From NCBI RefSeq assembly GCF_019443325.1, contig NZ_CP080383.1, positions 2,728,001 to 2,792,000 on the forward strand: a DNA stretch of 64,000 bases, written 5' to 3'. Shown one piece after another: positions 1 to 64,000 of this stretch (positions are counted from its first letter, which is position 1; every line of letters starts with the position of its first letter). The position numbers and the translations under genes were made by a program. The notes beneath the pieces were generated by a model. The model was not told where the DNA came from. It did no database searches and saw nothing but the letters and a program-made list of their open reading frames with translations. The stretch comes from Cryobacterium sp. PAMC25264. Lineage in GTDB: Bacteria > Actinomycetota > Actinomycetes > Actinomycetales > Microbacteriaceae.

Positions 1-1453
1 GCGAGCTGGTCTCCGTCGCTGTCCGAGCGGGCGGGCGGGCGCCGCCTGCCCCGAGGAGGGAGGCGAGGTCACCGGTCGCGAAACGCCCGTAAGTCGCCGC
101 TTGACCCAGTGCCGTGTCGACTCGGGCGGTGCCACTGATCTTGGCTAGCGCGACGGCTTCGGCCATCTTCACGTTCATCCTCGCGGTGCCGGCCGCGGCG
201 GCTTCGAGTAGCCAGGCGTGCGCGCCGGCGCCGATGGCGAGGAACTCCGTTTCTGCGCTGCTGCGCGGGGTGATCGTGTAGTCGCCGGGGATCTTCTCCC
301 GGTGGTCCGGGAAGTGGGCGTCGTCAATACGTGGGCTGCCGGGCCGGGCCCGGTGGTGCCGGGCGACTTCGACGGGTCCGTCAGTGCCGACGTGGACGAT
401 GACGACCTGCTCGTCGGCGCCAACGCCGTGGCTGCGAACGAACACGCGGGCGCCGAGCAGGTGCGCCGGGACGGAGTACTGGCCGGTCTCGAACGTGACC
501 ATCGGCGTGTTCTCCGGAACGGCGCGGGTCAAGCCCAGCGCGACGGTGTGCGCCGTGTCGGGGACCCGGTGCAGCCGGGGTCGTTCCTCCTCGAGCATCG
601 CCGAGGGCTTGCGTTTGGTGGCGCGGTGCTCCCGGTTGTTGACCTCGACCATAAACGTTTCGCAGGCCGCTTCGACCTCGGCGAACGAGGCGTATTCGGC
701 GCAGGTTGGTGTCTTTGGGCACGATGTCAGCCTTGGCGAGCTTCACCGACGACTCCACCCCGCCCTTGGAAGCCGGGTCTGCGGGCTGGCAGGTAAGCAC
801 CGTCACGCCATAGTGCCGGGCGAAGTCGACCGTCTGCGGGTTGCGCACCGGAACGCCGGCAACATGCGAGACGGTGACGGTCTTCTCGTTGTCGGTCAGG
901 ACGTAAGTTGGGGCTCCGCCGAGAAGCCGGAACGAGCGATCCAGCGCGGCGAACACGCTTGGCGCCGTCCGATCGCGCAGCGCGATCACGATGCGGAACC
1001 GTGCCCAGGCCAGCCAGGCGACGAACAACACGGTCTTCTTGCCGTCGATGACGGGGCCGTCGCCGAAGTCATACTGCAACCACATGCCCGGCTCCGTAAT
1101 CCACGGTCGGTGCACTCGCACCTGGCCCAGCCGGAACGCGGCGCGGACCTGCGCGACCGCCCGCCGGGTCGACCGCTCGGAACCGTCATAGCCCAAGGCC
1201 CGGAGCTTCTCGTGGGCCTTGTCGGAGCGGATCTTGCCTGGGACTTCTCGACCCATTCCTCGATCTTGGGTAGGAACGGGTCCGTGACCCGGCCCCGGAA
1301 CGCGGGCTCGGCGATCGGCCGGCCGGCGTCGCGGGCCGCGACGTGCCGGGCAACGGTGTGGTGCGAGCAGCCGGTGAGCTCGGCTGTTGCGCGTAACGAC
1401 CCGGTCAGGTCGTAGGCAGCGAGTATTTCCATGATTTCTCCGTCAAACTTCAT
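1..1453 (-). pseudogene. istA: IS21-family transposase IstA of element A, frameshifted and cut by window edge
   Basis: IstA is the DDE recombinase of IS21 elements. The N-terminus (from ATG 1453) has a helix-turn-helix region (ELTGCSHHTVARH). The catalytic core follows with DFGDGPVIDGKKT and VLTDNEKT, which should carry the first acidic residues, and a C-terminal DNA-binding part continues to base 1. The frame changes near 1240, where one C added in the coding-strand run would join EEWVEKS to GKIRSDKAHEK. It changes again near 704, where a GC dinucleotide seems missing. Apart from these breaks the protein is continuous. It may be intact in the living cell if the breaks are sequence errors. 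The C-terminus runs out of the window. Confidence 0.75.
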
Positions 1454-1568
1454 TCAGGGCCTCTTCCTGGGCGACTTTGATGCGACTAGACACCGTCATC
1501 AAAACCCAGGAAGGGGCTCCCGCCGTGTAACCGGGCGGGGGTTCAGAAATAGAAGTGGGCAGATCTCA

Positions 1569-1649
1569 TGGCCACCAGCGGGCAGTTCTACTGGCCGTCA
1601 GTGGGCAGTTCCGTGGCCGCCTATGGGCAGTTTGTCATGGCCGCTAACA
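1569..1649. repeat. Multiple terminal repeats at right end of IS21 element A
   Basis: Three imperfect copies of TGGCC-(6-7 nt)-GGGCAGTT begin at 1569, 1592 and 1614, about 22-23 bp apart, and a partial fourth (TGGCCGC) begins at 1638. Such tandem end repeats are the usual IstA binding sites of IS21 elements. Their place between the istA start and the interrupted outer gene fits the right end of element A. Confidence 0.6.
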
Positions 1650-2113
1650 CCACGCCTTTGCGGTTCCCCGACCGGGGCCGGCAGGCAACGACGCTGACGG
1701 CGTGATGTTTGGAGAACGCGGCGAACATCGGTGTTAGATCGCTGGTGCCGACTTTCAACACGGTCGTCATCCGGTCGAACCGCCAGGTGTGGGTGAGCCC
1801 ACCGAGCAAACTGAGCTGCTGCGTCATCGCCGCCAATAGATGTGGCAGGTCCATCGATGGGGAAATCACCGCCCGCCAAACCCCGGAGTGCGCGAGGGAT
1901 CCGACGAGGACGTAGGCGCGTTTGGTCGGGAAGCCCCAGCTCAGAGGCGGGTTGGGCATCTCGACCCAGTCGTATTGGGTTTCCTCACCGGGCGGGTGCT
2001 CGATGATCGCGTTCGGCCGTTTCGTCACGTGAGCGCAGGCGGTGCAGGCCGGCCGCAGTTTTCTCTCCCGGACTTGCCGGGTCAGGGTTTGATACGACCC
2101 CGAGTAGCCCAGC
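1650..2113 (-). pseudogene. istA: IstA of outer element C, middle fragment
   Basis: This fragment continues the transposase that starts at 4974. The frame runs LGYSGSYQTLTRQVRERK, then the catalytic core with TQYDWVEM and FDRMTTVL, and ends at RPRSGNRKGVV. At that point the usual IstA sequence stops and the end of element A begins. The codons on both sides of the element B insertion are in phase through the 7-bp duplication, so the gene was open before element B arrived. It is non-functional now because it is split by one insertion and truncated by another. Confidence 0.7.
2107..2113. repeat. Target site duplication, left copy (GCCCAGC)
   Basis: GCCCAGC abuts the left terminus TGAGTATTTG of element B and is repeated exactly at 4720-4726 after the right terminus CAAATACTCA. 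Seven bases is within the 4-8 bp range known for IS21-family insertions. Confidence 0.85.
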
Positions 2114-2123
2114 TGAGTATTTG

Positions 2124-2215
2124 GACCCTTGAGCGCCACCAGTTATTGCCGTTGAGCGCCACTGAATATTGCGTTCGGGCACCACTGGATATTGCCGGTG
2201 AGCGCCAGCGGTTGG
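2124..2215. repeat. Left-end multiple repeats of IS21 element B
   Basis: Four related copies of a block of the type GAGCGCCACT-GAATATTGC follow the left terminus: after 2130, 2153, 2172 (diverged, GGGCACCACTGGATATTG) and 2198. They match the inverted set at the right end and are the likely IstA binding sites. Confidence 0.7.
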
Positions 2216-2235
2216 CTCGCGCTCACCGGCGTGGG

Positions 2236-2991
2236 TCACGCCGCGTTGTCCGCGGTGTGTTCGCGCATGTTGGTGCCGCCGGTCTCGATCCAGATCGTGC
2301 GGTGCACGATGCGGTCCATGATCGCGTCGGCGTGAACGCCGGAGCCCAGACGCTGATGCCAGTCCTTCTTGGCGTACTGGGTGCAGAACACGGTCGAGGT
2401 GGTGTCGTAGCGGCGTTCCAGGAGCTCGAGGAGCATGCTGCGGGTGTTGTCGTCCGGCTGGTCGAGCAGCCATTCATCGATTACGAGAAGGGTGAACGCC
2501 GCGTATTTCCGGAGGAACTTCTCTTTTCCTCCGGGCTTGTCGCGGCCGGCAGCCCAGGCTTCTTCGAGGTCGGGCATGCGGATGTAATGCGCCCGATACC
2601 GGTGTTGGCAGGCTTGCTTCGCCAGTGCCGATCCGAGGTAGGACTTTCCGGACCCGGTGAATCCTTGGAACACGACGTTCTGCCGCCTCTCGATGAAGGT
2701 GCAGGTGCAGGTGCCCAGCTGGGCGATGATCCCGCGGTCCAGGCCACGTTGCTCGATGAGGTCGAGCTTGCGCAGGTCGGCGTTGGGGTAGCGCAGCCCG
2801 GCCCGCCGGATCAGGCCTTCGACTTTCGCGTGGGTGAAAGTCGCGTGCGCGTCATCGACGAGGAGCTTGATCCGTTCCTCGAAAGGCATCCCGAGGGTGA
2901 GGGTGTCGTCTTGGGTCTCGAGCGCGTCGACCAGCGAGGTCACTCCCATCTCTCGGAGCTTGCGCTTGCTCTCGCCATCGATGCGCGTCAT
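2236..2991 (-). CDS. istB: IS21-family ATP-binding helper protein IstB
   Basis: IstB is the AAA+ ATPase that assembles with IstA and selects target DNA for IS21 transposition. The 251-residue protein has the usual length. A Walker A loop FTGSGKS lies near residues 111-117, a Walker B-like stretch LLVIDEW at 168-174, and the typical N-terminal segment LREMGVTSLVDALETQ near the start. The ATG overlaps the istA stop as ATGA, the usual translational coupling in these elements. The frame is intact. Together with the clean ends this suggests a recently active element. Confidence 0.92.
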   Translation of the reverse strand: MTRIDGESKRKLREMGVTSLVDALETQDDTLTLGMPFEERIKLLVDDAHATFTHAKVEGLIRRAGLRYPNADLRKLDLIEQRGLDRGIIAQLGTCTCTFIERRQNVVFQGFTGSGKSYLGSALAKQACQHRYRAHYIRMPDLEEAWAAGRDKPGGKEKFLRKYAAFTLLVIDEWLLDQPDDNTRSMLLELLERRYDTTSTVFCTQYAKKDWHQRLGSGVHADAIMDRIVHRTIWIETGGTNMREHTADNAA

Positions 2992-4556
2992 CGGGTCTCT
3001 CCTGCGTAGTAGTCGGCGCCTCGGACGTATCCGGCCGGCTCGGCAGAGGCCGTCTCGGTGACGGGCTCGAACCTCGGCCATCGTCTGCCGGGTTGGTCTT
3101 GTCCGGTCTCCAGGATCGGGCGCAGATGCGCATACCGGGGCGACCGGACCCGGGAAGCCAACGCGATCTGGCAGGCCGCTTCGACCCTCGCCGCCGAGTA
3201 GCGGCGGGTGAGTCGCAGCACCGCCAATGCGGCGTCCAGGCCCTGCTCGTCGACGGGAACGGATTCGAAGATACGGTTCACGACAGTCACCGCGTTCTCG
3301 CCGATGCGACCGGCCCATTCTCGGACCCGAGCCGAGTCCCATTGCCGGTATCTGGGCCCGCCTGGCAGATCGGCGTCATGCGTGCGGTACTCGTTGGTCA
3401 CGCCTGCCGGCGCCAGCAGGTGACTGGTCAGCCGCTCACTATCGCCGAACACCTCGATCATGCTCTCCGTCACGCGCAGATCGACCGCGCGGCCGATATG
3501 GGCGTAGGGCACGGAGTAGAAGTTCTTCTCCCAGACCACATGGCCGTTCTTTTGCACCCGGCGCCCATACGCCCACCGGCTGATCTCGAACGCGACCGCC
3601 GGCAACGGCCGCAGCAGCGGTCGTTCCTCGGCGTCGAACACGCTCAGGCGCGAGCCCTGGCGTTTCTGGAACGGTTCACGGTTATACGCTTCCATCCGCT
3701 CATAGACCGCGGCCCGCAACTCGGCCAACGTGCCGAACTGGCGATGACGGAGCCCGGCGATCACCCACGTTGCGACGTGACCGACGGTGTTCTCCACGCT
3801 CGCCTTATCTTTAGGCTTCCGAACCCTGCCCGGCAGCACCGCGGCGGAGTAGTGCGCGGCCAACTCCCGATACGCCTCGTTGAGGACCACTTCGCCCTCT
3901 GCGGGTGCTTGATCACGCCGGTCTTGAGGTTGTCGGCACGACCCGAGGCACGCTCCCGCCAACCAGTCGAACATTGCCACGTGCGCGCGCAGCCAGGTGT
4001 TCTGCTGCATATCCACTGCTGGTTCCACGAACGCGTATCTGGAAAACGGCAAGCACCCGACGAACAAGAACACCCGTGTCAAAACGCCGTCATCGGGTCG
4101 GTGAGCTGCATCGTCGGCCCGGACCAGTCGACCTCGACCGTCTGCCGGCCTTATGGCCAACCCGGGACGCGGCGCCGATGACGAGGACATGCTGCTGGTA
4201 GTTCTTGCAAAACCGGTCATATCCCATCGCCGTCTCGGCTGCGGCTCGGCACCGATCCACGTATTCGCCATGCAACAGCTTCAGCGTCACGCCGACCCGG
4301 GCGAGCTCGCGATGCACGTGAGTCCAGTCGGGCTGCGTATGCACGCTTTCATGCGCACCCCGGTCGGGAAACAACCGCGCATACACCGCGGCGTCGTCCA
4401 GGCCGGCGACGTCATCCCAGGTCACCTTTTCCGATCCGCGGCCTCGAGCACCGCCGCCACACTATGCCGGGACAATCCCTGCGCGGCGATCTGCCGCCCC
4501 GAAAGCCCTTCGCTGCGCAGCCTGAGCACCATCTTCGCTTTGATCTTCCGTACCAT
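2988..4556 (-). pseudogene. istA: IS21-family transposase IstA of element B, frame broken by one-base gaps
   Basis: From ATG 4556 the protein starts MVRKIKAKMVLRLRSEGLSG, a helix-turn-helix entry typical of IstA. The core has VEVDWSG and KDKASVENTVGHV, which place the DDE residues, followed by the C-terminal Mu-type domain (AYNREPFQKRQGSRLSVF). As read, the frame breaks at about 4426, 4145, 4087, 3956, 3935 and 3904. In every case one extra G or C in a short run restores the family sequence, giving about 524 residues, the expected size. I therefore suspect an intact gene. It overlaps istB by four bases. Confidence 0.78.
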
Positions 4557-4611
4557 CTGTGATTACTCCTTCTGCCGCGTGATAGAGCACACGGCAGAAG
4601 GAGCCTACGAA

Positions 4612-4719
4612 CAGTGGCGCTCAACCCGCATATTCAGTGGAGCTCAAAGACGCGACCCCGACAGCAACCAAGTGGCGCTCAACCGCAATATCGGTGGCGC
4701 TCAGGAACGCAAATACTCA
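4612..4719. repeat. Right-end multiple repeats of IS21 element B
   Basis: AGTGGCGCTCAACC-type blocks occur after 4612, 4638 (diverged, AGTGGAGCTCAA), 4671 and 4694 and lead into the terminal CAAATACTCA. They are inverted relative to the left-end set and lie between the istA start and the right end, as in other IS21 elements. Confidence 0.7.
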
Positions 4720-4726
4720 GCCCAGC
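4720..4726. repeat. Target site duplication, right copy (GCCCAGC)
   Basis: Exact copy of 2107-2113 directly after the right terminus of element B. Reading through one copy restores the codons of the outer istA gene (…IPLG then YSGS…). Confidence 0.85.
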
Positions 4727-4974
4727 GGGATCAACTCGTCATGCAGAGTGATTCCCCAGAGGTGGGGGTCCTCCGTCAGTCTTGCGGTGACATAGTCGAC
4801 GAACTGATCAAATGGGTCGGGCTCGGCGCGTCTGCGGACTCCCGGGCTGCGGTCGCCGGCGAGATAGGCGCGGATGGTTTTGCGGTCATGGTCGGTGCGG
4901 CGGGCGATCTCACTGATCGTCATCCCTTGTCGTTTGAGCGCGTGGATGTCCACGTCGTCCTCCTCTGAAAGCAT
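4720..4974 (-). pseudogene. istA: IstA of outer element C, N-terminal fragment
   Basis: This is the start of an IS21 transposase: ATG 4974, HALKRQGMTISEIARRTDHD is a helix-turn-helix of the IstA type, followed by RKTIRAYLAGDR and ending at HDELIPLG where element B interrupts. A stop codon supplied by the end of element B follows at once (4717-4719). The remainder of the same gene continues at 2113. The fragment cannot make a working transposase. Confidence 0.8.
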
Positions 4975-5063
4975 AGGAGTAGGGCCTCTCTCGAGCTGGT
5001 GTGTGGTCGAAGACCATCAGCATCGAGGGAGGCCCGCTTCTATGCGCGGAAGCGACCCGGAGT

Positions 5064-5102
5064 GGGGAATTTCAGTTAACAGAACTGAGGAATTTCAGTG
5101 AG
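5064..5102. repeat. End repeats of outer IS21 element C
   Basis: GGGGAATTTCAGT (5064-5076) and GAGGAATTTCAGT (5087-5099) are two near-identical blocks 23 bp apart, upstream of the outer istA start. Spacing and position match IS21 terminal repeats. The true terminus is probably the CA near 5110. Confidence 0.5.
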
Positions 5103-5357
5103 CGCCGTCACCTGCTCAGAGCCGGTGAGTAGTCGTCTAGCAGGAGCGTCGGAACTGGGCGGTCCCAATTGGTTGAGCGAATCGCAGACGGAACTTCCGC
5201 GATCTTCGCTGAGCGAATCTGCGGGTGCCATCATGCTGACTCCCACAGACAACGGCACGCAAATTGCGCCGGCTGCGAGCGTCATCTGCCTCGACTACGG
5301 CCTCATATAACGCAACTTCTGGACTCTGACCCAGTTCGAAAGTGCCTGCTCAGCAGC

Positions 5358-5885
5358 TCAAGAAGGAAGCCCCGTTCGTGTGGCTACGGCGCCTCGCTCC
5401 CACAGCGCCCGCTCTACGAGCTTCTCGTCGCGCTGATAAACGAGTTGTCTCAGACACACGGCAACGATGATGCCGATCAAGGCTCCGATCGAATTTGATG
5501 CGACGTCACCCCAGCTCGCAAAACGCGCCGATAGAAACGCTCCTTGGGACAATTCAATCGCGCCGGAGAGCGCCGGGCAGAAGACAATCGAAAGCCACCA
5601 GATCTTGAGCGGAAGCAACAAAGTGATTAGGAACCCGAGGGGTATGAACATAAAAATGTTGGCGGAGAACTCAAGCTTGTTGTAGCCGAACCACTCGGGA
5701 ACACCGTTGCGGTGCAGAACAGTCAAGACTTTGTCGATCGAACCCTGGTAACCCTGATCGAGCGGTGTCGGCGAGAGCGTCGCGAGTAGAACGACAGAGA
5801 TATATGCGAGAAGCGCAAGAACCGAGAGCCATTCGCGAACTCGGCTCTTCCGCGGAATACCGGCATGTGGTGCAAATCCAGACAT
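5358..5885 (-). CDS. VanZ-like family membrane protein
   Basis: The 175-residue protein has about four membrane segments and the VanZ family features: LSPTPLDQG after the first helix, ANIFMFIPLGFL in the middle, and ELSQGAFLSARFASWGDVASNSIGALIG near the end. VanZ-type proteins are membrane proteins, some linked to glycopeptide tolerance or to cell-surface polymer synthesis; the exact activity is unknown. It is the last gene of the polysaccharide cluster on this strand, 160 bp after the Wzy-like gene, so a surface-polymer role is more likely than drug resistance. The start ATG 5885 is the first in frame. Confidence 0.8.
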   Translation of the reverse strand: MSGFAPHAGIPRKSRVREWLSVLALLAYISVVLLATLSPTPLDQGYQGSIDKVLTVLHRNGVPEWFGYNKLEFSANIFMFIPLGFLITLLLPLKIWWLSIVFCPALSGAIELSQGAFLSARFASWGDVASNSIGALIGIIVAVCLRQLVYQRDEKLVERALWERGAVATRTGLPS

Positions 5886-6045
5886 GTTCCCCCAATAAGT
5901 GAGTGTCTTCTAGTTCGCAGTGGGTAATCTGCGCCATTTGCTATAGACGCCAGAGGCAGAGCTCTGTGGCGTATGAAATCAGTCGGCCGCCTACAAGCCG
6001 GATGGTGGCCGGCATTGACCCTGGCTTCGGGCCTCAGAGGACATG

Positions 6046-7395
6046 CTACGGCAGTGCAGGATCATCCCTGGTTGGGGCTCCAAGCGACTGTGTTGGTCGT
6101 TCGGCTCCGATGCGCACCGCGACAAGGGCGAGTGCCAAGAACACCCACAGCTTGGCGTCATAGAAGTTGGACACAACCATGCCTCCTACGACAACAACGG
6201 ACAGCCAACCTGAGGCCAAGAGCCGTGCGGAATTATTGCCTGAGAAATAAACCTTGACGATCACATAGATTGCAAGGGCAAGTTGGATGAGCAGCAAGAA
6301 CACCCCTCCGTCCATCATGGCCTGCAACCATATGTTGTTGGTGACCATCTTGTTCAACGAGACTCCGTCGTACTGCTGGTACTGCAGACCCTGGATGTAC
6401 AACCCAAAGTTTGAAGGGCCGACCCCAAACCATGGATGGTCCCGGGCGATGTCGACTGCGGCCCCGTATATCTGGAGCCGAGGCGCGTTGGAAGTTACCT
6501 CGTTCGGATTGAAGATACTCAGGAACTGGTTCCAGAGCGTCGTGGGTATTGCGGGGATCGCGAAGCAAACCACTATGAACAACCCCAAAGCGGATGAGGC
6601 ACAAATGAGGACTTGCTTCGTCGAGATGAATCGCCTGAGGACAGGCCAGCTGAGTACAAGGAGGAGAGGTATGGTGAGAAAGACGGCGCGGCTGTTGAGA
6701 AGCACCAGTGTCGCCACGATGAGCAGTAGGTGCGCATACCTAGCCCAGGTGCCTCCCGTCAGGTATACACGCACGCACGCGGCTGCAAGCGCCAACACCA
6801 GGAAGTAGCCCAGGTAGGCGGGCTCGTAGCTGAACGATGCGATCCGTCCGAGACCGCCGCTCTGTCCCTCATATTCGATAAATTGGGGAAGGTCCAAGTA
6901 GAAAGCGACCAGCTGGTAGAGCCCGAATAAGCAGGCAAACAATGCGCCCCAAACAAACCACTTGAGCAAGTGTTCGAATCGGCCCAGAGATGCAGCGGCA
7001 TAGACAGCAAGTGCAGGCACCATGGCTCCGGCGATCACTGTGAGAGTGCTTAGGACTGCCGCCCGCACGTCCAGCGAAAATGCGCTGGAAACGATCATGA
7101 CCAAGACGATCCCAGACATGAGGGCAAGGATCGACTTGGGCGGATAGAACTTACGACCGGAGAGCGTTGCGATAGCCGCGAGAACCAATGAAAGTCCGAA
7201 CGCGACGACGCTAATTTTGACGTTGAAAGCGCCGACGGACAGGTTGCCGAGGCGATCCCAGGAGACTGTGAATAGACCGATATAGCAGAGCACGACCGCC
7301 ACTGTCAGCGTCGCTCTGCGCAGCCCAACCGCCTTCTCTACCACCGTCTGTTCTGTGGCAATCGGCTCGCTCGAGACGCGTCTTGACATGGACAT
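6046..7395 (-). CDS. O-antigen polymerase/ligase-like membrane protein (Wzy/WaaL type)
   Basis: About 449 residues with 10-12 membrane helices. The large periplasm-facing loop has the Wzy_C-type stretch RLQIYGAAVDIARDHPWFGVGPSNFG, in which the conserved H-P-x-x-G-V-G-P core is plain. Such proteins polymerise lipid-linked repeat units or transfer polymer to an acceptor. The ATG at 7395 is chosen because GAGGGGGA lies a few bases before it and the protein then begins just ahead of the first helix; an upstream in-frame ATG at 7554 would overlap the flippase gene. It lies between a flippase and a VanZ-like gene, as expected in a Wzx/Wzy-dependent pathway. Confidence 0.82.
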   Translation of the reverse strand: MSMSRRVSSEPIATEQTVVEKAVGLRRATLTVAVVLCYIGLFTVSWDRLGNLSVGAFNVKISVVAFGLSLVLAAIATLSGRKFYPPKSILALMSGIVLVMIVSSAFSLDVRAAVLSTLTVIAGAMVPALAVYAAASLGRFEHLLKWFVWGALFACLFGLYQLVAFYLDLPQFIEYEGQSGGLGRIASFSYEPAYLGYFLVLALAAACVRVYLTGGTWARYAHLLLIVATLVLLNSRAVFLTIPLLLVLSWPVLRRFISTKQVLICASSALGLFIVVCFAIPAIPTTLWNQFLSIFNPNEVTSNAPRLQIYGAAVDIARDHPWFGVGPSNFGLYIQGLQYQQYDGVSLNKMVTNNIWLQAMMDGGVFLLLIQLALAIYVIVKVYFSGNNSARLLASGWLSVVVVGGMVVSNFYDAKLWVFLALALVAVRIGAERPTQSLGAPTRDDPALP

Positions 7396-7483
7396 CCTGT
7401 TCCCCCTCACCTGTTTCTCGCCCAACCGTGCGAAGCTATGCAGCTTTCGCGCAGATCCCCAATAGCGGCGGACAACCAGGCGT

Positions 7484-9034
7484 TCAACGCTTGGAAATTC
7501 TCTGACGGACTTTGAGTACAGTCTGACGTCGCGATTCTTCAGGCAAGGCGACAAACCATAGCAACAAGTAGCAGCCCAGTAAGGTGACTACACCTACTAG
7601 TAACCCCCACCATGTCCCTTGTCCGCCTTGGAGGATCACGATTGTAGTGACGACCGGGACCGGCAGGATCAAGATGATGGGGCGGATAGCGGAGACAGAT
7701 AGCATCTCCCATGCTGGGAGTTTGAGAACCCTGGAAAGCTTCACCGACCATGTGAAAGATAGACATAGTCCGACGACTCCAGCGATGAAGATACCCAGAG
7801 CCACGCCAATCGCACCCAGTTGCATGCCCAGCCACAGGCTTAGGACAAGGCTGATGACAGCCTCCACCACAGGGGGCAGAACAGCTCTGGTATGCGTCTT
7901 TGTCGCAATCAACGCCAGGCTCAACGGTGTTCCGGCTAGATGGATTGCGTTACCCACCAGCAGGATCGCCAAGATCGGCCAATACTCAATCAGGTCGCCA
8001 TCCGCTTTCTTAGCCAGAAGCGGCAACACCGTCGGTGAAATCATGAGAAGACCAGCAACGACAGCGAACAAGAAGACGCCGTTAAGTTGGCTTAGCGATT
8101 TGGTGAGCACTGACACACGGTCAATCCCGTGCCGGTCATGGACTCTTGCCAGCTCTGGGAGCAAGGGAGCAGTGATTGAACTTTCCAGCCCAGCAACCGC
8201 GGAAACCATAAGCGCCGCGATTGAGAAAGGTACTACCGCTGAGTAGTCGAACCTGGCCACCATGATGACGCCGGCGCCGCTCGTAACGAGCATGCACAGT
8301 CCCCAGATGGCCAATGGCCCTGAGTAGCGCATAAGCGCGACAACACCATAGTTCTTGACTGTCTGCTCGCTCTCCCCAACGCCGGCTCTAAGCGCCTCCA
8401 TTCGGAAACGAGCAAACAACACGATGGTCCCGATGACAAGCGGCGCCGCATATCCCACTGCGGTTACCACCAGTTCACCCGACACTATGGCAGCGCCTAG
8501 AGCCACAATGAGAGAAAGGACTCGAGCCGGAGCAAGAATCAATGCGGGGACGAAGCTTCTCTGCTGTCCAGCGAAATAGGCCGAGACTGTGTTGCCCATG
8601 AGGCTGCTGGTCTGCCCGATTACGAGCACAACTAGAGCGACGGTGGCATCCAATTCGAACCGACTCGGCACATCTGGAAAGATCCGGCTGAAAGCCAAAG
8701 CGCCGCCGATAGCGGCTGCAAAGCAAATTGCAGATACCAAGCCGCTGGTTTTCAAACCAGACTTAGTGACTCGGATGGCGGCTTGTTGGTCATCGCTACT
8801 GATGGCTCTGCCAACCATTGCTTGAACCGTCGTGGGAACACCCAAGTCGAAATATACGACAAACGCCCCGAGGCTAAAGATAAGCGCCCACACGGAATAC
8901 TCGCTGTGCCCAAGCACAACGATCAGACAGAGCGGAAGGAGAACGGTGACTGCACTGGATGAGAACGCTCGAACTATGTTGGCGAGCGCGTTTTTCACCA
9001 ACAACAGAACACGGCCGGTGGGGTCCTCACTCAC
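7484..9034 (-). CDS. Polysaccharide/oligosaccharide flippase (Wzx, MOP superfamily)
   Basis: About 516 residues with 12-14 hydrophobic helices spread evenly over the length, the usual build of MOP-family flippases that move lipid-linked sugar repeat units across the membrane. The N-terminus (LLLVKNALANIVRAFSSSAV) and the polar LDLGVP-like motif (FDLGVPTTVQ) fit this group. I choose GTG 9034, preceded by GGGAG at good spacing; this leaves 19 bp after the acetyltransferase stop. Substrate specificity cannot be read from sequence. It shares the operon with glycosyltransferases and the Wzy-like gene. Confidence 0.8.
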   Translation of the reverse strand: MSEDPTGRVLLLVKNALANIVRAFSSSAVTVLLPLCLIVVLGHSEYSVWALIFSLGAFVVYFDLGVPTTVQAMVGRAISSDDQQAAIRVTKSGLKTSGLVSAICFAAAIGGALAFSRIFPDVPSRFELDATVALVVLVIGQTSSLMGNTVSAYFAGQQRSFVPALILAPARVLSLIVALGAAIVSGELVVTAVGYAAPLVIGTIVLFARFRMEALRAGVGESEQTVKNYGVVALMRYSGPLAIWGLCMLVTSGAGVIMVARFDYSAVVPFSIAALMVSAVAGLESSITAPLLPELARVHDRHGIDRVSVLTKSLSQLNGVFLFAVVAGLLMISPTVLPLLAKKADGDLIEYWPILAILLVGNAIHLAGTPLSLALIATKTHTRAVLPPVVEAVISLVLSLWLGMQLGAIGVALGIFIAGVVGLCLSFTWSVKLSRVLKLPAWEMLSVSAIRPIILILPVPVVTTIVILQGGQGTWWGLLVGVVTLLGCYLLLWFVALPEESRRQTVLKVRQRISKR

Positions 9035-9053
9035 CGGTATCTCCCGCACCACC

Positions 9054-9689
9054 TCAACCGACCGGAGTGTTTGGTCGATCAACGGGCAGGGTGCGAACCA
9101 CTCGAGCGGGGGCTCCAACAGCGATTGAGTTCGCCGGGATGTCCCCCGTGACCACAGATCCAGCGCCAATGATACTGTTCTCCCCGATGGTCACATTCGG
9201 CAAGATGACCGCGTTCACGCCGATGAACACTCGGCGACCAATCCGTACGTGCGAGGCATCCATATTGATCTGTGTTGCCCTATTGCCATCATCCGGGAAG
9301 CCGACGGGATGAGTGGTGTCAACAATGGCTGCACCTGCCGCAATGCACACTAAATCAGCAATTTCGATGGAACTACAAGCCGCAATGTGCACATTCTGTT
9401 CGATGTTGACGTCATTCCCGAGAATCAGTGAGCCCATCGGCAGTCCCGGACGGTCGACGATCTCAAGCCGAGCTCCGTCACGGATACTGCAACGTGCCCC
9501 AATGCGGATACCGCCTGGGTTAGCAATAAGCATCGGCTTCTTGATGATCGAACCGCGGCCGAAGGCTCCAAACTGAGGAGCAAAATAGAGTCTTGACTTC
9601 AGCGACCAGTACAGGTGACCTAGCTTGTTGAAAAGTCCAACTACATTTCTTTGCCTAAGCTTCTGCAGCGCTTCCATCCCTGACGTCAC
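9054..9689 (-). CDS. Hexapeptide-repeat (left-handed beta-helix) acyltransferase
   Basis: This 211-residue protein is rich in [LIV]-G-x4 hexapeptide units (for example IGARCSIRDG, IGRRVFIGVNAVILPNVTIG, IGAGSVVTGDIPANSIAVG), the left-handed beta-helix fold of acetyltransferases. DTTHPVG supplies the His usually involved in acetyl transfer. It probably O-acetylates a sugar of the repeat unit using acetyl-CoA. The start overlaps the preceding glycosyltransferase by about 35 bp (ATG 9689; ATG 9677 is an alternative). The group resembles WcaF/CysE-type sugar O-acetyltransferases. Confidence 0.85.
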   Translation of the reverse strand: MTSGMEALQKLRQRNVVGLFNKLGHLYWSLKSRLYFAPQFGAFGRGSIIKKPMLIANPGGIRIGARCSIRDGARLEIVDRPGLPMGSLILGNDVNIEQNVHIAACSSIEIADLVCIAAGAAIVDTTHPVGFPDDGNRATQINMDASHVRIGRRVFIGVNAVILPNVTIGENSIIGAGSVVTGDIPANSIAVGAPARVVRTLPVDRPNTPVG

Positions 9690-10653
9690 CCTCCCCCAAC
9701 CGTGACCCCGACGTTTGCCCGTTCGTCGCCTCGTAGGAGAGACGAGGCGGTGGTACTGCTGATGCCACTCGGAGCGCTTCGCGGAAACCGCTCTGCCTTA
9801 CGCGGAAGACGTTGACACTGTCTCGACGGAGTGCCAGGCGAGCAAACATCCAAACTTGAATATAGGCCAGAGCAACGAATTTGGATGCGACGCTGAGGTG
9901 ACGGATCGCTATCAGGGGCCAGTTTCGGGACACCCACTTCACGGTGAAGGGCGAGCTCTTTCCCCCGGTCAGACTGCTGGCTTTGTGAATGATGGTGACC
10001 TCGGGAGTGACCCAGTATTCGAAACCCTGGGCAACGCTCCGGACTGCGAAGTCCACGTCGTCGAAATAGACAAAATACACAGGGTCCATGAGGCCGACGG
10101 ACTTGAAGACAGCAGGGTGCACCAGAAGGCAGCAGGTGGAAGCGTAACCCGTTTTCACCAATTCCTTTGGGAACTGTGACACAGGCTGCCCAGCTGTCCC
10201 ATGCAGGGTCCGGAACCCTTGTAGCGGCACGAACTTACCGCCCCCATACCAAATGGTTCCTGTCGGCTCCGTCGCTTCGATTGCCGGAGACAGCAGCTTC
10301 AAACCGTTATCTTCCGCCACCTGCACCAGAGTCTCTAGAGTGTTTGCCGGCAGCACAGTGTCATTGTTCAGAAGCAAGACCCAGTCACAACCATCCTGCA
10401 GCGCGAGTTCGATTCCTTGGTTGTTACCGACGGCAACACCGACGTTTGAGTCGTTAGGAACGATGGCCACGAATCCCAATCGAGATTCAGCACGAAGCAT
10501 CGAAACTGAAGCATCATGCGAATCGTTGTCGACTGCGTAAAGGCGGAGCTCTACGCCCACCTGCTGCGCGAGGCTATCGAGAAAGTCCGGGAGCACGGTT
10601 TCGCTGTTGTAGGTGACTGTGACAACGCCGACCTTAGGAGCTCTAGTTTCCAC
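9655..10653 (-). CDS. Glycosyltransferase family 2 (rhamnosyltransferase-like)
   Basis: The 332-residue protein opens with VGVVTVTYNSETVLPDFLDSL, the GT-A nucleotide-sugar binding fold, followed by YAVDNDSHDAS and the metal-binding LLLNNDTVL. Further on, DPVYFVYFDDVDFAVR matches the family 2 ED/DD catalytic region. Such enzymes add a sugar, often rhamnose, to a lipid-linked intermediate at the inner face of the membrane. It starts at GTG 10653, overlapping the epimerase stop by 11 bp, so the two are translated together. Donor and acceptor are unknown. Confidence 0.87.
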   Translation of the reverse strand: METRAPKVGVVTVTYNSETVLPDFLDSLAQQVGVELRLYAVDNDSHDASVSMLRAESRLGFVAIVPNDSNVGVAVGNNQGIELALQDGCDWVLLLNNDTVLPANTLETLVQVAEDNGLKLLSPAIEATEPTGTIWYGGGKFVPLQGFRTLHGTAGQPVSQFPKELVKTGYASTCCLLVHPAVFKSVGLMDPVYFVYFDDVDFAVRSVAQGFEYWVTPEVTIIHKASSLTGGKSSPFTVKWVSRNWPLIAIRHLSVASKFVALAYIQVWMFARLALRRDSVNVFRVRQSGFREALRVASAVPPPRLSYEATNGQTSGSRLGEGDVRDGSAAEA

Positions 10654-11718
10654 GTGAAATTTCCGATCTAGCCCAGTTGAGAAGTTCGCTGGCGCCGTCT
10701 TTGAACTTCACTTTCGGGTCATACCCGAGCTCTCGTTCAGCTGCCGAATTGCTCGCGAATGCGGCGCGCACATCTCCTAGCCGGTAGTTGTGGCTCAACT
10801 TAATTTCGGGGGATTGAGCTACTTCGGTAAGCACGGTCGCGAAATGCGCGAGCGTATCTGAAGCACCCGAACCGATGTCCACGATTCTGTACGCGCCTTC
10901 GACCGGCCGATCGATTGCGCTGTGCAGCGCAGAGACAACGTCACTGACGTGGACAAAGTCACGGACTATTCCTCCGCCTTCGTAGACGTCAATTGCCTCG
11001 CCGGACAGCGCCTGCCGCGCAAATGCAGTCAACACTCCCGTGTAGGGTTTCGCAGTGCCTGTCCTGCGCCGTATACATTCTGCAGTCGGAGAATTGACAA
11101 GGAGACGGACATGGAAGCACACCAGGAAATCAAAATGTTCTCCTGGGCTAGCTTCGTCGCGGCGTAGATGTTCGAAGGTCGCGCCTCAACAGACAACGCC
11201 TCGTGAGGAATCGGCTCTCCGGTCTGTCCCTCCGGGCCTAGAGGGGACCATTGCGCGCCTTCAAGCTGCTGGGCCGTTCTCGGTTGGCCATAGAAACGGT
11301 CTCCAGTCTCGGCGGATTCCCAAGCACCCTCTCCATACACTGCGCGCGACGATGTCAGAATGATCGACCGAGGAAGGACATTGTTGCGGGCCAACGCGTC
11401 AAGCATGACGGCCGTCCCGTGAACGTTGACATAGGTGTGGCGCGATGCCTGAAGAAGAGACTGACCAGTTCCTGTCTCAGCAGCCAAATGAACGATGGTG
11501 CTAGGCGCAACGGACTTCAGAAGTTCATCCCACATGATCGGATCAGTGACGTCTCCGCGGATGAAACGCACGCGACCGTCGAAGTGCGGCTCAACAGCGG
11601 CTTCGCCGTGAACCTGCGGGTGAAGGCTATCGAGAATCACCACATCGGACCCTGATTCGAGCTCTGCAAGTAGCCTAGTTCCGATGAAGCCAGCGCCCCC
11701 GGTAATGAGTATGGTCAT
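10643..11718 (-). pseudogene. NAD-dependent epimerase/dehydratase, frameshifted near 11046
   Basis: From ATG 11718 the protein reads MTILITGGAGFIGTRLL, the Rossmann GxxGxxG motif of extended short-chain dehydrogenases. SSRAVYGEG and NIYAATKLAQEN follow, the latter holding the YxxxK active site. The frame ends after LQNVYGAGQALRNP. The rest continues in the next frame (YTGVLTAFARQALSG … VRDFVHVSDVV) to 10643. One extra C in the coding run AACCC (plus-strand 11045-11047) rejoins them into about 358 residues, the family length. Likely role: UDP-glucose-type 4-epimerase or similar sugar-nucleotide modification for the polysaccharide. GGGGAA precedes the ATG. Confidence 0.8.
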
Positions 11719-12274
11719 GAAGGAATTCCCCGTGTTCGGTCGTGCACTAGTAGCTCGCAAGAGGAGTTCACTTTGCGTGCTAAATGATTGCCCTGATTCA
11801 CTCGGGCGACTTGCGACCACCGGCGCTGGAGCCAGGGCGACAAGGTCGTCTGAGCTTTCGTCCCCCACGAACGAACGGCTTGGCGGCCACTCCTAATGCT
11901 GCCGATGACGGTCCTGCTCATTCGAAGCCGACCCCCCTGGGAAACGTGTCTGACTCGTAGCCTATCGTCTTGACAAATTTGGGTTCGCCCGCTGCTGACG
12001 AGGCGAGTCCTACGGCAGACCTCCATCCGAGCATTCCGCACAGCTCGCTGCCCTGACGAGCCCCTAAACGAGGGCTCAAGCAAGTTGTCGAGATTCAAAT
12101 GCGCGATAATGCGACTTGGGAGCGTCAGCCCACTGCCGACGGCCCACCGCTCTGACAAGCTATTAGCTCGCGCGCACGACGACAGATCGCGAAGCCTCCC
12201 AAACGAACTCCCCGCCGGAGAGCTCGGAGGTAACCAGCCGCGGGCAACTGTCGGTTCTTCGATGAGACGGACCC
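11719..12274. other. 556-bp stretch without a recognisable gene
   Basis: Between the epimerase start and the end of the first GT4 gene no frame shows protein-like composition; the open frames are Arg/Ser-rich and match nothing I know. It probably holds the promoter of the epimerase-to-VanZ gene run and may contain a decayed gene. Confidence 0.4.
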
Positions 12275-13243
12275 CTAATTCGTCGAATGTCGTTCAATCA
12301 GGAGGCTCGAGACCGAACGCGCAACGCTGTTCCACGAATATCGGTCAGCCGACACCACATTCGTGGGGAAACGCTCCCCCTCCGAGATGTCTGACATTAC
12401 TTCCACCCACTGGCGAACATCTGCAGAATCGGATACTGCGCGTCCTCCTCCTGCGCATATCTCCTTAACACTTTCGCAACCGTCGAAGAACACCACAGGA
12501 GAGCCGCACAGCGCTGCCTCTAGTGCTGGCAGGCCGAATCCCTCAAGCAGGGATGGCTGGACAGTGGCCCGGGCTCCCCTGTACAGCTGCGCCAGGCGCG
12601 TGTCGTCAATGTTCGAAAAGAGTCTGACGCGGTCCGTCACGCCGTACTTCTCTGAGAGCGCCTCAAGGGCGTTCTTCTCTGAAGTCACCACGTAGAAATC
12701 GAACTCGCCCATCTGAGCGATCGCCGCCACGACGGTCTCAACGTTCTTGTGGCTCTTGAGGTTGCCTACGTAAAGAAAATATGGCCGCAATGATTCAAAG
12801 GCTTCGCCCGCATGGGCAAATGCTGCTGAGCTTCCATTTCCTGCGTTCACAACCCTGACGTCGGAATCGTCGATCCAGTTCTCCAGGTGGCGCTTAGACG
12901 TTTCAGAGACTGTCAGCACGTGCCCGTTCTTCTTAATCAGGGGCTTCAAGAAGAAATCATAGTAGGGGCGGTACTTCGCCGATCCTGGGCCCTCGAGATG
13001 GATCAGATCATGGAGGGTGATTGTCTGCGGAACGTGTCTTAGAAACCCGTTATAGCCCGGGGAGTAGACCGCCCTGGGCTTATCGCCTTCGACCTTGAGC
13101 GACTTAGTGACGAAATCAAGTGGGGATGACGGGCTGCCCGACTGCTCGATCTCTTGCCAATCGAGCGCCAACCTTTCGGTCACTTCCTTGGCGTACCGTC
13201 CAATTCCGTTTCTGCCGGACCATCTGGTGTCCACGACAATCAT
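12275..13243 (-). CDS. Glycosyltransferase family 4 (group 1)
   Basis: About 322 residues of the GT-B fold. YFLYVGNLKSHKNVETVV marks the start of the donor-binding half, and SLLEGFGLPALEAALCGSPVV is the family 4 E-x7-E signature in which the Glu residues hold the nucleotide sugar. The N-terminal half starts MIVVDTRWSGRNGIGRY, a usual group 1 entry. The ATG at 13243 overlaps the upstream stop as ATGA, so the two GT4 genes are coupled. It likely transfers mannose or a similar sugar in repeat-unit synthesis. Confidence 0.86.
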   Translation of the reverse strand: MIVVDTRWSGRNGIGRYAKEVTERLALDWQEIEQSGSPSSPLDFVTKSLKVEGDKPRAVYSPGYNGFLRHVPQTITLHDLIHLEGPGSAKYRPYYDFFLKPLIKKNGHVLTVSETSKRHLENWIDDSDVRVVNAGNGSSAAFAHAGEAFESLRPYFLYVGNLKSHKNVETVVAAIAQMGEFDFYVVTSEKNALEALSEKYGVTDRVRLFSNIDDTRLAQLYRGARATVQPSLLEGFGLPALEAALCGSPVVFFDGCESVKEICAGGGRAVSDSADVRQWVEVMSDISEGERFPTNVVSADRYSWNSVARSVSSLLIERHSTN

Positions 13244-14337
13244 TCGCCTACCCACTCCCGAATACGATCCTCGAAAACACCAACGTCGAATTGCCACGCC
13301 CGCTCGATACAGTCCTGCACCTTGGCACTTGCTGCGATCTCGACTGCCTCCTTAAGCGAGGTGCTGTCGAAGGACTGAACCAGAGCACCAGTGACGCCGT
13401 GGAGCACGCTCTCGGCGGCTCCCCCGATTGCATTCGCGACAACTGGCGTGCCGGTTGCCATGACTTCCACGGGCATAATGCCAAAATCTTCGACTGGGGG
13501 AAAAACATAGACGAGCGCCCGCCTGAAGAGTTCGTTGAGCATCGCCGAGGACGGTCGAGCTACGAACGTCACCGTGCCAGGGCGCCGACCTGCGACGGCT
13601 CGGAGTCTCTGCTCGTCCGGTCCGGCTCCCGCCAAGACCACTGGAAGATCTGCCGCCCAGCCTGCCGCAATCGCGTCCTCGAGGCGTTTGTACGGAACGA
13701 ATCTCGAAGCACCCAGGATGAACGTGGTGGGCAGTGCCTTTAACACTTCATGCTCTGCGTCGGTGAGCAGCTCGGATGGGTCGGCCGCAAAATCAGCTAC
13801 ATTCACGGGTGGATAAATGACCGTGCTATCCCGACCCCAGGCCTCGGATATTCGTTTCTGAATAAACATGCTGTTCGCGGCAATGCTCGTCGCTTCCTGC
13901 GCACGACCTCGATCTAAGGCCTTTAGCGGCCTCGAAAGGGCTCGGGCCACGATGCCGTTGCCTCGCCCATCCAGCTCGGGAGTCCAAATGTATCGAGCCG
14001 GCGTATGTACATAGACGAACTTCCGCATTCCTTCAGCCTGTTTGCGGAACCTAGCATGGTGCGCAAAAAGGTGACTACTGCACAAGACCCAGTCCGCCTC
14101 AGTTCTGGGTAGATCCCTCCACACAAGAGGCATAAGGGGCAATGCCAGCGCCTTGTGGTGCCGCAAAGGGGTCTTCGACAACCAAGTTTCTGTAACTCGT
14201 CCACTTCGAAAGCGCGAAGGGAGGTCTTCCCAGAGAGAGACAATAGGCGCGTCAGGGTATATCGAAGCAAGGACTTCGACTACGTTCTCTGACCCGCCAT
14301 TGGTCGCGAGCCACTCGTGCACGATGACGCCGCTCAT
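13240..14337 (-). CDS. Glycosyltransferase family 4 (group 1)
   Basis: The 365-residue protein begins MSGVIVHEWLATNGGSENVVEVL, in which the Gly-rich GGSE loop of GT4 enzymes is visible, and has FVYVHTPARYIW midway. The donor-binding domain carries FILGASRFVPYKRLEDAI and FPPVEDFGIMPVEVMATGTPVV, the E-x7-E motif. This pattern is close to the mannosyltransferase-like GT4 enzymes of exopolysaccharide loci. It is the first glycosyltransferase of the run and is coupled to the next by ATGA. Confidence 0.87.
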   Translation of the reverse strand: MSGVIVHEWLATNGGSENVVEVLASIYPDAPIVSLWEDLPSRFRSGRVTETWLSKTPLRHHKALALPLMPLVWRDLPRTEADWVLCSSHLFAHHARFRKQAEGMRKFVYVHTPARYIWTPELDGRGNGIVARALSRPLKALDRGRAQEATSIAANSMFIQKRISEAWGRDSTVIYPPVNVADFAADPSELLTDAEHEVLKALPTTFILGASRFVPYKRLEDAIAAGWAADLPVVLAGAGPDEQRLRAVAGRRPGTVTFVARPSSAMLNELFRRALVYVFPPVEDFGIMPVEVMATGTPVVANAIGGAAESVLHGVTGALVQSFDSTSLKEAVEIAASAKVQDCIERAWQFDVGVFEDRIREWVGE

Positions 14338-14465
14338 GAAACATCTCCTATTGGGGGTAGCCCCGAACCTGGCTGAGCCGGCTCGGCGCAGTGCTGACTA
14401 ACGATATCGGCAGACAGGAACCTGCCGACAACCGCCGGCCTCGTATGATTGTCCGCTTAGGGGCG

Positions 14466-16607
14466 CTACGGCGTGACTGCAGAAACCGCCGTCACTGCTC
14501 CCTCAATGAAGATCGGCACGTCTGTGAGCTGGATGTTCACCATCCCGTCCACGGACTGGACGACTGTGACGTCTCCGCTCAGGGAGGTCAGTGTGAGAGC
14601 CCCTGTCGTCTTGTACGAGACGGAGGCGGGAGTTGGAGACCACGCCACTCGGCTTGCGTCCTTACCCTCGCCGAAGGCGTATGAGTACGTGGATGCGCCT
14701 ACCTCATCACGAACCGTGAAATCCTTGCCGGCAACTTTCCTGATGAGAAGGGCCTGAGCCATCCCGGCAGGTTTCGGGGGAAGGGCGGGTACTGCGTCGG
14801 TGGCCTGCTTCACCAACCCGAAGTTTCCTTCATGGTCCGTCGGGTTGGTTTGGTCGTTCACCAAGTCGTACCAGAAGTACTTCTCAACGTTGTTTGCCAG
14901 CGCGATGGTTTCCGCCCTCACCAGGAACTTCGCCTGCGCGTCTTCGCCAAGCGATGCGGTTGACCAACCAAGTTCGGTCAGCCAGATTGGCTTTTCGACC
15001 CCGCCGTTGTATTCCTTAATGCGGTTCTCGGCCTGTTGCAAGCTATCCACGAGGAATTCCGGGTCTCCGGAATAGCCATAGTCGTACGGATGAAAACTCA
15101 CCGCATCGAGGTACTTCAAGCCGCCCGCTTGGTACAGCTCGGTCAGCCAGGCGTCGTCGTTGTGTGCGATCGACGGCCCCACAACGTTTACCCCGGGGTT
15201 CGTCGCCTTCACCTTGTTGTAGCTTGCTTCCAGCAGAGGCAAATAGCACGTGGCGTTAGAGCCGCAGGCACTGGTATTCATCGGAGGATTATTGAACTCG
15301 TTGTAGATCTCAACCGAAGGGGCATTGAGGTGGGTAACCATGGCGTCGGTGTACTTGGCAAACGCCTCGATCGCCTCGGGGCTGCTGGGCGTGCGCCCTC
15401 CGTCGTACAGGTCGTTGCCGTAATCGCTGATAGGGAGGATCGCCATGCCTTCGCTGGCGTAGGCATTCATCTCAGCAGTCTCGTCAGCTCGGAAGGTGTA
15501 CTCGCCTCGAGACTTCTCAACGTACGACCACGTCGCGTCTGTGCGCATGTTTCCAAAGCCGATTTGACGCGCGACCTGTGGGGCCGTGTCCCGGACCTGG
15601 TGGCTAAAGTGAACGCCGATCCCGAAACGGTCATCAAAGGAAACTTCGGTGGGATCAAGAACAGCGATGGTTGTATTGATCATGTCGCCAGGATTCTGCA
15701 CACTGGCCAACGCGACCAAATAGTATCCCTGAGCAAGACTCTTCAGATCGACAACGCCGAGCCCATTGCTAGTGGAGACTTCGCCCTCGGCAGCAACTTC
15801 TCCAGACGGTTTCGTGACGGTCCATGCGATTTGATCGGTCCGCCAAGCGACACTGAGAGCTGCTTTCTCGCTCTCAAGAATCAATGACTCATTCGCGATC
15901 TGCGTGGGCGCCTCGTAAGTTTCGAATGAACTGTTGAGCACGGCATTGTCAGCTACCGTTGCCGACGTCATCGAGAGTTCGTCGATTTGAAGCGCGTCGG
16001 TGGGACCGGCGACCAGAAGTTCAAGCAGCACGGTCGTCTCGCCCGGGCCCGTCTTGTAGGCCCATTTCGTCGTTGACCATTCCCCTGGCGTCGGCTCTAG
16101 CTGAGCCACGGTTTGACCGCCCATCTGGATCGAGACGTCTGCAGCCGGAGCCAGGGTATCGTCGCCATACTCGACAGATCTTATTTGTGCGCTCAGGTCA
16201 TATTCGGTCTCTGGCTGCACCGCAATCGTTTGGGTGAGTGACCGATGGACGGGGTTATCCGAGGGAGTGGCACTCTCTACCCGAAGTGAGACTCCGCCAT
16301 TGTCCGCGACCCCTGCCTCGGCAAGGAACTTAGCGCCTAGGTCATCCGTTCCCGACTCGCTCCAGTCTGAGAAAGCGGCCAGCACCGTCGCTGTCGGAGC
16401 GTCCGGCAAGACCGGTTCCACTGCAGGCTCCGCCGGCTCCGCTGCATCGGCTGGCGCGCTAGGTTCACCATGCAGCCAGGGACCGAAAACCAGAAGGCCA
16501 GTCAGGGAGAGCGCGAGCGCGCCCCCAACGCCTACGATCCACCACGTTCGAGTTCTTAGTGGAGGCAATCCCGACCGTCGGCGTTTGGCTGGCTGTGTTG
16601 AAGTCAT
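14466..16607 (-). CDS. Membrane-tethered glycoside hydrolase-like protein (clan A, GH39/GH5-like)
   Basis: About 713 residues. A basic N-terminus (AKRRRSG) and one membrane helix near residues 18-40 (WWIVGVGGALALSLTGLLVF) anchor it outside the cell. A beta-rich segment follows, with a carbohydrate-binding-like stretch (TEYDLSAQIRSV). The catalytic TIM-barrel has VEIYNEFNNP near residue 435, where the Glu would be the acid/base, and IWLTELGWST near 544, where the Glu would be the nucleophile; this spacing suits clan A hydrolases. It likely trims or releases the polymer made by the adjacent locus. ATG 16607 is preceded by GGGGGGA. Confidence 0.8.
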   Translation of the reverse strand: MTSTQPAKRRRSGLPPLRTRTWWIVGVGGALALSLTGLLVFGPWLHGEPSAPADAAEPAEPAVEPVLPDAPTATVLAAFSDWSESGTDDLGAKFLAEAGVADNGGVSLRVESATPSDNPVHRSLTQTIAVQPETEYDLSAQIRSVEYGDDTLAPAADVSIQMGGQTVAQLEPTPGEWSTTKWAYKTGPGETTVLLELLVAGPTDALQIDELSMTSATVADNAVLNSSFETYEAPTQIANESLILESEKAALSVAWRTDQIAWTVTKPSGEVAAEGEVSTSNGLGVVDLKSLAQGYYLVALASVQNPGDMINTTIAVLDPTEVSFDDRFGIGVHFSHQVRDTAPQVARQIGFGNMRTDATWSYVEKSRGEYTFRADETAEMNAYASEGMAILPISDYGNDLYDGGRTPSSPEAIEAFAKYTDAMVTHLNAPSVEIYNEFNNPPMNTSACGSNATCYLPLLEASYNKVKATNPGVNVVGPSIAHNDDAWLTELYQAGGLKYLDAVSFHPYDYGYSGDPEFLVDSLQQAENRIKEYNGGVEKPIWLTELGWSTASLGEDAQAKFLVRAETIALANNVEKYFWYDLVNDQTNPTDHEGNFGLVKQATDAVPALPPKPAGMAQALLIRKVAGKDFTVRDEVGASTYSYAFGEGKDASRVAWSPTPASVSYKTTGALTLTSLSGDVTVVQSVDGMVNIQLTDVPIFIEGAVTAVSAVTP

Positions 16608-16974
16608 TCGCGGTGCGTCCCCCCAGAGGTTATTGCGGTGGCACCCGAATTTCCGTGCACCAGCTGATCGCTCCCCCTGTGAGCCCCGGCCGTTCCAGCC
16701 TAGGCCACACGCCATTCATACTCCGCACCTGCCAGAGGTAGACAGCCGCACAATCACCAGTAGCGCGGAGTCCACTGCCGGAGCCTATGCGCGCGATGAC
16801 GCAAAATGCTCGCCCCGAATGGGGGCAAGAATCTAGCCGCGTCGCTCGGCGACGGCGACGACTTCCCCTTTAGGCTGAGCCCGGGGCAGGTCCATTGCCT
16901 CGAGAGTGAGTTGCACTCCGGCTGGCAGCGTGTGTTGCCCCGAAGCCGTGATCCTATTTGGCGGTCTGTTCTTC
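16608..16974. other. Divergent intergenic region with hairpin
   Basis: This 367-bp region separates the leftward hydrolase from the rightward acyltransferase and must hold promoters for both. The only clear structure is a hairpin CTCGCCCC-GAAT-GGGGGCAAG at 16810-16830. I could not assign -35/-10 boxes with confidence. Confidence 0.4.
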
Positions 16975-18450
16975 GTGGTCTTCTCGAGCCCCACCTTCCT
17001 GTTCCTGTTTCTACCGATCACGCTGTTGGTGTACCACGCCATTCCCGTGACGTCACGGTGGCGGAACACCTGGTTGCTGGCCGCGAGCATCCTGTTCTAT
17101 CTGTGGGGTGCCGGCAGCGCGATTCTGGCGATTCTGTTCGTGAGCCTGTCCAGCTTCGGCGGCGCGTACATCGCCTGGCTCATTCTGCGGCGGCAGCGCC
17201 GGGATGCGGCGCCTGGCGGGGAGATCCGCAAGATCAGCATTCCGTCCTTCGTCACACTGCTGATCATCCTGGTGCCATTGGTGGCGTTCAAGTACCTCCC
17301 GCAGGTGGCGACGCTGGAGATCCCGCGGGTCTCCTCCGCGCTGACAACCCTGGGGGCGAACACCTGGGCGCTCCCCCTCGGCATCTCCTTCTTCACCTTC
17401 CACGCCCTCTCGTTCGTCATCGACTCTGCCCGGGCCGGGCGGCCGCTAACGACGTCGTTCCCGTCGTACCTGCTCTACCTGTTCGTGTTCCCGCACCAGA
17501 TCGCCGGCCCCATCGTGCGGTACTCCGAGATCGGCGCGCAGATCACGGCGGTGCGCCGGATCACCGCGCAGCAGATGGGCTACGGCATCACCCGGTTCAC
17601 CTGGGGTCTGTCGAAAAAGGTGCTCATCGCCGACAACTGCGGTGTGGTGGCCAACGCGATGTTCGACAACGCGGCGAACCCCACCCTGATGTCGGGCACC
17701 GGGGCATGGCTGGGCGCCGTGGCCTACGCGCTGCAGATCTACTTCGACTTCAGTGGGTACTCCGACATGGCCATCGGGCTGGCGCAGATGTTCGGGTTCC
17801 GGTTTCCGGAGAACTTCCGGTCGCCGTACACGGCGGGCAACATCACCGACTTCTGGCGCCGCTGGCACATCACCCTCACCACCTGGTTCCGCGACTACGT
17901 CTACATCCCCCTCGGCGGCAACCGCCGCGGCGTCTGGGTGGAGTATGGCGCGCTGCTGCTGGTCTTCCTGCTGACCTCGCTCTGGCACGGCGCCCTGGCC
18001 GGGTTCCTGATCTGGGGCGGCCTGCACTCGCTGGCGTTGCTGTTTGAGCGGGTGACCGGGCTGCGCAAGGTGCGGTCCTTCGTCGTGCTGCGGCGTTTGC
18101 TGACCCTCCTGTTCGTGATCGCCGCGTGGGTGCCGTTCCGGGCACTCGAGCTGCACACCAGCGTGGACATCTGGCAGGCGATGCTCGGCGGGCCGTGGGA
18201 TTTCATGTCGCCGGGCCTGTTCGCCACGCTCACCCCGTTCACGATCGGTGCGCTCGTGGTGGGGGCGCTCAGCTTCGTGATGCCGGCGAAACGCACCGGC
18301 TTCCAGACCGTCTTCGGCCAGTCCGAACCGGGCACCCTGACCGCGTTCCGGTGGAAGACCGCGCTGGTGCTCGTGCCGCTGGCCCTCGTGGTCACCCTGG
18401 CGATGGTGCTGCACTCCGACTTCAGTCCGTTCTTGTACTTCCAGTTCTAA
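16975..18450 (+). CDS. MBOAT family O-acyltransferase (AlgI/DltB-like)
   Basis: About 491 residues with many membrane helices. AlgI-family marks are clear: FSSPTFLFLFLP at the N-terminus, FPHQIAGPIVRYSEIG, IYFDFSGYSDMAIGLA, FRSPYTAGNITDFWRRWHITLTTW and the essential His in SLWHGALAG. These proteins pass acetyl groups through the membrane to extracellular polysaccharide. Homologues begin M-V-F-S-S-P, so I take GTG 16975; GTG 16948 is an alternative. With the next gene, 9 bp away, it forms the only plus-strand operon here, facing away from the polysaccharide genes it likely serves. Confidence 0.88.
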   Translation: MVFSSPTFLFLFLPITLLVYHAIPVTSRWRNTWLLAASILFYLWGAGSAILAILFVSLSSFGGAYIAWLILRRQRRDAAPGGEIRKISIPSFVTLLIILVPLVAFKYLPQVATLEIPRVSSALTTLGANTWALPLGISFFTFHALSFVIDSARAGRPLTTSFPSYLLYLFVFPHQIAGPIVRYSEIGAQITAVRRITAQQMGYGITRFTWGLSKKVLIADNCGVVANAMFDNAANPTLMSGTGAWLGAVAYALQIYFDFSGYSDMAIGLAQMFGFRFPENFRSPYTAGNITDFWRRWHITLTTWFRDYVYIPLGGNRRGVWVEYGALLLVFLLTSLWHGALAGFLIWGGLHSLALLFERVTGLRKVRSFVVLRRLLTLLFVIAAWVPFRALELHTSVDIWQAMLGGPWDFMSPGLFATLTPFTIGALVVGALSFVMPAKRTGFQTVFGQSEPGTLTAFRWKTALVLVPLALVVTLAMVLHSDFSPFLYFQF

Positions 18451-18459
18451 GGCGCATCC

Positions 18460-19608
18460 GTGACCGACACCGACCTCTCCCCCGACGCCAGCACCGAGCC
18501 GCGCGGCTGGCGGCGCTGGGCGCTGACCGCCCTGATCGCCGTGTTCTGCGTCGGGCTGCTGGCCATCTGGCTGGTACCCGGCAACACCGCCGGCGCGCAG
18601 AACCGCGAGCCGATGGCGTTCCCGGTGCTCTCCGCGGACGCGCTGGCCGAGACATCCACGTACCGGGGCATCGACGCGGCCCTGCGGGACCGGTTGGGCG
18701 CGCAAGCGGCGGTGTCGGAGAGCCTGGGCGACCTGTCGGTGCACGGTCTGGGGCGAAGCCCCACGTCGACCGTGCTGATCGGCAGCAACCGGGAACCATT
18801 CTTCGTGGAGGACCTCGCCCGCCCGTGCCGGGAGACCGAGGAGTCGCTGGCAGCGGTGAAGGGCGGCCTGGAGCAGGATCAGGCCGCCATGACCGCGGCC
18901 GGCAAGTACGTGTTGTTCACGGTGGCGCCGGACAAGACCTCCGTGCGCAGAGGGCCGGTGCTAGACGTCTCGCCGGATCTGCTGCGCTGCAGCGATTTCG
19001 TGCGCAGTCACTTCGAGACCTGGGAGGCCGACGGCGGGCTGCCGTTCATCGGCCTGTGGGACGATGTGGCCGCATTGGACACCCCGGACTCGCCCGCGTA
19101 CCTGTGGAATGACACGCACTGGAGCGCATCCGGCTCGATGGCGCTCAGCCACGCGTTGATGAACCGGCTCGTCGCCGACGGGCAGGCGCCGCCGGCGATC
19201 TTGGACGACCTCACCAACCCGGTGAAGGGGAAGCCCGTGGCGTACGTCGGTGACCTGAACCGGATGATGGGCGTGGACGACATCGACCACGCGTCGACAG
19301 CCTCATTCGCGCGGCCCGGCGTGACCACCCGGCTGGAGACCACCAAAGGCGCCGCCGGCACCTCGCAGTACCACTACACGTCGACGTCGACGACGAAGCC
19401 GCTGATTCAGGGGCGGACGCTGCTTATCGGTGACTCGTTCTTGCTGCATCAGATGCCGACGCAGCTGTCGAACTTCTTCGCCGATGTGACGATGACCGAC
19501 CTGGAGGAGTGGGAGCAGGCCGGAGACTACGACCGGGTGATCGTGGAACGGGTGGAACGCTACAGCGGCACCGGCGAGTGGCCGTCGTTGGCGGCGACGC
19601 TGCAGTAG
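18460..19608 (+). CDS. AlgX/AlgJ-like SGNH-type O-acetyltransferase partner
   Basis: The 382-residue protein has one N-terminal membrane helix (residues 20-40) and an extracytoplasmic domain. NDTHWS at 217-222 provides the Asp and His of the catalytic triad, and LLIGDSFLLH near 321-330 provides the Ser of the GDS block. This Asp-His first, Ser later order is that of AlgJ/AlgX proteins, which take acetyl from an MBOAT partner and put it on an exopolysaccharide. The start is GTG 18460, just 9 bp after the MBOAT gene. Substrate is not known. Confidence 0.84.
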   Translation: MTDTDLSPDASTEPRGWRRWALTALIAVFCVGLLAIWLVPGNTAGAQNREPMAFPVLSADALAETSTYRGIDAALRDRLGAQAAVSESLGDLSVHGLGRSPTSTVLIGSNREPFFVEDLARPCRETEESLAAVKGGLEQDQAAMTAAGKYVLFTVAPDKTSVRRGPVLDVSPDLLRCSDFVRSHFETWEADGGLPFIGLWDDVAALDTPDSPAYLWNDTHWSASGSMALSHALMNRLVADGQAPPAILDDLTNPVKGKPVAYVGDLNRMMGVDDIDHASTASFARPGVTTRLETTKGAAGTSQYHYTSTSTTKPLIQGRTLLIGDSFLLHQMPTQLSNFFADVTMTDLEEWEQAGDYDRVIVERVERYSGTGEWPSLAATLQ

Positions 19609-19627
19609 CGGGGCGCCGGGGCATCGG

Positions 19628-19852
19628 TTACTTGGGGTCGGCAGTGGGGGTGCCGCGGCCGGCGTCGCCGTCGTTTTTGCCCAGGTGCTTGTCGGCGTTG
19701 TCGCGGGCGTTCTGGATCTTGTCGGCGTGCTTGTTGCCGGTGACCTTGTTGGCCACGTCGGCGGCGCCGTCGAGGACCTTGTCGGAGACGGACTCGCCCT
19801 TTTCGGTCTTGAGAAAGTCCTGGGCCTTGCGGGTGATGTCGTTGAGGTTCAT
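19628..19852 (-). CDS. MT0933-like small antitoxin-family protein
   Basis: This 74-residue, highly charged protein begins MNLNDITRKAQDFLKTEKGE and continues with a DGAADVANKVTG segment and an ADKIQNARDNADKHL helix. It matches the actinobacterial antitoxin family named after Mycobacterium MT0933. No toxin gene sits next to it: the left neighbour on this strand is an ABC transporter and the right neighbour is convergent. An antitoxin role is therefore only a family label. It could be a stress-related small protein. Confidence 0.65.
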   Translation of the reverse strand: MNLNDITRKAQDFLKTEKGESVSDKVLDGAADVANKVTGNKHADKIQNARDNADKHLGKNDGDAGRGTPTADPK

Positions 19853-19885
19853 GGGGTCTCCGATCTGGGGCGTTTTATAGAGGGT

Positions 19886-20160
19886 AGATCGGGTTGCGGG
19901 GTCTGGACAAGCTCGACCGACGTGTGGGGGCGACGAGCAGAGTGGGTTGCGGGGTCTCGACGAGCTCGGCCGGCGTGTGGGGGCGACTCGCAGGTCGGGG
20001 TGCGGGGTCTCGACGAGCTCGACCGGCGTGTGGGGGCGGCGAGTAGGTCGGGTTGCGGGGTCTCGACAGGCTGGACCGACGTGGGGGCGCGACTCGCAGA
20101 TTGGGTTGCGGGGGCTCGACGGGGTTGACCGACGTGTGGGGGCGGTGAGCAGGTCGAGTT
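19886..20160. repeat. Five imperfect tandem units of about 53 bp
   Basis: Units of the form TTGCGGGGTCTCGAC…GACGTGTGGGGGCG start near 19892, 19945, 19999, 20052 and 20105, with the spacers alternating between direct variants. Each unit contains half of the palindrome GGTCTCGACRRGCTCGACC seen at other intergenic sites in this window. The array lies between the ends of the antitoxin-like gene and the ABC operon. No spacer diversity of the CRISPR kind is seen. Confidence 0.7.
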
Positions 20161-20172
20161 AGGCGGGCGGGG

Positions 20173-21015
20173 TTAGGGGCGGTTGAGGGCGTTCGGGAGC
20201 GGGGTGGACCAGGCGGCGGGGGCCTCGAGGTCGGGGGCGGCGGGCAGGATGCCGCGGCCGTCGGGGTGCGGGATGGCCGAGAGCAGCGCCTGTGTGTACG
20301 GGTGCATCGGGTCGGACCAGATGGTTTCGCTGCGGCCGGACTCCACGATCTTGCCCTTGTACATCACCGCGGTGCGGTCGGCGATCACCCGCACCACCGA
20401 GAGGTCGTGCGAGATGAACAGCATGCCCGCGCCGGCGTCGAGGCAGAGCCGGCGCATCAGGCCGGCGACGGCGGCCTGGCTGGAGGCGTCCAGGGCGGAG
20501 ATCGGTTCGTCGGCGACGATGAGGTCGGGCCGGGCGGCCAACGCCCGGGCGATGGCGATGCGTTGCCGCTGCCCGCCGGAGAACTGGTGCGGGAATCGGT
20601 TGAGGAGGCTGCTGCTCAGGCCCACCGCTTCGATCCACTCCCCCGGTGTGGACCCGGCGGCGCCACGCGCCACGGCCGCGGCGATGCCGTCATTGATCTG
20701 CGCGCCGACCCGTTTGCGCGGGTTGAGCGAGGAGTTGGGGTCTTGGAAGACCATCTGCATGGCCGTGAACCGGTGCGGCCGGCGGCGCAGGCCGAGCGGC
20801 GGAACGGCGTCACCGCGGTATCGCACTGAGCCGGACTGGGGCCGTTCCATGCCCACGACCGCCCGGGCGGTGCTGGACTTGCCGCATCCGCTCTCGCCGA
20901 CGAGCGCGAGCACCTCGCCGGGCATGATGGACAGCTCGATGCCGTCGACGGCGCGCACGGTGACGCGGCCGGGGTACTCGACGACGAGGTCATCGATGGT
21001 GAGCAGTGCGCTCAT
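20173..21015 (-). CDS. Peptide ABC transporter ATP-binding protein (DppF/OppF type)
   Basis: The 280-residue ATPase has Walker A GESGCGKS at 40-47, the signature FSGGQRQRIAIARAL, and Walker B LIVADEPISALD. The C-terminal YTQALLSAIPHPDG stretch is the oligopeptide-transporter extension. It powers import of peptides or a similar solute with the partner ATPase upstream. ATG 21015 overlaps the upstream stop (ATGA). It is the last gene of a five-gene operon. Confidence 0.9.
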   Translation of the reverse strand: MSALLTIDDLVVEYPGRVTVRAVDGIELSIMPGEVLALVGESGCGKSSTARAVVGMERPQSGSVRYRGDAVPPLGLRRRPHRFTAMQMVFQDPNSSLNPRKRVGAQINDGIAAAVARGAAGSTPGEWIEAVGLSSSLLNRFPHQFSGGQRQRIAIARALAARPDLIVADEPISALDASSQAAVAGLMRRLCLDAGAGMLFISHDLSVVRVIADRTAVMYKGKIVESGRSETIWSDPMHPYTQALLSAIPHPDGRGILPAAPDLEAPAAWSTPLPNALNRP

Positions 21016-21857
21016 GAGGTGCCTTCTTCGTCGGGGAAATCGAGGGCGGACGCATCCGTGCCGGCGGCGGCGCGCACCGCGGGCGCCGAGTCGGGCATCG
21101 CGGCCAGCAGGGCCCGGGTGTACTCGTGGGTGGGCGCGAGGAAGATCTGCTCGCGGGTGCCGGACTCCACGATGAGGCCGTGGCGCATCACCGCCACGTC
21201 ATCGGCGATGGCGCTCATCACACCGAGGTCGTGGGTGACCAGCAGCACGGCCAGGTTGCGCTCGATGGCCAGGTCGCGCAGCAGGTGCAGGATGCCAGCC
21301 TGCACGGTGACGTCGAGCGCGGTGGTGGGCTCATCCGCCAGCAGCACCTCGGGGTCGCAGGCGAGCGCGATCGCGATGGCAATGCGCTGGCGTTGGCCGC
21401 CGGAGAACTGGTGCGGGTAGCGCCCCAGCGCATTCTCCGGGTCGGGAACCCGCACCCGGGTGAGCAGCTCGACCGCGTGGCTGCGCGCGGCGGCTTTGCT
21501 GAGTTTGAGGTGCCGGCGCACATGGTCGGTGAGCTGGTGACCGACGGTGAGCTGCGGGTGCAGGCTCGCCGACGGGTCTTGGAAGACCATCGCCACCCGG
21601 CGTCCGCGCACGGCGCTGAGCTCACGGCGGCGGAGGCCGACGAGGTTGAGGTCGCCGAGCCAGATCGACCCGGAGACGGTCGCGGTGCGAGGCAGCAGGC
21701 CGAGCACCGACATCGCCGTGACGGTCTTGCCCGAACCGGACTCCCCGGCCAGGCCCTGCACCCGGCCGGCCTGCAGGTCGAGGGAGACGCCGCGCACCAC
21801 GGGGGTGGGACCGAAAGCGATGGTGAGGTCGCGGATCTGCAGCACGGGCGCGCTCAT
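21012..21857 (-). CDS. Peptide ABC transporter ATP-binding protein (DppD/OppD type)
   Basis: The 281-residue ATPase has Walker A GESGSGKT at residues 38-45, Q-loop VFQDPSASLHP, signature FSGGQRQRIAIAIAL, Walker B LLADEPTTALDV and the switch His in LLVTHDLGV. The C-terminal EYTRALLAAMPDS part belongs to the dipeptide/oligopeptide group. The ATG overlaps the permease stop as ATGA and the end overlaps the next ATPase the same way, giving tight coupling. Confidence 0.9.
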   Translation of the reverse strand: MSAPVLQIRDLTIAFGPTPVVRGVSLDLQAGRVQGLAGESGSGKTVTAMSVLGLLPRTATVSGSIWLGDLNLVGLRRRELSAVRGRRVAMVFQDPSASLHPQLTVGHQLTDHVRRHLKLSKAAARSHAVELLTRVRVPDPENALGRYPHQFSGGQRQRIAIAIALACDPEVLLADEPTTALDVTVQAGILHLLRDLAIERNLAVLLVTHDLGVMSAIADDVAVMRHGLIVESGTREQIFLAPTHEYTRALLAAMPDSAPAVRAAAGTDASALDFPDEEGTS

Positions 21858-22756
21858 ACGACGGCCTCCCGTGCGGCCGGCTGCCCGGGCGTCACCGGGA
21901 GGGCGGCGGCCGCTTCGCGCGCCCCGCCGGAGACCGGGTCGAGGATGTCGCGCAGCGAGTCGCCGATGAAGTTGAACGCGAGCACCACCGTGAGGATGGC
22001 GAGGCCGGGGAACACGCCGATCCACCAGGCGTCGAAGTTCTGGATGGCGCTGGAGATCATGGAGCCCCATTCGGCGGTGGGCGGTTGGGCGCCCAGGCCG
22101 AGGAATGACAGTCCGCTGAGCAGCAGGATGGCGGTGCCCACGTCGAGGGTCGCGAGCACGACGACGGGGCCGGCGATGTTGGGCAGGATGTCGGTGAGCA
22201 GCGACCGCACCGGGCTGAAGCCGAGCAGCCGGCCGGCGATGACGTAGTTCTGCTGGCGGAGGCTGAGCACCAGGCTGCGGCTCACCCGGGCGTAGGCGGG
22301 CCACGACACCACGATGGCGGCGAGCACGGCGTTGAACAGCGACGGGCCGAGGGAGGCGGCGATGACCATGGCCAGGATCACCGTGGGGAAGGCCATGACC
22401 AGGTCGGTGAGGCGCATCAGCACCTCGTCGACCCAGCCGCCGAAGTACCCGGCGACGGCGCCGAGGGTGGTGCCGATGGTGAGCGACACGACCACCAGGG
22501 CCAGGGCGAGCGGGATGGTGACGCTCGCACCGCTCATCAGCCGGGAGAACACGTCCCGGCCGACGGAGTCGGTGCCCATCAGGGTGTCGATGCCGGGTGC
22601 CTGCAGGCGCGGCAGCACCTGCGCGTTGGGCGCGTAGGGAATCCAGAGCGGTGCGGTGACCGCGATGAGCACCCAGGCGACGGCGATGACCACGCCGATG
22701 ATGGCGAGCGGGCTCACCCAGGCGCGTGGGATGGGGATGCGTCGGCGGCTGATCAT
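21854..22756 (-). CDS. Peptide ABC transporter permease (DppC/OppC type)
   Basis: The 300-residue protein has six likely membrane helices. GTDSVGRDVFSRLMSG at the N-terminal side is a hallmark of DppC-type permeases. The cytoplasmic EAA loop is seen around YVIAGRLLGFSPVRSLLTDILPN, and FLGLGAQPPTAEWGSMI follows. It forms the channel with the DppB-type protein. Both ends overlap neighbours by four bases. Confidence 0.9.
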   Translation of the reverse strand: MISRRRIPIPRAWVSPLAIIGVVIAVAWVLIAVTAPLWIPYAPNAQVLPRLQAPGIDTLMGTDSVGRDVFSRLMSGASVTIPLALALVVVSLTIGTTLGAVAGYFGGWVDEVLMRLTDLVMAFPTVILAMVIAASLGPSLFNAVLAAIVVSWPAYARVSRSLVLSLRQQNYVIAGRLLGFSPVRSLLTDILPNIAGPVVVLATLDVGTAILLLSGLSFLGLGAQPPTAEWGSMISSAIQNFDAWWIGVFPGLAILTVVLAFNFIGDSLRDILDPVSGGAREAAAALPVTPGQPAAREAVV

Positions 22757-23829
22757 CCGAGCCTCACTCTCGGGTCGAGGAATCCGTACAGCAGGTCCAC
22801 CACGAAGTTGACCAGGAGGTAGATGACGCCTACGACCAGGCCCACGCCCATGACGCCGGGCAGGTCCAGGCTGGTGGCGGAGTTGTAGGCGTAGGTGCCC
22901 AGGCCCGGCCAGGCGAAGACGGCCTCGACGAGCACGGTTCCGGAGAGCAGCGACCCGAATGCGATGCCCACCACGGTGAGGATCGGCAGGGAGGCGCCGC
23001 GCAGCACGTAGTCGAGCACGACGCGGGTGCCGCTGAGGCCCTTGGCGCGGGCGGCGCGCACATAGTCCTGGTCGAGCACCTCGAGCACCGAGGTGCGGAT
23101 GAACCGGGTGAGCAGACCCACGGTGAACAGGGACAGCACGAATACCGGCAGTGCCAGGTGGGCCATCGCATCCACGAACCCCACGCTGTCGCCGTTGAGC
23201 AGGAAGTCGAGCGTGTAGAACCCGGTGACGGTGGGCGGTGGGCTCAGCTGCGGGGAGAGCCGGCCGGAACCGGGGGCGATGCCCAGCTGCAGGAAGAACA
23301 GGTTGAATGCCACGAGAGCGAGCCAGAACGTCGGCACGCTCAGCCCGATGAGCGAGACGACCCGCACCACCTGGTCGGTGACGAGGCCGCGGCGGTAGGC
23401 GGCCAGGGTGCCGAGGGCCACGCTCACGACCAGGCTGACCAGGATGGCGCCGATCGCGATCTCGATCGTGGCCGGCACCGCGACGGCCAGGTCGGCGGTG
23501 ACCGCCCGGCCGGTGGTGAGCGAGCGGCCCAGGTCACCCTGTAGGAGGTTGCCGAGGTAGGTGAGGTACTGCACGGGCAGCGGCTGGTCGAGCCCGTACC
23601 GTTCCACGTATGCGGCGACGGTCGCGGGGTTGTTCGAGGCGCCCTCGCCGAGGGCTGCGGTGATGGGATCACCGGGCACGAGGTTGGTGAGGGCGAACGT
23701 GACAATGGTCACGCCGAGCAGCAATAACACCGAGGTGCCGAGCCGGCGCAGCAGGTAGGAGGCGAGGGGGGAGGTCGCCTTCCTGCTGCTGCGCCGACTC
23801 GGACGGGCGTCAGTTTTGTCCAGGGTCAC
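22753..23829 (-). CDS. Peptide ABC transporter permease (DppB/OppB type)
   Basis: The 358-residue permease begins at GTG 23829 with a basic cytoplasmic tail longer than usual, then YLLRRLGTSVLLLLGVTIVTFAL, the standard DppB entry, and LVPGDPI. The EAA-type loop is DYVRAARAKGLSGTRVVLDYVLRGA. FLDPRVRLG closes the protein, the usual DppB end. It lies four bases after the binding-protein gene. Confidence 0.9.
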   Translation of the reverse strand: MTLDKTDARPSRRSSRKATSPLASYLLRRLGTSVLLLLGVTIVTFALTNLVPGDPITAALGEGASNNPATVAAYVERYGLDQPLPVQYLTYLGNLLQGDLGRSLTTGRAVTADLAVAVPATIEIAIGAILVSLVVSVALGTLAAYRRGLVTDQVVRVVSLIGLSVPTFWLALVAFNLFFLQLGIAPGSGRLSPQLSPPPTVTGFYTLDFLLNGDSVGFVDAMAHLALPVFVLSLFTVGLLTRFIRTSVLEVLDQDYVRAARAKGLSGTRVVLDYVLRGASLPILTVVGIAFGSLLSGTVLVEAVFAWPGLGTYAYNSATSLDLPGVMGVGLVVGVIYLLVNFVVDLLYGFLDPRVRLG

Positions 23830-23833
23830 GCGG

Positions 23834-25415
23834 TCAGCTCGTGGGGCTCAACTCGGCGATGTCCATCGTCCACACCGCGTTGTACACGGCTCCGGTGACG
23901 GTCTTGGCCGTGGCGATGTTCGAGCCGGGCACGATCAGGGGAACGAACGGGCCGTCCTTCTGCATCGCAGTGGCGAAATCGGTGAAGATCGCCTCACGGG
24001 TGTCGGGGTCGGTCGCGGCGGCGGCCTGCGTGGCGAGGTCGGCGATCTCCGGGTTCGCGTCCGCGGTCCAGCCGGCGCGGAGGCCGACCTTGAGGCCGGG
24101 GGCGAAGGGCAGGAAGTTGGCCGTATCGGCGTAGTCCGGGCCCCAGAACCACATGCTGAACGCTTCGGTGCCGTTCACGTAGGGGTCGATCTCGGTGGTG
24201 AACGGCGCGGGCGCCAGTTCAACGTTGATGCCGGCATCCTTCAGCTGGGCCTGCACACGCTCGGCAAGCGGGGTGAACTCGACGCCGCGACCGGGTAGTC
24301 GTTCGGGTACTGCAAGCGCACGGTCTCGCCGGTGTAGCCGGAGGCGGTGAGGGCGGCGGTCGAGGCGGCAAGGTCCTGCTTGACGCCGTCGGTCAGGGCG
24401 CCGGCGAAGGACGGCGGGATCACGCCGGTGGCCTCGGAGGCACCCGTGCCGGCCAGTTCGAGCAGGGCGTCGTAGTCGAGCGCGTAGCGCACGGCCTCGG
24501 CGAACTTGGGGTTGGCGGTGACGCCGCCCACGGTGGCGTTCTGGTTGACCAGGAGGAAGATCGTCTGCGCGGACGGCACCGACGCGACGGTGAGGTTGTC
24601 GGCGAGGTTGGAGACTGGTCGCCGTTGAGGTCCATGGCGACCATGGTGTCGCCGCCCTCGAGGTTGATCTTCTGGGTGGCGCTCTCGGTGACGTTGCGGA
24701 TCACGACGCGGTCGTAGGCGGCTTCTTCGTCGCCGTTGTACTCGGCGTTGCGGGTGAGCACGACCTGCGAGGTGAGGTCGAGCGAGTCGAGCACGAAGGG
24801 GCCGGAGCCGGCGGACTCGCCGTCGAGGAAGGCCTGCGCGGTGTCGGTTCCGTCGGTGGCGCCGCCGTTCTGCTCCACAACCTTGGAGTTCACGATGCCC
24901 AGCGCCGGGTTCGCGAGGATCGCGGGCAGCTGCAGCAGCGGGGTTTCGGTGGTGAAGGTGATGGTCTTCTCGTCGACCTTCTTGATGGTCACGCCGGCGA
25001 GGAGGAAGGCGGGCTTGGCGTCGGCCATGCCCTGGATGCGCTGCAGGGAGAACACCACGTCGTCGGCGGTGATGGGGCTGCCGTCGGAGAACACCCGGCC
25101 GTCGTCGAGGGTGAAGGTGAATTCGGTGGCGGCGTCGTTCTGCGTCCAGTCGGCCAGCCCGGGGATGGGCGTGGTGACGTCGGATCCCTTGAAGTCGACG
25201 AGGGTCTCGTAGAGCGCCTTCGCGACCATGTTGCCGGTGGGGTCGTAGGTGTTGCCGGGGTCGGCGGTCTCGATCGAGAACGCGGCGTCGATCACGACGG
25301 ATCCGCCGGAGGCGTCGTCGGTGTTCTGCGCGGAGTTACCGCCGGAGCAGCCGGCCAGCAGGAGCGCCGCGACGGCGCCGATCGCGATGCCGGTGTAGCG
25401 GGGGGACGTACGCAC
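23834..25415 (-). pseudogene. Peptide ABC transporter substrate-binding lipoprotein, two frame breaks
   Basis: From GTG 25415, with AGGAGG six bases before it, the protein has a signal peptide and lipobox LLAGC (Cys 23). The SBP family 5 sequence then shows IETADPGNTYDPTG and FSDGSPITADDVVFSLQRI. The frame shifts near 24615 and again near 24284. Adding one C to each plus-strand run restores GDQVSNLADNL and VAGVEFTPLAERV, giving about 527 residues, the normal size. The C-terminal part (MWFWGPDYADTANFLPFAPG) is typical. The protein would hand peptides to the permeases encoded next. I think it is functional and the gaps are sequence errors. Confidence 0.83.
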
Positions 25416-25626
25416 GAAGTGCCTCCTGGAGTGAAACGGGTCAAAGTGTCGCAACAAGCAACCGCGGACGGTTTAGATGAGATTGCCACATCCCCCGACG
25501 ATCTGTCCAACGGAACCGGCGGTGCCCGGACATTGCTCCGGTGGCACCGGCGTTCATTGGCAGAACGTCTACAAGAGCCGACGACGCGCGCGCGGCGATA
25601 AGACGAATGCTCGTGTTTCGGGCGTG

Positions 25627-25986
25627 TTACACGACCTGCACGCACACACTCTGGTGGGTTTGGCCGTTCTTCTCGAATTCCTCCACAAGGTAGACCAGGC
25701 CGTCGTCGCGCACTTCGGCCACGCTCACGGCCGAACCCATCACGACGGACCCGTCGGCGACGAGGGCGTGGGCGAAGCTGATCTCGATGCGATCCTCGAC
25801 GATCCGGCCCACCATGCGACCCTGGGTGACGGTGTCGCCGGTGTAGTCACCCCAGACCAGCGTGCCGTCCTGACGGTAGAGGAACCGGGTGGGGGCCTCG
25901 GCGCTCACGTCGCTGGCGGTGGAGGAGATCATGTGGAAGCTGAGTCCGTCGAGCTGGAGGGGACGATCGGCGGCGGGTGTAGGCAT
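25627..25986 (-). CDS. Small beta-domain protein of the 'N-acetylglutamate synthase-like' family, probably C-terminal domain of the GNAT gene upstream
   Basis: As read, ATG 25986 starts a 119-residue protein with LDGLSFHMISST, RFLYRQDGTLVWGDYTGDTVTQGRMVG and LVYLVEEFEKNGQT. This fits a family of about 110-residue bacterial proteins often labelled N-acetylglutamate synthase although they lack the enzyme domain. Upstream, the same frame stays open through the Thr-Pro-coding minisatellite to 26140, where a one-base gap separates it from the GNAT frame. It may therefore be the end of one larger protein. No good ribosome-binding site is seen before 25986, which supports the fusion reading. Confidence 0.6.
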   Translation of the reverse strand: MPTPAADRPLQLDGLSFHMISSTASDVSAEAPTRFLYRQDGTLVWGDYTGDTVTQGRMVGRIVEDRIEISFAHALVADGSVVMGSAVSVAEVRDDGLVYLVEEFEKNGQTHQSVCVQVV

Positions 25987-26678
25987 GGGAACCGGTTCTT
26001 TCGGGGCGGGGCTGAGCCGTCGGAATGACAGCAGGGGCGGGTGGGTGGGGTCGGTGGGGGTTGAGGTGGGGGTGGGGACGGTGGGGGTTGTGGTGGGGGT
26101 GGGGTCGGTGGGGGTGGGGGTTGTGGTGGGGGTTGTGGTGGGGTTGTGGTGGGGGTGGGGTCGGTGGGGGTGGGGGTTGTGGTGGGGGTTGTGGTGGGGG
26201 TTGTGGTGGGGGTGGGGTCGGTGGGGGTGAAGCCCAGGCGGGTGAGCACGCGGGCGGATGCGGCGTTGGGCGCCTCGACGACGGCCTCGACGGCGGAGAG
26301 CCCGAAGCGTCGTTCGGCGGCCTGCAGCAGCTGGCTGGCGGCCTCGGTGGCGACGCCACGTCCCTGCGCGGAGGCGGCAAGGACGTAGCCGAGCTCGGCC
26401 GTGGTGTCGGACGTGCGCTTGAGCAGGATCTCGCCGATGACGGCGCCGGCCTCTTCGATGGCCAGGACGATCCAGTCGCCGGCGGTGCGGGCATCCGTCT
26501 GCCGCAGTTTGGCGGTGAGCGCGGCGAGGGTGGCGGCGCGGTCGCGCACGGGCCAGGGGATGTACCGGGTGACGTCGGGGTCGCCGTGGAAGAGCACGAG
26601 GTCGTCGAGGTCGTCGAGCGTGTGCGGGCGCAGGAGGAGCCGCTCGGTGCTTAGCGGGTAGTCGAAGGTCCAGATCAC
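25929..26678 (-). CDS. GNAT family N-acetyltransferase (RimJ/RimL-like) running into a Thr-Pro repeat tail
   Basis: Residues 1-150 form a GNAT domain: STERLLLRPHTLDDLDDL, GEILLKRTSDTTAELGYVLAASAQGRGVATEA (the acetyl-CoA pyrophosphate loop) and NAASARVLTRLGF. Directly after the last beta-strand motif the protein enters a (TTTP/TPTDP)n tail coded by a G-rich minisatellite. The frame as read turns to PQPPP at 26140 and ends in unlikely sequence. With one more G in the run 26140-26143 the Thr-Pro linker continues in phase into the 25627-25986 domain, giving about 350 residues. Substrate is unknown. Confidence 0.75.
   Translation of the reverse strand: MIWTFDYPLSTERLLLRPHTLDDLDDLVLFHGDPDVTRYIPWPVRDRAATLAALTAKLRQTDARTAGDWIVLAIEEAGAVIGEILLKRTSDTTAELGYVLAASAQGRGVATEAASQLLQAAERRFGLSAVEAVVEAPNAASARVLTRLGFTPTDPTPTTTPTTTPTTTPTPTDPTPTTTPPQPPPQPPPPPTPPPPQPPPSPPPPQPPPTPPTRPCCHSDGSAPPRKNRFPCLHPPPIVPSSSTDSAST
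26038..26230. repeat. G-rich minisatellite coding a Thr-Pro linker
   Basis: The plus strand is built of GGTGGGGGTTGT and GGGGTCGGTGGG units, mostly multiples of 6 or 12 bp. Read on the minus strand they give TTTP and TPTDP. The dense runs of four and five G could form G-quadruplexes. The copy at 26140 has four G where its neighbours have five, which breaks the reading frame. Confidence 0.85.
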
Positions 26679-26836
26679 GCCCCGAGCCTAGACTGCGCGT
26701 GCGGGGCTCCGTGGGGCCGCTGGACGACCTTGGCGTGCCGGCCGCGGAGGCGCCGGTTCTGTCCATTCGGGCGGGTGGACCGGCAGGGGCGCGTTAGACG
26801 ATTGGGGCGGCCGCGTGGCGGGGGCCGCGGTGGGGC

Positions 26837-27421
26837 TTACTGTCTGGGGAGTGATTCCCGTTCGGCGGCGGGTCGGGTCCAGCGGGTCATGCCGAGCCGT
26901 TCGGCCTGTTGCGGGCGCTGTGGGATGTCGCTGGGCAAAAGGTACGGTTTGCGGATCACCTCGTCGAGCACGACGACGCTCACGACTGCCTTGATCTCGG
27001 GGCGGATGGCGACGACCCCGGTGACGAACTCGTGCACGCTGCTGACGTCGGCGGCGCGGATGAGCATCATGGCGTCGTGCTCGCCGGTGGTGATGGAGCA
27101 ATACTCCACGTCGGGCATGCTCTGCAGGGCGTCCCGGAATGATTTCCACATCTGCGGGTGAACGGTGACGAACACCAGGGCGCAGATATCTAGGCCCACC
27201 AGGCGCGGATCGATGCGGGCACTGAACCCGGTGATGACGCCGGAGCGGGTGAGCAGTTCGACGCGGTTGTAGGCGCTGGCGCGGGAGAGATTGATCTTCT
27301 CGGCCAGGGCGGCCATGGAGATGCGACCGTTCTCGCGCAGCTCCCGGAGGATGTGCAGGTCGACCGAGTCCAGGGTGGGCTTGGCCGGCCGAGACGACTC
27401 GGGGGCGGGCAGGTCGGCCAT
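26837..27421 (-). CDS. Lrp/AsnC family transcriptional regulator
   Basis: The roughly 194-residue protein starts with a short Pro-rich tail, then LDSVDLHILRELRENGRISMAALAEKINLSRASAYNRVELLTRSGVI, the Lrp-type helix-turn-helix. An RAM/AsnC effector-binding domain follows (ALVFVTVHPQ, YCSITTGEHDAMMLIRAADV). ATG 27421 gives the family start; an upstream in-frame start at 27475 is possible. An 11-codon frame from 27453 ends in TGATG overlap with this start. It may sense an amino acid and control nearby genes, but no target is evident. Confidence 0.87.
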   Translation of the reverse strand: MADLPAPESSRPAKPTLDSVDLHILRELRENGRISMAALAEKINLSRASAYNRVELLTRSGVITGFSARIDPRLVGLDICALVFVTVHPQMWKSFRDALQSMPDVEYCSITTGEHDAMMLIRAADVSSVHEFVTGVVAIRPEIKAVVSVVVLDEVIRKPYLLPSDIPQRPQQAERLGMTRWTRPAAERESLPRQ

Positions 27422-27516
27422 CAGCGCTGCCGGTCTGTCGTTTTGTCTAGCGTCATACCCAAATAGTAGACACATCGGCTAGTGCTGCGGAGGCTGGGGG
27501 TGAAATTGTCTGACCG

Positions 27517-27598
27517 GGTCTCGACAGGCTCGACCGCCGAGATCGGCGCGACGGGCGGGACCGGCGCGACCCGCACGCTGATCGAGCCTGTCGAGATC
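27517..27598. repeat. Inverted pair of intergenic palindromic repeats
   Basis: GGTCTCGACAGGCTCGACC (27517-27535) and its near reverse complement GATCGAGCCTGTCGAGATC (27580-27598) can pair as a 19-bp stem with a 44-nt loop. A further diverged copy lies at 27632-27650. They fill the gap between the Lrp gene and the tuf terminator. Confidence 0.7.
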
Positions 27599-27682
27599 CC
27601 GGCACACGAGAGAGACCTGGTCGCGAGGTCGCGACAAGCTCGAGCGCCGAGACGCGCTCGAGCGCTGGGACGGGGTTTAACG

Positions 27683-27718
27683 ACAACAGGGTCGGTCCCG
27701 AAGGACCGACCCTGTTGT
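27683..27718 (-). terminator. Rho-independent-type terminator of the str operon
   Basis: A perfect 16-bp stem ACAACAGGGTCGGTCC with tetraloop CGAA lies 45-80 bases after the tuf stop. On the minus strand it is followed only by a weak T-rich stretch, as is common in actinobacteria. Confidence 0.85.
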
Positions 27719-27762
27719 TTCTCGACGAGCTCGATCAACGAGCCGCCGGATGTACTACTGAA

Positions 27763-28956
27763 TTACTTGAGAACCTTGATGACGGTTCCGGCGCCGACGG
27801 TGCGGCCACCTTCACGGATAGCGAAGCCGAGGCCCTCTTCCATGGCGATCGGCTGGATCAGCGCGACGGTCATTTCAACCGTGTCGCCGGGCATGACCAT
27901 CTCGGTGCCCTCGGGCAGCGTGATGACGCCGGTGACGTCGGTGGTGCGGAAGTAGAACTGCGGGCGGTAGTTCGCGTAGAACGGGTTGTGACGCCCACCC
28001 TCATCCTTTGACAGGATGTACGCGGTGCCCTCGAAGTCGGTGTGCGGCGTAACCGAACCCGGCTTGACGACAACCTGGCCGCGCTCGACGTCTTCGCGCT
28101 TGGTGCCACGAAGAAGAAGACCACAGTTCTCGCCGGCCCATGCCTCGTCGAGTTGCTTGTGGAACATCTCGATACCAGTGACCGTGGTCTTGATGGTCGG
28201 GCGGATGCCGACAACCTCGACCTCGGAGTTGATCTTGAGGGTTCCACGCTCGGCGCGGCCGGTGACGACAGTTCCACGACCGGTGATCGTGAAGACGTCC
28301 TCGATCGGCATCAGGAAGGGCTTGTCCTTGTCGCGGACGGGCTCCGGGAAGTAATCATCCACTGCCTGCATGAGCTCGAGGATCTTTGCAACCCACTTGG
28401 GGTCACCCTCGAGCGCCTTGAGGGCGGAAACCTGAACGACGGGGGCGTTGTCGCCATCGAAGCCCTGGCTGGAGAGCAGTTCGCGAACCTCGAGCTCAAC
28501 GAGCTCAAGGATCTCTTCGTCGTCGACCGCGTCGGACTTGTTCAGCGCGACGAGCAGGGACGGCACGCCGACCTGCTTGGCGAGAAGAACGTGCTCACGG
28601 GTCTGAGCCATCGGGCCGTCAGTAGCGGCAACCACGAGGATCGCGCCATCCATCTGAGCAGCACCGGTGATCATGTTCTTGATGTAGTCAGCGTGGCCGG
28701 GAGCGTCGACGTGTGCGTAGTGACGCTTCTCGGTCTCGTACTCAACATGCGAGATGTTGATCGTGATACCGCGCTGGCGTTCTTCCGGAGCAGAGTCGAT
28801 CGACGCGAAGTCGCGCTGAACGTTGGTCTTGGACGGGTACGTGTCGGCAAGGACCTTGGAGATCGCTGCAGTCAGCGTGGTCTTTCCGTGGTCAACGTGA
28901 CCGATCGTTCCGATGTTTACGTGCGGCTTGGTCCGCTCGAACTTGGCCTTGGCCAC
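27763..28956 (-). CDS. tuf: Elongation factor Tu
   Basis: EF-Tu carries aminoacyl-tRNA to the ribosome as a GTP complex. The 397-residue protein has GHVDHGKT at 19-26 (P-loop), DAPGH at 84-88 and NKSD at 139-142 (guanine recognition), then the two beta-barrel domains, ending [11 protein letters not shown]. Length and sequence are normal for actinobacteria. It starts at GTG 28956 with GAGGAGG before it. It is the last gene of the str operon. Confidence 0.98.
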
Positions 28957-28982
28957 TGTGGGTCCTCCTCAGGACTCTCGGC

Positions 28983-29011
28983 TCCACCGGACGTTGGTTT
29001 ACGCCCGGTGG
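28983..29011. other. Hairpin between fusA and tuf
   Basis: TCCACCGGACG and CGCCCGGTGGA form an 11-bp stem with one mismatch in the 126-bp fusA-tuf gap. It may be a processing or partial-termination site that sets the EF-Tu to EF-G ratio; that role is inferred only from position. Confidence 0.5.
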
Positions 29012-29082
29012 AACTGCTGGATTTGTGTACTTATGTTACTCGGGCCAGGAGGCCTAAGCGATTCGGCCCGTAGGCCGGTGGG

Positions 29083-31197
29083 TTATTCGCCCTTGTTCTT
29101 CTGGATGATCTCGTCGGCAACAGCCTTCGGGACCTCCTGGTAGCTCTCGAAAGTCATCGAGTACACCGCGCGGCCAGAGGTCTTGGACCTCAGGTCGCCG
29201 ATGTAACCGAACATCTCCGACAGCGGAACGTGAGCGCGAATAACCTTCACGCCCTGTGCGTCCTCCATGGTCTGGATCTGGCCACGACGAGAGTTGAGGT
29301 CACCGATGACGTCACCCATGTATTCCTCAGGGGTGCGCACCTCGACGGCCATCAACGGCTCGAGAAGAACGGGGTTTGCCTTACGAACGGCTTCCTTGAA
29401 GCCCATCGAACCGGCAATCTTGAACGCCATCTCCGAAGAGTCGACATCGTGAGCGGCGCCATCAAGCAGCAACGCGCGCACGCCGACCATCGGGTACCCG
29501 GCGAGCACACCCACGTTGAGGGCATCCTGGATTCCGGCGTCTACCGAAGGGATGTACTCACGCGGGATACGTCCACCGGTGACCTTGTTCACGAACTCGT
29601 ACGACTGGTCGGCAGTGATTTCAAGCGGCTCGATCGCGAACTGAATCTTCGCGAACTGGCCGGATCCACCGGTCTGCTTCTTGTGCGTGTAGTCGTGACG
29701 CTCGACGGCCTTCTTGATCGTCTCGCGGTAAGCAACCTGGGGCTTGCCGACGTTCGCCTCAACGTTGAATTCACGCTTCATGCGGTCGACGAGGATGTCC
29801 AGGTGAAGCTCGCCCATTCCCTTGATGACCGTCTGACCAGTTTCCTGGTTCTGCTCGGTACGGAAAGTGGGGTCTTCTTCGGCCAGCTTCTGGATCGCGA
29901 GACCCAGCTTTTCCTGGTCCTGCTTGGTCTTCGGCTCGATGGCAACCTCGATAACCGGGTCAGGGAACGTCATCGACTCGAGTACGACCTGCTGGGCAGG
30001 GTCGCACAGGGTGTCGCCGGTGGTCGTGTCCTTGAGGCCGATGACCGCGTAGATGTGACCAGCGGTAACGAAACCGACCGGGTTCTCCTTGTTGGCGTGC
30101 ATCTGGAAGATCTTCCCGATGCGCTCCTTCTTGCCCTTGGTGGAGTTGATGATCTGGGCACCGGAGTCGATACGGCCGGAGTACACCCGGATGTAGGTGA
30201 GACGACCGAAGAACGGGTGCACAGCAACCTTGAACGCCAGAGCCGCGAAGGGCTCGTCAGCGTTCGGGTGCAGCATGACAACCTTTTCTTCGTCGCGAGC
30301 GTCGTGCGCCTCAATGGCGGGAACGTCGAGCGGCGTCGGCAGGTAGTCGACAACGGCATCCAGCATCGGCTGCACACCACGGTTCTTGAACGCGGAACCG
30401 CAGAGGACCGGGTAGATCTCGCTGGCGACCGTGAGCTTGCGGATGGCGTGCTTGATCTCGGAGACGGTGAGGTCTTCGCCGGAGAAGTACTTCTCCATGA
30501 GGTCGTCGTCGGTCTCGGCGACGGTCTCGAGGAGGAGCTTGCGGTACTCAGCAGCCTTCTCAACGAGGTCGGCGGGGATCTCTTCGATGGCGTACTTGGC
30601 GCCCATCTCGACGTCACCCTTGGAGTCGCCGCGCCAGGTCAGTGCACGCATCTCGACGAGGTCGACGACACCTTCGAAGTTGGACTCTTCACCGATCGGC
30701 AGCTGGATGACCAGCGGCTTCGCGCCGAGGCGCTTGATGATGGTGTCGACGGTGTAGTAGAAGTCGGCGCCGAGCTTGTCCATCTTGTTGACGAAGCAGA
30801 TGCGGGGCACGTCGTACTTGTCGGCCTGGCGCCAGACGGTCTCGGACTGGGGCTCAACGCCCTCCTTGCCGTCGAACACTGCGACAGCGCCATCGAGGAC
30901 GCGGAGCGAACGCTCCACCTCGACGGTGAAGTCCACGTGGCCGGGGGTGTCGATGATGTTGATCTGGTTGCCGGCCCAGAAGCACGTCGTTGCAGCGGAC
31001 GTGATCGTGATGCCACGTTCCTGCTCCTGTGCCATCCAGTCCATCGTGGAGGCGCCATCGTGCGTCTCACCGATCTTGTGGTTCACACCCGTGTAGAACA
31101 GGATGCGCTCGGTCGTGGTGGTCTTGCCAGCATCAATGTGGGCCATGATGCCGATGTTGCGGACCTTGCTCAGGTCGGTGAGCACGTCAAGTGCCAC
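29083..31197 (-). CDS. fusA: Elongation factor G
   Basis: EF-G drives translocation on the ribosome. The 704-residue protein has AHIDAGKT at 19-26, DTPGHVDF and [10 protein letters not shown] in the G domain. The later domains carry [18 protein letters not shown] and [14 protein letters not shown], and the end is domain V ([18 protein letters not shown]). The start is GTG 31197, with GGAGGA seven bases upstream. Full length and unbroken. Confidence 0.98.
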
Positions 31198-31247
31198 GGG
31201 TGTCCTCCGGAAGTGTTGTGAAAGATGAGGTTGAACAGGCGTTCGAT

Positions 31248-31302
31248 GGTCGAGCTTGTCGAAACCTGGCGAGTCGAGACTCGGGTCTCGACAGGCTCGA
31301 CC
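31248..31302. repeat. Palindromic repeat pair inside the str operon (rpsG-fusA gap)
   Basis: GGTCGAGCTTGTCGAAACC (31248-31266) and GGTCTCGACAGGCTCGACC (31284-31302) pair as a 19-bp stem with two mismatches. The same palindrome occurs at several other intergenic sites in this window. Confidence 0.75.
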
Positions 31303-31314
31303 AACGGTGGACTA

Positions 31315-31785
31315 CTACCAGCGGTAGTGAGCGAAAGCCTTGTTCGCTTCAGCCATCTTGTGAGTGTCCTCACGACGCTTCACTGCGGCACCGAGGCCGT
31401 TGGATGCGTCGAGGATCTCGTTGGTGAGACGCTCGGTCATGGTCTTCTCGCGACGCGCCTTGGCGTAGCTGGTCAACCAGCGCAGCGCGAGGGTGTTCGC
31501 GCGGTGCGGCTTGACTTCGACGGGCACCTGGTAGGTGGAACCACCGACGCGGCGCGAACGCACCTCGAGGGTCGGGCGCACGTTGTCGAGGGCCTTCTTC
31601 AGCGTGACAACAGCATCCGCACCGTTCTTGGCAACAACGCCTTCGAGTGCATCGTAAACGATGCGCTCGGCGAGGCCCTTCTTGCCGTCGAGGAGGATCT
31701 TGTTGACCAGCTGGCTAACAATGGGGGCGCCGTATACCGGGTCAGCGATAACGGGACGCTTGGGCGCTGGGCCTTTACGAGGCAT
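31315..31785 (-). CDS. rpsG: 30S ribosomal protein S7
   Basis: The 156-residue protein begins [19 protein letters not shown] and carries the usual S7 features [33 protein letters not shown] and [22 protein letters not shown]7 starts assembly of the 30S head and touches the E-site tRNA. The ATG shares one base with the rpsL stop (TAATG), which implies translational coupling. Confidence 0.98.
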
Positions 31786-32159
31786 TACTTCTTCTCCATC
31801 TTGGCGCCGTAGCGGCTACGAGCCTGCTTGCGGTTCTTGACTGCCTGGGTGTCCAGGGCGCCACGAACGATCTTGTAACGAACACCGGGGAGGTCCTTAA
31901 CACGACCGCCGCGAACGAGCACCATCGAGTGCTCCTGCAGGTTGTGGCCTTCACCGGGGATGTAGGCGGTGACCTCGGTACCGTTGGACAGCTTGACGCG
32001 AGCAACCTTGCGGAGAGCCGAGTTCGGCTTCTTCGGGGTGGTCGTGTACACGCGCGTGCAAACGCCGCGCTGCTGGGGGTTGGACTTCAGGGCGGGAGCC
32101 TTGGTCTTGGTGACCTTGGGGCTGCGTCCCTTTCGCACCAACTGCTGAATGGTGGGCAC
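31785..32159 (-). CDS. rpsL: 30S ribosomal protein S12
   Basis: S12 helps decode mRNA at the A site. The protein is 124 residues, from GTG 32159 with AAGGAG six bases before it, beginning with [12 protein letters not shown]. The decoding loop [11 protein letters not shown] and [12 protein letters not shown] keep Lys at 43 and 88, the residues altered in many streptomycin-resistant mutants; a sensitive form is predicted. First gene of the str operon. Confidence 0.98.
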
Positions 32160-32419
32160 TAATAACTCCTTGTTTTTGCTGCACGGTGACAGCTGACTGA
32201 TGTCAAAGCATTCGAATCGCACTTCACAGTGCTCATCGAGTTCATCTGGACCCTCCGGACATCACGAACTCGCGTTCGATCGTTCTGGTGGGTATGCCGT
32301 GGGGGCCGCTCGGAGAGCAAACCCTGTTTGCGTGGAGTGTCGGGGCGACTGAAGTGCAACCCGATGTTGGAACAACGAAGCGGCATAACTGAAGCGCACG
32401 ACAAAGCGCACACTCGTCA

Positions 32420-32448
32420 ATGCTAACCCCGGCAGGGTTGCGGGTCAA
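32420..32448 (-). promoter_or_regulatory. Sigma-70-type promoter of the str operon
   Basis: On the minus strand TTGACC (32448-32443), 17 bases, then TAGCAT (32425-32420) is a near-ideal housekeeping promoter. The predicted start of transcription near 32413 leaves a leader of about 250 nt before rpsL. Confidence 0.75.
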
Positions 32449-32547
32449 GCGCGTTCGACTTCAGGTGCTACTCCTCGTGTGGGTGCCGGCCGGGGGGCCT
32501 TGGTGGGAGGTTTACTGGGAGGTGCGATGGGAGGTTTACTGGGACAA

Positions 32548-32596
32548 AGTGAGATTACTGGGACGGAATCGGCGAAAGCATCCTCTTAATCTCACT
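32548..32596 (-). terminator. Hairpin at the end of the DUF559 gene
   Basis: AGTGAGATTA (32548-32557) and TAATCTCACT (32587-32596) form a perfect 10-bp inverted pair that overlaps the stop codon. It is related in sequence to the hairpin at 33561-33625. Confidence 0.5.
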
Positions 32597-33443
32597 ATCT
32601 CCTGTTTTGCGCCGGCGACAGGTGCAGACCTTGGGCCATGGCCCGGAGAATCTCCTGCTCGATCCGCGGCCAGTCGAACAAGATCTGCCGGTAGTCGTAG
32701 CGCAACACCGTGTAGCCCAGCAGCGCCAGCCGTCGATCGTGCGCAATGTCCGCCCGCCGCTGCTCGGCCGAGGAGTGAAAGCTGAAGCCGTCGCTCTGCA
32801 GCACGAGCCGGTCGCCGATGAGCCCATCCACCTTGTGGCCGTCAAGCATCACCTGCTGGTTGACCCGGATGCCGGCCAACGCCAGCCGTGCCACCGGCAG
32901 CGTCTCCAGACCCGAATCAGACAATCCCGACGCGACGTCTCGCACGGCGCGGGCCGCGGCGCCGCGCAGGGGCAAGCGTGCGAGCGCCTGCTGGGTCACC
33001 AGGTTCTTGTTGAGGGCGGAGTCCCACACGACGAGAGCGTTCTCGAAGCTCTGGCACTGGGCAATGTGCACGAGGGCGTCCTCGATCGGTTCCACGAGGG
33101 CGAACCGAGCAATCGGCACCGGTCCGGCGCTCCAGTGCACCCGCAGGGTGTCGGATGCCGGAACCGTCCCATTCCTCGGCATGCTGACGTGGTTCATCCC
33201 GTCGGGGAGGTGCCACAGCTCGAGTCGCCTGGCCACGCTGAGGCACGCCACCCGCCCGCCGAGTGCCGCCGCAGCTCGCAGGTCGATCGGGGCCGTCGGC
33301 AGCGCCAACCAATCGCGCCGGATGCGGGCGCACACTCCTCTCGCAACGCTTTGCCGGATCGCGAAGCGGGTGAAGCCCGCTCGGAGGGCCTGGTGGGAGT
33401 GCGCGATGCCGTCGTGCTGGGTGAGCCAGATGCCGAGGTCCAT
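32595..33443 (-). CDS. DUF559 domain-containing protein with AbiEi-like N-terminus
   Basis: About 282 residues. The N-terminal half (HDGIAHSHQALRAGFTRFAIRQSVARGVCARIRRDWLAL) resembles the winged-helix start of AbiEi-type antitoxin/regulator proteins. The C-terminal half (INQQVMLDGHKVDGLIGDRLVLQSDGFSFH, DIAHDRRLALLGYTVLRYDYRQIL) is the DUF559 fold, related to Vsr/restriction-type nucleases, with D-x-Q/D-G residues in place. Such proteins are common and often multi-copy in Microbacteriaceae; their job is not known. No cognate toxin is seen. ATG 33443 has a poor ribosome site. Confidence 0.7.
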   Translation of the reverse strand: MDLGIWLTQHDGIAHSHQALRAGFTRFAIRQSVARGVCARIRRDWLALPTAPIDLRAAAALGGRVACLSVARRLELWHLPDGMNHVSMPRNGTVPASDTLRVHWSAGPVPIARFALVEPIEDALVHIAQCQSFENALVVWDSALNKNLVTQQALARLPLRGAAARAVRDVASGLSDSGLETLPVARLALAGIRVNQQVMLDGHKVDGLIGDRLVLQSDGFSFHSSAEQRRADIAHDRRLALLGYTVLRYDYRQILFDWPRIEQEILRAMAQGLHLSPAQNRR

Positions 33444-33560
33444 GCGGCCAGTGTCCCCGCCGGCATCCGCTCGTTGAGCCCGGTGTTGTCGGCTGTGCAA
33501 ACTCCCCCGTACCCGTGCATCTGTGCACAAGGGGCCCACCCTGTGCCCGCGCACGATTAT

Positions 33561-33625
33561 GAGGAAAAAGTGAGATTACGAGGACGAAATCGGCTGACTC
33601 ATCCCCATAATCCGCTTTTTTCCTC
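33561..33625 (-). terminator. Hairpin downstream of the gene at 33718-34362
   Basis: GAGGAAAAAG (33561-33570) pairs with CTTTTTTCCTC (33615-33625), with further pairing inside. On the minus strand it lies about 100 bases after the stop of the next gene and fits a terminator. Its inner AAAGTGAGATTAC…GACGAAATCGGC matches the hairpin at 32548 closely. Confidence 0.5.
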
Positions 33626-33717
33626 TTAACCGTGCCGCAGGTCGAGTTTGCCCACGGCGCCGGTCGACCTTGCCCACTCGCTGGTCGAGCTTGTCGAGAC
33701 CTCGCGAGCCGCTCCCT

Positions 33718-34362
33718 CTAGGTGCCGTGCGGATCGAGCGTGTTGCCCAGGTCGGCCAGCAGCGCCTGCACCTGCGGCTCAACGAACCGTGCGATGGCCT
33801 GCTGCAGCTCGGGCCGGTGCGCAACGAGGGCGGCGCACACCTGCTTGCCCACGAGCAGCGCGTGGTCGTCGGCGAGCCGCATCTCCACCCGCAGCGCCGC
33901 CTTCTCCTCGGCGCTCAGCGGCGGCGGGGACAGTTCCGGGTCGTCGGCGCTGGGCGGCGGCGCGAAGTCCTCGAACATGAACAGGTAGGGCTCGTTCGGT
34001 TCGGCGGGCGGGTCGATGTCGACGCCGTCAAACTCCGGGCCGAGGCCCTCCAGCGGGTGATACGCCGCCTGCGCTTCCTTGCGCAGTTCGATCAGCCCGA
34101 GTTCGCGGTTGAGCATCGGCAGGTTCAGGGAGGTGTAGGTGTCAACCTCGTCCTCGATCAGGGCCTTGATGCGCATCGAGAGCGGATGCTGCACTCCGTG
34201 CGGCACATCCGTGTCGAGGCCGGCTGCGCGCAGCACGGGCGAGCCGAAGCAGTGCTGGCAGAGTCTGGAGCGTGCCCGGTGAGTGCCGGGCTGCCACTTG
34301 GGAACCCAACGCAGCCAGGCGTCGACTTCGCGGCCGACCCGCGACTCGATGGATGCATCCAT
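33718..34362 (-). CDS. Conserved hypothetical protein with CQHC motif
   Basis: About 214 residues from ATG 34362. The N-terminal part has WLRWVPKWQPGTHRARSRLCQHCFGSPVL; the Cys-x2-Cys may bind a metal. The middle holds IKALIEDEVDTYTSLNLPMLNREL, and the C-terminal third has a Pro-rich loop followed by helices ending in LADLGNTLDPHGT. There is no signal peptide or membrane segment. I do not recognise a function. It stands alone between repeat regions. Confidence 0.6.
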   Translation of the reverse strand: MDASIESRVGREVDAWLRWVPKWQPGTHRARSRLCQHCFGSPVLRAAGLDTDVPHGVQHPLSMRIKALIEDEVDTYTSLNLPMLNRELGLIELRKEAQAAYHPLEGLGPEFDGVDIDPPAEPNEPYLFMFEDFAPPPSADDPELSPPPLSAEEKAALRVEMRLADDHALLVGKQVCAALVAHRPELQQAIARFVEPQVQALLADLGNTLDPHGT

Positions 34363-34419
34363 GGCTGTCAAGTTTAGTCGGTGCGGATGCCGGAATCACC
34401 AGGGTTCAGTAAGCCACCT

Positions 34420-34745
34420 CGTCGGTCGAGCTCGTCGAGACCCCGCGAGCCGATCTCTCGACGCACGTCACCTGGTTTCGACAGGCTCAACCAGCGTGGG
34501 GTCGCCGCCACCTCGCCGGTCGGGTGTGGTCACGGCCATCTCGGCGGTCGAGCCTGTCGAGACCCCGTGAGCCGATCTCTCGACGCACGTCACCTGGTTT
34601 CGACACGCTCAACTAGCGCAACAGTCACCCGGTTTCGACAAACTCGACCAGCGGAACGATCACCTGATTTCGACACGCTCAACCAGCGCAACGGGCACCC
34701 GGTTTCGACACGCTCAACCAGCGCGTCGACACGCTCAACCAGCGG
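34420..34745. repeat. Cluster of palindromic intergenic repeats
   Basis: At least ten half-copies of GGTTTCGACARGCTCRACCAGCG or its complement are packed in 325 bp, including a long repeated block (GTCGAGACCCCGYGAGCCGATCTCTCGACGC starts near 34433 and 34555). They lie between the hypothetical gene start and the end of the YitT gene. No coding frame is credible here. Confidence 0.8.
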
Positions 34746-34761
34746 AACGGGGCACGGGCGG

Positions 34762-35403
34762 TTAGCCGAAGTAGCGGTCGGGGCGGTGGTTCATAGCGAT
34801 GATCATGTTGAGGATGACCGCGCCCACCACCGAGAGCAGCACCATTGGCACCGGCAGGGTGGCGAAGGCCGCGAGCACGATGAGCACGTCCACGACGAGC
34901 TGCACGTAGCCGGCCCGCCATCCGCGGCTCTTCTGCAGGTACAGCGCGAGGATGTTGACCCCGCCCAGGCTGGCCTGGTGCCGGAACAGCACGATGAGGC
35001 CGATGCCCGCGAGCAGACTGCCGAGCAGGGTGGCGTAGATCGAGTTCATGTCCCCGATTTCGAGCATGAGCGGGTGCACCTCGGAGAAGAGGGAGACGAG
35101 CACCACGGCCACGAGGGTCTTGAGGGTGAAGCGCCAGCCCATGCGCCAGATCGCCAGGGCGAAGAAGGGCAGGTTGACCAGCACGAACCACACGCCGAAC
35201 GACCAGCTGGTGGCGTAGCTGGCGAGCAGCGCGATGCCGGCGGTGCCGCCGGTGGCGACGCCCACCTCCTTGAGGAGGTAGAGGCCGAACGAGACGGCGA
35301 AGGTGCCGATGAACAGCGCGACCACGTTCTCGAAGCGGGTGTGCGGAACGCGGGGGGATGCTTCGGAGGGATCGACGATGGTGCCGGGGGCGGTGCGCGT
35401 CAT
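34762..35403 (-). CDS. YitT family membrane protein
   Basis: About 213 residues from ATG 35403 with five or six membrane helices. NVVALFIGTFAVSFGLYLLKEVGVATGGTAGIALLASY is the glycine-rich entry of YitT-type proteins, and HQASLGGVNILALYLQKSRGWRAG carries the second conserved repeat with its GG(T/V)(A/N) motif. The family's function is unknown. As read, the frame is open upstream into the lipoprotein gene, which I take to be an artefact of a one-base gap. Confidence 0.78.
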   Translation of the reverse strand: MTRTAPGTIVDPSEASPRVPHTRFENVVALFIGTFAVSFGLYLLKEVGVATGGTAGIALLASYATSWSFGVWFVLVNLPFFALAIWRMGWRFTLKTLVAVVLVSLFSEVHPLMLEIGDMNSIYATLLGSLLAGIGLIVLFRHQASLGGVNILALYLQKSRGWRAGYVQLVVDVLIVLAAFATLPVPMVLLSVVGAVILNMIIAMNHRPDRYFG

Positions 35404-35479
35404 GGGCGCAACGGGGCGGGGAACGGGGTGCTGTTCATTAGCCCATGGTAGCGAGGCGGCGGGTGCCGGCCCCGCCGGG

Positions 35480-36006
35480 TCAGCCCAGGGCGGCGGGCTT
35501 CTCCGGTACCGGACCGGGCCAGGGCCGTACCGGGCTTCCAGGTCGTCGACGGCAACGTCCAGTGCCGGGCCGGTCAGGTCGGTCCAGCCCAGCGCGGCGG
35601 CGGCCGGTGCCAGGTCCAGGGCGGCGTCTCCTTCTCGGAACGCCACGGTCGCGGTCGTGGTGGGCTCGTCCGTCGTGGCAGACCACGCCATCGCCAGCGT
35701 GTAGTCGAGCAGGGCGGGCACATCCCCGGCATACCCGGCGTCGAGGTTCAGCCCGACCGTCATTTCCACCTGGTTGGGCAGGCCCACAGGTCCGGCCGAG
35801 ACAAACGCGTCGCTCACACCGGGGAGCTGGCCGAGCTCGGCGGTGACCTGCTGGGTGGTGCGTTCGGCCACCGGAGCGGCCGCGGTCGGCTCCGGCTGCG
35901 CGCGGCCGAGCCCGGCGCATCCGCTCAACAGCGCCGCAGCAGTCAGGGCCGTCGCGAGGAGCACGCCGGCACGACGGACCCGTATCGATCGGTGGGGGCG
36001 AGTCAT
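35480..36006 (-). pseudogene. Putative lipoprotein, frame break near its end
   Basis: From ATG 36006 a signal peptide with lipobox ALLSGC (Cys near residue 30) leads a domain of about 150 residues (TTQQVTAELGQLPGVSDAFVSAG, LPNQVEMTVGLNLDAG), an alpha/beta pattern of unknown family. As read, the frame runs on into YitT. If one more C is put in the coding run at 35511-35512, the protein ends GPVPVPEKPAALG at stop 35480, which looks natural. The ATG lies at the stop of the hydrolase-like gene upstream, so it belongs to the T7SS-like gene run. Surface-anchored; function unknown. Confidence 0.6.
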
Positions 36007-36008
36007 GC

Positions 36009-37721
36009 TCAACGCTGCGCTCCGTAGTCGGTGGTCGTTGACACGATCTGATGGGTCCTGCTGTTGGTGGTCGTGGTCGTGGTGACGCCGGTGGTCGGGT
36101 CCGTGCTCGTGGTCACTTCCACCGGGTCGTCGCCGGCGGGGAAGTACCCGGCCGCGGAGTCACCCCACGCGGTGATGCTCGGGTCGGAGGAGGCATCGAC
36201 CTCCCCGGCGGTGATCGCATAGCGGTTGGGGTTGTGGGCACCCGTCTCCCCGCCGATGCCGACGGGAGCGCCCTTGTCGGTGGAGAGGGACGGCGCGGAT
36301 GCCTCAACGGTGGTCCAGTTCGCGGACTCGGGGTTGCCGTTGCTGTCGAGTTTGGGCACCGGGTCTTCGTCGAACTCCAGCGAGAGCACCTGCACGTCGC
36401 TCGGAATGTCGAAGTTCGCGATGGGCGCCCCACCGGTGACCACGTTGGTGATGTTGTAGTTCAGGGTGGGGTCGGCGGCCATCTGACCGGCGGTGATGCC
36501 GCCCAGGCTGAAGCCCTGCAGCATGACCGGGTCGTCGGGCATGATCCCCGCCTCCCGCATGGCCGCATCCACCGCGCTCGAGAGCGCCGTTTGCTGAGCG
36601 AGCATGGCGTGAGTGTCGCCGGTGAGGTCGTTAGGGGTGCTGCCGGCCTGAGCATCCCAGGACTGGGTGCTGGGAATCTGCACGATAAAGCTGGGCGGGT
36701 TGCCGGGCACCTCGGTGATGCGGATGCGGGCCAGCGCATTCTCGTCGCCGGTTGCGGAGGTGTCGTACTGGTCGATCTGCGCCGACCCGTCGAAGAGGGT
36801 CTCTAGGCTGGTGGGGGTCACAACGTCCGCACCGACGATCTCCGGCGGGGTGAACAGGTCATCGCCGGTGAGCAGAGGTCCGTCGTTGAAGTACCCGCCT
36901 CGGTTGCCCGCACCGATGATCGCCTGCAGCGCTTGCTCATAACTGGCGGGCGGCCACGGCATGCCGGTGAGCTTACCCAGCAGCCAGTTACTGCCGCCCA
37001 GGCTCAGCAGTCCGAGCGGAAGGGTGAGGCCGGCGAGCAGGCCGGGGGCACCCTGGGCGATCAGGTCGACAGCCCACGCGTTGTCACCGGCGAGAGCGTT
37101 GAGCTGTTCCAGCTGGTCGGCGAAGGCTTCATCGACGGTTTCTTGGGCATCGTCGACGTCGTAGGCGCCGGCCGTGTTCGCGGCCAGGGCAACGAGAGCG
37201 GCGCCCGGGTTCAGAAGCGAGGCGGGGTTGGCCAGGGTCTTGTCGACGCCCTCGCGGAGTGCGTCGAGGCCCTCGAGCACATACCCGCCGGCGTACACGG
37301 CGGCCACGTCGGCCAGCACGAGCACACCGGCACCGAGGGCCAGCGGAATGACCATGACCCCGGCCACGAGGGTCGTGGCGTTGACGGCCGCGTTGGCGAG
37401 GATCTTGAGGCTCGCGTCCACGGCCTCGTAGGCGTCGACGGCTCCGGCCAGGAACACGGCGGTGACGCCCGCATCCGTGGCGAAGATGAGCATCTGCCCG
37501 GTGGCGAACACGATCTTCTCTTCGGCCGTAGCGGCGGTGATCGGCGAGAGGAGCGCCGAGGCCAGCAGGTCGCCGTCCACGGCAATGTCGGCCGCGGCGA
37601 GGGCCTGATCGACGAGTTGCTGGGCCATGGCCGACAGCTGCGCGGATTCGGTGCGCATGTCGTCGAGGCTCGCCCCGATTCCGCCCGCTCCCCCGGAGAC
37701 GGTGAGACCCGACTCAGCCAC
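36009..37721 (-). CDS. Alpha/beta-hydrolase-like protein of the T7SS locus
   Basis: The 570-residue protein has a helical N-terminal third resembling T7SS substrates (LTVSGGAGGIGASLDDMRTESAQLSAMAQQL), then long hydrophobic stretches (AVNATTLVAGVMVIPLALGAGVLVLADVAAVY). The C-terminal half has VMLQGFSLGGITAGQM near residue 400, the G-x-S-x-G nucleophile elbow of serine hydrolases, and a possible His in GAHNPNRYAI. It may be a secreted or surface lipase/esterase. PE/PPE-lipase fusions of mycobacteria offer a parallel. It overlaps the upstream gene by 8 bp. Confidence 0.6.
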   Translation of the reverse strand: MAESGLTVSGGAGGIGASLDDMRTESAQLSAMAQQLVDQALAAADIAVDGDLLASALLSPITAATAEEKIVFATGQMLIFATDAGVTAVFLAGAVDAYEAVDASLKILANAAVNATTLVAGVMVIPLALGAGVLVLADVAAVYAGGYVLEGLDALREGVDKTLANPASLLNPGAALVALAANTAGAYDVDDAQETVDEAFADQLEQLNALAGDNAWAVDLIAQGAPGLLAGLTLPLGLLSLGGSNWLLGKLTGMPWPPASYEQALQAIIGAGNRGGYFNDGPLLTGDDLFTPPEIVGADVVTPTSLETLFDGSAQIDQYDTSATGDENALARIRITEVPGNPPSFIVQIPSTQSWDAQAGSTPNDLTGDTHAMLAQQTALSSAVDAAMREAGIMPDDPVMLQGFSLGGITAGQMAADPTLNYNITNVVTGGAPIANFDIPSDVQVLSLEFDEDPVPKLDSNGNPESANWTTVEASAPSLSTDKGAPVGIGGETGAHNPNRYAITAGEVDASSDPSITAWGDSAAGYFPAGDDPVEVTTSTDPTTGVTTTTTTNSRTHQIVSTTTDYGAQR

Positions 37722-38661
37722 GGAGCACCCCCAGCAAAGACCCGACCGCGGTGGTGACCTGGCCCACGATGGCGGCGGTGTTCGTGGTGCTGATGCGCAC
37801 CCGGCTGGAATCGACGAAGTCGGCGGTGGACTCGATGCGGCCCACCACCGGGGTGTCGGCGCTCAGCTGGAACCATCCGGTGGTGCCGCGGAACCAGTGC
37901 ACGGCCACGGTATCGCCGGTGAGCGAGGTGGCGGCGAGGGTGTTGCCGGCGTCGATGCCGAACGCCGCACCCTCGAGCACCCGCTCGGCCTGCGGCACAC
38001 CCACCTGCAGGGCGGCGGCGTGAATGATCTCCGGGTTTTGGGTGCGAATGGCCCCGATCATGCCCTGAGCCAGGGTGAGCGGCAGCACGACGGAGCCGGC
38101 CGGGGTGTCGGGGGTGTCGTCGTCCTGGGGTTGCAGCCGGATCAGGGCGCGCAGGGCCTCGCTGATCAGCGCGGCCACCGGGAAGGCCGACAGCTCGACG
38201 GCGTCTTCGTTGCGGGGCTCGGCACCCCGGTCGTTGAGGCGTTGACCCCGCACGAGCGAAGCTGCAAAGCCGGCTCGCACGGCGATGGTCTGCAGGATGG
38301 TGCGGCCGCCGCCCCAGGAATGCACCGTCAGGAGCAGGGCCGGTTCGGTGAACAGGCCGAGGAAGCTCAGCACGGCCGGGTGCACGCGGGCCGCGAAGTC
38401 GGGCTCGGCGCCTGCGTCGGTGTTGGGGCTGAGGGCCGAGGCGGCGCGGAGCAGGCCCTGATCGATCAGGCCCATCTCGGCGGCGTGCATCCGCTCGGCG
38501 CGTTCGTCGGCCGGCACCTCGTCGGCCCACTCGGAGCGGAACTCCGGGGGAATGGCGAGGCCGGCGCATTCGACCTGCAGCAGGTGGAGTTGATCGACGG
38601 TGAGTCCGAACCGGGCCGGCGTGCGCGGCACGGTGCGGGGGGACGCGATGGAGAAAGCCAT
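37714..38661 (-). CDS. Hypothetical protein, possible EspG-like T7SS chaperone
   Basis: The 315-residue protein starts LTVDQLHLLQVECAGLAIPPEFRSEW after a short tail. It has no signal peptide or clear membrane helix, and alternates alpha and beta (VHWFRGTTGWFQLSADTPVVGRIESTADF). The N-terminal pattern and size recall EspG, the chaperone that binds PE/PPE-type substrates, but the match is weak. It lies between the long WXG-like protein and the hydrolase-like protein, a good place for a chaperone. Otherwise unknown. Confidence 0.5.
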   Translation of the reverse strand: MAFSIASPRTVPRTPARFGLTVDQLHLLQVECAGLAIPPEFRSEWADEVPADERAERMHAAEMGLIDQGLLRAASALSPNTDAGAEPDFAARVHPAVLSFLGLFTEPALLLTVHSWGGGRTILQTIAVRAGFAASLVRGQRLNDRGAEPRNEDAVELSAFPVAALISEALRALIRLQPQDDDTPDTPAGSVVLPLTLAQGMIGAIRTQNPEIIHAAALQVGVPQAERVLEGAAFGIDAGNTLAATSLTGDTVAVHWFRGTTGWFQLSADTPVVGRIESTADFVDSSRVRISTTNTAAIVGQVTTAVGSLLGVLRG

Positions 38662-38663
38662 GG

Positions 38664-39152
38664 TTACCAGCCCCGTTGGTGGAAGGTGTCGGAAAGAGCG
38701 AGCCAGTCGGGCGAGCCCGGGGCCGGCAGCTCCCGCACTGTGCGGATGAGTTCGTCGGCCTCGTTCACGAGCGCACCGGGCACCTCGGTGCCGAAGAACT
38801 CGAAGACGTTCTCGGCGCCCTCGGCGATCACCTCGACGGTGTTCCCGACGAGTCGGGCGGCGTCGTTCCAGCGATCGGAGATCCACTGTTCGGCTTCGGC
38901 GATGGCCTGTCTGACGAGCTCGACAGCGCGGATGTGCGCGTCGATCGCGTCGGCCGCCTCCTCGAGCGAAGCGGCGGAGGAGTCGAGGTTGCCGGCGCGC
39001 TGGCCAAGCTGGTCGATGAAGGTGGCGGCGGCAGCCGAGACCCAGGTGTCGCCCACGGCCGAACGGAGAACGCCGGCGCGGGTGCGAGTGTCGGCGGCGA
39101 GTGTGCGCAGCTCGGTGGACCTGCGGCCGAGCGCTGCCATGTCGCCGTACAT
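38664..39152 (-). CDS. WXG100/ESAT-6-like helical protein
   Basis: The 162-residue protein begins MYGDMAALGRRSTELRTLAADTRTRAG and has DTWVSAAAATFIDQLGQRAGNL. The Trp-Val-Ser turn between two helices corresponds to the W-x-G turn of ESAT-6-like proteins. A second helical part includes WISDRWNDAARLVGNTVEVIAEG. No signal peptide is present. It is likely a T7SS substrate or its partner. The stop lies 2 bp before the next start, so the two are probably made together. Confidence 0.6.
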   Translation of the reverse strand: MYGDMAALGRRSTELRTLAADTRTRAGVLRSAVGDTWVSAAAATFIDQLGQRAGNLDSSAASLEEAADAIDAHIRAVELVRQAIAEAEQWISDRWNDAARLVGNTVEVIAEGAENVFEFFGTEVPGALVNEADELIRTVRELPAPGSPDWLALSDTFHQRGW

Positions 39153-39313
39153 CCGGTCTCCCTGATGGTGGTTGGTGCTGCTGATGGTGCGTGCCGCGGC
39201 TGCGGCGATCGCGTGCGGTGCCGATGCGGCGGTTGCTGCGACCGCAGATCCGGCCGCGGATTGACCAAAGGCGTGACCGGATACCGGCCACGCCTTAGGT
39301 CACACGAGCGGAA

Positions 39314-39610
39314 TTAGCCGCTGATGCCGCGAGCGAGCTCGCTGTCGACGTTCTCCATGGCGTCCGCGGCGCGGACGAGGAACTCCGACATGCCGGTGAG
39401 GCCGTTGACGGCCTCGGTGGTGCCCTTGGTGAACTGCTCGTAGGAGGTGTGGAAGGCGCCCGATGCGGCGTCGGTGACGAAGCCACCGGCGACGAGGTTG
39501 TTGACCAGGCTCTGCAGCTGGGAAAGCTTGGCGGTGAGGTCGTCCTTGCCTGAGATCAGGTTCTTGGACGCGTCGCGCATTTCGCTGTAAGTAACGTTCA
39601 TATTCGCCAT
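39314..39610 (-). CDS. WXG100 family T7SS protein (turn Trp replaced)
   Basis: A 98-residue all-helical protein of WXG100 size: MNVTYSEMRDASKNLISGKDDLTAKLSQLQSLVNNLV, then turn AGGFVTDAASGAFHTSYEQFTKG, then a second helix ending MENVDSELARGISG. At the W-x-G position it has Gly-Gly-Phe (42-44), so the signature Trp is missing. The ATG at 39610 follows AAGGAG; ATG 39601 is possible. It should form a helical-hairpin dimer and be exported by the EssC motor. Confidence 0.8.
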   Translation of the reverse strand: MANMNVTYSEMRDASKNLISGKDDLTAKLSQLQSLVNNLVAGGFVTDAASGAFHTSYEQFTKGTTEAVNGLTGMSEFLVRAADAMENVDSELARGISG

Positions 39611-39743
39611 GAGAAGAGCTCCTTGTTTATTCGTTCGGGGCCAACCCCCTCAGGCCGACCGACTATGTATAACCTAACGAACCCGGGTTGCGGAGCGGAA
39701 TGGGCAGCACTCCCCATGCGGTCCCCGCCGCTAGCCGTGCTGG

Positions 39744-40646
39744 TTAGGAGACGGATTCGCCGCTGTAGAGCGACTTCCCGCTGCGCCAAGCGTTCAGGCA
39801 GCCGATCACAGCCAGGGCTGCGCATCCGGCGGCGATCCAGAGGATCCACGCCAGCCAGGCGGGGTCGGGCACGACGGCGCACGACTGGGTGTAGCAGTCG
39901 TCGGCGGCCGACTGGTAGACCAGCGGGATGGTCCCGAGAATCGCCCCGAACCCGAACGCGAACCAGAGTTCGAACCGGAACCGGTACGACATCGCTCGCC
40001 AGAAAACCTGGCTCACCGAGCCGGGCACGATCTGGTCGCCGAACCGGTTGGCCAGGGGCTCGTAGGTGAGCCGCTTGAGCAGGGAGAACAGCAGCACAGC
40101 GGCCATCCCCGACGCGAAGAATCCGTACAGCACGAGCAACACCCAGAGGCTGTCGTCGGCGTCGGCGAAGGTATCCGTGGTGACATCGAGGTAAACCGGA
40201 ACCGCAATGAGCCCTACCCACGCCGCCACACTGAGCAGGATGAAGAGCGCACGACTCCACAGCGGAGCCGGCCGCAGCTCCACCACGTTGGAGCCGCCCT
40301 GGATGAACCCGCGCTCCCGGGTGCTCCACCGCCCGCGGCGGTGGAATTCGGCCAGGAACAAGGGGGCGGCGGCGAGCATGAGGATCATGATCGGTGCCGC
40401 CACGAGGTTGGTGCCCCAACTGGCGCCGCCGACGAAGTCGCTCAGGTTACGGCCCTGCGCGGTGACGCCGATGAGCACGGCCAGCACCACCAGGGCGATG
40501 ACCACGAGGATGCCGCCGACCAGGTAAAGGGTACCGGCCCGGAATCGGGTCGGCTGGCTCTCACCCTGACCCGGGGACGCTGTACTCGAGCGGCTGGCAA
40601 CGAGCTGCCGGCGGCGCTCGGCGGCGCTCTTCTGCGGCCCGCTCAC
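39744..40646 (-). CDS. Multi-pass membrane protein of the T7SS locus
   Basis: The 300-residue protein has a basic N-terminal tail (SAAERRRQLVASRSS) and about six membrane helices, for example TLYLVGGILVVIALVVLAVLIGV and LWVLLVLYGFFASGMAAVLLF. An extracytoplasmic loop near the end holds two Cys (DDCYTQSCAV) that could form a disulfide. I do not recognise a family. It overlaps the upstream gene by ATGA, so it belongs to the T7SS-like operon and may be a channel or accessory subunit. Confidence 0.6.
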   Translation of the reverse strand: MSGPQKSAAERRRQLVASRSSTASPGQGESQPTRFRAGTLYLVGGILVVIALVVLAVLIGVTAQGRNLSDFVGGASWGTNLVAAPIMILMLAAAPLFLAEFHRRGRWSTRERGFIQGGSNVVELRPAPLWSRALFILLSVAAWVGLIAVPVYLDVTTDTFADADDSLWVLLVLYGFFASGMAAVLLFSLLKRLTYEPLANRFGDQIVPGSVSQVFWRAMSYRFRFELWFAFGFGAILGTIPLVYQSAADDCYTQSCAVVPDPAWLAWILWIAAGCAALAVIGCLNAWRSGKSLYSGESVS

Positions 40647-41254
40647 GAGGCGGCCACTGCAATGCCGCTGAACCGCACCGAGTCAACGATCGCGTCGAAG
40701 AGTTGGGTGTACAGCTCAGTGTCGCTGGCCATCGGGGCGTCGACCACGATGTGCAACAGCTTGTCGTCGTCTGGCGTGACCAGCCAGTACTGGATCTTCA
40801 CATCGTTGGTGGTCTCCTCGCCGGCGCGGATGGTGGACGCGAACGCTCGCCGCACGGCCAGGCCGCTGTCGAGGCTGAGAAGCTCGGCCCCGGGGAAGGC
40901 CAGCCGCAGGCGCTGCTCGGTGTCGTCGGCCGGCACGGGCGAGCCGGGAGCCGTGGGCGGCCAGTCGGAGTAGTCGAGCACCATGGCGGCCGGGAACGGC
41001 ACGCCGGGAAGGATCTCGAGCGAGAGCGCCACGCGGAAGGCACCGGCCGCGGCAGCGGCAGCGGCCATACCGCGCAGCTGTTCCTTGGCATCTCGGCGGA
41101 GGCGCGCGAGCCGGTCGTCCCGGCCGATGCGGCGCTTGACCACGGAAGCGATCTGGCGCTCAAGGGTCGGCGGGTCATCGAGCGGCAGAGTGAGCCACGA
41201 ACCGGGCAGAACAATGGACAGGTTCGCCTCGGCGAACTTCATCTGACGGGTCAT
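40643..41254 (-). CDS. Hypothetical protein of the T7SS locus
   Basis: The 203-residue soluble protein starts MKFAEANLSIVLPGSWLTLPLDD after a short lead. It has a helical middle (RRIGRDDRLARLRRDAKEQLRGM) and a beta-rich end (KIQYWLVTPDDDKLLHIVVDAP). I know similar genes only from T7SS loci of actinobacteria and can give no function; an immunity or chaperone role is possible. It overlaps both neighbours by four bases. Confidence 0.55.
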   Translation of the reverse strand: MTRQMKFAEANLSIVLPGSWLTLPLDDPPTLERQIASVVKRRIGRDDRLARLRRDAKEQLRGMAAAAAAAGAFRVALSLEILPGVPFPAAMVLDYSDWPPTAPGSPVPADDTEQRLRLAFPGAELLSLDSGLAVRRAFASTIRAGEETTNDVKIQYWLVTPDDDKLLHIVVDAPMASDTELYTQLFDAIVDSVRFSGIAVAAS

Positions 41255-41886
41255 TCGGTGGGCCCCAGGTCGAGTTCGAGTGAGCCGACGATGAGCTGCG
41301 TTTCGGCGCGCATATCGCCGAACGTGGCCAAGTCGGCAGAGGTGAAGGTGAACTGCACCATCTCGGTGGAGTTCGGCGGGAAGACGCCGAACATGGTGCG
41401 GGCTTCCACCCAGCCGATCTCGTCGCCCGCCGCGAAATACTCGGTGACCTGATGGGCACCGACGAACCGACCGGCGGGCAGCTCACCCTGCCAGGTCTCG
41501 AAGTTGAGGGTGAACGCATCCGCCGCGGTCTCCGCGGCCAGCTCACGCGCGGTCTGTTCGTACCAGTCCGGGCCCTGCTCGGGCTCCATCTCCACCACCT
41601 GGAAGGTGAGGAGGAGGCCCAGGCTCATGAACTCCTCGGGGCGAATGTGCACGGCCGCCGTGAGATAGGGGTTCAGCTGGGCGAGCAAGCGGATGCGCAA
41701 CTCCTCCAACTGCCCGAGCATCGAATCTTCGTGGTCGAGGCTGCCGGTCTGGGCCGTGACCTCGGCCACCACCTCGCGGGCCCAGGTCGCCGAGTCGATG
41801 TCCTCCTCGAGCCGCACAGGGTGGAACCCGTCGGAGATCTGGATCCGAAGATCGAGGATTTCGTTCAGTGGAGCGTCACTCGTCAT
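41251..41886 (-). CDS. Hypothetical protein of the T7SS locus
   Basis: The 211-residue acidic protein has no signal or membrane helix (LNEILDLRIQISDGFHPVRLEEDI, LRIRLLAQLNPYLTAAVHIRPEEF). It is mostly alpha/beta and ends in ETQLIVGSLELDLGPTE. Placed directly after the large substrate-like gene (9 bp gap) and coupled to the next gene by ATGA, it is a candidate immunity or targeting partner. No family recognised. Confidence 0.55.
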   Translation of the reverse strand: MTSDAPLNEILDLRIQISDGFHPVRLEEDIDSATWAREVVAEVTAQTGSLDHEDSMLGQLEELRIRLLAQLNPYLTAAVHIRPEEFMSLGLLLTFQVVEMEPEQGPDWYEQTARELAAETAADAFTLNFETWQGELPAGRFVGAHQVTEYFAAGDEIGWVEARTMFGVFPPNSTEMVQFTFTSADLATFGDMRAETQLIVGSLELDLGPTE

Positions 41887-41895
41887 GCAGTCAGC

Positions 41896-43187
41896 CTATC
41901 CGGGGGTCAATTTGGGCAGGTCGCCGTGCGACAGGTCTTTGAGGATGCTCTCCGGCTTCAGCGACAAGCCCCGGTCTTCGTGGTCGAACGGGTTGTTGGT
42001 GAGGGTCCCGGCCTTGCTCGCCAGCGAGCGGTAATTCATCACACCGAGAAACACTTTGGCACCGGTGGGAATTCCGGCCGCGGCAGCGCCCGTGAACACC
42101 GGGTTGTCGAAGCCCTGGATACCTAGCGGGTTGCGCCGGAAGTTGTGCCATGCTGCGCCGAGGTTCTTCTCGGAGACCTTGAGCGGGTTGGTGCCGAAGA
42201 CCTCTTTCATGACGTTGGGCAGCTTCTTGGGCGAGCCCAGCATGGCCTGCACGTCCTTGAGCTGGGCGGCCTTCTGGCCGCGCGGAATGCCGGTGAGGGT
42301 GGTGAACTGCTTGCGCGGCAGCTTGAGAGCTGCGGTGATGCCCTTGGCCTTGACCAGTTTGGTGGCGTACTTGGCGATGTTGCCGCCGAACACGGAGAGC
42401 ACTACGCCCACAGCGGCGAACGCGACGTCGCCCCAGCTGCCGCCGTTGACGGCCTTGATGGTGGCCTCGATCAGGGTGATCACGGCGCCGACAACTGCGA
42501 GCACCAGCAGGATCTGCCCGAGGAACGGCACCCAGGAGAAGAAGATGGCCAGGACCCCGGCCCACTCGCACACAGTCTTGAGGATGTCGAGGGCGGCCTT
42601 GCCCAGTCATCCCACCAGGTGTCGTTGAGAGCCTCGCCAGCCTTTCCGTCGATCACGTTCAGGATGGAGCCGATCGCAGTCTGCGCTGCCTGGTTCTTGA
42701 CATCCAGCGCGGAGTGCCACTCCTGGTGCGCGGCAGCGAGATCCTGGCCGGCGGTCTGCGCGGCAGTCTCGGCCTTGGTGGCGGCGGCGGTCTCGGTGCT
42801 GGCGGTCTCCGGTGTCGCGTTCTCGGCCTTGGTCGCGGCGCGGGTGGCCGCTTGCGAGGCGGTGGCGGCCGCGCTCTCCTTGTCGTTGATGTGCGAGATA
42901 GCCGTGTTCGCGGCATCCTGCGCGCTGCGCAGCTGGGCCGAGTAGGTAATCAGTGCCTGAGCGGTGCCGGAGTACCGGCTCTGCGCTTTTCCGATGTCGT
43001 CAGCAACCGTGCCGGCCTCTTCACGCACCTTGTCGATGGCTTTGGACGTCATACCCTCGGTGGACTTGATCGCGTTGAGCGTGGTGACGGAACGCGTGAT
43101 GGCGTCGGCCAGTTCGGCATAGCGGTCTGCTTTGGACCGCACCAGGTCGGGGTCGCCCTCAAGGGCGCGGAATTCGCTGTCGGTCAT
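41896..43187 (-). pseudogene. Large T7SS substrate-like protein with T7SS signal and hydrophobic domain, frame break near 42603
   Basis: Residues 1-50 (LEGDPDLVRSKADRYAELADAITRSV) match the 'putative T7SS secretion signal' type. A long Ala/Glu/Thr helical coil follows to about residue 195. After NDTWWDDW the frame breaks. One more C in the plus-strand run 42602-42604 joins it to GKAALDILKTVCEWAGVLAIFF, a pair of hydrophobic helices, and a C-terminal domain of about 150 residues (FTTLTGIPRGQKAAQ, GIQGFDNPVFTGAAAAG) of unknown fold. Total about 430 residues. The layout is that of polymorphic toxins exported by T7SS, but I cannot name an activity. Confidence 0.65.
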
Positions 43188-43510
43188 GGGGTCACCTTCG
43201 TTGCGGTCATGGGCGGCATCGACGCTGCGGCGTCATTGAGAGCCTTCGCCAGGCTGTCGTCGACCTCGGTGAAACCGTCGGTGATGGCGCCGATCTTCTG
43301 CTGGAGCGCCTTGACGGACTCGAGCATCGTCTTGCGCTTGTCATTCCACTTCGAGGCAAAGTCGGAAACGTGCCCGCCGAGTTCATCGTGCCCGGTGGCG
43401 GTCGCCACGTCGTTGCTGAACTCGTCGGCGTTGGTGAACTCGTTGACGACCGCGTCGAGGTCGTCGCGCAGCTGGTGTAGCAGCTGTAAGTCGAAGTTGA
43501 GATCACTCAC
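43184..43510 (-). CDS. Small WXG100-like helical protein
   Basis: The 108-residue protein has helix-turn-helix shape: LQLLHQLRDDLDAVVNEFTNADEF, GHDELGGHVSDFASKWNDKRKTMLESVKALQQKIGAI. The Trp-Asn-x turn and 100-residue length suit a WXG100-like partner. It overlaps the start of the large substrate-like gene by four bases, as small Lap/WXG partners do for LXG-type toxins. It probably dimerises with that protein for export. Confidence 0.6.
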   Translation of the reverse strand: MSDLNFDLQLLHQLRDDLDAVVNEFTNADEFSNDVATATGHDELGGHVSDFASKWNDKRKTMLESVKALQQKIGAITDGFTEVDDSLAKALNDAAASMPPMTATKVTP

Positions 43511-43646
43511 TATCGGTTCCCCCTTGGTCTGCGGCCGGGCCGGGCCCCTCGCGACGGATGCGCGCTGGTCGGCTGCCTGTCCTGAACACTACCGAAGCCC
43601 CCGCACGGGTTCGATGGGCAGCGGTCCCCATCCGTCCGGTCGTGGT

Positions 43647-43712
43647 GGTTGAGCTTGTCGAAACCTGCCCGACGACGAGAGAACGGCTCACCAGGTCTCG
43701 ACAAGCTCGACC
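43647..43712. repeat. Palindromic repeat pair between essC-like gene and T7SS substrates
   Basis: GGTTGAGCTTGTCGAAACC (43647-43665) and GGTCTCGACAAGCTCGACC (43694-43712) pair as a 19-bp stem with two mismatches, in the 229-bp gap between the motor gene and the small WXG-like gene. It may separate two transcription units. Confidence 0.7.
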
Positions 43713-43739
43713 GACGACGGGGCCGCGACCCAGAGGGCG

Positions 43740-46700
43740 TCACTGGAGGAGCGGCAGCTGCACCCGCACGAAGTTGCCCTTGGCGATGAGCACCCCTCTG
43801 CCGGGTGGGAACTCGGAGCGGTTGAGGCGGGGCAGCGCGGTCTTCAGCAGGATGTCGCCCTCCACCGATTCGGGCTGCAGCAACAGGCCCCGGCGGGAGT
43901 TCTTGATCTCGCCGAACAACGGCCAGGATGAGCTCCACGCGCTGGTCTCGGCCTCGCCGAGCAGGAAGTGGTCGCTGCGCTTGACCGCCCGGGTGAGCTC
44001 GAGGATCGGGCCGTCGGCGCTGGACTGCAGGAAGTCGCCCAGGCTCTCGACGAACACGGCGATGCGTCCCTCGGTGTCGGGGTCGGCCACCGCGGCGGCG
44101 AGGTCCTTGGCCAGCGCCGCGACGGCGTCGACGGTGGTGGCAGCCTCGGTCCACAGACCCAGCCGGGAGATCGGAGAGCGGGCGTTGCCGAAGTAATACA
44201 GTCGCGCATCCGGTTCGAACCGCTTGAACGAACGGGCGATCGACTCGATGGCGGTGCTGCGGCCGCTGGCGGGCGGGCCGGCCAGCAGCAGGGTACCGCT
44301 GGGTTCGAAACCGGCCGGGCCGAGGTCGACGTCGCCGAGGCCGAGCACGACCCGCTCCCCCACGCGCGCCGGCAGCTGGTCCTGCGGGTATTCCTTGGGC
44401 AGCGAGCCGATGATGGGCGCCTCAGCCACGCCCGCACGGCGCATGGCCTCGGCCAGCCGCCGGGTGGCGTCGGACTGGGCCGACTGGGCGGAGAGCCCGC
44501 CGAGAATCGCGATCTGGGTTTCGAAGCCGTCCACGATGGCGCGGCCGGCCGGCGACTTGACGCTGAGGATGTCGCTGGGCACGTCGAGCATGCCGTACCC
44601 GTCGTCGGCGAGCCGCAGCACGACCTTCCGCTGGATCGCAGAGGAGATCGACGCGGGCACGGCGCCGGCACGGTCGGCGGTGAGGGCCACGTGCAGGCCC
44701 AGCTGTCGACCGTCGGAGAGGATGTCCTTGAACACGTCGAACCACTGGGCGCGGCCGGCGGTGATCTCGAAGTCGTTGCGGAAGTTGGGGAACCCGTCGA
44801 TGAGCAGCAGGATGCGCGGCTCGGTCGGCTGCCCGGCCAGCTGCCGGTACTCGCTGATGTTCGACGCGTTCGCCTCGGCGTAGAGCGCCTTGCGGCGGTC
44901 GAGTTCTCCTTGCAGGGTGCGGAACAACCGCACGATGCGTTCGGTGTCGTCGCCCATGATGATCGAGCCCACGTGCGGCAGCTGCTCGAGCATGCGCAGG
45001 CTGCCGGCGCCGAAGTCGAGCCCGTAGACGTGCACGGGTCCGCCGCGCGGGGTGATCGCCGCGGCGCAGGCGAGGGTGCGCAGCACCGACGACTTGCCCG
45101 AGCCACCGGTGCCGAAGACGGAGAGATGGCCGTCGATGTCGGGGCGGAAGTACGCGGAAACCTGCTGCTGCTGCTCGGCGACGTCGGAGACGCCGAGGAG
45201 GAGTTCGGCATCCGTGCGCTGCCGCAGCAGGCTGAGGTCGTAGGCGGCGGCGAGCTCGTCGAGCCACGGGCGGCGGGGCGCAGGGATGCCGGCGCCGGCG
45301 TTGGCGGCGACGATCGTGGTGACCAGACGCTGCTGGTCGGTGGGGCCGAGGTCGCGGTCTTCGTCGACGTTCTCGGTGGAGCGGGGCTCCTCCCAACGGC
45401 TTTCGGCGCCGAAGCGCAGCTCGTGCACGTCGATGCCGGCGCGCTCGGGTTCGCGGCTGGTCCACCCGCCGGCATAGGCGGACTGGAACTGCGCGAGCCG
45501 GCCGGGGCCGGTCTTGGCGACGCCGCGGCCCGGGATGGCCGGGTCGAAGTGCGCGGAGTCCTTGGTGCCGATCACGTCGGTGCTGTCGGACTCGTCGGCC
45601 ATCCGCAGCGCAATGCGCAGCGGAGTGTTGGCACGCAGGTTGTCCTTGATCACGCCGGCGGGGCGCTGGGTGGCCATGATCAGGTGGATGCCCAGCGACC
45701 GGCCGCGCTGCGCGATATCGACGACGCCGTCGACGAACTCGGGTACCTCCGTGGCCAGCGCCGCGAACTCGTCGATGACAAGCACCAGGGCGGGCGGGCT
45801 GTCGGGGTCGCCGCGCTTCTCCAGCTCGAGCAGGTCCTTGGCCTTCTTGCGGTTGAGCAGGTGTTCGCGGTGGTGCAGTTCGGCGCGGAGGCTGGTGAGC
45901 GCTCGGCGCACCAGGTGCGGGCTGAGGTCGGTGACCAGGCCCACGCAGTGCGGCAGGGTGACGCAGTCGGCGAACGCCGAACCGCCCTTGTAGTCCACGA
46001 AGAGGAAGGTGACCCGGTCGGGGCTGTATTCGGCGGCCATGCCGAGCACCCAGGCTTGCAGGAACTCGCTCTTGCCGGCACCGGTGGTGCCACCGACGAG
46101 GGCGTGCGGGCCCTGGGTGCGGAGGTCCAGGTGCATGGCGTCGACACCGGCGGAGCCGATGATGGCGCGCAGCTTGCCGGCCCGGCGGGGCTTGGGCGTG
46201 CCGCCGGAACGGTCGTGGATGGACGTGTTCTGCTGCCACCGGTCGATGACCGCGGCGCTGGTCTCCACCATCTCGTGGCCGAGCAGGGTCACCAGGGACA
46301 CCGTGCGGGGCAGGTCGCTGGCGTCGGCGACGAGGGCGCCGGCGTCGATGACCGGGGCCATCCGCTTGGCGAATTCGAGGGCGGTGACCGAGTCCAGCTG
46401 TTCGGTGACGACGTTGTCGATGGTCTCACCCAGGCGCACGAAGCCGACCGTGGCCAGTCCGGCGTCGTCGGCGAGGTGCAGGTAGGTGCGGCAGACGGCG
46501 GGCAGCGCGGCCACGGTCGGGCCGATCCAGATGGGGTAGACGCCGGCGTCGGCGGCGATCTCGGCGAGTTGCACGAGGCGGGCCCGATCGATGGCCACGT
46601 CATCGGAGATCAGCAGCACGATCGCGGGGATGGGCGACTTGGTGCCCTGGTCGGAGCCCTTGCCGACCTCGCCGCCGCGTTCGAGCGCGGCATCCGTTTG

Positions 46701-48210
46701 CCCATGGCGCCGCGACGCTGGGTCTTGGCCTGGGCGAGGCGGGCCTCGACGACGCCCTCGATGCCGGAGAGCACGGCGCTGGCGCTGGCGGCGCTGTCGG
46801 CGAGGTGGCTGCCCTCGAGCGGGCTGTGCGGGGAGGAGGTGTGCGGCATCCACTTGAGCCACTCCAGCTCGCGGGACCAGCGCGGGGTGAGCAGCGACGC
46901 CACGACGAGTTCGGCCGGGGAGTGCAGCGCGGTGAGCTGCACGAGGATCGAGTTGATCGAGCCCATCGCCTGCACCGGCGAACCGGCGATACCAAGCGCG
47001 CCGGAGTCGTAGAGGTTGTCGATCAGCGGCACGCCGTCGAGGGTCTGGTTGGCCTCGACGACCTCGGTGAGCTTCTCCTGGAACTCGGGCAGCATGTCGC
47101 CGCGGCTGGAGTCCTTGATGGTGTTGCGGGAGTTCATGGTGCCGATGCCCAGCCGGACGTTCAGGAACGACCAGTGCTCGGGCCGACGCGTCCAAAGAAG
47201 CGGGCCGCGGTTCATCGCGTGCTCGTGCGCTTCCTGCGTCGACGGGGATTCCTTGAGCCGCAGGTCGAACTCAGTAACCCGTTCGGTGGCCAGGCGTGCG
47301 GTGAGCACCTCGAGGCGGGATTCGAACGTGGCGATGGCCTTGGCCAGTCGGCGCTTGTCGCGGGATTTGGTGGTGGCGAAGTTGCCGATCAGCATCACCG
47401 GCGAGAGCAGGCAGAAGAGCAGGCTGATCGGGCTCTGGGTGAACGCGAACATGGCCCCACCGAGCAGCAGCGGGGTGATCATCGCCAGCAGCGGGAACGG
47501 CTGCGGCTCCTTCTCCACCGGCACCTCCGGCGCGGTGAATTCCTGGCCGATGTAGCGCTTCTCCACCTTGGGCGAGCGGTTGAAGAAGATCGGGCCGGGC
47601 TTGGGTGCGGCCTCGGGGCGGCGCCGGCGACCAGGCTGATTTCCACCTCGGAGTCGCCGAGCAGCAGCCGTTCGGTCTTGGCGATGCGCAGCCGGCCCAC
47701 GATGCCGCCGTCGACGACCACACCGTTGGCGCTGCCGAGGTCGATGACCTCCACGGTCTCGCCGATCTCCAGACGCGCGTGCTTCTTGGAGACCAGGCTG
47801 TCGTGCAGCACGATGTCGCAGCCGGGGTCGCGGCCGAGCACCAGGCTGCCGGGCGCGAGCGGAAAGTCGGTGCCGGCATCCGGCCCGGTGAGCACCCGCA
47901 GTTGCGCGACCGGCGGCTGGGTAAGCGTGGACGGCGCCTGGTAGAGCACACCGGCGTCGGCCAGGCTCACGGATGCGCCGGAGCCGATCCACGCCTCCCC
48001 CACCGGGCCGTCCGGCGGCAGGGTGAGCGGTGCGCTCTGCCCGGGCAGCGTGGCGCGCAGGGTGAGGTACCGGTCGGCCGAGTGCACGGTCTGCGCATCC
48101 ACCCGGCTGATGGTGCCGGCGATCTCGCTGATCGTGGCGGCGGCATCCGCGGTGACGATGATGTCGCTGGCGGCGCCGTTGGGGCGAACCAGGGTGAGCT
48201 TGAGGCGCAT
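43740..48210 (-). pseudogene. essC: T7SS motor ATPase, EssC/EccC type with N-terminal FHA domain, two frame breaks
   Basis: If one base is added at 47615-47618 and one at 46701-46703, a protein of about 1490 residues results. N-terminal 100 residues: beta-rich ubiquitin-like or FHA-like part. FHA domain about 115-185: LVLGRDPGCDIVLHDSLVSKKHARL, DLGSANGVVV. Two membrane helices near 235-270. Three FtsK/SpoIIIE ATPase modules: GGTTGAGKS near 707 with VIDEFAAL; GTGGSGKSS near 1037; GPPASGRS near 1313. This is the plan of EssC, the T7SSb motor that pulls WXG100 substrates out. EccC proteins of mycobacteria lack the FHA part. The ATG at 48210 is the first in frame. Confidence 0.85.
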
Positions 48211-48276
48211 TCGGTCCCTATTTCAAGTTGCAGGCAGAGCTGTGCGGGGGTGCGGTGGTGCGTCGGGCGTCGGGCG

Positions 48277-48765
48277 TTACTCGCCGCGGCGTTCCCAGGG
48301 CCAAAGCGGGCGGCCGTGTTCGCCGTAGTGCGAGGCGAGCAGGATCGAATAGCTGAGCGCCACGATGAACGCCAGCGCGCCTACGCTGAGCGCGAAGGGG
48401 CTGGCGAGCATCGACCCGGCAAAGAGTACGACGGCGAACGGGTCGCCGTTGCCGGCGGCCACGAGGATGGCGCCGGTGGCGATGAACAGTCCGTACGCGG
48501 CGATGCCCGTGGCAACGGCAAACCCCACCACGACGCGTTGCTTGTCGGGTGGGGTGTTGACGCCGAGGAGGATGAGCATGAGCAGCACCAGCAGCACCGC
48601 GACGGCGGCCATGGTGGGGCCGACGAGTGGGCCGGCGGAGCGGTCGGCGATGACGTCGAGGTTGGTGGCCAGGCTGATCATGCCGAAGGCGGCCACGAGC
48701 AGCGCGGCGTAGAGCACCGTCGCGAAGACGGCGACGATGGTCGCGTACTTCTGATAATCGCGCAT
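48277..48765 (-). CDS. Four-helix membrane protein of the T7SS locus
   Basis: About 162 residues from ATG 48765 with GGGGGGAG just upstream. Four membrane helices (for example IVAVFATVLYAALLVAAFGMISL and VVVGFAVATGIAAYGLFIATGAILVA) are joined by short loops, and the tail ends PLWPWERRGE. No family recognised. It lies 66 bp before the motor gene and is likely co-transcribed, so it may be a small T7SS membrane subunit. Confidence 0.6.
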   Translation of the reverse strand: MRDYQKYATIVAVFATVLYAALLVAAFGMISLATNLDVIADRSAGPLVGPTMAAVAVLLVLLMLILLGVNTPPDKQRVVVGFAVATGIAAYGLFIATGAILVAAGNGDPFAVVLFAGSMLASPFALSVGALAFIVALSYSILLASHYGEHGRPLWPWERRGE

Positions 48766-48792
48766 GTGCTCCCCCCGCACTGCTGCCGGCGG

Positions 48793-49818
48793 TTAGGCCG
48801 GACGAGCGAGCTGCGGTCCTTCGGCGAGCTGACGCTCGTACTCGGCCTTGGCGGCGGCGTTCTTCGCGGTGACGCTGCGACCGCGGCGGGCGATCCAAGC
48901 GCCGAACCAGATCGGCACCTCGCGGGCCACGATGGCTGCGGCGATGGCGCCGGGATTCAGCCACTGGGTGGTCACGAAGCGTCCGGCCTCGGCGGGGGTG
49001 AGGTTCCACGCCTGCACGGCCAGCAGGGCGCCGCCGATGTAGGAGAAGTACACGACCACGGCCACAAGGAAGCCGCCGAGCACGTAGGCCCACCAGCCGG
49101 CGCGGTTGAGCACCGCCACCAGCAGGGCGAAGGCGAGGAAGAAGAAGATCACCGGGATGTAGAAGACCGGCAGCACCAGGAAGTCGGTAAACCGGGTGGT
49201 GGCCTCGGCGACCGTGGGGGCGCTCGACGCGGAGATGACGAACGCGACAACCGCGTAAACCACGGCGAACACGGCGGTGGCGATCAAGCCGATGAGGATG
49301 CCCGCGGCGCGGTTGCCCGCGGTCTTGGGCGGCGTCGGAGCCGTGACGTACACCGGGGTGGGCGCGAACTGCTGGGTGGGCGTGTACTGCTCGGCGCTGG
49401 GCTGCTGCACGCTCGGCTGCTGCACGAGCGGCTGGCTGGCCGCGGCGGGCGTGGGCACGTACGCGGGCGTGTAGTCCTTCTGCTGGGCAACGGCTTCGTC
49501 GCGAGCGACCTCGGCCGGGGTGGCCTCGGGCTCAGCGGTGAGGCGTTCGACCTTTTCGGTCGGCGCGTCGGAGTCGGCGGCGGTATACGGGGCCGGCTCG
49601 TAGTCGATCGGCTCGCCGGGGACGTACGGGGCGGGCTCGGCGTCGGGCGCTGGCGTCTCGGCGGCGGGCTCCACGTGGGGGTCGATCACGGTCTCGTCGA
49701 CGACCTTGCTGGGGTCGGCCACGGTGGTGGGCTCTGGGGACTGGTTGTCGTGGATGGGCGTGGTGGGCGCATCCGGGTTGTGGTTCTTGTTTCCCTCAGG
49801 GGGCGTCGTGTCGGTCAT
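48793..49818 (-). CDS. Membrane protein with long Pro/Glu/Thr-rich N-terminus
   Basis: The 341-residue protein has about 160 disordered residues rich in P, T, E and A (TTPPEGNKNHNPDAPTTP, LVQQPSVQQPSAEQYTPTQQ) and then four membrane helices (AAGILIGLIATAVFAVVYAVVAFVIS and on), ending in a charged tail (RSVTAKNAAAKAEYERQL). The start at ATG 49818 follows GAGGAG. Family unknown. It is the first gene of the leftward run into the T7SS motor, 117 bp from pilO. Confidence 0.6.
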   Translation of the reverse strand: MTDTTPPEGNKNHNPDAPTTPIHDNQSPEPTTVADPSKVVDETVIDPHVEPAAETPAPDAEPAPYVPGEPIDYEPAPYTAADSDAPTEKVERLTAEPEATPAEVARDEAVAQQKDYTPAYVPTPAAASQPLVQQPSVQQPSAEQYTPTQQFAPTPVYVTAPTPPKTAGNRAAGILIGLIATAVFAVVYAVVAFVISASSAPTVAEATTRFTDFLVLPVFYIPVIFFFLAFALLVAVLNRAGWWAYVLGGFLVAVVVYFSYIGGALLAVQAWNLTPAEAGRFVTTQWLNPGAIAAAIVAREVPIWFGAWIARRGRSVTAKNAAAKAEYERQLAEGPQLARPA

Positions 49819-49935
49819 GCTGCACTCCTCGTGAGCCTCGTGGCCGTAGCTCTGTGCTGCAACTGTAGCAATCAGGGGTGCGAAGTCGACGGAAGCTTGG
49901 CGCGCGCGGCGGGGAAGCGTTGTGTCACTCGCCGG

Positions 49936-50652
49936 TCATTCAACCGGGGCTACTTCCTGCCCGCTGGGCACGAGCACGTAGACGAGGCCAGAGATGGTCG
50001 CGGTCACGTCATCGGGAGCGGCGGCGGCCTCGTCTCCCGCACCGTGGGCGCTTGTCAAGCCCGACACGAGGAACAGGCGCGCACCGGTTTGCAGACCGTT
50101 CACGAATTGGAGTGTGTTGACGTAGCTGCCCTTGACCGTCACGGTTATGTCCATAGAGGCAAAGTTCTCGGTTGTGATCTTCGAGTTAGTCACCGGCGGC
50201 GTACCCAGGGACGGTGTGCCGGGTTCCGGCACCGCGGTCGGAGCCGGGCTTGCCGAAGAGTCCGTTTCCGTGGCGGGCGCTGCAACCGCTTCGGGTGCCA
50301 CTACAGGTACGTAGGGCGCCGGGTCGGCCACGGTAATTCCTTTCAGCGTGACCTGGGTGCTTCCGGCGAGCGCATCGAGCTGCTTGAAGAAAGCGGCCAT
50401 GCCCGTCTCCGACGGCACCGATGCGTTGAGCGGAGCCAATTCACTCTTCAGGGATTCAAGGCCGGTGAAGTCCTGCTTCAACTGGTCAAGCACGGCCGCC
50501 TGGCCAGCGTTCGCGGTTGCCACCGTGTCGCGCTGGGCGTTCGCGGCCGCCGCAGCGGCGAGCTGCGGTTGAATCCCAAGTATTGTGCCCCCGACCAGCA
50601 CCACGATCATAATCAGGATGGAGCCGATCATCCAGAATCGGTTCTTGTCCAT
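49936..50652 (-). CDS. pilO: Type IV pilus inner-membrane protein PilO
   Basis: The 238-residue bitopic protein has one membrane helix near residues 7-27 (FWMIGSILIMIVVLVGGTILG), a coiled part (LDQLKQDFTGLESLKSELAPL) and a PilO-type ferredoxin-like domain (MAAFFKQLDALAGSTQVTLKGITV) interrupted by a Pro/Ala-rich insert of about 40 residues. Its C-terminal part has VTVKGSYVNTLQFVNGLQTGARLF. It forms the PilM-PilN-PilO alignment complex. It starts 2 bp after pilN. Confidence 0.82.
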   Translation of the reverse strand: MDKNRFWMIGSILIMIVVLVGGTILGIQPQLAAAAAANAQRDTVATANAGQAAVLDQLKQDFTGLESLKSELAPLNASVPSETGMAAFFKQLDALAGSTQVTLKGITVADPAPYVPVVAPEAVAAPATETDSSASPAPTAVPEPGTPSLGTPPVTNSKITTENFASMDITVTVKGSYVNTLQFVNGLQTGARLFLVSGLTSAHGAGDEAAAAPDDVTATISGLVYVLVPSGQEVAPVE

Positions 50653-50654
50653 GG

Positions 50655-51317
50655 CTACTTCTCCTCGCCGGTGAAACGCTGCGCAAGGGCGGCATCGTTG
50701 ACGTGCATGATCAGGGTCACAGTGAAGACACCGTCTTCGCCCCGGGCCACAGAGCCGGGAAGCACGTCTGCCACCCCTCTCAAATCGGCGAGGGAATCCA
50801 ACCAGGTAGGCACATCCGGCAGGATCGCGCTCTTCACAGTGAACGTCACCGTGGCCACGCGGGCACCTTGTAAGGGCGCGGTGGGCTGCACATAGAGAGC
50901 CAGGGGCGAGGCCGAGTCCACGGTCACTGTCTCCACGCTCACACTGGGGGGAAGGATGGCTTGGACGCTATCCAGGTACGACTTCCAGTCAATTTCGGTT
51001 GACGCCCCTACCTGCTGCGCAGCCCTCACAAGCTCCACCTGGCTTTGCACGGTTCGCACCTCGAGGTACTTGGATTGTTCCTCGAGTAGCTTGGGCGTCA
51101 GCGCCTGCTCGCTGGCCAATTGTGATTGGGCTTGCATCGCCCACGCAATAGACCCACCGATACCCAGCGCCATGAACGCCACCACACTAATGACACCCCA
51201 GCCCATTCGACGACGAACGACTCTGGCGTGACGCTCACGGTGTACTTCGGGAGGAAGCAGGTCAACTCTGGGAACACCGCCGACGATCAGGGCGACGTCC
51301 TTGCCCGCGCGGCTCAC
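50655..51317 (-). CDS. pilN: Type IV pilus assembly protein PilN
   Basis: The 220-residue protein begins with a short cytoplasmic tail holding VPRVDLLPPEVHRERHARV; the 'LLP' motif near the start is the PilN site that binds PilM. One membrane helix (GVISVVAFMALGIGGSIAWAM), a coiled coil (SQLASEQALTPKLLEEQSKYLEVRTVQ) and a ferredoxin-like fold follow. GTG start overlaps the pilM stop (GTGA). Confidence 0.85.
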   Translation of the reverse strand: MSRAGKDVALIVGGVPRVDLLPPEVHRERHARVVRRRMGWGVISVVAFMALGIGGSIAWAMQAQSQLASEQALTPKLLEEQSKYLEVRTVQSQVELVRAAQQVGASTEIDWKSYLDSVQAILPPSVSVETVTVDSASPLALYVQPTAPLQGARVATVTFTVKSAILPDVPTWLDSLADLRGVADVLPGSVARGEDGVFTVTLIMHVNDAALAQRFTGEEK

Positions 51318-52363
51318 GCCGCCCGCCCGAGCGCCAGTCCGAGTGCCACAGCGAAACCGGAGCCGTCGCGGCGAAGCTCCTGTAGCGTGAGCCCCTTGCC
51401 CAGCGCCACCATCCCAAACGGATCTGCGACCTCAACTGGAAGCCGAGTCATCTCAGCCAGGGCCTCTGGAAGCCCACGCAGCTGAGAGCCCCCTCCGCTG
51501 AGCACGATTTGACTCACCGCGTCGATCGGCCGTGTGTTCACGAAATAACTGATGGTGTTGCGCAGGCTCGTCAACTGCTCGCTGGCGACCTTGTAGATCA
51601 CCTCGATGGCTTTCTTGTCGGCCGCTGCCACGGTACCGGTCGCCAGGCCGAGACGCCGTTTGGTCTCTTCGGGCTGCTCGCCGCCCGGCTCTGCGTCGGA
51701 GCGCAATGCCTGGGTGATGTCATTCCCACCCGTTGCAATGATGCGCACGAATTGCGGTACTCCGTCAATGGCAATGACGACGCTCGTGGTGCTCCCTCCG
51801 ATATCGATCAAAGCAACCGTGCCGCTCACCCCGGGGCGGGACAACAACACGCGACTCAGGGCGAAGGGGATCAAGTCGACATCCACGGTGGTCAGGCCGG
51901 CCAGTTGCGCGGATTTCACGTTTGCCAGGACCGCAGCCTTCACGGCCGCGATTAGGAGGCCGCGAATCATTGGTCCGCTTTCGCCTTCGACCTCAGCGAT
52001 GGGGTAGAAGTCGAGGAGCGCGTCAGCGATAGGAATGGGAAGCATCTCCTGCACTTCGAAGGGAAGTGATTCACGGATGCGAGCCAGCGACATCTTCGGC
52101 ACACTGAGGTCACGAGCCAAGACCCTCTGGTTACCGACACCCAGTACGACACACTTCGTCTTGAATCCGCCTTCGGACCAGAGTTGCCTGAGCGCGCCGG
52201 CAACCGTGTTGGTCTCGATGACCTCGCCGCTCACGACGGCACCGGCCGGAAGTTGAACCTGGTGGTATCGCAACAGGGTCGGTCGGGCCGAACTGGGGTC
52301 GCTGATTTCAACAGCGCGCAGCGTGAGGCCGCCGATGTCCATTCCTACGACACTTTTTGCCAC
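51314..52363 (-). CDS. pilM: Type IV pilus assembly ATPase-like protein PilM
   Basis: The 349-residue actin/FtsA-like protein starts VVGMDIGGLTLRAVEI (phosphate 1 motif) and has VALIDIGGSTTSVVIAIDG (phosphate 2) and IVLSGGGSQLRGLPEAL (adenosine motif). PilM sits on the cytoplasmic face and binds the PilN tail. It follows pilD by about 34 bp and leads into pilN by overlap. Confidence 0.92.
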   Translation of the reverse strand: MAKSVVGMDIGGLTLRAVEISDPSSARPTLLRYHQVQLPAGAVVSGEVIETNTVAGALRQLWSEGGFKTKCVVLGVGNQRVLARDLSVPKMSLARIRESLPFEVQEMLPIPIADALLDFYPIAEVEGESGPMIRGLLIAAVKAAVLANVKSAQLAGLTTVDVDLIPFALSRVLLSRPGVSGTVALIDIGGSTTSVVIAIDGVPQFVRIIATGGNDITQALRSDAEPGGEQPEETKRRLGLATGTVAAADKKAIEVIYKVASEQLTSLRNTISYFVNTRPIDAVSQIVLSGGGSQLRGLPEALAEMTRLPVEVADPFGMVALGKGLTLQELRRDGSGFAVALGLALGRAA

Positions 52364-52397
52364 GGAATTACTCCTTTGTCACTGTTTGAAAACACGT

Positions 52398-53237
52398 CTA
52401 AATCACCCCAAGCACGGATAGGTATCCGGTCCACAGCCACCCGCCGAAGAAGATTCCCACCCAAGCGCCGATCAGCATCCAGGGGCCGAACGGGATGCCA
52501 CTTTTGCGGGTCGCTCGTCCCGACACGAGCAGACCCCCGGCGTATATCCCGCCGAGTAGGAATGCGGCGAACGCACCGACCGCCAGCTCTCCCCAACCGA
52601 GGAAGCCGAGGAACAGGCCGAGCACGCCCGCCAGTTTGACGTCGCCGAATCCCATGCCGCCGGGGTAGGCCAACGCCAGGATGAAATACGCCACCCACAA
52701 CGCGGCCAATCCGGCTCCTGCCCGCAAGACCGCTGCCAAGTCGCCTGACAGCGCTGCAGCCGAACCCAATAGGACCGCACCGACGACGTAGCTGGGCAAA
52801 ACCAAAGGGTTCGGGAGCCTGTGCACATCGAGGTCGATTAAGGCGAGCGCGATACTTATCGCAACGAGGTAGAGAAAACCCGTCAGGATCAGCAACTCAC
52901 TTGCGACACCGGCGTCACTCGGTCCTGACAGCATCCGCGAGGTGACAGCAACGAACGCAAGAGCTGTGCCGGCCTCAACAAGGGGATATCGCGCAGAAAT
53001 CGAGGTTTTGCAGGTGCGACACTTGCCGGCCAGCAGCAACCAGGACAGGACTGGAATGTTGTCACGCGGCGCGATCTGAGCGCCACAACGCGGGCACGCG
53101 CTGGGCGGAGAAACCACGGACAGGTACATGGGCACCCGGTAGACCACCACGTTCAGGAAGGATCCGATGGCGAGACCGAGCACGCCGCTCATCGCCACGA
53201 TGAGGAGGGTCAGGCCCGCAGGCCAGGATGCACTCAC
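52398..53237 (-). CDS. pilD: Prepilin peptidase / N-methyltransferase PilD
   Basis: The 279-residue membrane enzyme cuts the leader of prepilins at Gly and methylates the new N-terminus. LGLAIGSFLNVVVYRVP is the family entry. CPRC (48-51) and CRTC (73-76) form the zinc site found in bifunctional members. The aspartyl protease residues lie in LIDLDVHRLPNP (about 135/137) and GMGFGDVKLAG (about 199). GTG 53237 overlaps the upstream stop. Confidence 0.93.
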   Translation of the reverse strand: MSASWPAGLTLLIVAMSGVLGLAIGSFLNVVVYRVPMYLSVVSPPSACPRCGAQIAPRDNIPVLSWLLLAGKCRTCKTSISARYPLVEAGTALAFVAVTSRMLSGPSDAGVASELLILTGFLYLVAISIALALIDLDVHRLPNPLVLPSYVVGAVLLGSAAALSGDLAAVLRAGAGLAALWVAYFILALAYPGGMGFGDVKLAGVLGLFLGFLGWGELAVGAFAAFLLGGIYAGGLLVSGRATRKSGIPFGPWMLIGAWVGIFFGGWLWTGYLSVLGVI

Positions 53238-55012
53238 GGAATCGGCACTCCAGCCGCGGTGAATGCCGGCTTCACGTCGACGACCACATTGACGCCATAA
53301 GTGGTCGAGACCGGAGAGAGGAACTTCGGCGGTGCGATGTACCGGAAGCGGTCGTCGTACAAGTACGCCTTGGTGTATCCGTTGCTTCCACTGCGCACGA
53401 TGCCGCGGAACTTCTGAGAGATGGCGCCTTTGACGGTCAATGTTCCTTGTGTGCCGCCACGGTCGTAGTTCTGCACCTGGAACGTGTGGGCCACCGACAG
53501 GATCGCGGCGCTGATCGTTCGGTCGTTCCCCAGCAATGCCGAGTACGACCCGCCCGAAACCTTGACCGGGTTCCAGACCCACACCGCGTTCTGGCCGACC
53601 AGGCCGAGGATGTCATCCTGCGCAGACACATACGTGATGTCGCCCGTCACGTACACGTAGTTCTCCGCGGCGAGAGTGATGGCACCGCTCAGCGCGCCAC
53701 TGACGAAGAGGTCCCCGTTGCGGCAGCCGTACGATGTCGCGACCGACGCGACATACTCTCCACTCATCGGGTACCCGATACCGTTTCCGGCCGCGCACAC
53801 AGCGTTCGTGATGCCGGTCGGGTACATGCCCACGCCGCTCGTCGGCCAGGTGTTGGGATTACCGATTGCAGTCGGAACATTTTGCACGAAGATCAGGTTG
53901 CGGTCGAGCACATCGATGGTTGCGCCCGTGGTCGAGGCCAGTCCGCCGGTCCCGCTACCCGGCGTTCCGCATCTCGCCGGCGTGGTTCCGGACGTGGCGG
54001 GCTCGCCGGCTACATTTGTCTTCTTGGTCCACGGCGACCACACCGTCATCTTGCCGTTACTGGTCAAGGTGATTTTGGTGGGCCCCGTGTACAGGCATCC
54101 CGGCACCGCCACGACTGCGATGGGCAGGTCGGACCGGGTTTCGCTCTTCATCTCCGAGTTGGTCTGCGGCATCCCCACCTTCGGGCTGTAGGTGGGATTG
54201 CCCTTCGAAAAGACCTGACCCGTGCACGACGATCCGTTCGAGTCCTGTTTGAGATACCGCAATCCCGTTGGCGGGTTGTTGGCTGTCGTGACGATGCCGT
54301 TGAAAGTCGCGGCGCATGCGCGAATGGTGTCGTTCGAGTGCACCGGGCCATTGATAACGTCACTATTGCCGAACGCGATGTCGCTGCAGGCGCTGGTGGG
54401 CGGTGTCGGCGCAGGACGACCCTGCCAGGCATATTGAACGCAGGTGGCGACGTCATCGCCGTTCTGGTCGGGATCTTGGATCTCATAGTCGGTGAAGTAG
54501 AGGAAGTCGATGAATCCCTGCTGCTTCAAGTTCGCCACAATGGTGCGAGTGGCCTGGCCGACCCGACCCGTCGAACGAATACGCAGGATGCCCGAGCTTG
54601 AGTACTTCGAGGTATCAACCTCATAGCGGTAAGTGGCCCGACCGTCACTGCCTTCGACGGCGCCCCAGGTGCCGCTCGCTCCGACCCCGAAGGCCGGGTT
54701 AGTCTGCGCTCCAGTGGGTAGGAGCAGAGTGCTGGTGCTGCTGAATGGCGCCGCCGAGTTGCCGTAGATCATGTAGGCGTTGTCGTTCGCCAGCCGGCTC
54801 TCGTACTCCTCGACACCCGCGTATGCGGCCGAGCTCGCGGCACTCCAGTTCTGGTCGGAGCTGGCCTTGACGAGGCCGCTCACGGAGAACGCCAAAGCCG
54901 ATGTCACCAGGATCAGCATGACCATCCCCGTGCCAATCACCATGGGCAGGGCGATGCCAGCCTCGCGGTCGCTCGGCCGTTGCCGCCCATGCTTCCGTCT
55001 GACCATGAGCAT
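53234..55012 (-). CDS. PilX-like minor pilus assembly protein
   Basis: The 592-residue protein has a basic start (RRKHGRQRPSDREAG) followed by IALPMVIGTGMVMLILVTSALAFS, a prepilin-like hydrophobic helix in which the class III cleavage site is degenerate and Leu replaces the usual Glu+5. The long extracellular part has many Gly/Ser/Thr-rich beta segments and several Cys. PilX_N-type proteins of actinobacterial and deinococcal pili look like this. It lies between pilW-like and pilD genes with overlaps (TGATG, GTGA). Possible tip or adhesin subunit. Confidence 0.7.
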   Translation of the reverse strand: MLMVRRKHGRQRPSDREAGIALPMVIGTGMVMLILVTSALAFSVSGLVKASSDQNWSAASSAAYAGVEEYESRLANDNAYMIYGNSAAPFSSTSTLLLPTGAQTNPAFGVGASGTWGAVEGSDGRATYRYEVDTSKYSSSGILRIRSTGRVGQATRTIVANLKQQGFIDFLYFTDYEIQDPDQNGDDVATCVQYAWQGRPAPTPPTSACSDIAFGNSDVINGPVHSNDTIRACAATFNGIVTTANNPPTGLRYLKQDSNGSSCTGQVFSKGNPTYSPKVGMPQTNSEMKSETRSDLPIAVVAVPGCLYTGPTKITLTSNGKMTVWSPWTKKTNVAGEPATSGTTPARCGTPGSGTGGLASTTGATIDVLDRNLIFVQNVPTAIGNPNTWPTSGVGMYPTGITNAVCAAGNGIGYPMSGEYVASVATSYGCRNGDLFVSGALSGAITLAAENYVYVTGDITYVSAQDDILGLVGQNAVWVWNPVKVSGGSYSALLGNDRTISAAILSVAHTFQVQNYDRGGTQGTLTVKGAISQKFRGIVRSGSNGYTKAYLYDDRFRYIAPPKFLSPVSTTYGVNVVVDVKPAFTAAGVPIP

Positions 55013-55704
55013 CAGGGCCCCGTTCTGTAGATGGGGAGGTTGGGCATGCCCACGGTGTTCTGCAGAGTGACCGCTGAGCGGGTATCGGTGGCGCTTCCCT
55101 GAAGCGTCATTGTGACCTTGATCGCTGCGATGGTCTGGCGTTGAGCTGGACTCAACCCTCCAGTCGGGGACGTCAGTTCGGTACCGTCCTTGAGCACGTA
55201 GGTGAAAAGGTACGGCGCGCTACCGCTCTGGGGCGCGACGGTGCCCGCCATGATGCGGGTGGAGCTGGACACCGTGGAGAACGTGAAGAATCCCGAACCA
55301 ACCGGAGTCTCAATTGCCGGCCACTGTGTCTCGATCAAGCGGCGACTTGTGTCGAGAGACAGTTGGATCTTCACAGGCAGTTCCGCCGAAGATACCAGGT
55401 TGATGTAGGCGTAGAGGGTGACGGACTCTCGCATCGCGGTCTCGAGAGCAGGCTGGTTGGCCGCACCCGAGACCGGGTTCTCCGTGGCTGCCCGGATCAC
55501 ACGAGAAACCTCGTTCATACCGTTGGAAGCCTCACGAGTATTGCTGTTCAGGGTTCTCGCCTGGGAAACGGTGCGCATCGTGCTCGAGTAGAGGCCGGAG
55601 ACGATCACTCCCACGATGGCGAGCAGAAGCATCGCGACGAGTAGTTCGACGAGGCTGATTCCCTGGTCGTTTTGGTTCAGCCGGTGCCGAGTACGGGCGA
55701 TCAC
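55012..55704 (-). CDS. PilW-type minor prepilin
   Basis: The 230-residue protein has a short leader ending NDQG, then ISLVELLVAMLLLAIVGVIVSG, a prepilin methylation motif with Gly at -1 and Glu at +5. A helix (ARTLNSNTREASNGMNEVSRVIRAATE) and beta domain follow. Such minor pilins start pilus assembly as part of the tip. It overlaps both neighbours by 1-4 bases. Confidence 0.82.
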   Translation of the reverse strand: MIARTRHRLNQNDQGISLVELLVAMLLLAIVGVIVSGLYSSTMRTVSQARTLNSNTREASNGMNEVSRVIRAATENPVSGAANQPALETAMRESVTLYAYINLVSSAELPVKIQLSLDTSRRLIETQWPAIETPVGSGFFTFSTVSSSTRIMAGTVAPQSGSAPYLFTYVLKDGTELTSPTGGLSPAQRQTIAAIKVTMTLQGSATDTRSAVTLQNTVGMPNLPIYRTGP

Positions 55705-57068
55705 GGTGCCACCACTCGGGGGTCCAGAGTGACAAGGCCCGACAGGACGGTCGACGGGGCCGGAACGCTCAGGCCCGACGTGACGGGGGTCGATTCGGCA
55801 CCGAGCGTGGTGCCGCTGGACAGCCGCCAGGCGCCGTAGGGCAAGGCGAGCGTCACCGAGTTACTGCCGAGCTTGCCGAAGCTGTAGTTCATCGTGCCGG
55901 CGCACCCTGCTGCGCCGGTCCCCGGTGCGTACGCTTGGGAGGCAGCTACAAGGAACTTGCCGTTGAGGCCAGTCACTGTGACCAGGCCCATTGGGACAGT
56001 TGTGGCGATGGGAACGCCGGGGAGAGTCGCCACGGCAGGTACCGCATGGCCGACCGCACCATCCGGTCGGGGCGTGGTCCATTCGGCGGGATTCGGTGAG
56101 ATGCAGCCCGGTACGGTGGCACTCGACGCAACGTACTTGCCGCTGAAGATCTGGTAGCCGGAGGCAAACGGGTGGAGCTCGAAGACCTTGGACAACGCAC
56201 TCGTCGTTGCAGTTCGGGTGTAGAGCGGGTACGTGCTCATGAAGGTCGTATCCAGATTGGTCGGGAGGATCGCCGACCCTGCGGGGGCGTTGGACGCATA
56301 CGTGACCGTGTAGGCGCCGAAGCGGTCGTACTGGAACGCCACTGAGGCTGCGGCACCAGCACCGACCCCCACGAAAGAGACGGGAGTGCTGACCTGGTTC
56401 ACATCAACTGAGTTCGGCGATGAGACGGATACGTTGTAGTTGCCCGGGACGACCTTGAGGATGTAGCTGCAGCCTTGAGCATCGGTGGGGTCAGGAGTTT
56501 CGGTCAGGGTGGCGGCTCCCGCAGCGGGTATGGCGGGAGCGGCGGACACGATCACACCGGCCCTGCCGGTGCCAGACGCGCCCCGAACTGAGACCAGGAT
56601 GGTGCCCAGCGTCGGGTCGTTTATGCGGGTGCCGGGGGCGATCACGGTGTCGCCTCGGACCGGCAGGGTCGCAGCGCGCATGCCGTCCCAGGTGACTGAA
56701 ACATTCACGCGTTTGTACTTGAGTTGTCCGCCTCCCGAACCGCAGGTGGCGTCGGCGCTGACCGACGTCACCCAGTTGGTCTGGCGGTGCAGGTGAAAGG
56801 TGGTGCCGTTGATGGTGGTGGTCTTGTCGGCGTCCACCAAGGTGAAGAGGTCTTCCACCGCCCGATTCAGGTCGATTTCCTGCGCGACCAGGTTGGCCGC
56901 CGCTTCGCGGGAGCGGTTGTCGTTGCCCATCGACAGGGACAGGGTGAGTGCGTAGGCCACCGACACGGCAATCATCGCGAAGACCATCATGGCGACCATG
57001 ATCTCGATGATGGTGAGGCCGGAGTCCCGGTCCGCGGTCCCGCCGAGGCGAGCACGAATCCTGCTCAT
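55701..57068 (-). CDS. PilV-type minor prepilin, long form
   Basis: From ATG 57068 (AGAGGG upstream) the leader ends DRDSG, followed by LTIIEIMVAMMVFAMIAVSVAYAL, a prepilin motif with Glu +5. At 455 residues it is much longer than a usual minor pilin (150-250). The extra part has beta-sandwich-like stretches (ILVSVRGASGTGRAGVIVSA, CSYILKVVPGNYNVSVSS) that could be a carboxypeptidase-regulatory/Ig-like stalk for adhesion. Three or more Cys pairs are possible. Confidence 0.78.
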   Translation of the reverse strand: MSRIRARLGGTADRDSGLTIIEIMVAMMVFAMIAVSVAYALTLSLSMGNDNRSREAAANLVAQEIDLNRAVEDLFTLVDADKTTTINGTTFHLHRQTNWVTSVSADATCGSGGGQLKYKRVNVSVTWDGMRAATLPVRGDTVIAPGTRINDPTLGTILVSVRGASGTGRAGVIVSAAPAIPAAGAATLTETPDPTDAQGCSYILKVVPGNYNVSVSSPNSVDVNQVSTPVSFVGVGAGAAASVAFQYDRFGAYTVTYASNAPAGSAILPTNLDTTFMSTYPLYTRTATTSALSKVFELHPFASGYQIFSGKYVASSATVPGCISPNPAEWTTPRPDGAVGHAVPAVATLPGVPIATTVPMGLVTVTGLNGKFLVAASQAYAPGTGAAGCAGTMNYSFGKLGSNSVTLALPYGAWRLSSGTTLGAESTPVTSGLSVPAPSTVLSGLVTLDPRVVAP

Positions 57069-57113
57069 GTGGTGGCCCTCTCGGCGTTGGTTCAACTTCG
57101 GGTGTTGCCCAGC

Positions 57114-57146
57114 GGGTGGGGTACCGCGGAACGCGGTGCCCCACCC
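57114..57146 (-). terminator. Terminator hairpin after pilA
   Basis: GGGTGGGGTACCGCG (57114-57128) and CGCGGTGCCCCACCC (57132-57146) form a 15-bp stem with one mismatch and a GAA loop, in the gap between pilA and the pilV-like gene. No T-run follows. It may reduce read-through so that the major pilin is made in excess over minor pilins. Confidence 0.7.
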
Positions 57147-57185
57147 ACTAGCTGGCGATAATGCCTCGCCTAGCTCTGTGCGGTG

Positions 57186-57680
57186 TTACGGCGCGGTGCA
57201 GGCGCCGGGAAGTGGCGTTACTGTCCCATTGACCTTCAGAGTTCCTCCGGATTCGAGGGAGAAGAAGACGGGAGCGCCGGTGCTAGTGCTCTTGCCAGCG
57301 ACACAAAAAGCGCTTCCGGAGCCCTTTTTGTAGGTCAGCTTCAGAGTGTTTGTGCCTTTCGACGCACCGGCGTTAATCGCAGCCGTGGTTAGGGCGACAC
57401 CTGCCGTATCGATCACCGCAGCCTCGTCGGGCAGCGAGCCGGTATTGGTCTGCAGACTGACGACGGCAGTCTTGAGGTTCACGACGTCAGACTGAGCGGA
57501 GCTGTCTTTGGCGTTGTCCTGAACACCCAGGTACACGGGAATGGCGATCGCAGCCAGGATCCCGATAATGATGACGACCACGAGGAGTTCGATCAGGGTG
57601 AAGCCCTTGTCGTTCGAGTCGGGGTCGTTGCGGCGGCGGTTGAGTGCGGCGAGGCTGCGAGAGAGCAAGGTGACATCCAT
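57186..57680 (-). CDS. pilA: Type IV major prepilin PilA
   Basis: About 164 residues from ATG 57680; an upstream start at 57725 is possible. The leader of 26 residues ends NDKG. The mature protein starts FTLIELLVVVIIIGILAAIAIPVY with Glu +5, then a helix and a small C-terminal domain with Cys in AFCVAG and PGACTAP that likely form the D-region disulfide. Mature length is about 138 residues. A hairpin follows the gene. It is the pilus shaft subunit. Confidence 0.9.
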   Translation of the reverse strand: MDVTLLSRSLAALNRRRNDPDSNDKGFTLIELLVVVIIIGILAAIAIPVYLGVQDNAKDSSAQSDVVNLKTAVVSLQTNTGSLPDEAAVIDTAGVALTTAAINAGASKGTNTLKLTYKKGSGSAFCVAGKSTSTGAPVFFSLESGGTLKVNGTVTPLPGACTAP

Positions 57681-57784
57681 TCCATAGGTGGTTCGAACTG
57701 GCGGTCGGGGCCGCTCTGCTGTCATGTTATTGGGAGGATATTCCCAGCTACGACCCATGAATGAGGGGTATTTTACGCAGGTCA

Positions 57785-57802
57785 GGCCCCATTTATGGGG
57801 TC
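57785..57802 (-). terminator. Short hairpin after pilC
   Basis: CCCCAT and ATGGGG flank a tiny AT loop about 80 bases after the pilC stop and 105 bases before the pilA start. It is small, and could equally be a regulatory site for pilA. Confidence 0.35.
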
Positions 57803-57878
57803 ATACCGAATATCACTAGTTGAATGCGGGCTCGCTAAAAGTCCATGACTCCTGCACACCGCCAGATCGGTCAGGCTT

Positions 57879-59108
57879 CTACTTAATGACCGAAGCGATA
57901 CTGAAAATGGGCAGATAGAGGGCGATGACCATGCCGCCGATCACCACACCGAGGAAGGCGATCAGGATGGGCTCGATTGCCGAGGTGAGCTGCTCGGTGG
58001 TGGACTCGACCTCCTGGTCGTAGAAGTCGGCGATCTTGTTGAGCATGGTCTCCAACGAGCCGGCATCCTCGCCCACAGCGATCATCTGCGTGACCATAGG
58101 CGGGAATACGGGCTGCCGAATGAGGGGGCCCGCGATTGATTGGCCCTGTCTGACGGACTCGGCGACCTTGACCAGGGCGTTCTCGATGACCCAGTTGCCG
58201 GAGGTCTCACCGACGATCTTGAGGGCTTGGAGTATGGGCACCCCGGCACCGATCATGTTGGCGAAATTGCGGCTGAACCGCGCCACAGCAATCTTTTTGA
58301 GCAGACTACCGAACACCGGCAGTTTGAGCTTGACCGGGTCCACAGCCATCCGCACCCGGCTGGTGTGCTTGTTCTTACGCCACCAGAAGCCGAAGCCGAT
58401 GCCGACGACGGCGAGAACGGGCACGACGTAGACCATGGCATGGGAAAGATTGACCAGGATCATGGTGGGCGCCGGGAGCCCGCTTCCCAGCCCCTTGAAC
58501 ATGTCCTCGAAGATCGGGACGATGAAAATGAGCATGATCAGTACTGAAACCAGGGACATGATCAGCACGATCACCGGGTAGGTCATCGCCGACTTGATGG
58601 TGCCGCGCAGCTTGACCTCTTTTTCGAAGTTCGCCGCGATCGACTCCAGCGCACCGTCGAGAAAACCGCCGGTCTCTCCCGCGCGGACCATGTTGATCAT
58701 GATCGGCGGGAAGGACTCGCTGTGCTTGGCGAACGATTCGGAGATCGAGACCCCGGTCTCCACGTCGTCGCGCACCTGGGCGAGAATCTTCGCGAGTGGC
58801 TTGCTTTCGGTCTGTTCGGCCAGGATGTTGAGGGTGCGCAGCAGCGACAGGCCGGATCCGATCATGGTGGCCATCTGCCGGCTCATGATGGCCAGGTCCT
58901 TGAGGCCGACTCCGCGGCTGAAGCCGGGGATCGAGATCTCGCGGTTGAGGCCGGTGCCCTCGGCCGACTCCGTGATGGAGATCGGCGAGATACCCATGGT
59001 GCTGAGGCGCGTCGCCACGGCCCCCTCGCTCGGTGCATCCAGCTTGCCCTTGACCGTCTTGCCCTTGCTGTCACGGCCCGTGTAGACCCACGGCTGAACG
59101 GCTGACAT
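57879..59108 (-). CDS. pilC: Type IV pilus inner-membrane platform protein PilC
   Basis: The 409-residue protein has two GspF/PilC repeats: MSRQMATMIGSGLSLLRTLNIL and RNFANMIGAGVPILQALKIVGE, each with a helical domain, and membrane helices VIVLIMSLVSVLIMLIFIVPIF and the C-terminal ILIAFLGVVIGGMVIALYLPIF. It anchors the PilB and PilT motors. The ATG overlaps the pilT stop (TGATG). Confidence 0.93.
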   Translation of the reverse strand: MSAVQPWVYTGRDSKGKTVKGKLDAPSEGAVATRLSTMGISPISITESAEGTGLNREISIPGFSRGVGLKDLAIMSRQMATMIGSGLSLLRTLNILAEQTESKPLAKILAQVRDDVETGVSISESFAKHSESFPPIMINMVRAGETGGFLDGALESIAANFEKEVKLRGTIKSAMTYPVIVLIMSLVSVLIMLIFIVPIFEDMFKGLGSGLPAPTMILVNLSHAMVYVVPVLAVVGIGFGFWWRKNKHTSRVRMAVDPVKLKLPVFGSLLKKIAVARFSRNFANMIGAGVPILQALKIVGETSGNWVIENALVKVAESVRQGQSIAGPLIRQPVFPPMVTQMIAVGEDAGSLETMLNKIADFYDQEVESTTEQLTSAIEPILIAFLGVVIGGMVIALYLPIFSIASVIK

Positions 59109-60882
59109 CAGCGCTGCGGAATGGAGTAGGTGTCGCCGTAGTCGACGCCACCGCTGCCCATGTTGTTCGACGGCGCATCTGTGGGACTCTCGGCGCGCTT
59201 GATGAGCTGGGTGAGACTCTCGGTGTCGTGCGCCTTGTCCATGGCGGCCTGACGCGTTATCTGGCCGGAGTCGACGAGGTCGGCGAGGTGCTGGTCCATG
59301 GTGTGCATGCCCTCGGCGCTGCCGGCCTGCATCATCGAGGTGATCTGATGGGTCTTGCCCTCGCGAATGAGGTTGGCGATGGCCGGGGTAGTGACCAGGA
59401 TCTCGGTCGCCACGACCCGGCCCTTATCGTTCGCCTTCTTGACCAGGGTCTGGCAGACCACGCCGCGCAGGGTTGCGGCGAGTTGGGTGCGGATCTGGCC
59501 CTGCTGGTGCGGGGGGAAGACGTCGATCATGCGATCGATGGTCTGGGCGGCGTCCTGGGTATGCAGGGTGGCGAAGACGAGGTGGCCGGTCTCGGCCGCG
59601 GTCAGGGCCACAGAGATCGTCTCCAGGTCGCGGAGCTCGCCGATCAGGATGATGTCCGGGTCCTGGCGCAGCACGTGTTTGAGGGCCGCAGCGAAGCTGT
59701 GGGTGTCGTGGCCGACCTCCCGCTGGTTGACCAACGACTTCTTGTGCTTGTGCAGAAACTCGATCGGGTCTTCCACGGTGACGATATGGTCGGGCCGGGT
59801 GCTGTTGGCCAGGTCGACCATGGCGGCCAGGGTGGTGGACTTGCCCGAGCCGGTGGGGCCGGTGACTAGCACGAGACCGCGCGGCAGCAGCGAGAAGCGG
59901 CCGACGGACTCGGGAACACCGAGCTGCCGGAGCGGCTTGATCTCCCGCGGGATGAGGCGGAACGCTGCTCCGATGGAGTTGCGCTGGTGGTAGAAGTTCA
60001 CCCGGAACCGGGCTCCGGCGGCGGTATACGCGAAGTCGAGTTCGCGCTCTTCGTCGAAGCGCACCCGGTCACCGATCGAGATGATGCTGTACAGGGCCGC
60101 GTTGACCTTCTCCGGCATCCACACCGGCAACCCCTCGATGGGTCGCAGGGCGCCGTCTATGCGCATGGTCGGCGGCGCCCCACCGTGATGTGCAGGTCCG
60201 ACGCCTCCAGCTCCAGCACCAGGGTGAGGGCGTCGATGAGGTCGGCGTCGGCCTGGCGGCCGTCGGGTCCGAAGTGCGGCGGGGCTGGAGTGCGCACCGC
60301 TGGCGCGGACTCGGTCGCCTGCACCGGGATGGCGGCACGCCGGCCGGTGGGCAGGTGCCGGGAGCCGGGCGCGTAGACGCGTTCCTCGGCCGTGGTGCTG
60401 AATTGGGGCGTGATCGGCACTGTGGCCGGCTCGGGATCGGAGCTGGGCTCCGGGAGCCGCTGTAGCGCCGGTGGCCAGGTGGGTTCTGGGACGTGCTCCA
60501 GCGCCGGCGGCCAGCCGAGCTCCGGGACGTGCTCCAGCGCCGGCGGCCAGCCGAGCTCCGGGACGTGCTCCAGCGCCGGCGGCCAGGCCGGTTCGGGCAG
60601 CATGGCGGTCGCCGGCTGGTGGTCGGGAGGGATGATCGGCGTTTGGTGCGCGGGCGGTGCGGCTGCCGTGCCCAGCACCAGGGCGTCGAAGGGCACCGTC
60701 GGTGGATTCACCCGCGCGCGGCGCGCAGGAGGAAGCTCCGTGGTGGTCGACACCGACGTATCCGTCACAGCCTGGTCGCCGGCGGCCGTAGCTGCCGCTT
60801 CGTCGTCGGCGGCGATCGCGTCCCACCAGGACACATTGGCGCCGGGCTCGATGGGCGGAATCTCGTAAATTGGCTTGTCCAT
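59108..60882 (-). pseudogene. pilT: Pilus retraction ATPase PilT with long repeat-bearing N-terminus, one frame break
   Basis: The ATG at 60882 has AAGGAG six bases before it. Residues 1-200 are Pro/Ala-rich and hold four 12-residue repeats of the form PELGWPPALEHV. Then ADADLIDALTLVLELEASDLHITVG joins the PilT core. The frame breaks at 60178-60181, where one more C on the plus strand restores GAPPTMRIDGALRP. The core has GPTGSGKS near 344, EDPIEF, the Asp box DPDIILIGELRD, and the His box HLVFATLHTQDA. Total about 591 residues against about 360 usual. The last part keeps AIANLIREGKTHQI, the PilT AIRNLIRE motif. Confidence 0.87.
60454..60597 (-). repeat. Four 36-bp tandem repeats within pilT
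   Basis: Four adjacent 36-bp units code PEPAWPPALEHV, PELGWPPALEHV twice, and PEPTWPPALQRL. The two middle units are the same at the DNA level, which points to recent duplication. Confidence 0.88.
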
Positions 60883-60909
60883 GCTGTTCTCCTTCGGCAT
60901 GCGCGAGCG

Positions 60910-62580
60910 CTATGCGACGACTCGTAGAATCTCTTCGATTGAGGTCAGGCCCATCCGGACTTTCTCCCACCCGTCTTCGCGGAGGGTGATCATGCCCTCC
61001 GCCCGGGCGGCCCGGCCGATGTCTGCGCTCGAAGCGCGGTCGACGGCGAGACGCTCAATGGTTTCGGACACCGTCATGACCTCGTGCACGGCGATGCGCC
61101 CGCGGTAGCCGGTCTTCGAACAGTTCTGGCACCCGATCGGTTGATAGAGAACAGGCGGCGGCCTGGTCGGGTCAACCCCGAAGTGCAGGGCGGCGAGGTG
61201 CTCGGGCGTGTGCTCCACCGGCTGCTTGCAGCGGTCGCACAGCCGGCGGGCGAGCCGTTGGGCAACCACGCAGTCGAGCGCGGAACCAACTAGGAAGGGT
61301 TCGATGCCCATCTCGGTGAGCCGGGTGATGGCGCTCGGTGCGTCGTTGGTGTGCAGGGTCGACAGCACGAGGTGGCCGGTGAGCGAGGCCTCGATGGCGA
61401 TCTGCGCAGTCTCGTGGTCGCGGATCTCACCCAGCAGCACCACATCCGGGTCACTGCGCAGAATCGAGCGCAGCGCGCTGGCGAACGTAAGTCCGGCCTT
61501 GACGTTCACCTGCACCTGGTTGATGTCTTTCATGCGGTACTCCACCGGGTCTTCGACCGTGATCACGTTGATCTCCGGCCGCGCCACGGAGTGGAGGGTG
61601 GTATACAGGGTGGTGGACTTGCCGGATCCGGTGGGGCCGGTGACCAGGATCATGCCGTACGGCTTGGTGTACGACTTCTGGTACGCCGCATAGTTGTGGT
61701 CGAGCAGGTTGAGGTCGTGCAGGCTCATGGTGGTACTGGAGTTGTCGAGGATGCGCATGACGATCTTCTCGCCCCAGACCGTGGGCAGGGTCGCCACGCG
61801 CAGGTCGATCTGGCGGCCGGCGTGGCTGACCGACATGCGGCCATCCTGCGGTTTGCGTCGCTCGGCGATATCGATATCGCTCATGATCTTGAGCCGGGAG
61901 ATCACACCGTTCTGGATGCTCTTGGGCGCGTGCTGCATCTCGTGCAGCACGCCGTCGATGCGGTAACGCACCCGCAGGCTGTGCTCACCCGGCTCGATGT
62001 GGATATCGGAGGCCTTGTCCTGGATGGCCTGGCTCACCAGCAGGTTCACGAATCGCACGATGGGTGCGTCGTCGTCCTGCGAGTCGGACACCCCGAACGC
62101 CGTGCTCTCGACGGGGGCCTGCTCCTCCTCCATGGTGGTGGTGAGGTTGCTCAGCTCGTCGTCGGCACGGTGGTAGCGAGCGATGGCGGCGAGGAGATCA
62201 TTGCGCTCGGCGACGACGGGGATGATGCGCATGTGCGCGGCCTCGCGCACATCGTCGATCGCGAAGACGTTGCCCGGGTCGACCATCGCGACGACCAGGC
62301 GTCCGGCCTCGATGGTGATCGGCAGCACCAGGTGGCGTTTGGACATCGCGGCGGTGACGAGCGAGACGGCCAGGCGGTCGACCGGGTACTCCATGAGCTC
62401 AACGAACGGGAGACCGGCCTGGTCGGCCTTCGCCTTCGCGAATTGGATCTCCGTGATGACGCCGGAGTCGACCAACGCGCGAACCGCGGCCTCGTCGGCC
62501 GGGTCGCCCGCCATGAGCTTGTCGAGGTGCTCGATCGGCAACAGGCCGTGCAGGATCAGGATTTCCGTCAGGGTGGCCAT
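60910..62580 (-). CDS. pilB: Type IV pilus extension ATPase PilB
   Basis: The 556-residue hexameric ATPase has an N-terminal GspE/MshEN domain (LTEILILHGLLPIEHL, LMEYPVDRLAVSLV), Walker A GPTGSGKS near 316, EDPVEYR, Asp box DPDVVLLGEIRDHETA and His box GHLVLSTLHTNDA. Two CxxC pairs (CDRC, CQNC) near 450-485 form the zinc site of PilB. GGGGGAGG precedes the ATG. It powers pilin polymerisation. First gene of the pil run, 27 bp before pilT. Confidence 0.94.
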   Translation of the reverse strand: MATLTEILILHGLLPIEHLDKLMAGDPADEAAVRALVDSGVITEIQFAKAKADQAGLPFVELMEYPVDRLAVSLVTAAMSKRHLVLPITIEAGRLVVAMVDPGNVFAIDDVREAAHMRIIPVVAERNDLLAAIARYHRADDELSNLTTTMEEEQAPVESTAFGVSDSQDDDAPIVRFVNLLVSQAIQDKASDIHIEPGEHSLRVRYRIDGVLHEMQHAPKSIQNGVISRLKIMSDIDIAERRKPQDGRMSVSHAGRQIDLRVATLPTVWGEKIVMRILDNSSTTMSLHDLNLLDHNYAAYQKSYTKPYGMILVTGPTGSGKSTTLYTTLHSVARPEINVITVEDPVEYRMKDINQVQVNVKAGLTFASALRSILRSDPDVVLLGEIRDHETAQIAIEASLTGHLVLSTLHTNDAPSAITRLTEMGIEPFLVGSALDCVVAQRLARRLCDRCKQPVEHTPEHLAALHFGVDPTRPPPVLYQPIGCQNCSKTGYRGRIAVHEVMTVSETIERLAVDRASSADIGRAARAEGMITLREDGWEKVRMGLTSIEEILRVVA

Positions 62581-62700
62581 ACGACCCTCCCCCTAACGAA
62601 CGTGCTGCTGCGAAAAGCTCGAGATGAGTGGCCGAGTTGGCCGACCGTGCCCGAGGTGTCTCTGGTGACAGCTCACGTTATCGCCGCCCGTCGCGCCGCC

Positions 62701-62736
62701 GACAGTCCCGCAACAGGGGGTGATTGCGGGACTGTC
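62701..62736. promoter_or_regulatory. Strong hairpin upstream of pilB
   Basis: GACAGTCCCGCAA (62701-62713) and TTGCGGGACTGTC (62724-62736) form a perfect 13-bp stem around a 10-nt loop, 120 bases before pilB. It may be an operator for a dimeric regulator or a second terminator for the gene at 62866. Confidence 0.5.
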
Positions 62737-62798
62737 GGGGCGCAACCGCTGCGTGCGCGCCCGACCGCGACCCCATCGCATCCGCCGCCCGATCGAGC

Positions 62799-62862
62799 TC
62801 GCGAACTGTGACTTAAGCACCGAAATGGGCGCGTTTTCGGTGCTTTGCTCACAGCTCGCGGG
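62799..62862 (-). terminator. Terminator hairpin after the gene at 62866
   Basis: AAGCACCGAAA and TTTCGGTGCTT form an 11-bp core stem, and flanking CGCGAACTGTGA and TCACAGCTCGCG extend it with one mismatch. It lies directly after the stop codon on the minus strand. Confidence 0.7.
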
Positions 62863-62865
62863 AGG

Positions 62866-63545
62866 TCAGGCGCCGGCCCAGAGGGTGTTGATGATGTCGT
62901 GGGTGTAGCCGTCGGGGCCGGCGTTCGTGTAGCGCGTGGCGAGCCAGACACCGCCGCGGAGGAAGTGTGACTCCCCACCAGCAGGCCGCTACTCTCGCTT
63001 TCAGTGAGGCAACGCAGCCCGCCGAGCTCCTCGTAGCATCCGTAACCAAGCTCGGCCAGCCGTTCGGTCACCGCCGTGCTCTGCTCCGGACTCAGCCACA
63101 CCATGCTCGTGTCGACACCGCTGCCCGATGGCCCGTCCGGGCTGGCCCACCGGCAGGTGAGGTGCTCGGAGGACGTGATCACGGCCACCAGATCCGGATC
63201 GTAGGCGCCGTCGCCCACGTCAGCGCCGGGTTGGGTGGTCCACTTGGGGTTGAGAACGAGGTCGCCGAAAGCCTGCTTCATGGCGGCGCTGTAGATCTCG
63301 GCGCAGGAGCTCGGTTGTGGAGTGCCCGGCGCGACGACCGCCTGTGAAGAGGAGACGGGCTCGGGGGCGGGCGACCCCGTCGGCACCGGGCGCGCACCCG
63401 AATCAAGGCCGGGGGTGTTCGCCGGCCGCGGCAGATTGACCACGTAAATAGCCGCGAACACGACGAACACCGTGACAATGCCGCCCAGGATGAGTAGCAC
63501 CCAGGTGCGGCCCGGGGTGATGGTGGGAGTTGCGTTCGAGGGCAT
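62866..63545 (-). pseudogene. Hypothetical anchored protein, frame break near its end (paralog 1)
   Basis: From ATG 63545 the protein has one membrane helix (residues 14-37, VLLILGGIVTVFVVFAAIYVV), a Pro/Ser linker, and a domain with paired Cys (PSSCAEIY, HLTCRWAS, GYGCYEEL, LRCLTES). As read, the frame breaks after SSGLLVG at 62973-62976. One more C on the plus strand gives GESHFLRGGVWLATRYT, as in the paralog at 63618, with a stop at 62866 and about 226 residues. It is extracytoplasmic with likely disulfides. Function unknown; position before pilB may hint at a pilus link. Confidence 0.65.
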
Positions 63546-63617
63546 CCGGCCTCCCTGTGCGCCTCGCGGAGGATTTTGCGCACAGCATAGCCCGGCCGGG
63601 GCAGAAGAGGCTGGTGG

Positions 63618-64000
63618 TTAGGCGCCGGCCCAGATCGTGCTGACCATGTCGAGGGTGTAACCGTCCGGTCCGGTGCTCACGTAATGCGTGGCCAGCCAGA
63701 TGCCGTCGCGCAGAAAGTGCGATTCACCCGCGAAGCCGTCGGCGTCTTTCGCGGTTTCGATGACGCAGCGGATGCCGCCGGCCTCTTCGTAGCAGTTCTG
63801 GCCGAGGGCGTTGAGGCGCTGGTGCACCGCCTCGGACTGCGCGGCCGTGACGAACACCACGTTTGTGGTGAGACCGCTATCGGAGCCGCCCCCTTCGGCG
63901 GCCCACGCGCAGGTGAGGTGCTCGTCGCCTTCGATGACCGTGGTGAGTTGAGCATCCGTCGTGCCGTACCGAGGCGGCAGGTCGGCAGCCTGAGTCCAGG
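63618..64000 (-). CDS. Hypothetical extracytoplasmic protein, C-terminal part (paralog 2, cut by window end)
   Basis: 127 codons of a longer gene are visible. The reading TVIEGDEHLTCAWAAEG, LGQNCYEEAGGIRCVIE, ESHFLRDGIWLATHYVST and LDMVSTIWAGA matches paralog 1 along its whole length, including the Cys residues. The start lies beyond 64000. The two genes stand 72 bp apart and arose by tandem duplication. Confidence 0.65.
   Translation of the reverse strand, partial: WTQAADLPPRYGTTDAQLTTVIEGDEHLTCAWAAEGGGSDSGLTTNVVFVTAAQSEAVHQRLNALGQNCYEEAGGIRCVIETAKDADGFAGESHFLRDGIWLATHYVSTGPDGYTLDMVSTIWAGA

Follow-up and report, generated by a model that had tools for sequence, protein, structure and literature searches.

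When an actinobacterial chromosome encodes an FHA-type motor of a type VII secretion system (T7SS) beside WXG100 proteins, where are the other parts of the machine encoded? The question is raised by a locus at positions 35480-49818 of a 64,000-nt window from Cryobacterium sp. PAMC25264 (GCF_019443325.1, NZ_CP080383.1, forward-strand positions 2,728,001-2,792,000), the window being the whole stretch of DNA that was analyzed. An earlier note on this DNA claimed that EccB, EccD, EccE, MycP, EssA, EssB, and EsaA are not recognizable here, and a Pfam scan of 20 window pieces agrees, returning 0 such families. The locus is likely, in our judgment, to be the motor-and-cargo half of a T7SS resembling T7SSd and T7SSe, with the envelope and phospho-signaling half in an operon 0.82 Mb away. 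The motor locus itself is genuine: its C-terminal motor piece is matched in 58 of 60 relatives at E ≤ 1e-20, a count that includes shorter motors and other FtsK-like proteins, with about 20 of the 58 reaching at least 850 bits, and it is thus not a chance find.

The motor gene and its class

The motor, substrate, and cassette genes described here lie on the reverse strand. The FHA-type motor of the earlier note is borne out at the level of domains, with FHA (PF00498, 4.2e-13) on ORF 47479-48210 and FtsK_SpoIIIE modules (PF01580, 2.7e-53) on ORF 43740-46652, but the single long gene is not one ORF here, being split over three reading frames. Piece 1 (47614-48210) carries a probable ubiquitin-like domain at residues 1 to ~96, followed by FHA at ~97-199. 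Piece 2 (46658-47593), in another frame and supported by GC3 phase, tblastn, and hydropathy, contains two hydrophobic helices and the first part of the EssC-like body, while piece 3 (43740-46652), in the third frame, contains the ATPase modules, with P-loop patterns at piece residues 188, 514, and 792, the last of them degenerate. The GC3 phase shifts near 47.6 and 46.65 kb, and no gene boundary was seen at either point. Piece 2 was matched by tblastn in all 20 relatives' loci searched, and in two other Cryobacterium genomes (G004 and G024) a 99% identical C-terminal piece lies inside a single 1490-aa ORF.

Motor residues G126, R127, S141, H144, and N162, which we take to be the pThr-binding set of FHA, are invariant across 30 sequences; this T7SSd trait is present in the intact relatives, the window copy being broken over its three frames. 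Ahead of FHA, the motor probably begins with a ubiquitin-like domain. In the model, the elements within residues 1-96 (E2-8, E14-20, H27-37, E49-54, E80-85) fit the strand-strand-helix-strand-strand order of a ubiquitin-like beta-grasp. Profile matches to this stretch are weak (YukD, E 0.043 in one of 30 members and none for the window's member; a designed ubiquitin, E 0.26), and the fold search of the motor N-terminus was confined to residues 97-199. The homologs of the N-terminal domain comprise 28 short proteins which, by length and annotation, are probably fragments of the same motors, and no separate YukD-like protein was matched among the 20 Pfam-scanned window pieces. Fusion of a ubiquitin-like domain to the motor would account for the "missing" ubiquitin-like protein of T7SSd.

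With T7SSb (EssC) and T7SSa (ESX), the system shares an FtsK-type motor and WXG100 substrates. Compared with them, the C-terminal motor piece scores 413 bits for EssC (TIGR03928, cut-off 778), 309 bits for EccCb (cut-off 347), and 265 bits for EccCa (cut-off 509; both from the TIGR03924/03925 set), all lowered by the broken state of the gene. The earlier proposal of a variant T7SS, with a motor of the FHA type and an actinobacterial host, stands, and neither T7SSa nor T7SSb clearly accommodates it. The earlier note had named homology to Ecc proteins, or an ordinary ESX locus elsewhere, as evidence against its reading, and neither was found; for EccB, profile PF05108 gave no match in this genome (G000) and none in the control genomes either.

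Substrates and effector cassettes

Both the WXG100-like and the T7SS-signal proteins claimed earlier were recovered. The WXG100 protein at 39314-39610 (PF06013, 2.2e-16), without a literal W-x-G in a motif scan, is a probable TsdA/EsxA-like core substrate and fits the T7SSd trait of a WXG100 protein (TsdA) in the cluster. The main substrate occupies two frames, with an N-terminal piece (c7, 42570-43187) bearing T7SS_signal (PF21725, 2.2e-6 on ORF 42480-43187) and, beyond a frame change near 42.6 kb, a C-terminal piece (41896-42573) with a conserved hydrophobic hairpin and a strain-variable tip; it is one ORF in genome G024 (locus L038). Ahead of the substrate gene, and conserved in this position across loci, lies c8 (43184-43510), a putative WXG100-like helical partner (weak WXG100 match, E 0.33).

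With motor and substrate both broken in the window, this strain may have lost the working system. Compared with all four aligned relatives, the motor has two length differences that change the frame without compensation and the substrate has one, as would be expected of a decaying pseudogene island from which nothing is secreted. We nevertheless regard such decay as rather unlikely, since each break is one base short of the closest relative (L038) in a single-contig assembly, one-base shortfalls being a pattern of base-calling error, and since the genes of the remote operon have open frames and the motor C-terminal piece otherwise keeps its near identity to intact copies.

Protein G (c27, 41251-41886), a small soluble protein, is a probable immunity protein or partner. 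In L037, L039, and L040 its identity is 28-32%, against 95-99% for the C-terminal motor pieces of these loci, and it varies together with the substrate tip. The neighboring small soluble protein F (c9, 40643-41254) is a predicted Mog1/PsbP-like fold (AF2 pLDDT 92.7, with VIA-align matches to this fold over most of the domain; a sequence-only fold search of F gave nothing useful) and a probable effector chaperone or immunity protein, its family comprising at least 39 genes in at least 31 of 100 loci. The two families match each other in HHalign (87.6% over ~50 columns). That both F and G serve for immunity rather than as chaperones is a possibility that we take seriously while leaning somewhat against it. 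Polytopic membrane protein E (c45, 39744-40646), with six hydrophobic segments, is a possible immunity protein; its family occurs in effector cassettes and varies with the effector.

The second cassette opens with T (38664-39152), a helical T7SS-substrate-like protein with sub-threshold matches to PPE (0.014) and T7SS_signal (0.1), conserved together with C and B. GC3 overturns the earlier assignment of one gene to 37714-39291: the real gene begins near 38650 and T is separate, in another frame. That gene, protein C (37714-38655), was placed in its frame by GC3 and aligned with its homologs. An EspG-like chaperone was considered for C but is not supported, the sole Pfam match of six members (E ≤ 10) being unrelated and no relevant PDB match being found. 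B (36009-37721), a second probable effector, joins a hydrophobic N-terminal half to a serine-hydrolase-like half with GFSLGG; it has no Pfam match above cut-off, and its GFS[LQ]GG motif, two Asp columns, and one His column are identical in five of five aligned sequences, the window's included. Next to B, the ORF 35480-35920 earlier taken as a gene is in the wrong frame; GC3 favors 34762-36012, with a lipoprotein-like start and a YitT domain in Pfam. On the best reading of these sequences, the exported proteins would be those of the WXG100 family together with two effector cassettes, of which one includes a partner of Mog1/PsbP fold. We infer an antibacterial use: the cargo would probably consist of one polymorphic variable-tip protein and one hydrolase.

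Location of the partner genes

The earlier note saw three unfamiliar membrane proteins of the locus (39744-40646, 48277-48780, and 48793-49818) in the place of the Ecc/Ess parts. In favor of such a compact, self-sufficient T7SS, these are the clearly polytopic proteins beside the motor, and two of them lie directly upstream of it in L037-L041. This upstream pair (48277-49818) is, however, rejected as T7SS parts because it occurs in Cryobacterium without a long motor. The gene 48793-49818 is present in 35 of 37 Cryobacterium genomes, including 15 of 17 with only a weak motor match (below about 230 bits; the 17 leave out G013 and G034, which have motor fragments). Of 30 loci around this gene, 24 showed no motor N-terminus in the ~1.5 kb flank, and 21 of these 24 nonetheless retain 48277-48780. 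Only 11-12 of 100 loci, a lower bound, have the pair next to the motor, and the third protein belongs, as described, to the variable effector cassettes. A compact system is very improbable, and the probable partner genes lie at another place in this genome.

A motorless accessory operon at 1.934-1.955 Mb encodes a kinase (PF00069, 2.4e-33), a PP2C phosphatase, an FHA protein, the conserved protein c6, two ~1750-aa Ig/FN3 proteins, MoxR, DUF58, and a transglutaminase. In the window locus no kinase was matched by Pfam, so that the T7SSd trait of a Ser/Thr kinase (TsdD) in the same cluster is absent there and the kinase is a matter of genome content. The 1754-aa protein has seven Big_9 stretches and one fn3; neither Ig/FN3 ORF as called contains a hydrophobic segment, their starts being perhaps too short, as the open frames reach 1810 and 1893 aa. 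c6 has no Pfam match and was judged FHA-like by eye. None of the genome's six FtsK-family places falls in this operon, and the motor finds nothing better than E 4 in it (L150, L154); the same operon in G004 and G003 gives short FHA-region motor matches only (E 0.001 and 0.006).

A second operon, at 443-459 kb and of the bifidobacterial PFNA type discussed below, also carries a kinase, PP2C, a TsdI-like protein, MoxR, DUF58, and a transglutaminase, and a motor match of about 200-220 bits (first ATPase module), the size seen here, is listed for each of 37 Cryobacterium genomes (inspected in L149 and L151-L153). The motor might therefore partner with this operon or with both, the 1.94-Mb operon doing other work such as envelope sensing. 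We consider this unlikely: the 443-459 kb operon already owns a 993-aa motor without FHA and a separate FHA protein, and the sole c6 match of the genome lies in the 1.94-Mb operon.

The assignment of the 1.94-Mb operon to the motor draws on the layout in relatives. In many Micrococcales loci the accessory genes lead directly into the motor, a common order being MoxR-DUF58-transglutaminase-FHA (c1)-PP2C-c1-kinase-c6-motor-WXG100-effector cassettes. Of 99 motor loci searched by tblastn, 53 have two or more of kinase, transglutaminase, c6, and TsdI-like protein beside the motor. Fewer than two were found, with at least 7 kb of flank on both sides, in 16 (a class in which L091 has a transglutaminase and L114 has PP2C and c1), and 30 with short flanks, L037-L041 among them, are undecided. 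In 24 of 100 loci the gene caller had overlooked the motor, usually in favor of an antisense ORF; its cluster counts are therefore lower bounds, and the accessory count was redone by tblastn.

Among 248 genomes of the order, 60 have both a motor (at least 1000 bits) and c6, 12 the motor only, 37 c6 only, and 139 neither, in counts that ignore shared ancestry; 12 of 72 long-motor genomes hence have no c6 match, and some of the 37 of 97 c6 genomes without a 1000-bit motor have weaker ones. Where both occur (n = 60), they lie less than 2 kb apart in 37 genomes, 4-12 kb apart in 11, 0.54-1.73 Mb apart on one contig in six, and on different contigs in six. In named genera, none of 16 stretches around kinases of the accessory-operon type held a long-motor match. 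In Cryobacterium, the remote-operon transglutaminase is found in all eight genomes whose motor (at least 55% identity) has no accessory genes in the stretch examined, as against two of the 29 others. G008, with c1 and c6 beside its motor, is counted among the 29; the motor of G026 has almost no upstream sequence on its contig, and that of G022 is adjoined by a single c1 gene. The limits of 1000 bits, 67%, and 55% were set after the lists had been viewed. The remote-type operon of G003 may serve a second long motor, 48% identical and ~24 kb away, and in G032, which has no long motor, the remote-type transglutaminase is fragmented. Relatives thus seem to repeat the split layout; if so, gene-neighborhood searches centered on the motor can miss other parts of the machine.

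Proposed mechanism and relation to known systems

From the computed gene content, domains, conservation, co-occurrence, and predicted folds, we infer that the two loci would work together in secretion, forming a complex under a phospho-switch. FtsK-type motors are hexameric, and the same is assumed here by analogy. The motor would read a helical signal to which the WXG100 proteins and the substrate's T7SS_signal domain both contribute, and would thread substrates across the membrane. Its fused ubiquitin-like domain would fill the place that T7SSb gives to a separate EsaB/YukD protein and ESX to a domain of EccD. Before export, the Mog1/PsbP-fold protein may hold the hydrophobic hairpin of the substrate or neutralize its tip, which, if true, would tie T7SS effector handling to the folds of the T6SS Eag chaperone and of T6SS immunity proteins. 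The kinase would phosphorylate a threonine of a partner, the motor FHA would bind this phospho-threonine and couple the motor to the envelope parts, and the PP2C phosphatase would reset it. The ~1750-aa Ig/FN3 protein may span the wall in an EsaA-like manner, assembled or anchored by the MoxR, DUF58, and transglutaminase-like proteins.

Among the closest published systems is T7SSd of Actinomycetota, which the main text of Garrett, Higginson and Palmer (2024, PMC11217815) presents as one gene cluster of five parts. Drawn from published descriptions, the likeness comprises an EssC-type FHA motor with a conserved pThr site, WXG100, a Ser/Thr kinase, a very large exported Ig-like protein, and a locus in which a stand-alone ubiquitin-like protein was not recognized. 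TsdH is described for T7SSd as a small single-TM protein, and TsdI with a signal peptide, Ig-like domains, and a C-terminal TM, of which the remote 1754-aa protein has the domains but, in the ORF as called, no hydrophobic segment. Different from T7SSd as described are the split parts, the additional PP2C and FHA proteins, and the ubiquitin-like domain apparently fused to the motor. These additional PP2C and FHA proteins also occur in T7SSe, as outlined in the same text; T7SSe differs in its stand-alone ubiquitin-like TseB, its second core WXG100, and its phylum (Bacillota). Neither MoxR, DUF58, transglutaminase, nor "Microbacter-" appears in that main text, and the polymorphic-toxin survey PMC3482391 makes no mention of MoxR or YukD in the text available. 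If our reading is true, the FHA-type actinobacterial T7SS gains PP2C, FHA, c6, MoxR, DUF58, and transglutaminase beyond the five published T7SSd parts. No description of such a split system was found in titles and the starts of abstracts.

The accessory set also matches the bifidobacterial PFNA operon (pkb2-fn3-aaa-duf58-tgm; some also carry prpC and fha), a likeness of gene content that hints at a role for that cluster. The main text of PMC8430577 reads PFNA as host-immune sensing, unique to bifidobacteria, and does not contain the word "secretion"; no paper linking PFNA, Bifidobacterium, and type VII secretion was found in the literature search. We tentatively propose, giving it slightly less than an even chance, a phospho-regulated T7SS with a built-in EsaB/YukD-like domain and the kinase/FN3/MoxR/DUF58/transglutaminase operon as a detachable module, in which case PFNA would be T7SS machinery with a wall-spanning FN3 protein, and not primarily a host-cytokine sensor. 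The PFNA operon of gut bifidobacteria would thereby receive a concrete, testable function. Kinase, FN3 protein, MoxR, DUF58, and transglutaminase form the same set in the same order in both operons, compared by gene content, with the difference that here c6 lies between the kinase and the FN3-type proteins.

Accessory genes of Cryobacterium

The kinase, PP2C, FHA protein, c6, Ig/FN3 (TsdI-like), MoxR, DUF58 and transglutaminase genes that accompany this FHA-bearing motor elsewhere were not matched at the window locus in a Pfam scan of its pieces. In the same genome, a single contig of 4.06 Mb, they are encoded at 1934.3-1955.1 kb in the order transglutaminase, DUF58, MoxR, two proteins of ~1750 aa (the one scanned carrying Big_9 and fn3 domains), c6, kinase, FHA protein and PP2C. 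FtsK family matches fall at six places in the genome, all outside this stretch, which therefore holds no motor. A compact system, one possibility raised in the earlier note, is not supported; the probable partners of the motor are encoded in this remote, motorless operon.

This operon also lies ~0.83-0.91 Mb from the motor in G002, G004, G007 and G024. Where the motor was matched at 55% identity or more and no accessory set lay within the fetched stretch, a remote-type transglutaminase (at least 67% identity) was present in all eight genomes, versus 2 of the 29 others (G008 and G032), making ten Cryobacterium genomes in total (Fisher 1e-6, kinship ignored). In G035, G018 and G036 the motor is adjoined by a kinase and a TsdI-like gene. 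In G003 a remote-type operon lies ~24 kb from another long motor (48% identity; contig C97, L161), which is accompanied by a cassette of T-C-B type.

A further, T7SS-like operon at 443-459 kb combines accessory genes of the same kind with its own 993-aa motor without FHA. The stretch (L149, 443000-462990) contains PP2C, kinase, TsdI-like, MoxR, DUF58, transglutaminase, FHA and motor genes; a match as strong as the one at this motor (about 200-220 bits) is listed for every one of 37 Cryobacterium genomes, and four such loci were inspected. In a search of nine Cryobacterium genomes, PAMC25264 showed three TsdI-like copies, of which the first is at 445 kb and the other two are close to 1.94 Mb.

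The membrane proteins at 48277-48780 and 48793-49818 were rejected as members of the locus. The latter was matched in 35 of 37 Cryobacterium and none of 23 other genomes (60 relatives, E<=1e-6), and no motor N-terminus lies within ~1.5 kb in 24 of the 30 loci around it; 21 of these 24 keep both genes, which argues against their suggested role as Ecc/Ess stand-ins.

Motor and accessory genes across the order

Among 248 genomes of the order, 60 have both motor (at least 1000 bits) and c6, 12 the motor only, 37 c6 only and 139 neither (Fisher 4e-20, kinship ignored). In the 60, the two lie <2 kb apart in 37, 4-12 kb in 11, 0.54-1.73 Mb in six and on different contigs in six. At least 80 motor loci occur among the matches listed (named genomes; at least 547 relatives among at least 591 pattern matches), from Microbacteriaceae, Micrococcaceae, Promicromonosporaceae, Nocardioidaceae and others. 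In the gene calls, a frequent order is MoxR-DUF58-transglutaminase-FHA(c1)-PP2C-c1-kinase-c6-motor-WXG100, followed by one or more cassettes of a WXG100-like protein, a T7SS_signal substrate, a variable small protein and family c9. Domain names were checked by Pfam on the PAMC25264 copies; c6 of this genome had no Pfam match and was called FHA-like by eye. Conservation of c6 (L150:16355-17149) is strong, with a mean column identity of 62% across eight sequences; by eye, its N-terminus is FHA-like and its conserved C-terminal half looks helix-turn-helix-like. An Arthrobacter-like motor locus on a contig named Sporosarcina beigongshangi (Bacillota; L123) is probably contamination of that assembly.

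Of the genomes behind named loci, 17 were searched for an accessory-type kinase and all 17 encode one (E<=1e-40); in 14 the motor-side operon is absent from the gene calls. The best kinase of these 14 lies 9.8 kb downstream in Mycetocola and on a separate contig from the motor in the other 13, which in draft assemblies is no proof of distance. L067, L071 and L101 have a local operon, with the kinase 11-14 kb from the motor. A long-motor match was absent from all 16 stretches retrieved around the kinases in 13 of the 17 genomes; these stretches include motorless operons, a few of them truncated where the stretch ends, in Leifsonia poae, Humibacter albus, two Agromyces, four Microbacterium, Arthrobacter and a Frigoribacterium MAG. 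Motors with fewer than two of kinase, transglutaminase, c6 and TsdI-like genes by tblastn (flanks of at least 7 kb on both sides) require 13 changes on the motor tree, 12 forced by well supported branches, so this state is scattered and does not reflect one event; 24 of 500 shuffles need as few changes.

The putative system would work in the manner of a T7SS and most resembles T7SSd/e. It differs from T7SSd in that the window locus, as a single cluster, does not include the kinase. The PFNA operon described for Bifidobacterium has the same gene set as the remote operon, matched by content and order, not sequences.

Reading frames and surroundings

GC3 phase along the minus strand, from which the frames of the locus were assigned, spreads the motor over three frames. 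After it come minus-strand ORFs at 43184-43510, 42480-43187, 41896-42573, 41251-41886, 40643-41254, 39744-40646, 39314-39610, 38664-39152, 37714-~38650, 36009-37721 and 34762-36012. In the last, a lipoprotein-like N-terminus and a YitT-family membrane domain share one frame; the YitT-like ORF has its own start in L038, the closest relative's locus, and the joined form here may stem from a lost frame or a fusion.

The intact motor ORF is 1490 aa in G004 and G024, and the C-terminal piece in PAMC25264 is 99% identical to both. DNA alignment with four relatives revealed two differences in the motor and one in the substrate that change the frame without compensation. Each of the three is one base short versus L038; versus the other three relatives their sizes vary with the same consequence for the frame. 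The remaining non-triplet gaps versus L038 are intergenic or in compensating pairs. Assembly error seems a likelier source of these breaks than decay; the broken frames were kept as sequenced, and intact copies are present in relatives.

The island is flanked by a type IV pilus operon (PilM and PilO by Pfam; 27763-32159) and, on the opposite side (48277-62580 region), by rpsL-rpsG-fusA-tuf, identified by eye. Loci of other genera (L077, L100) have the motor between rpoB-rpoC and rpsL, again identified by eye, which suggests a hot spot of insertion. Positions 4001-16000 of the window have a GC content of 56-59%, versus 60-72% across the remainder, and are possibly a recent acquisition.
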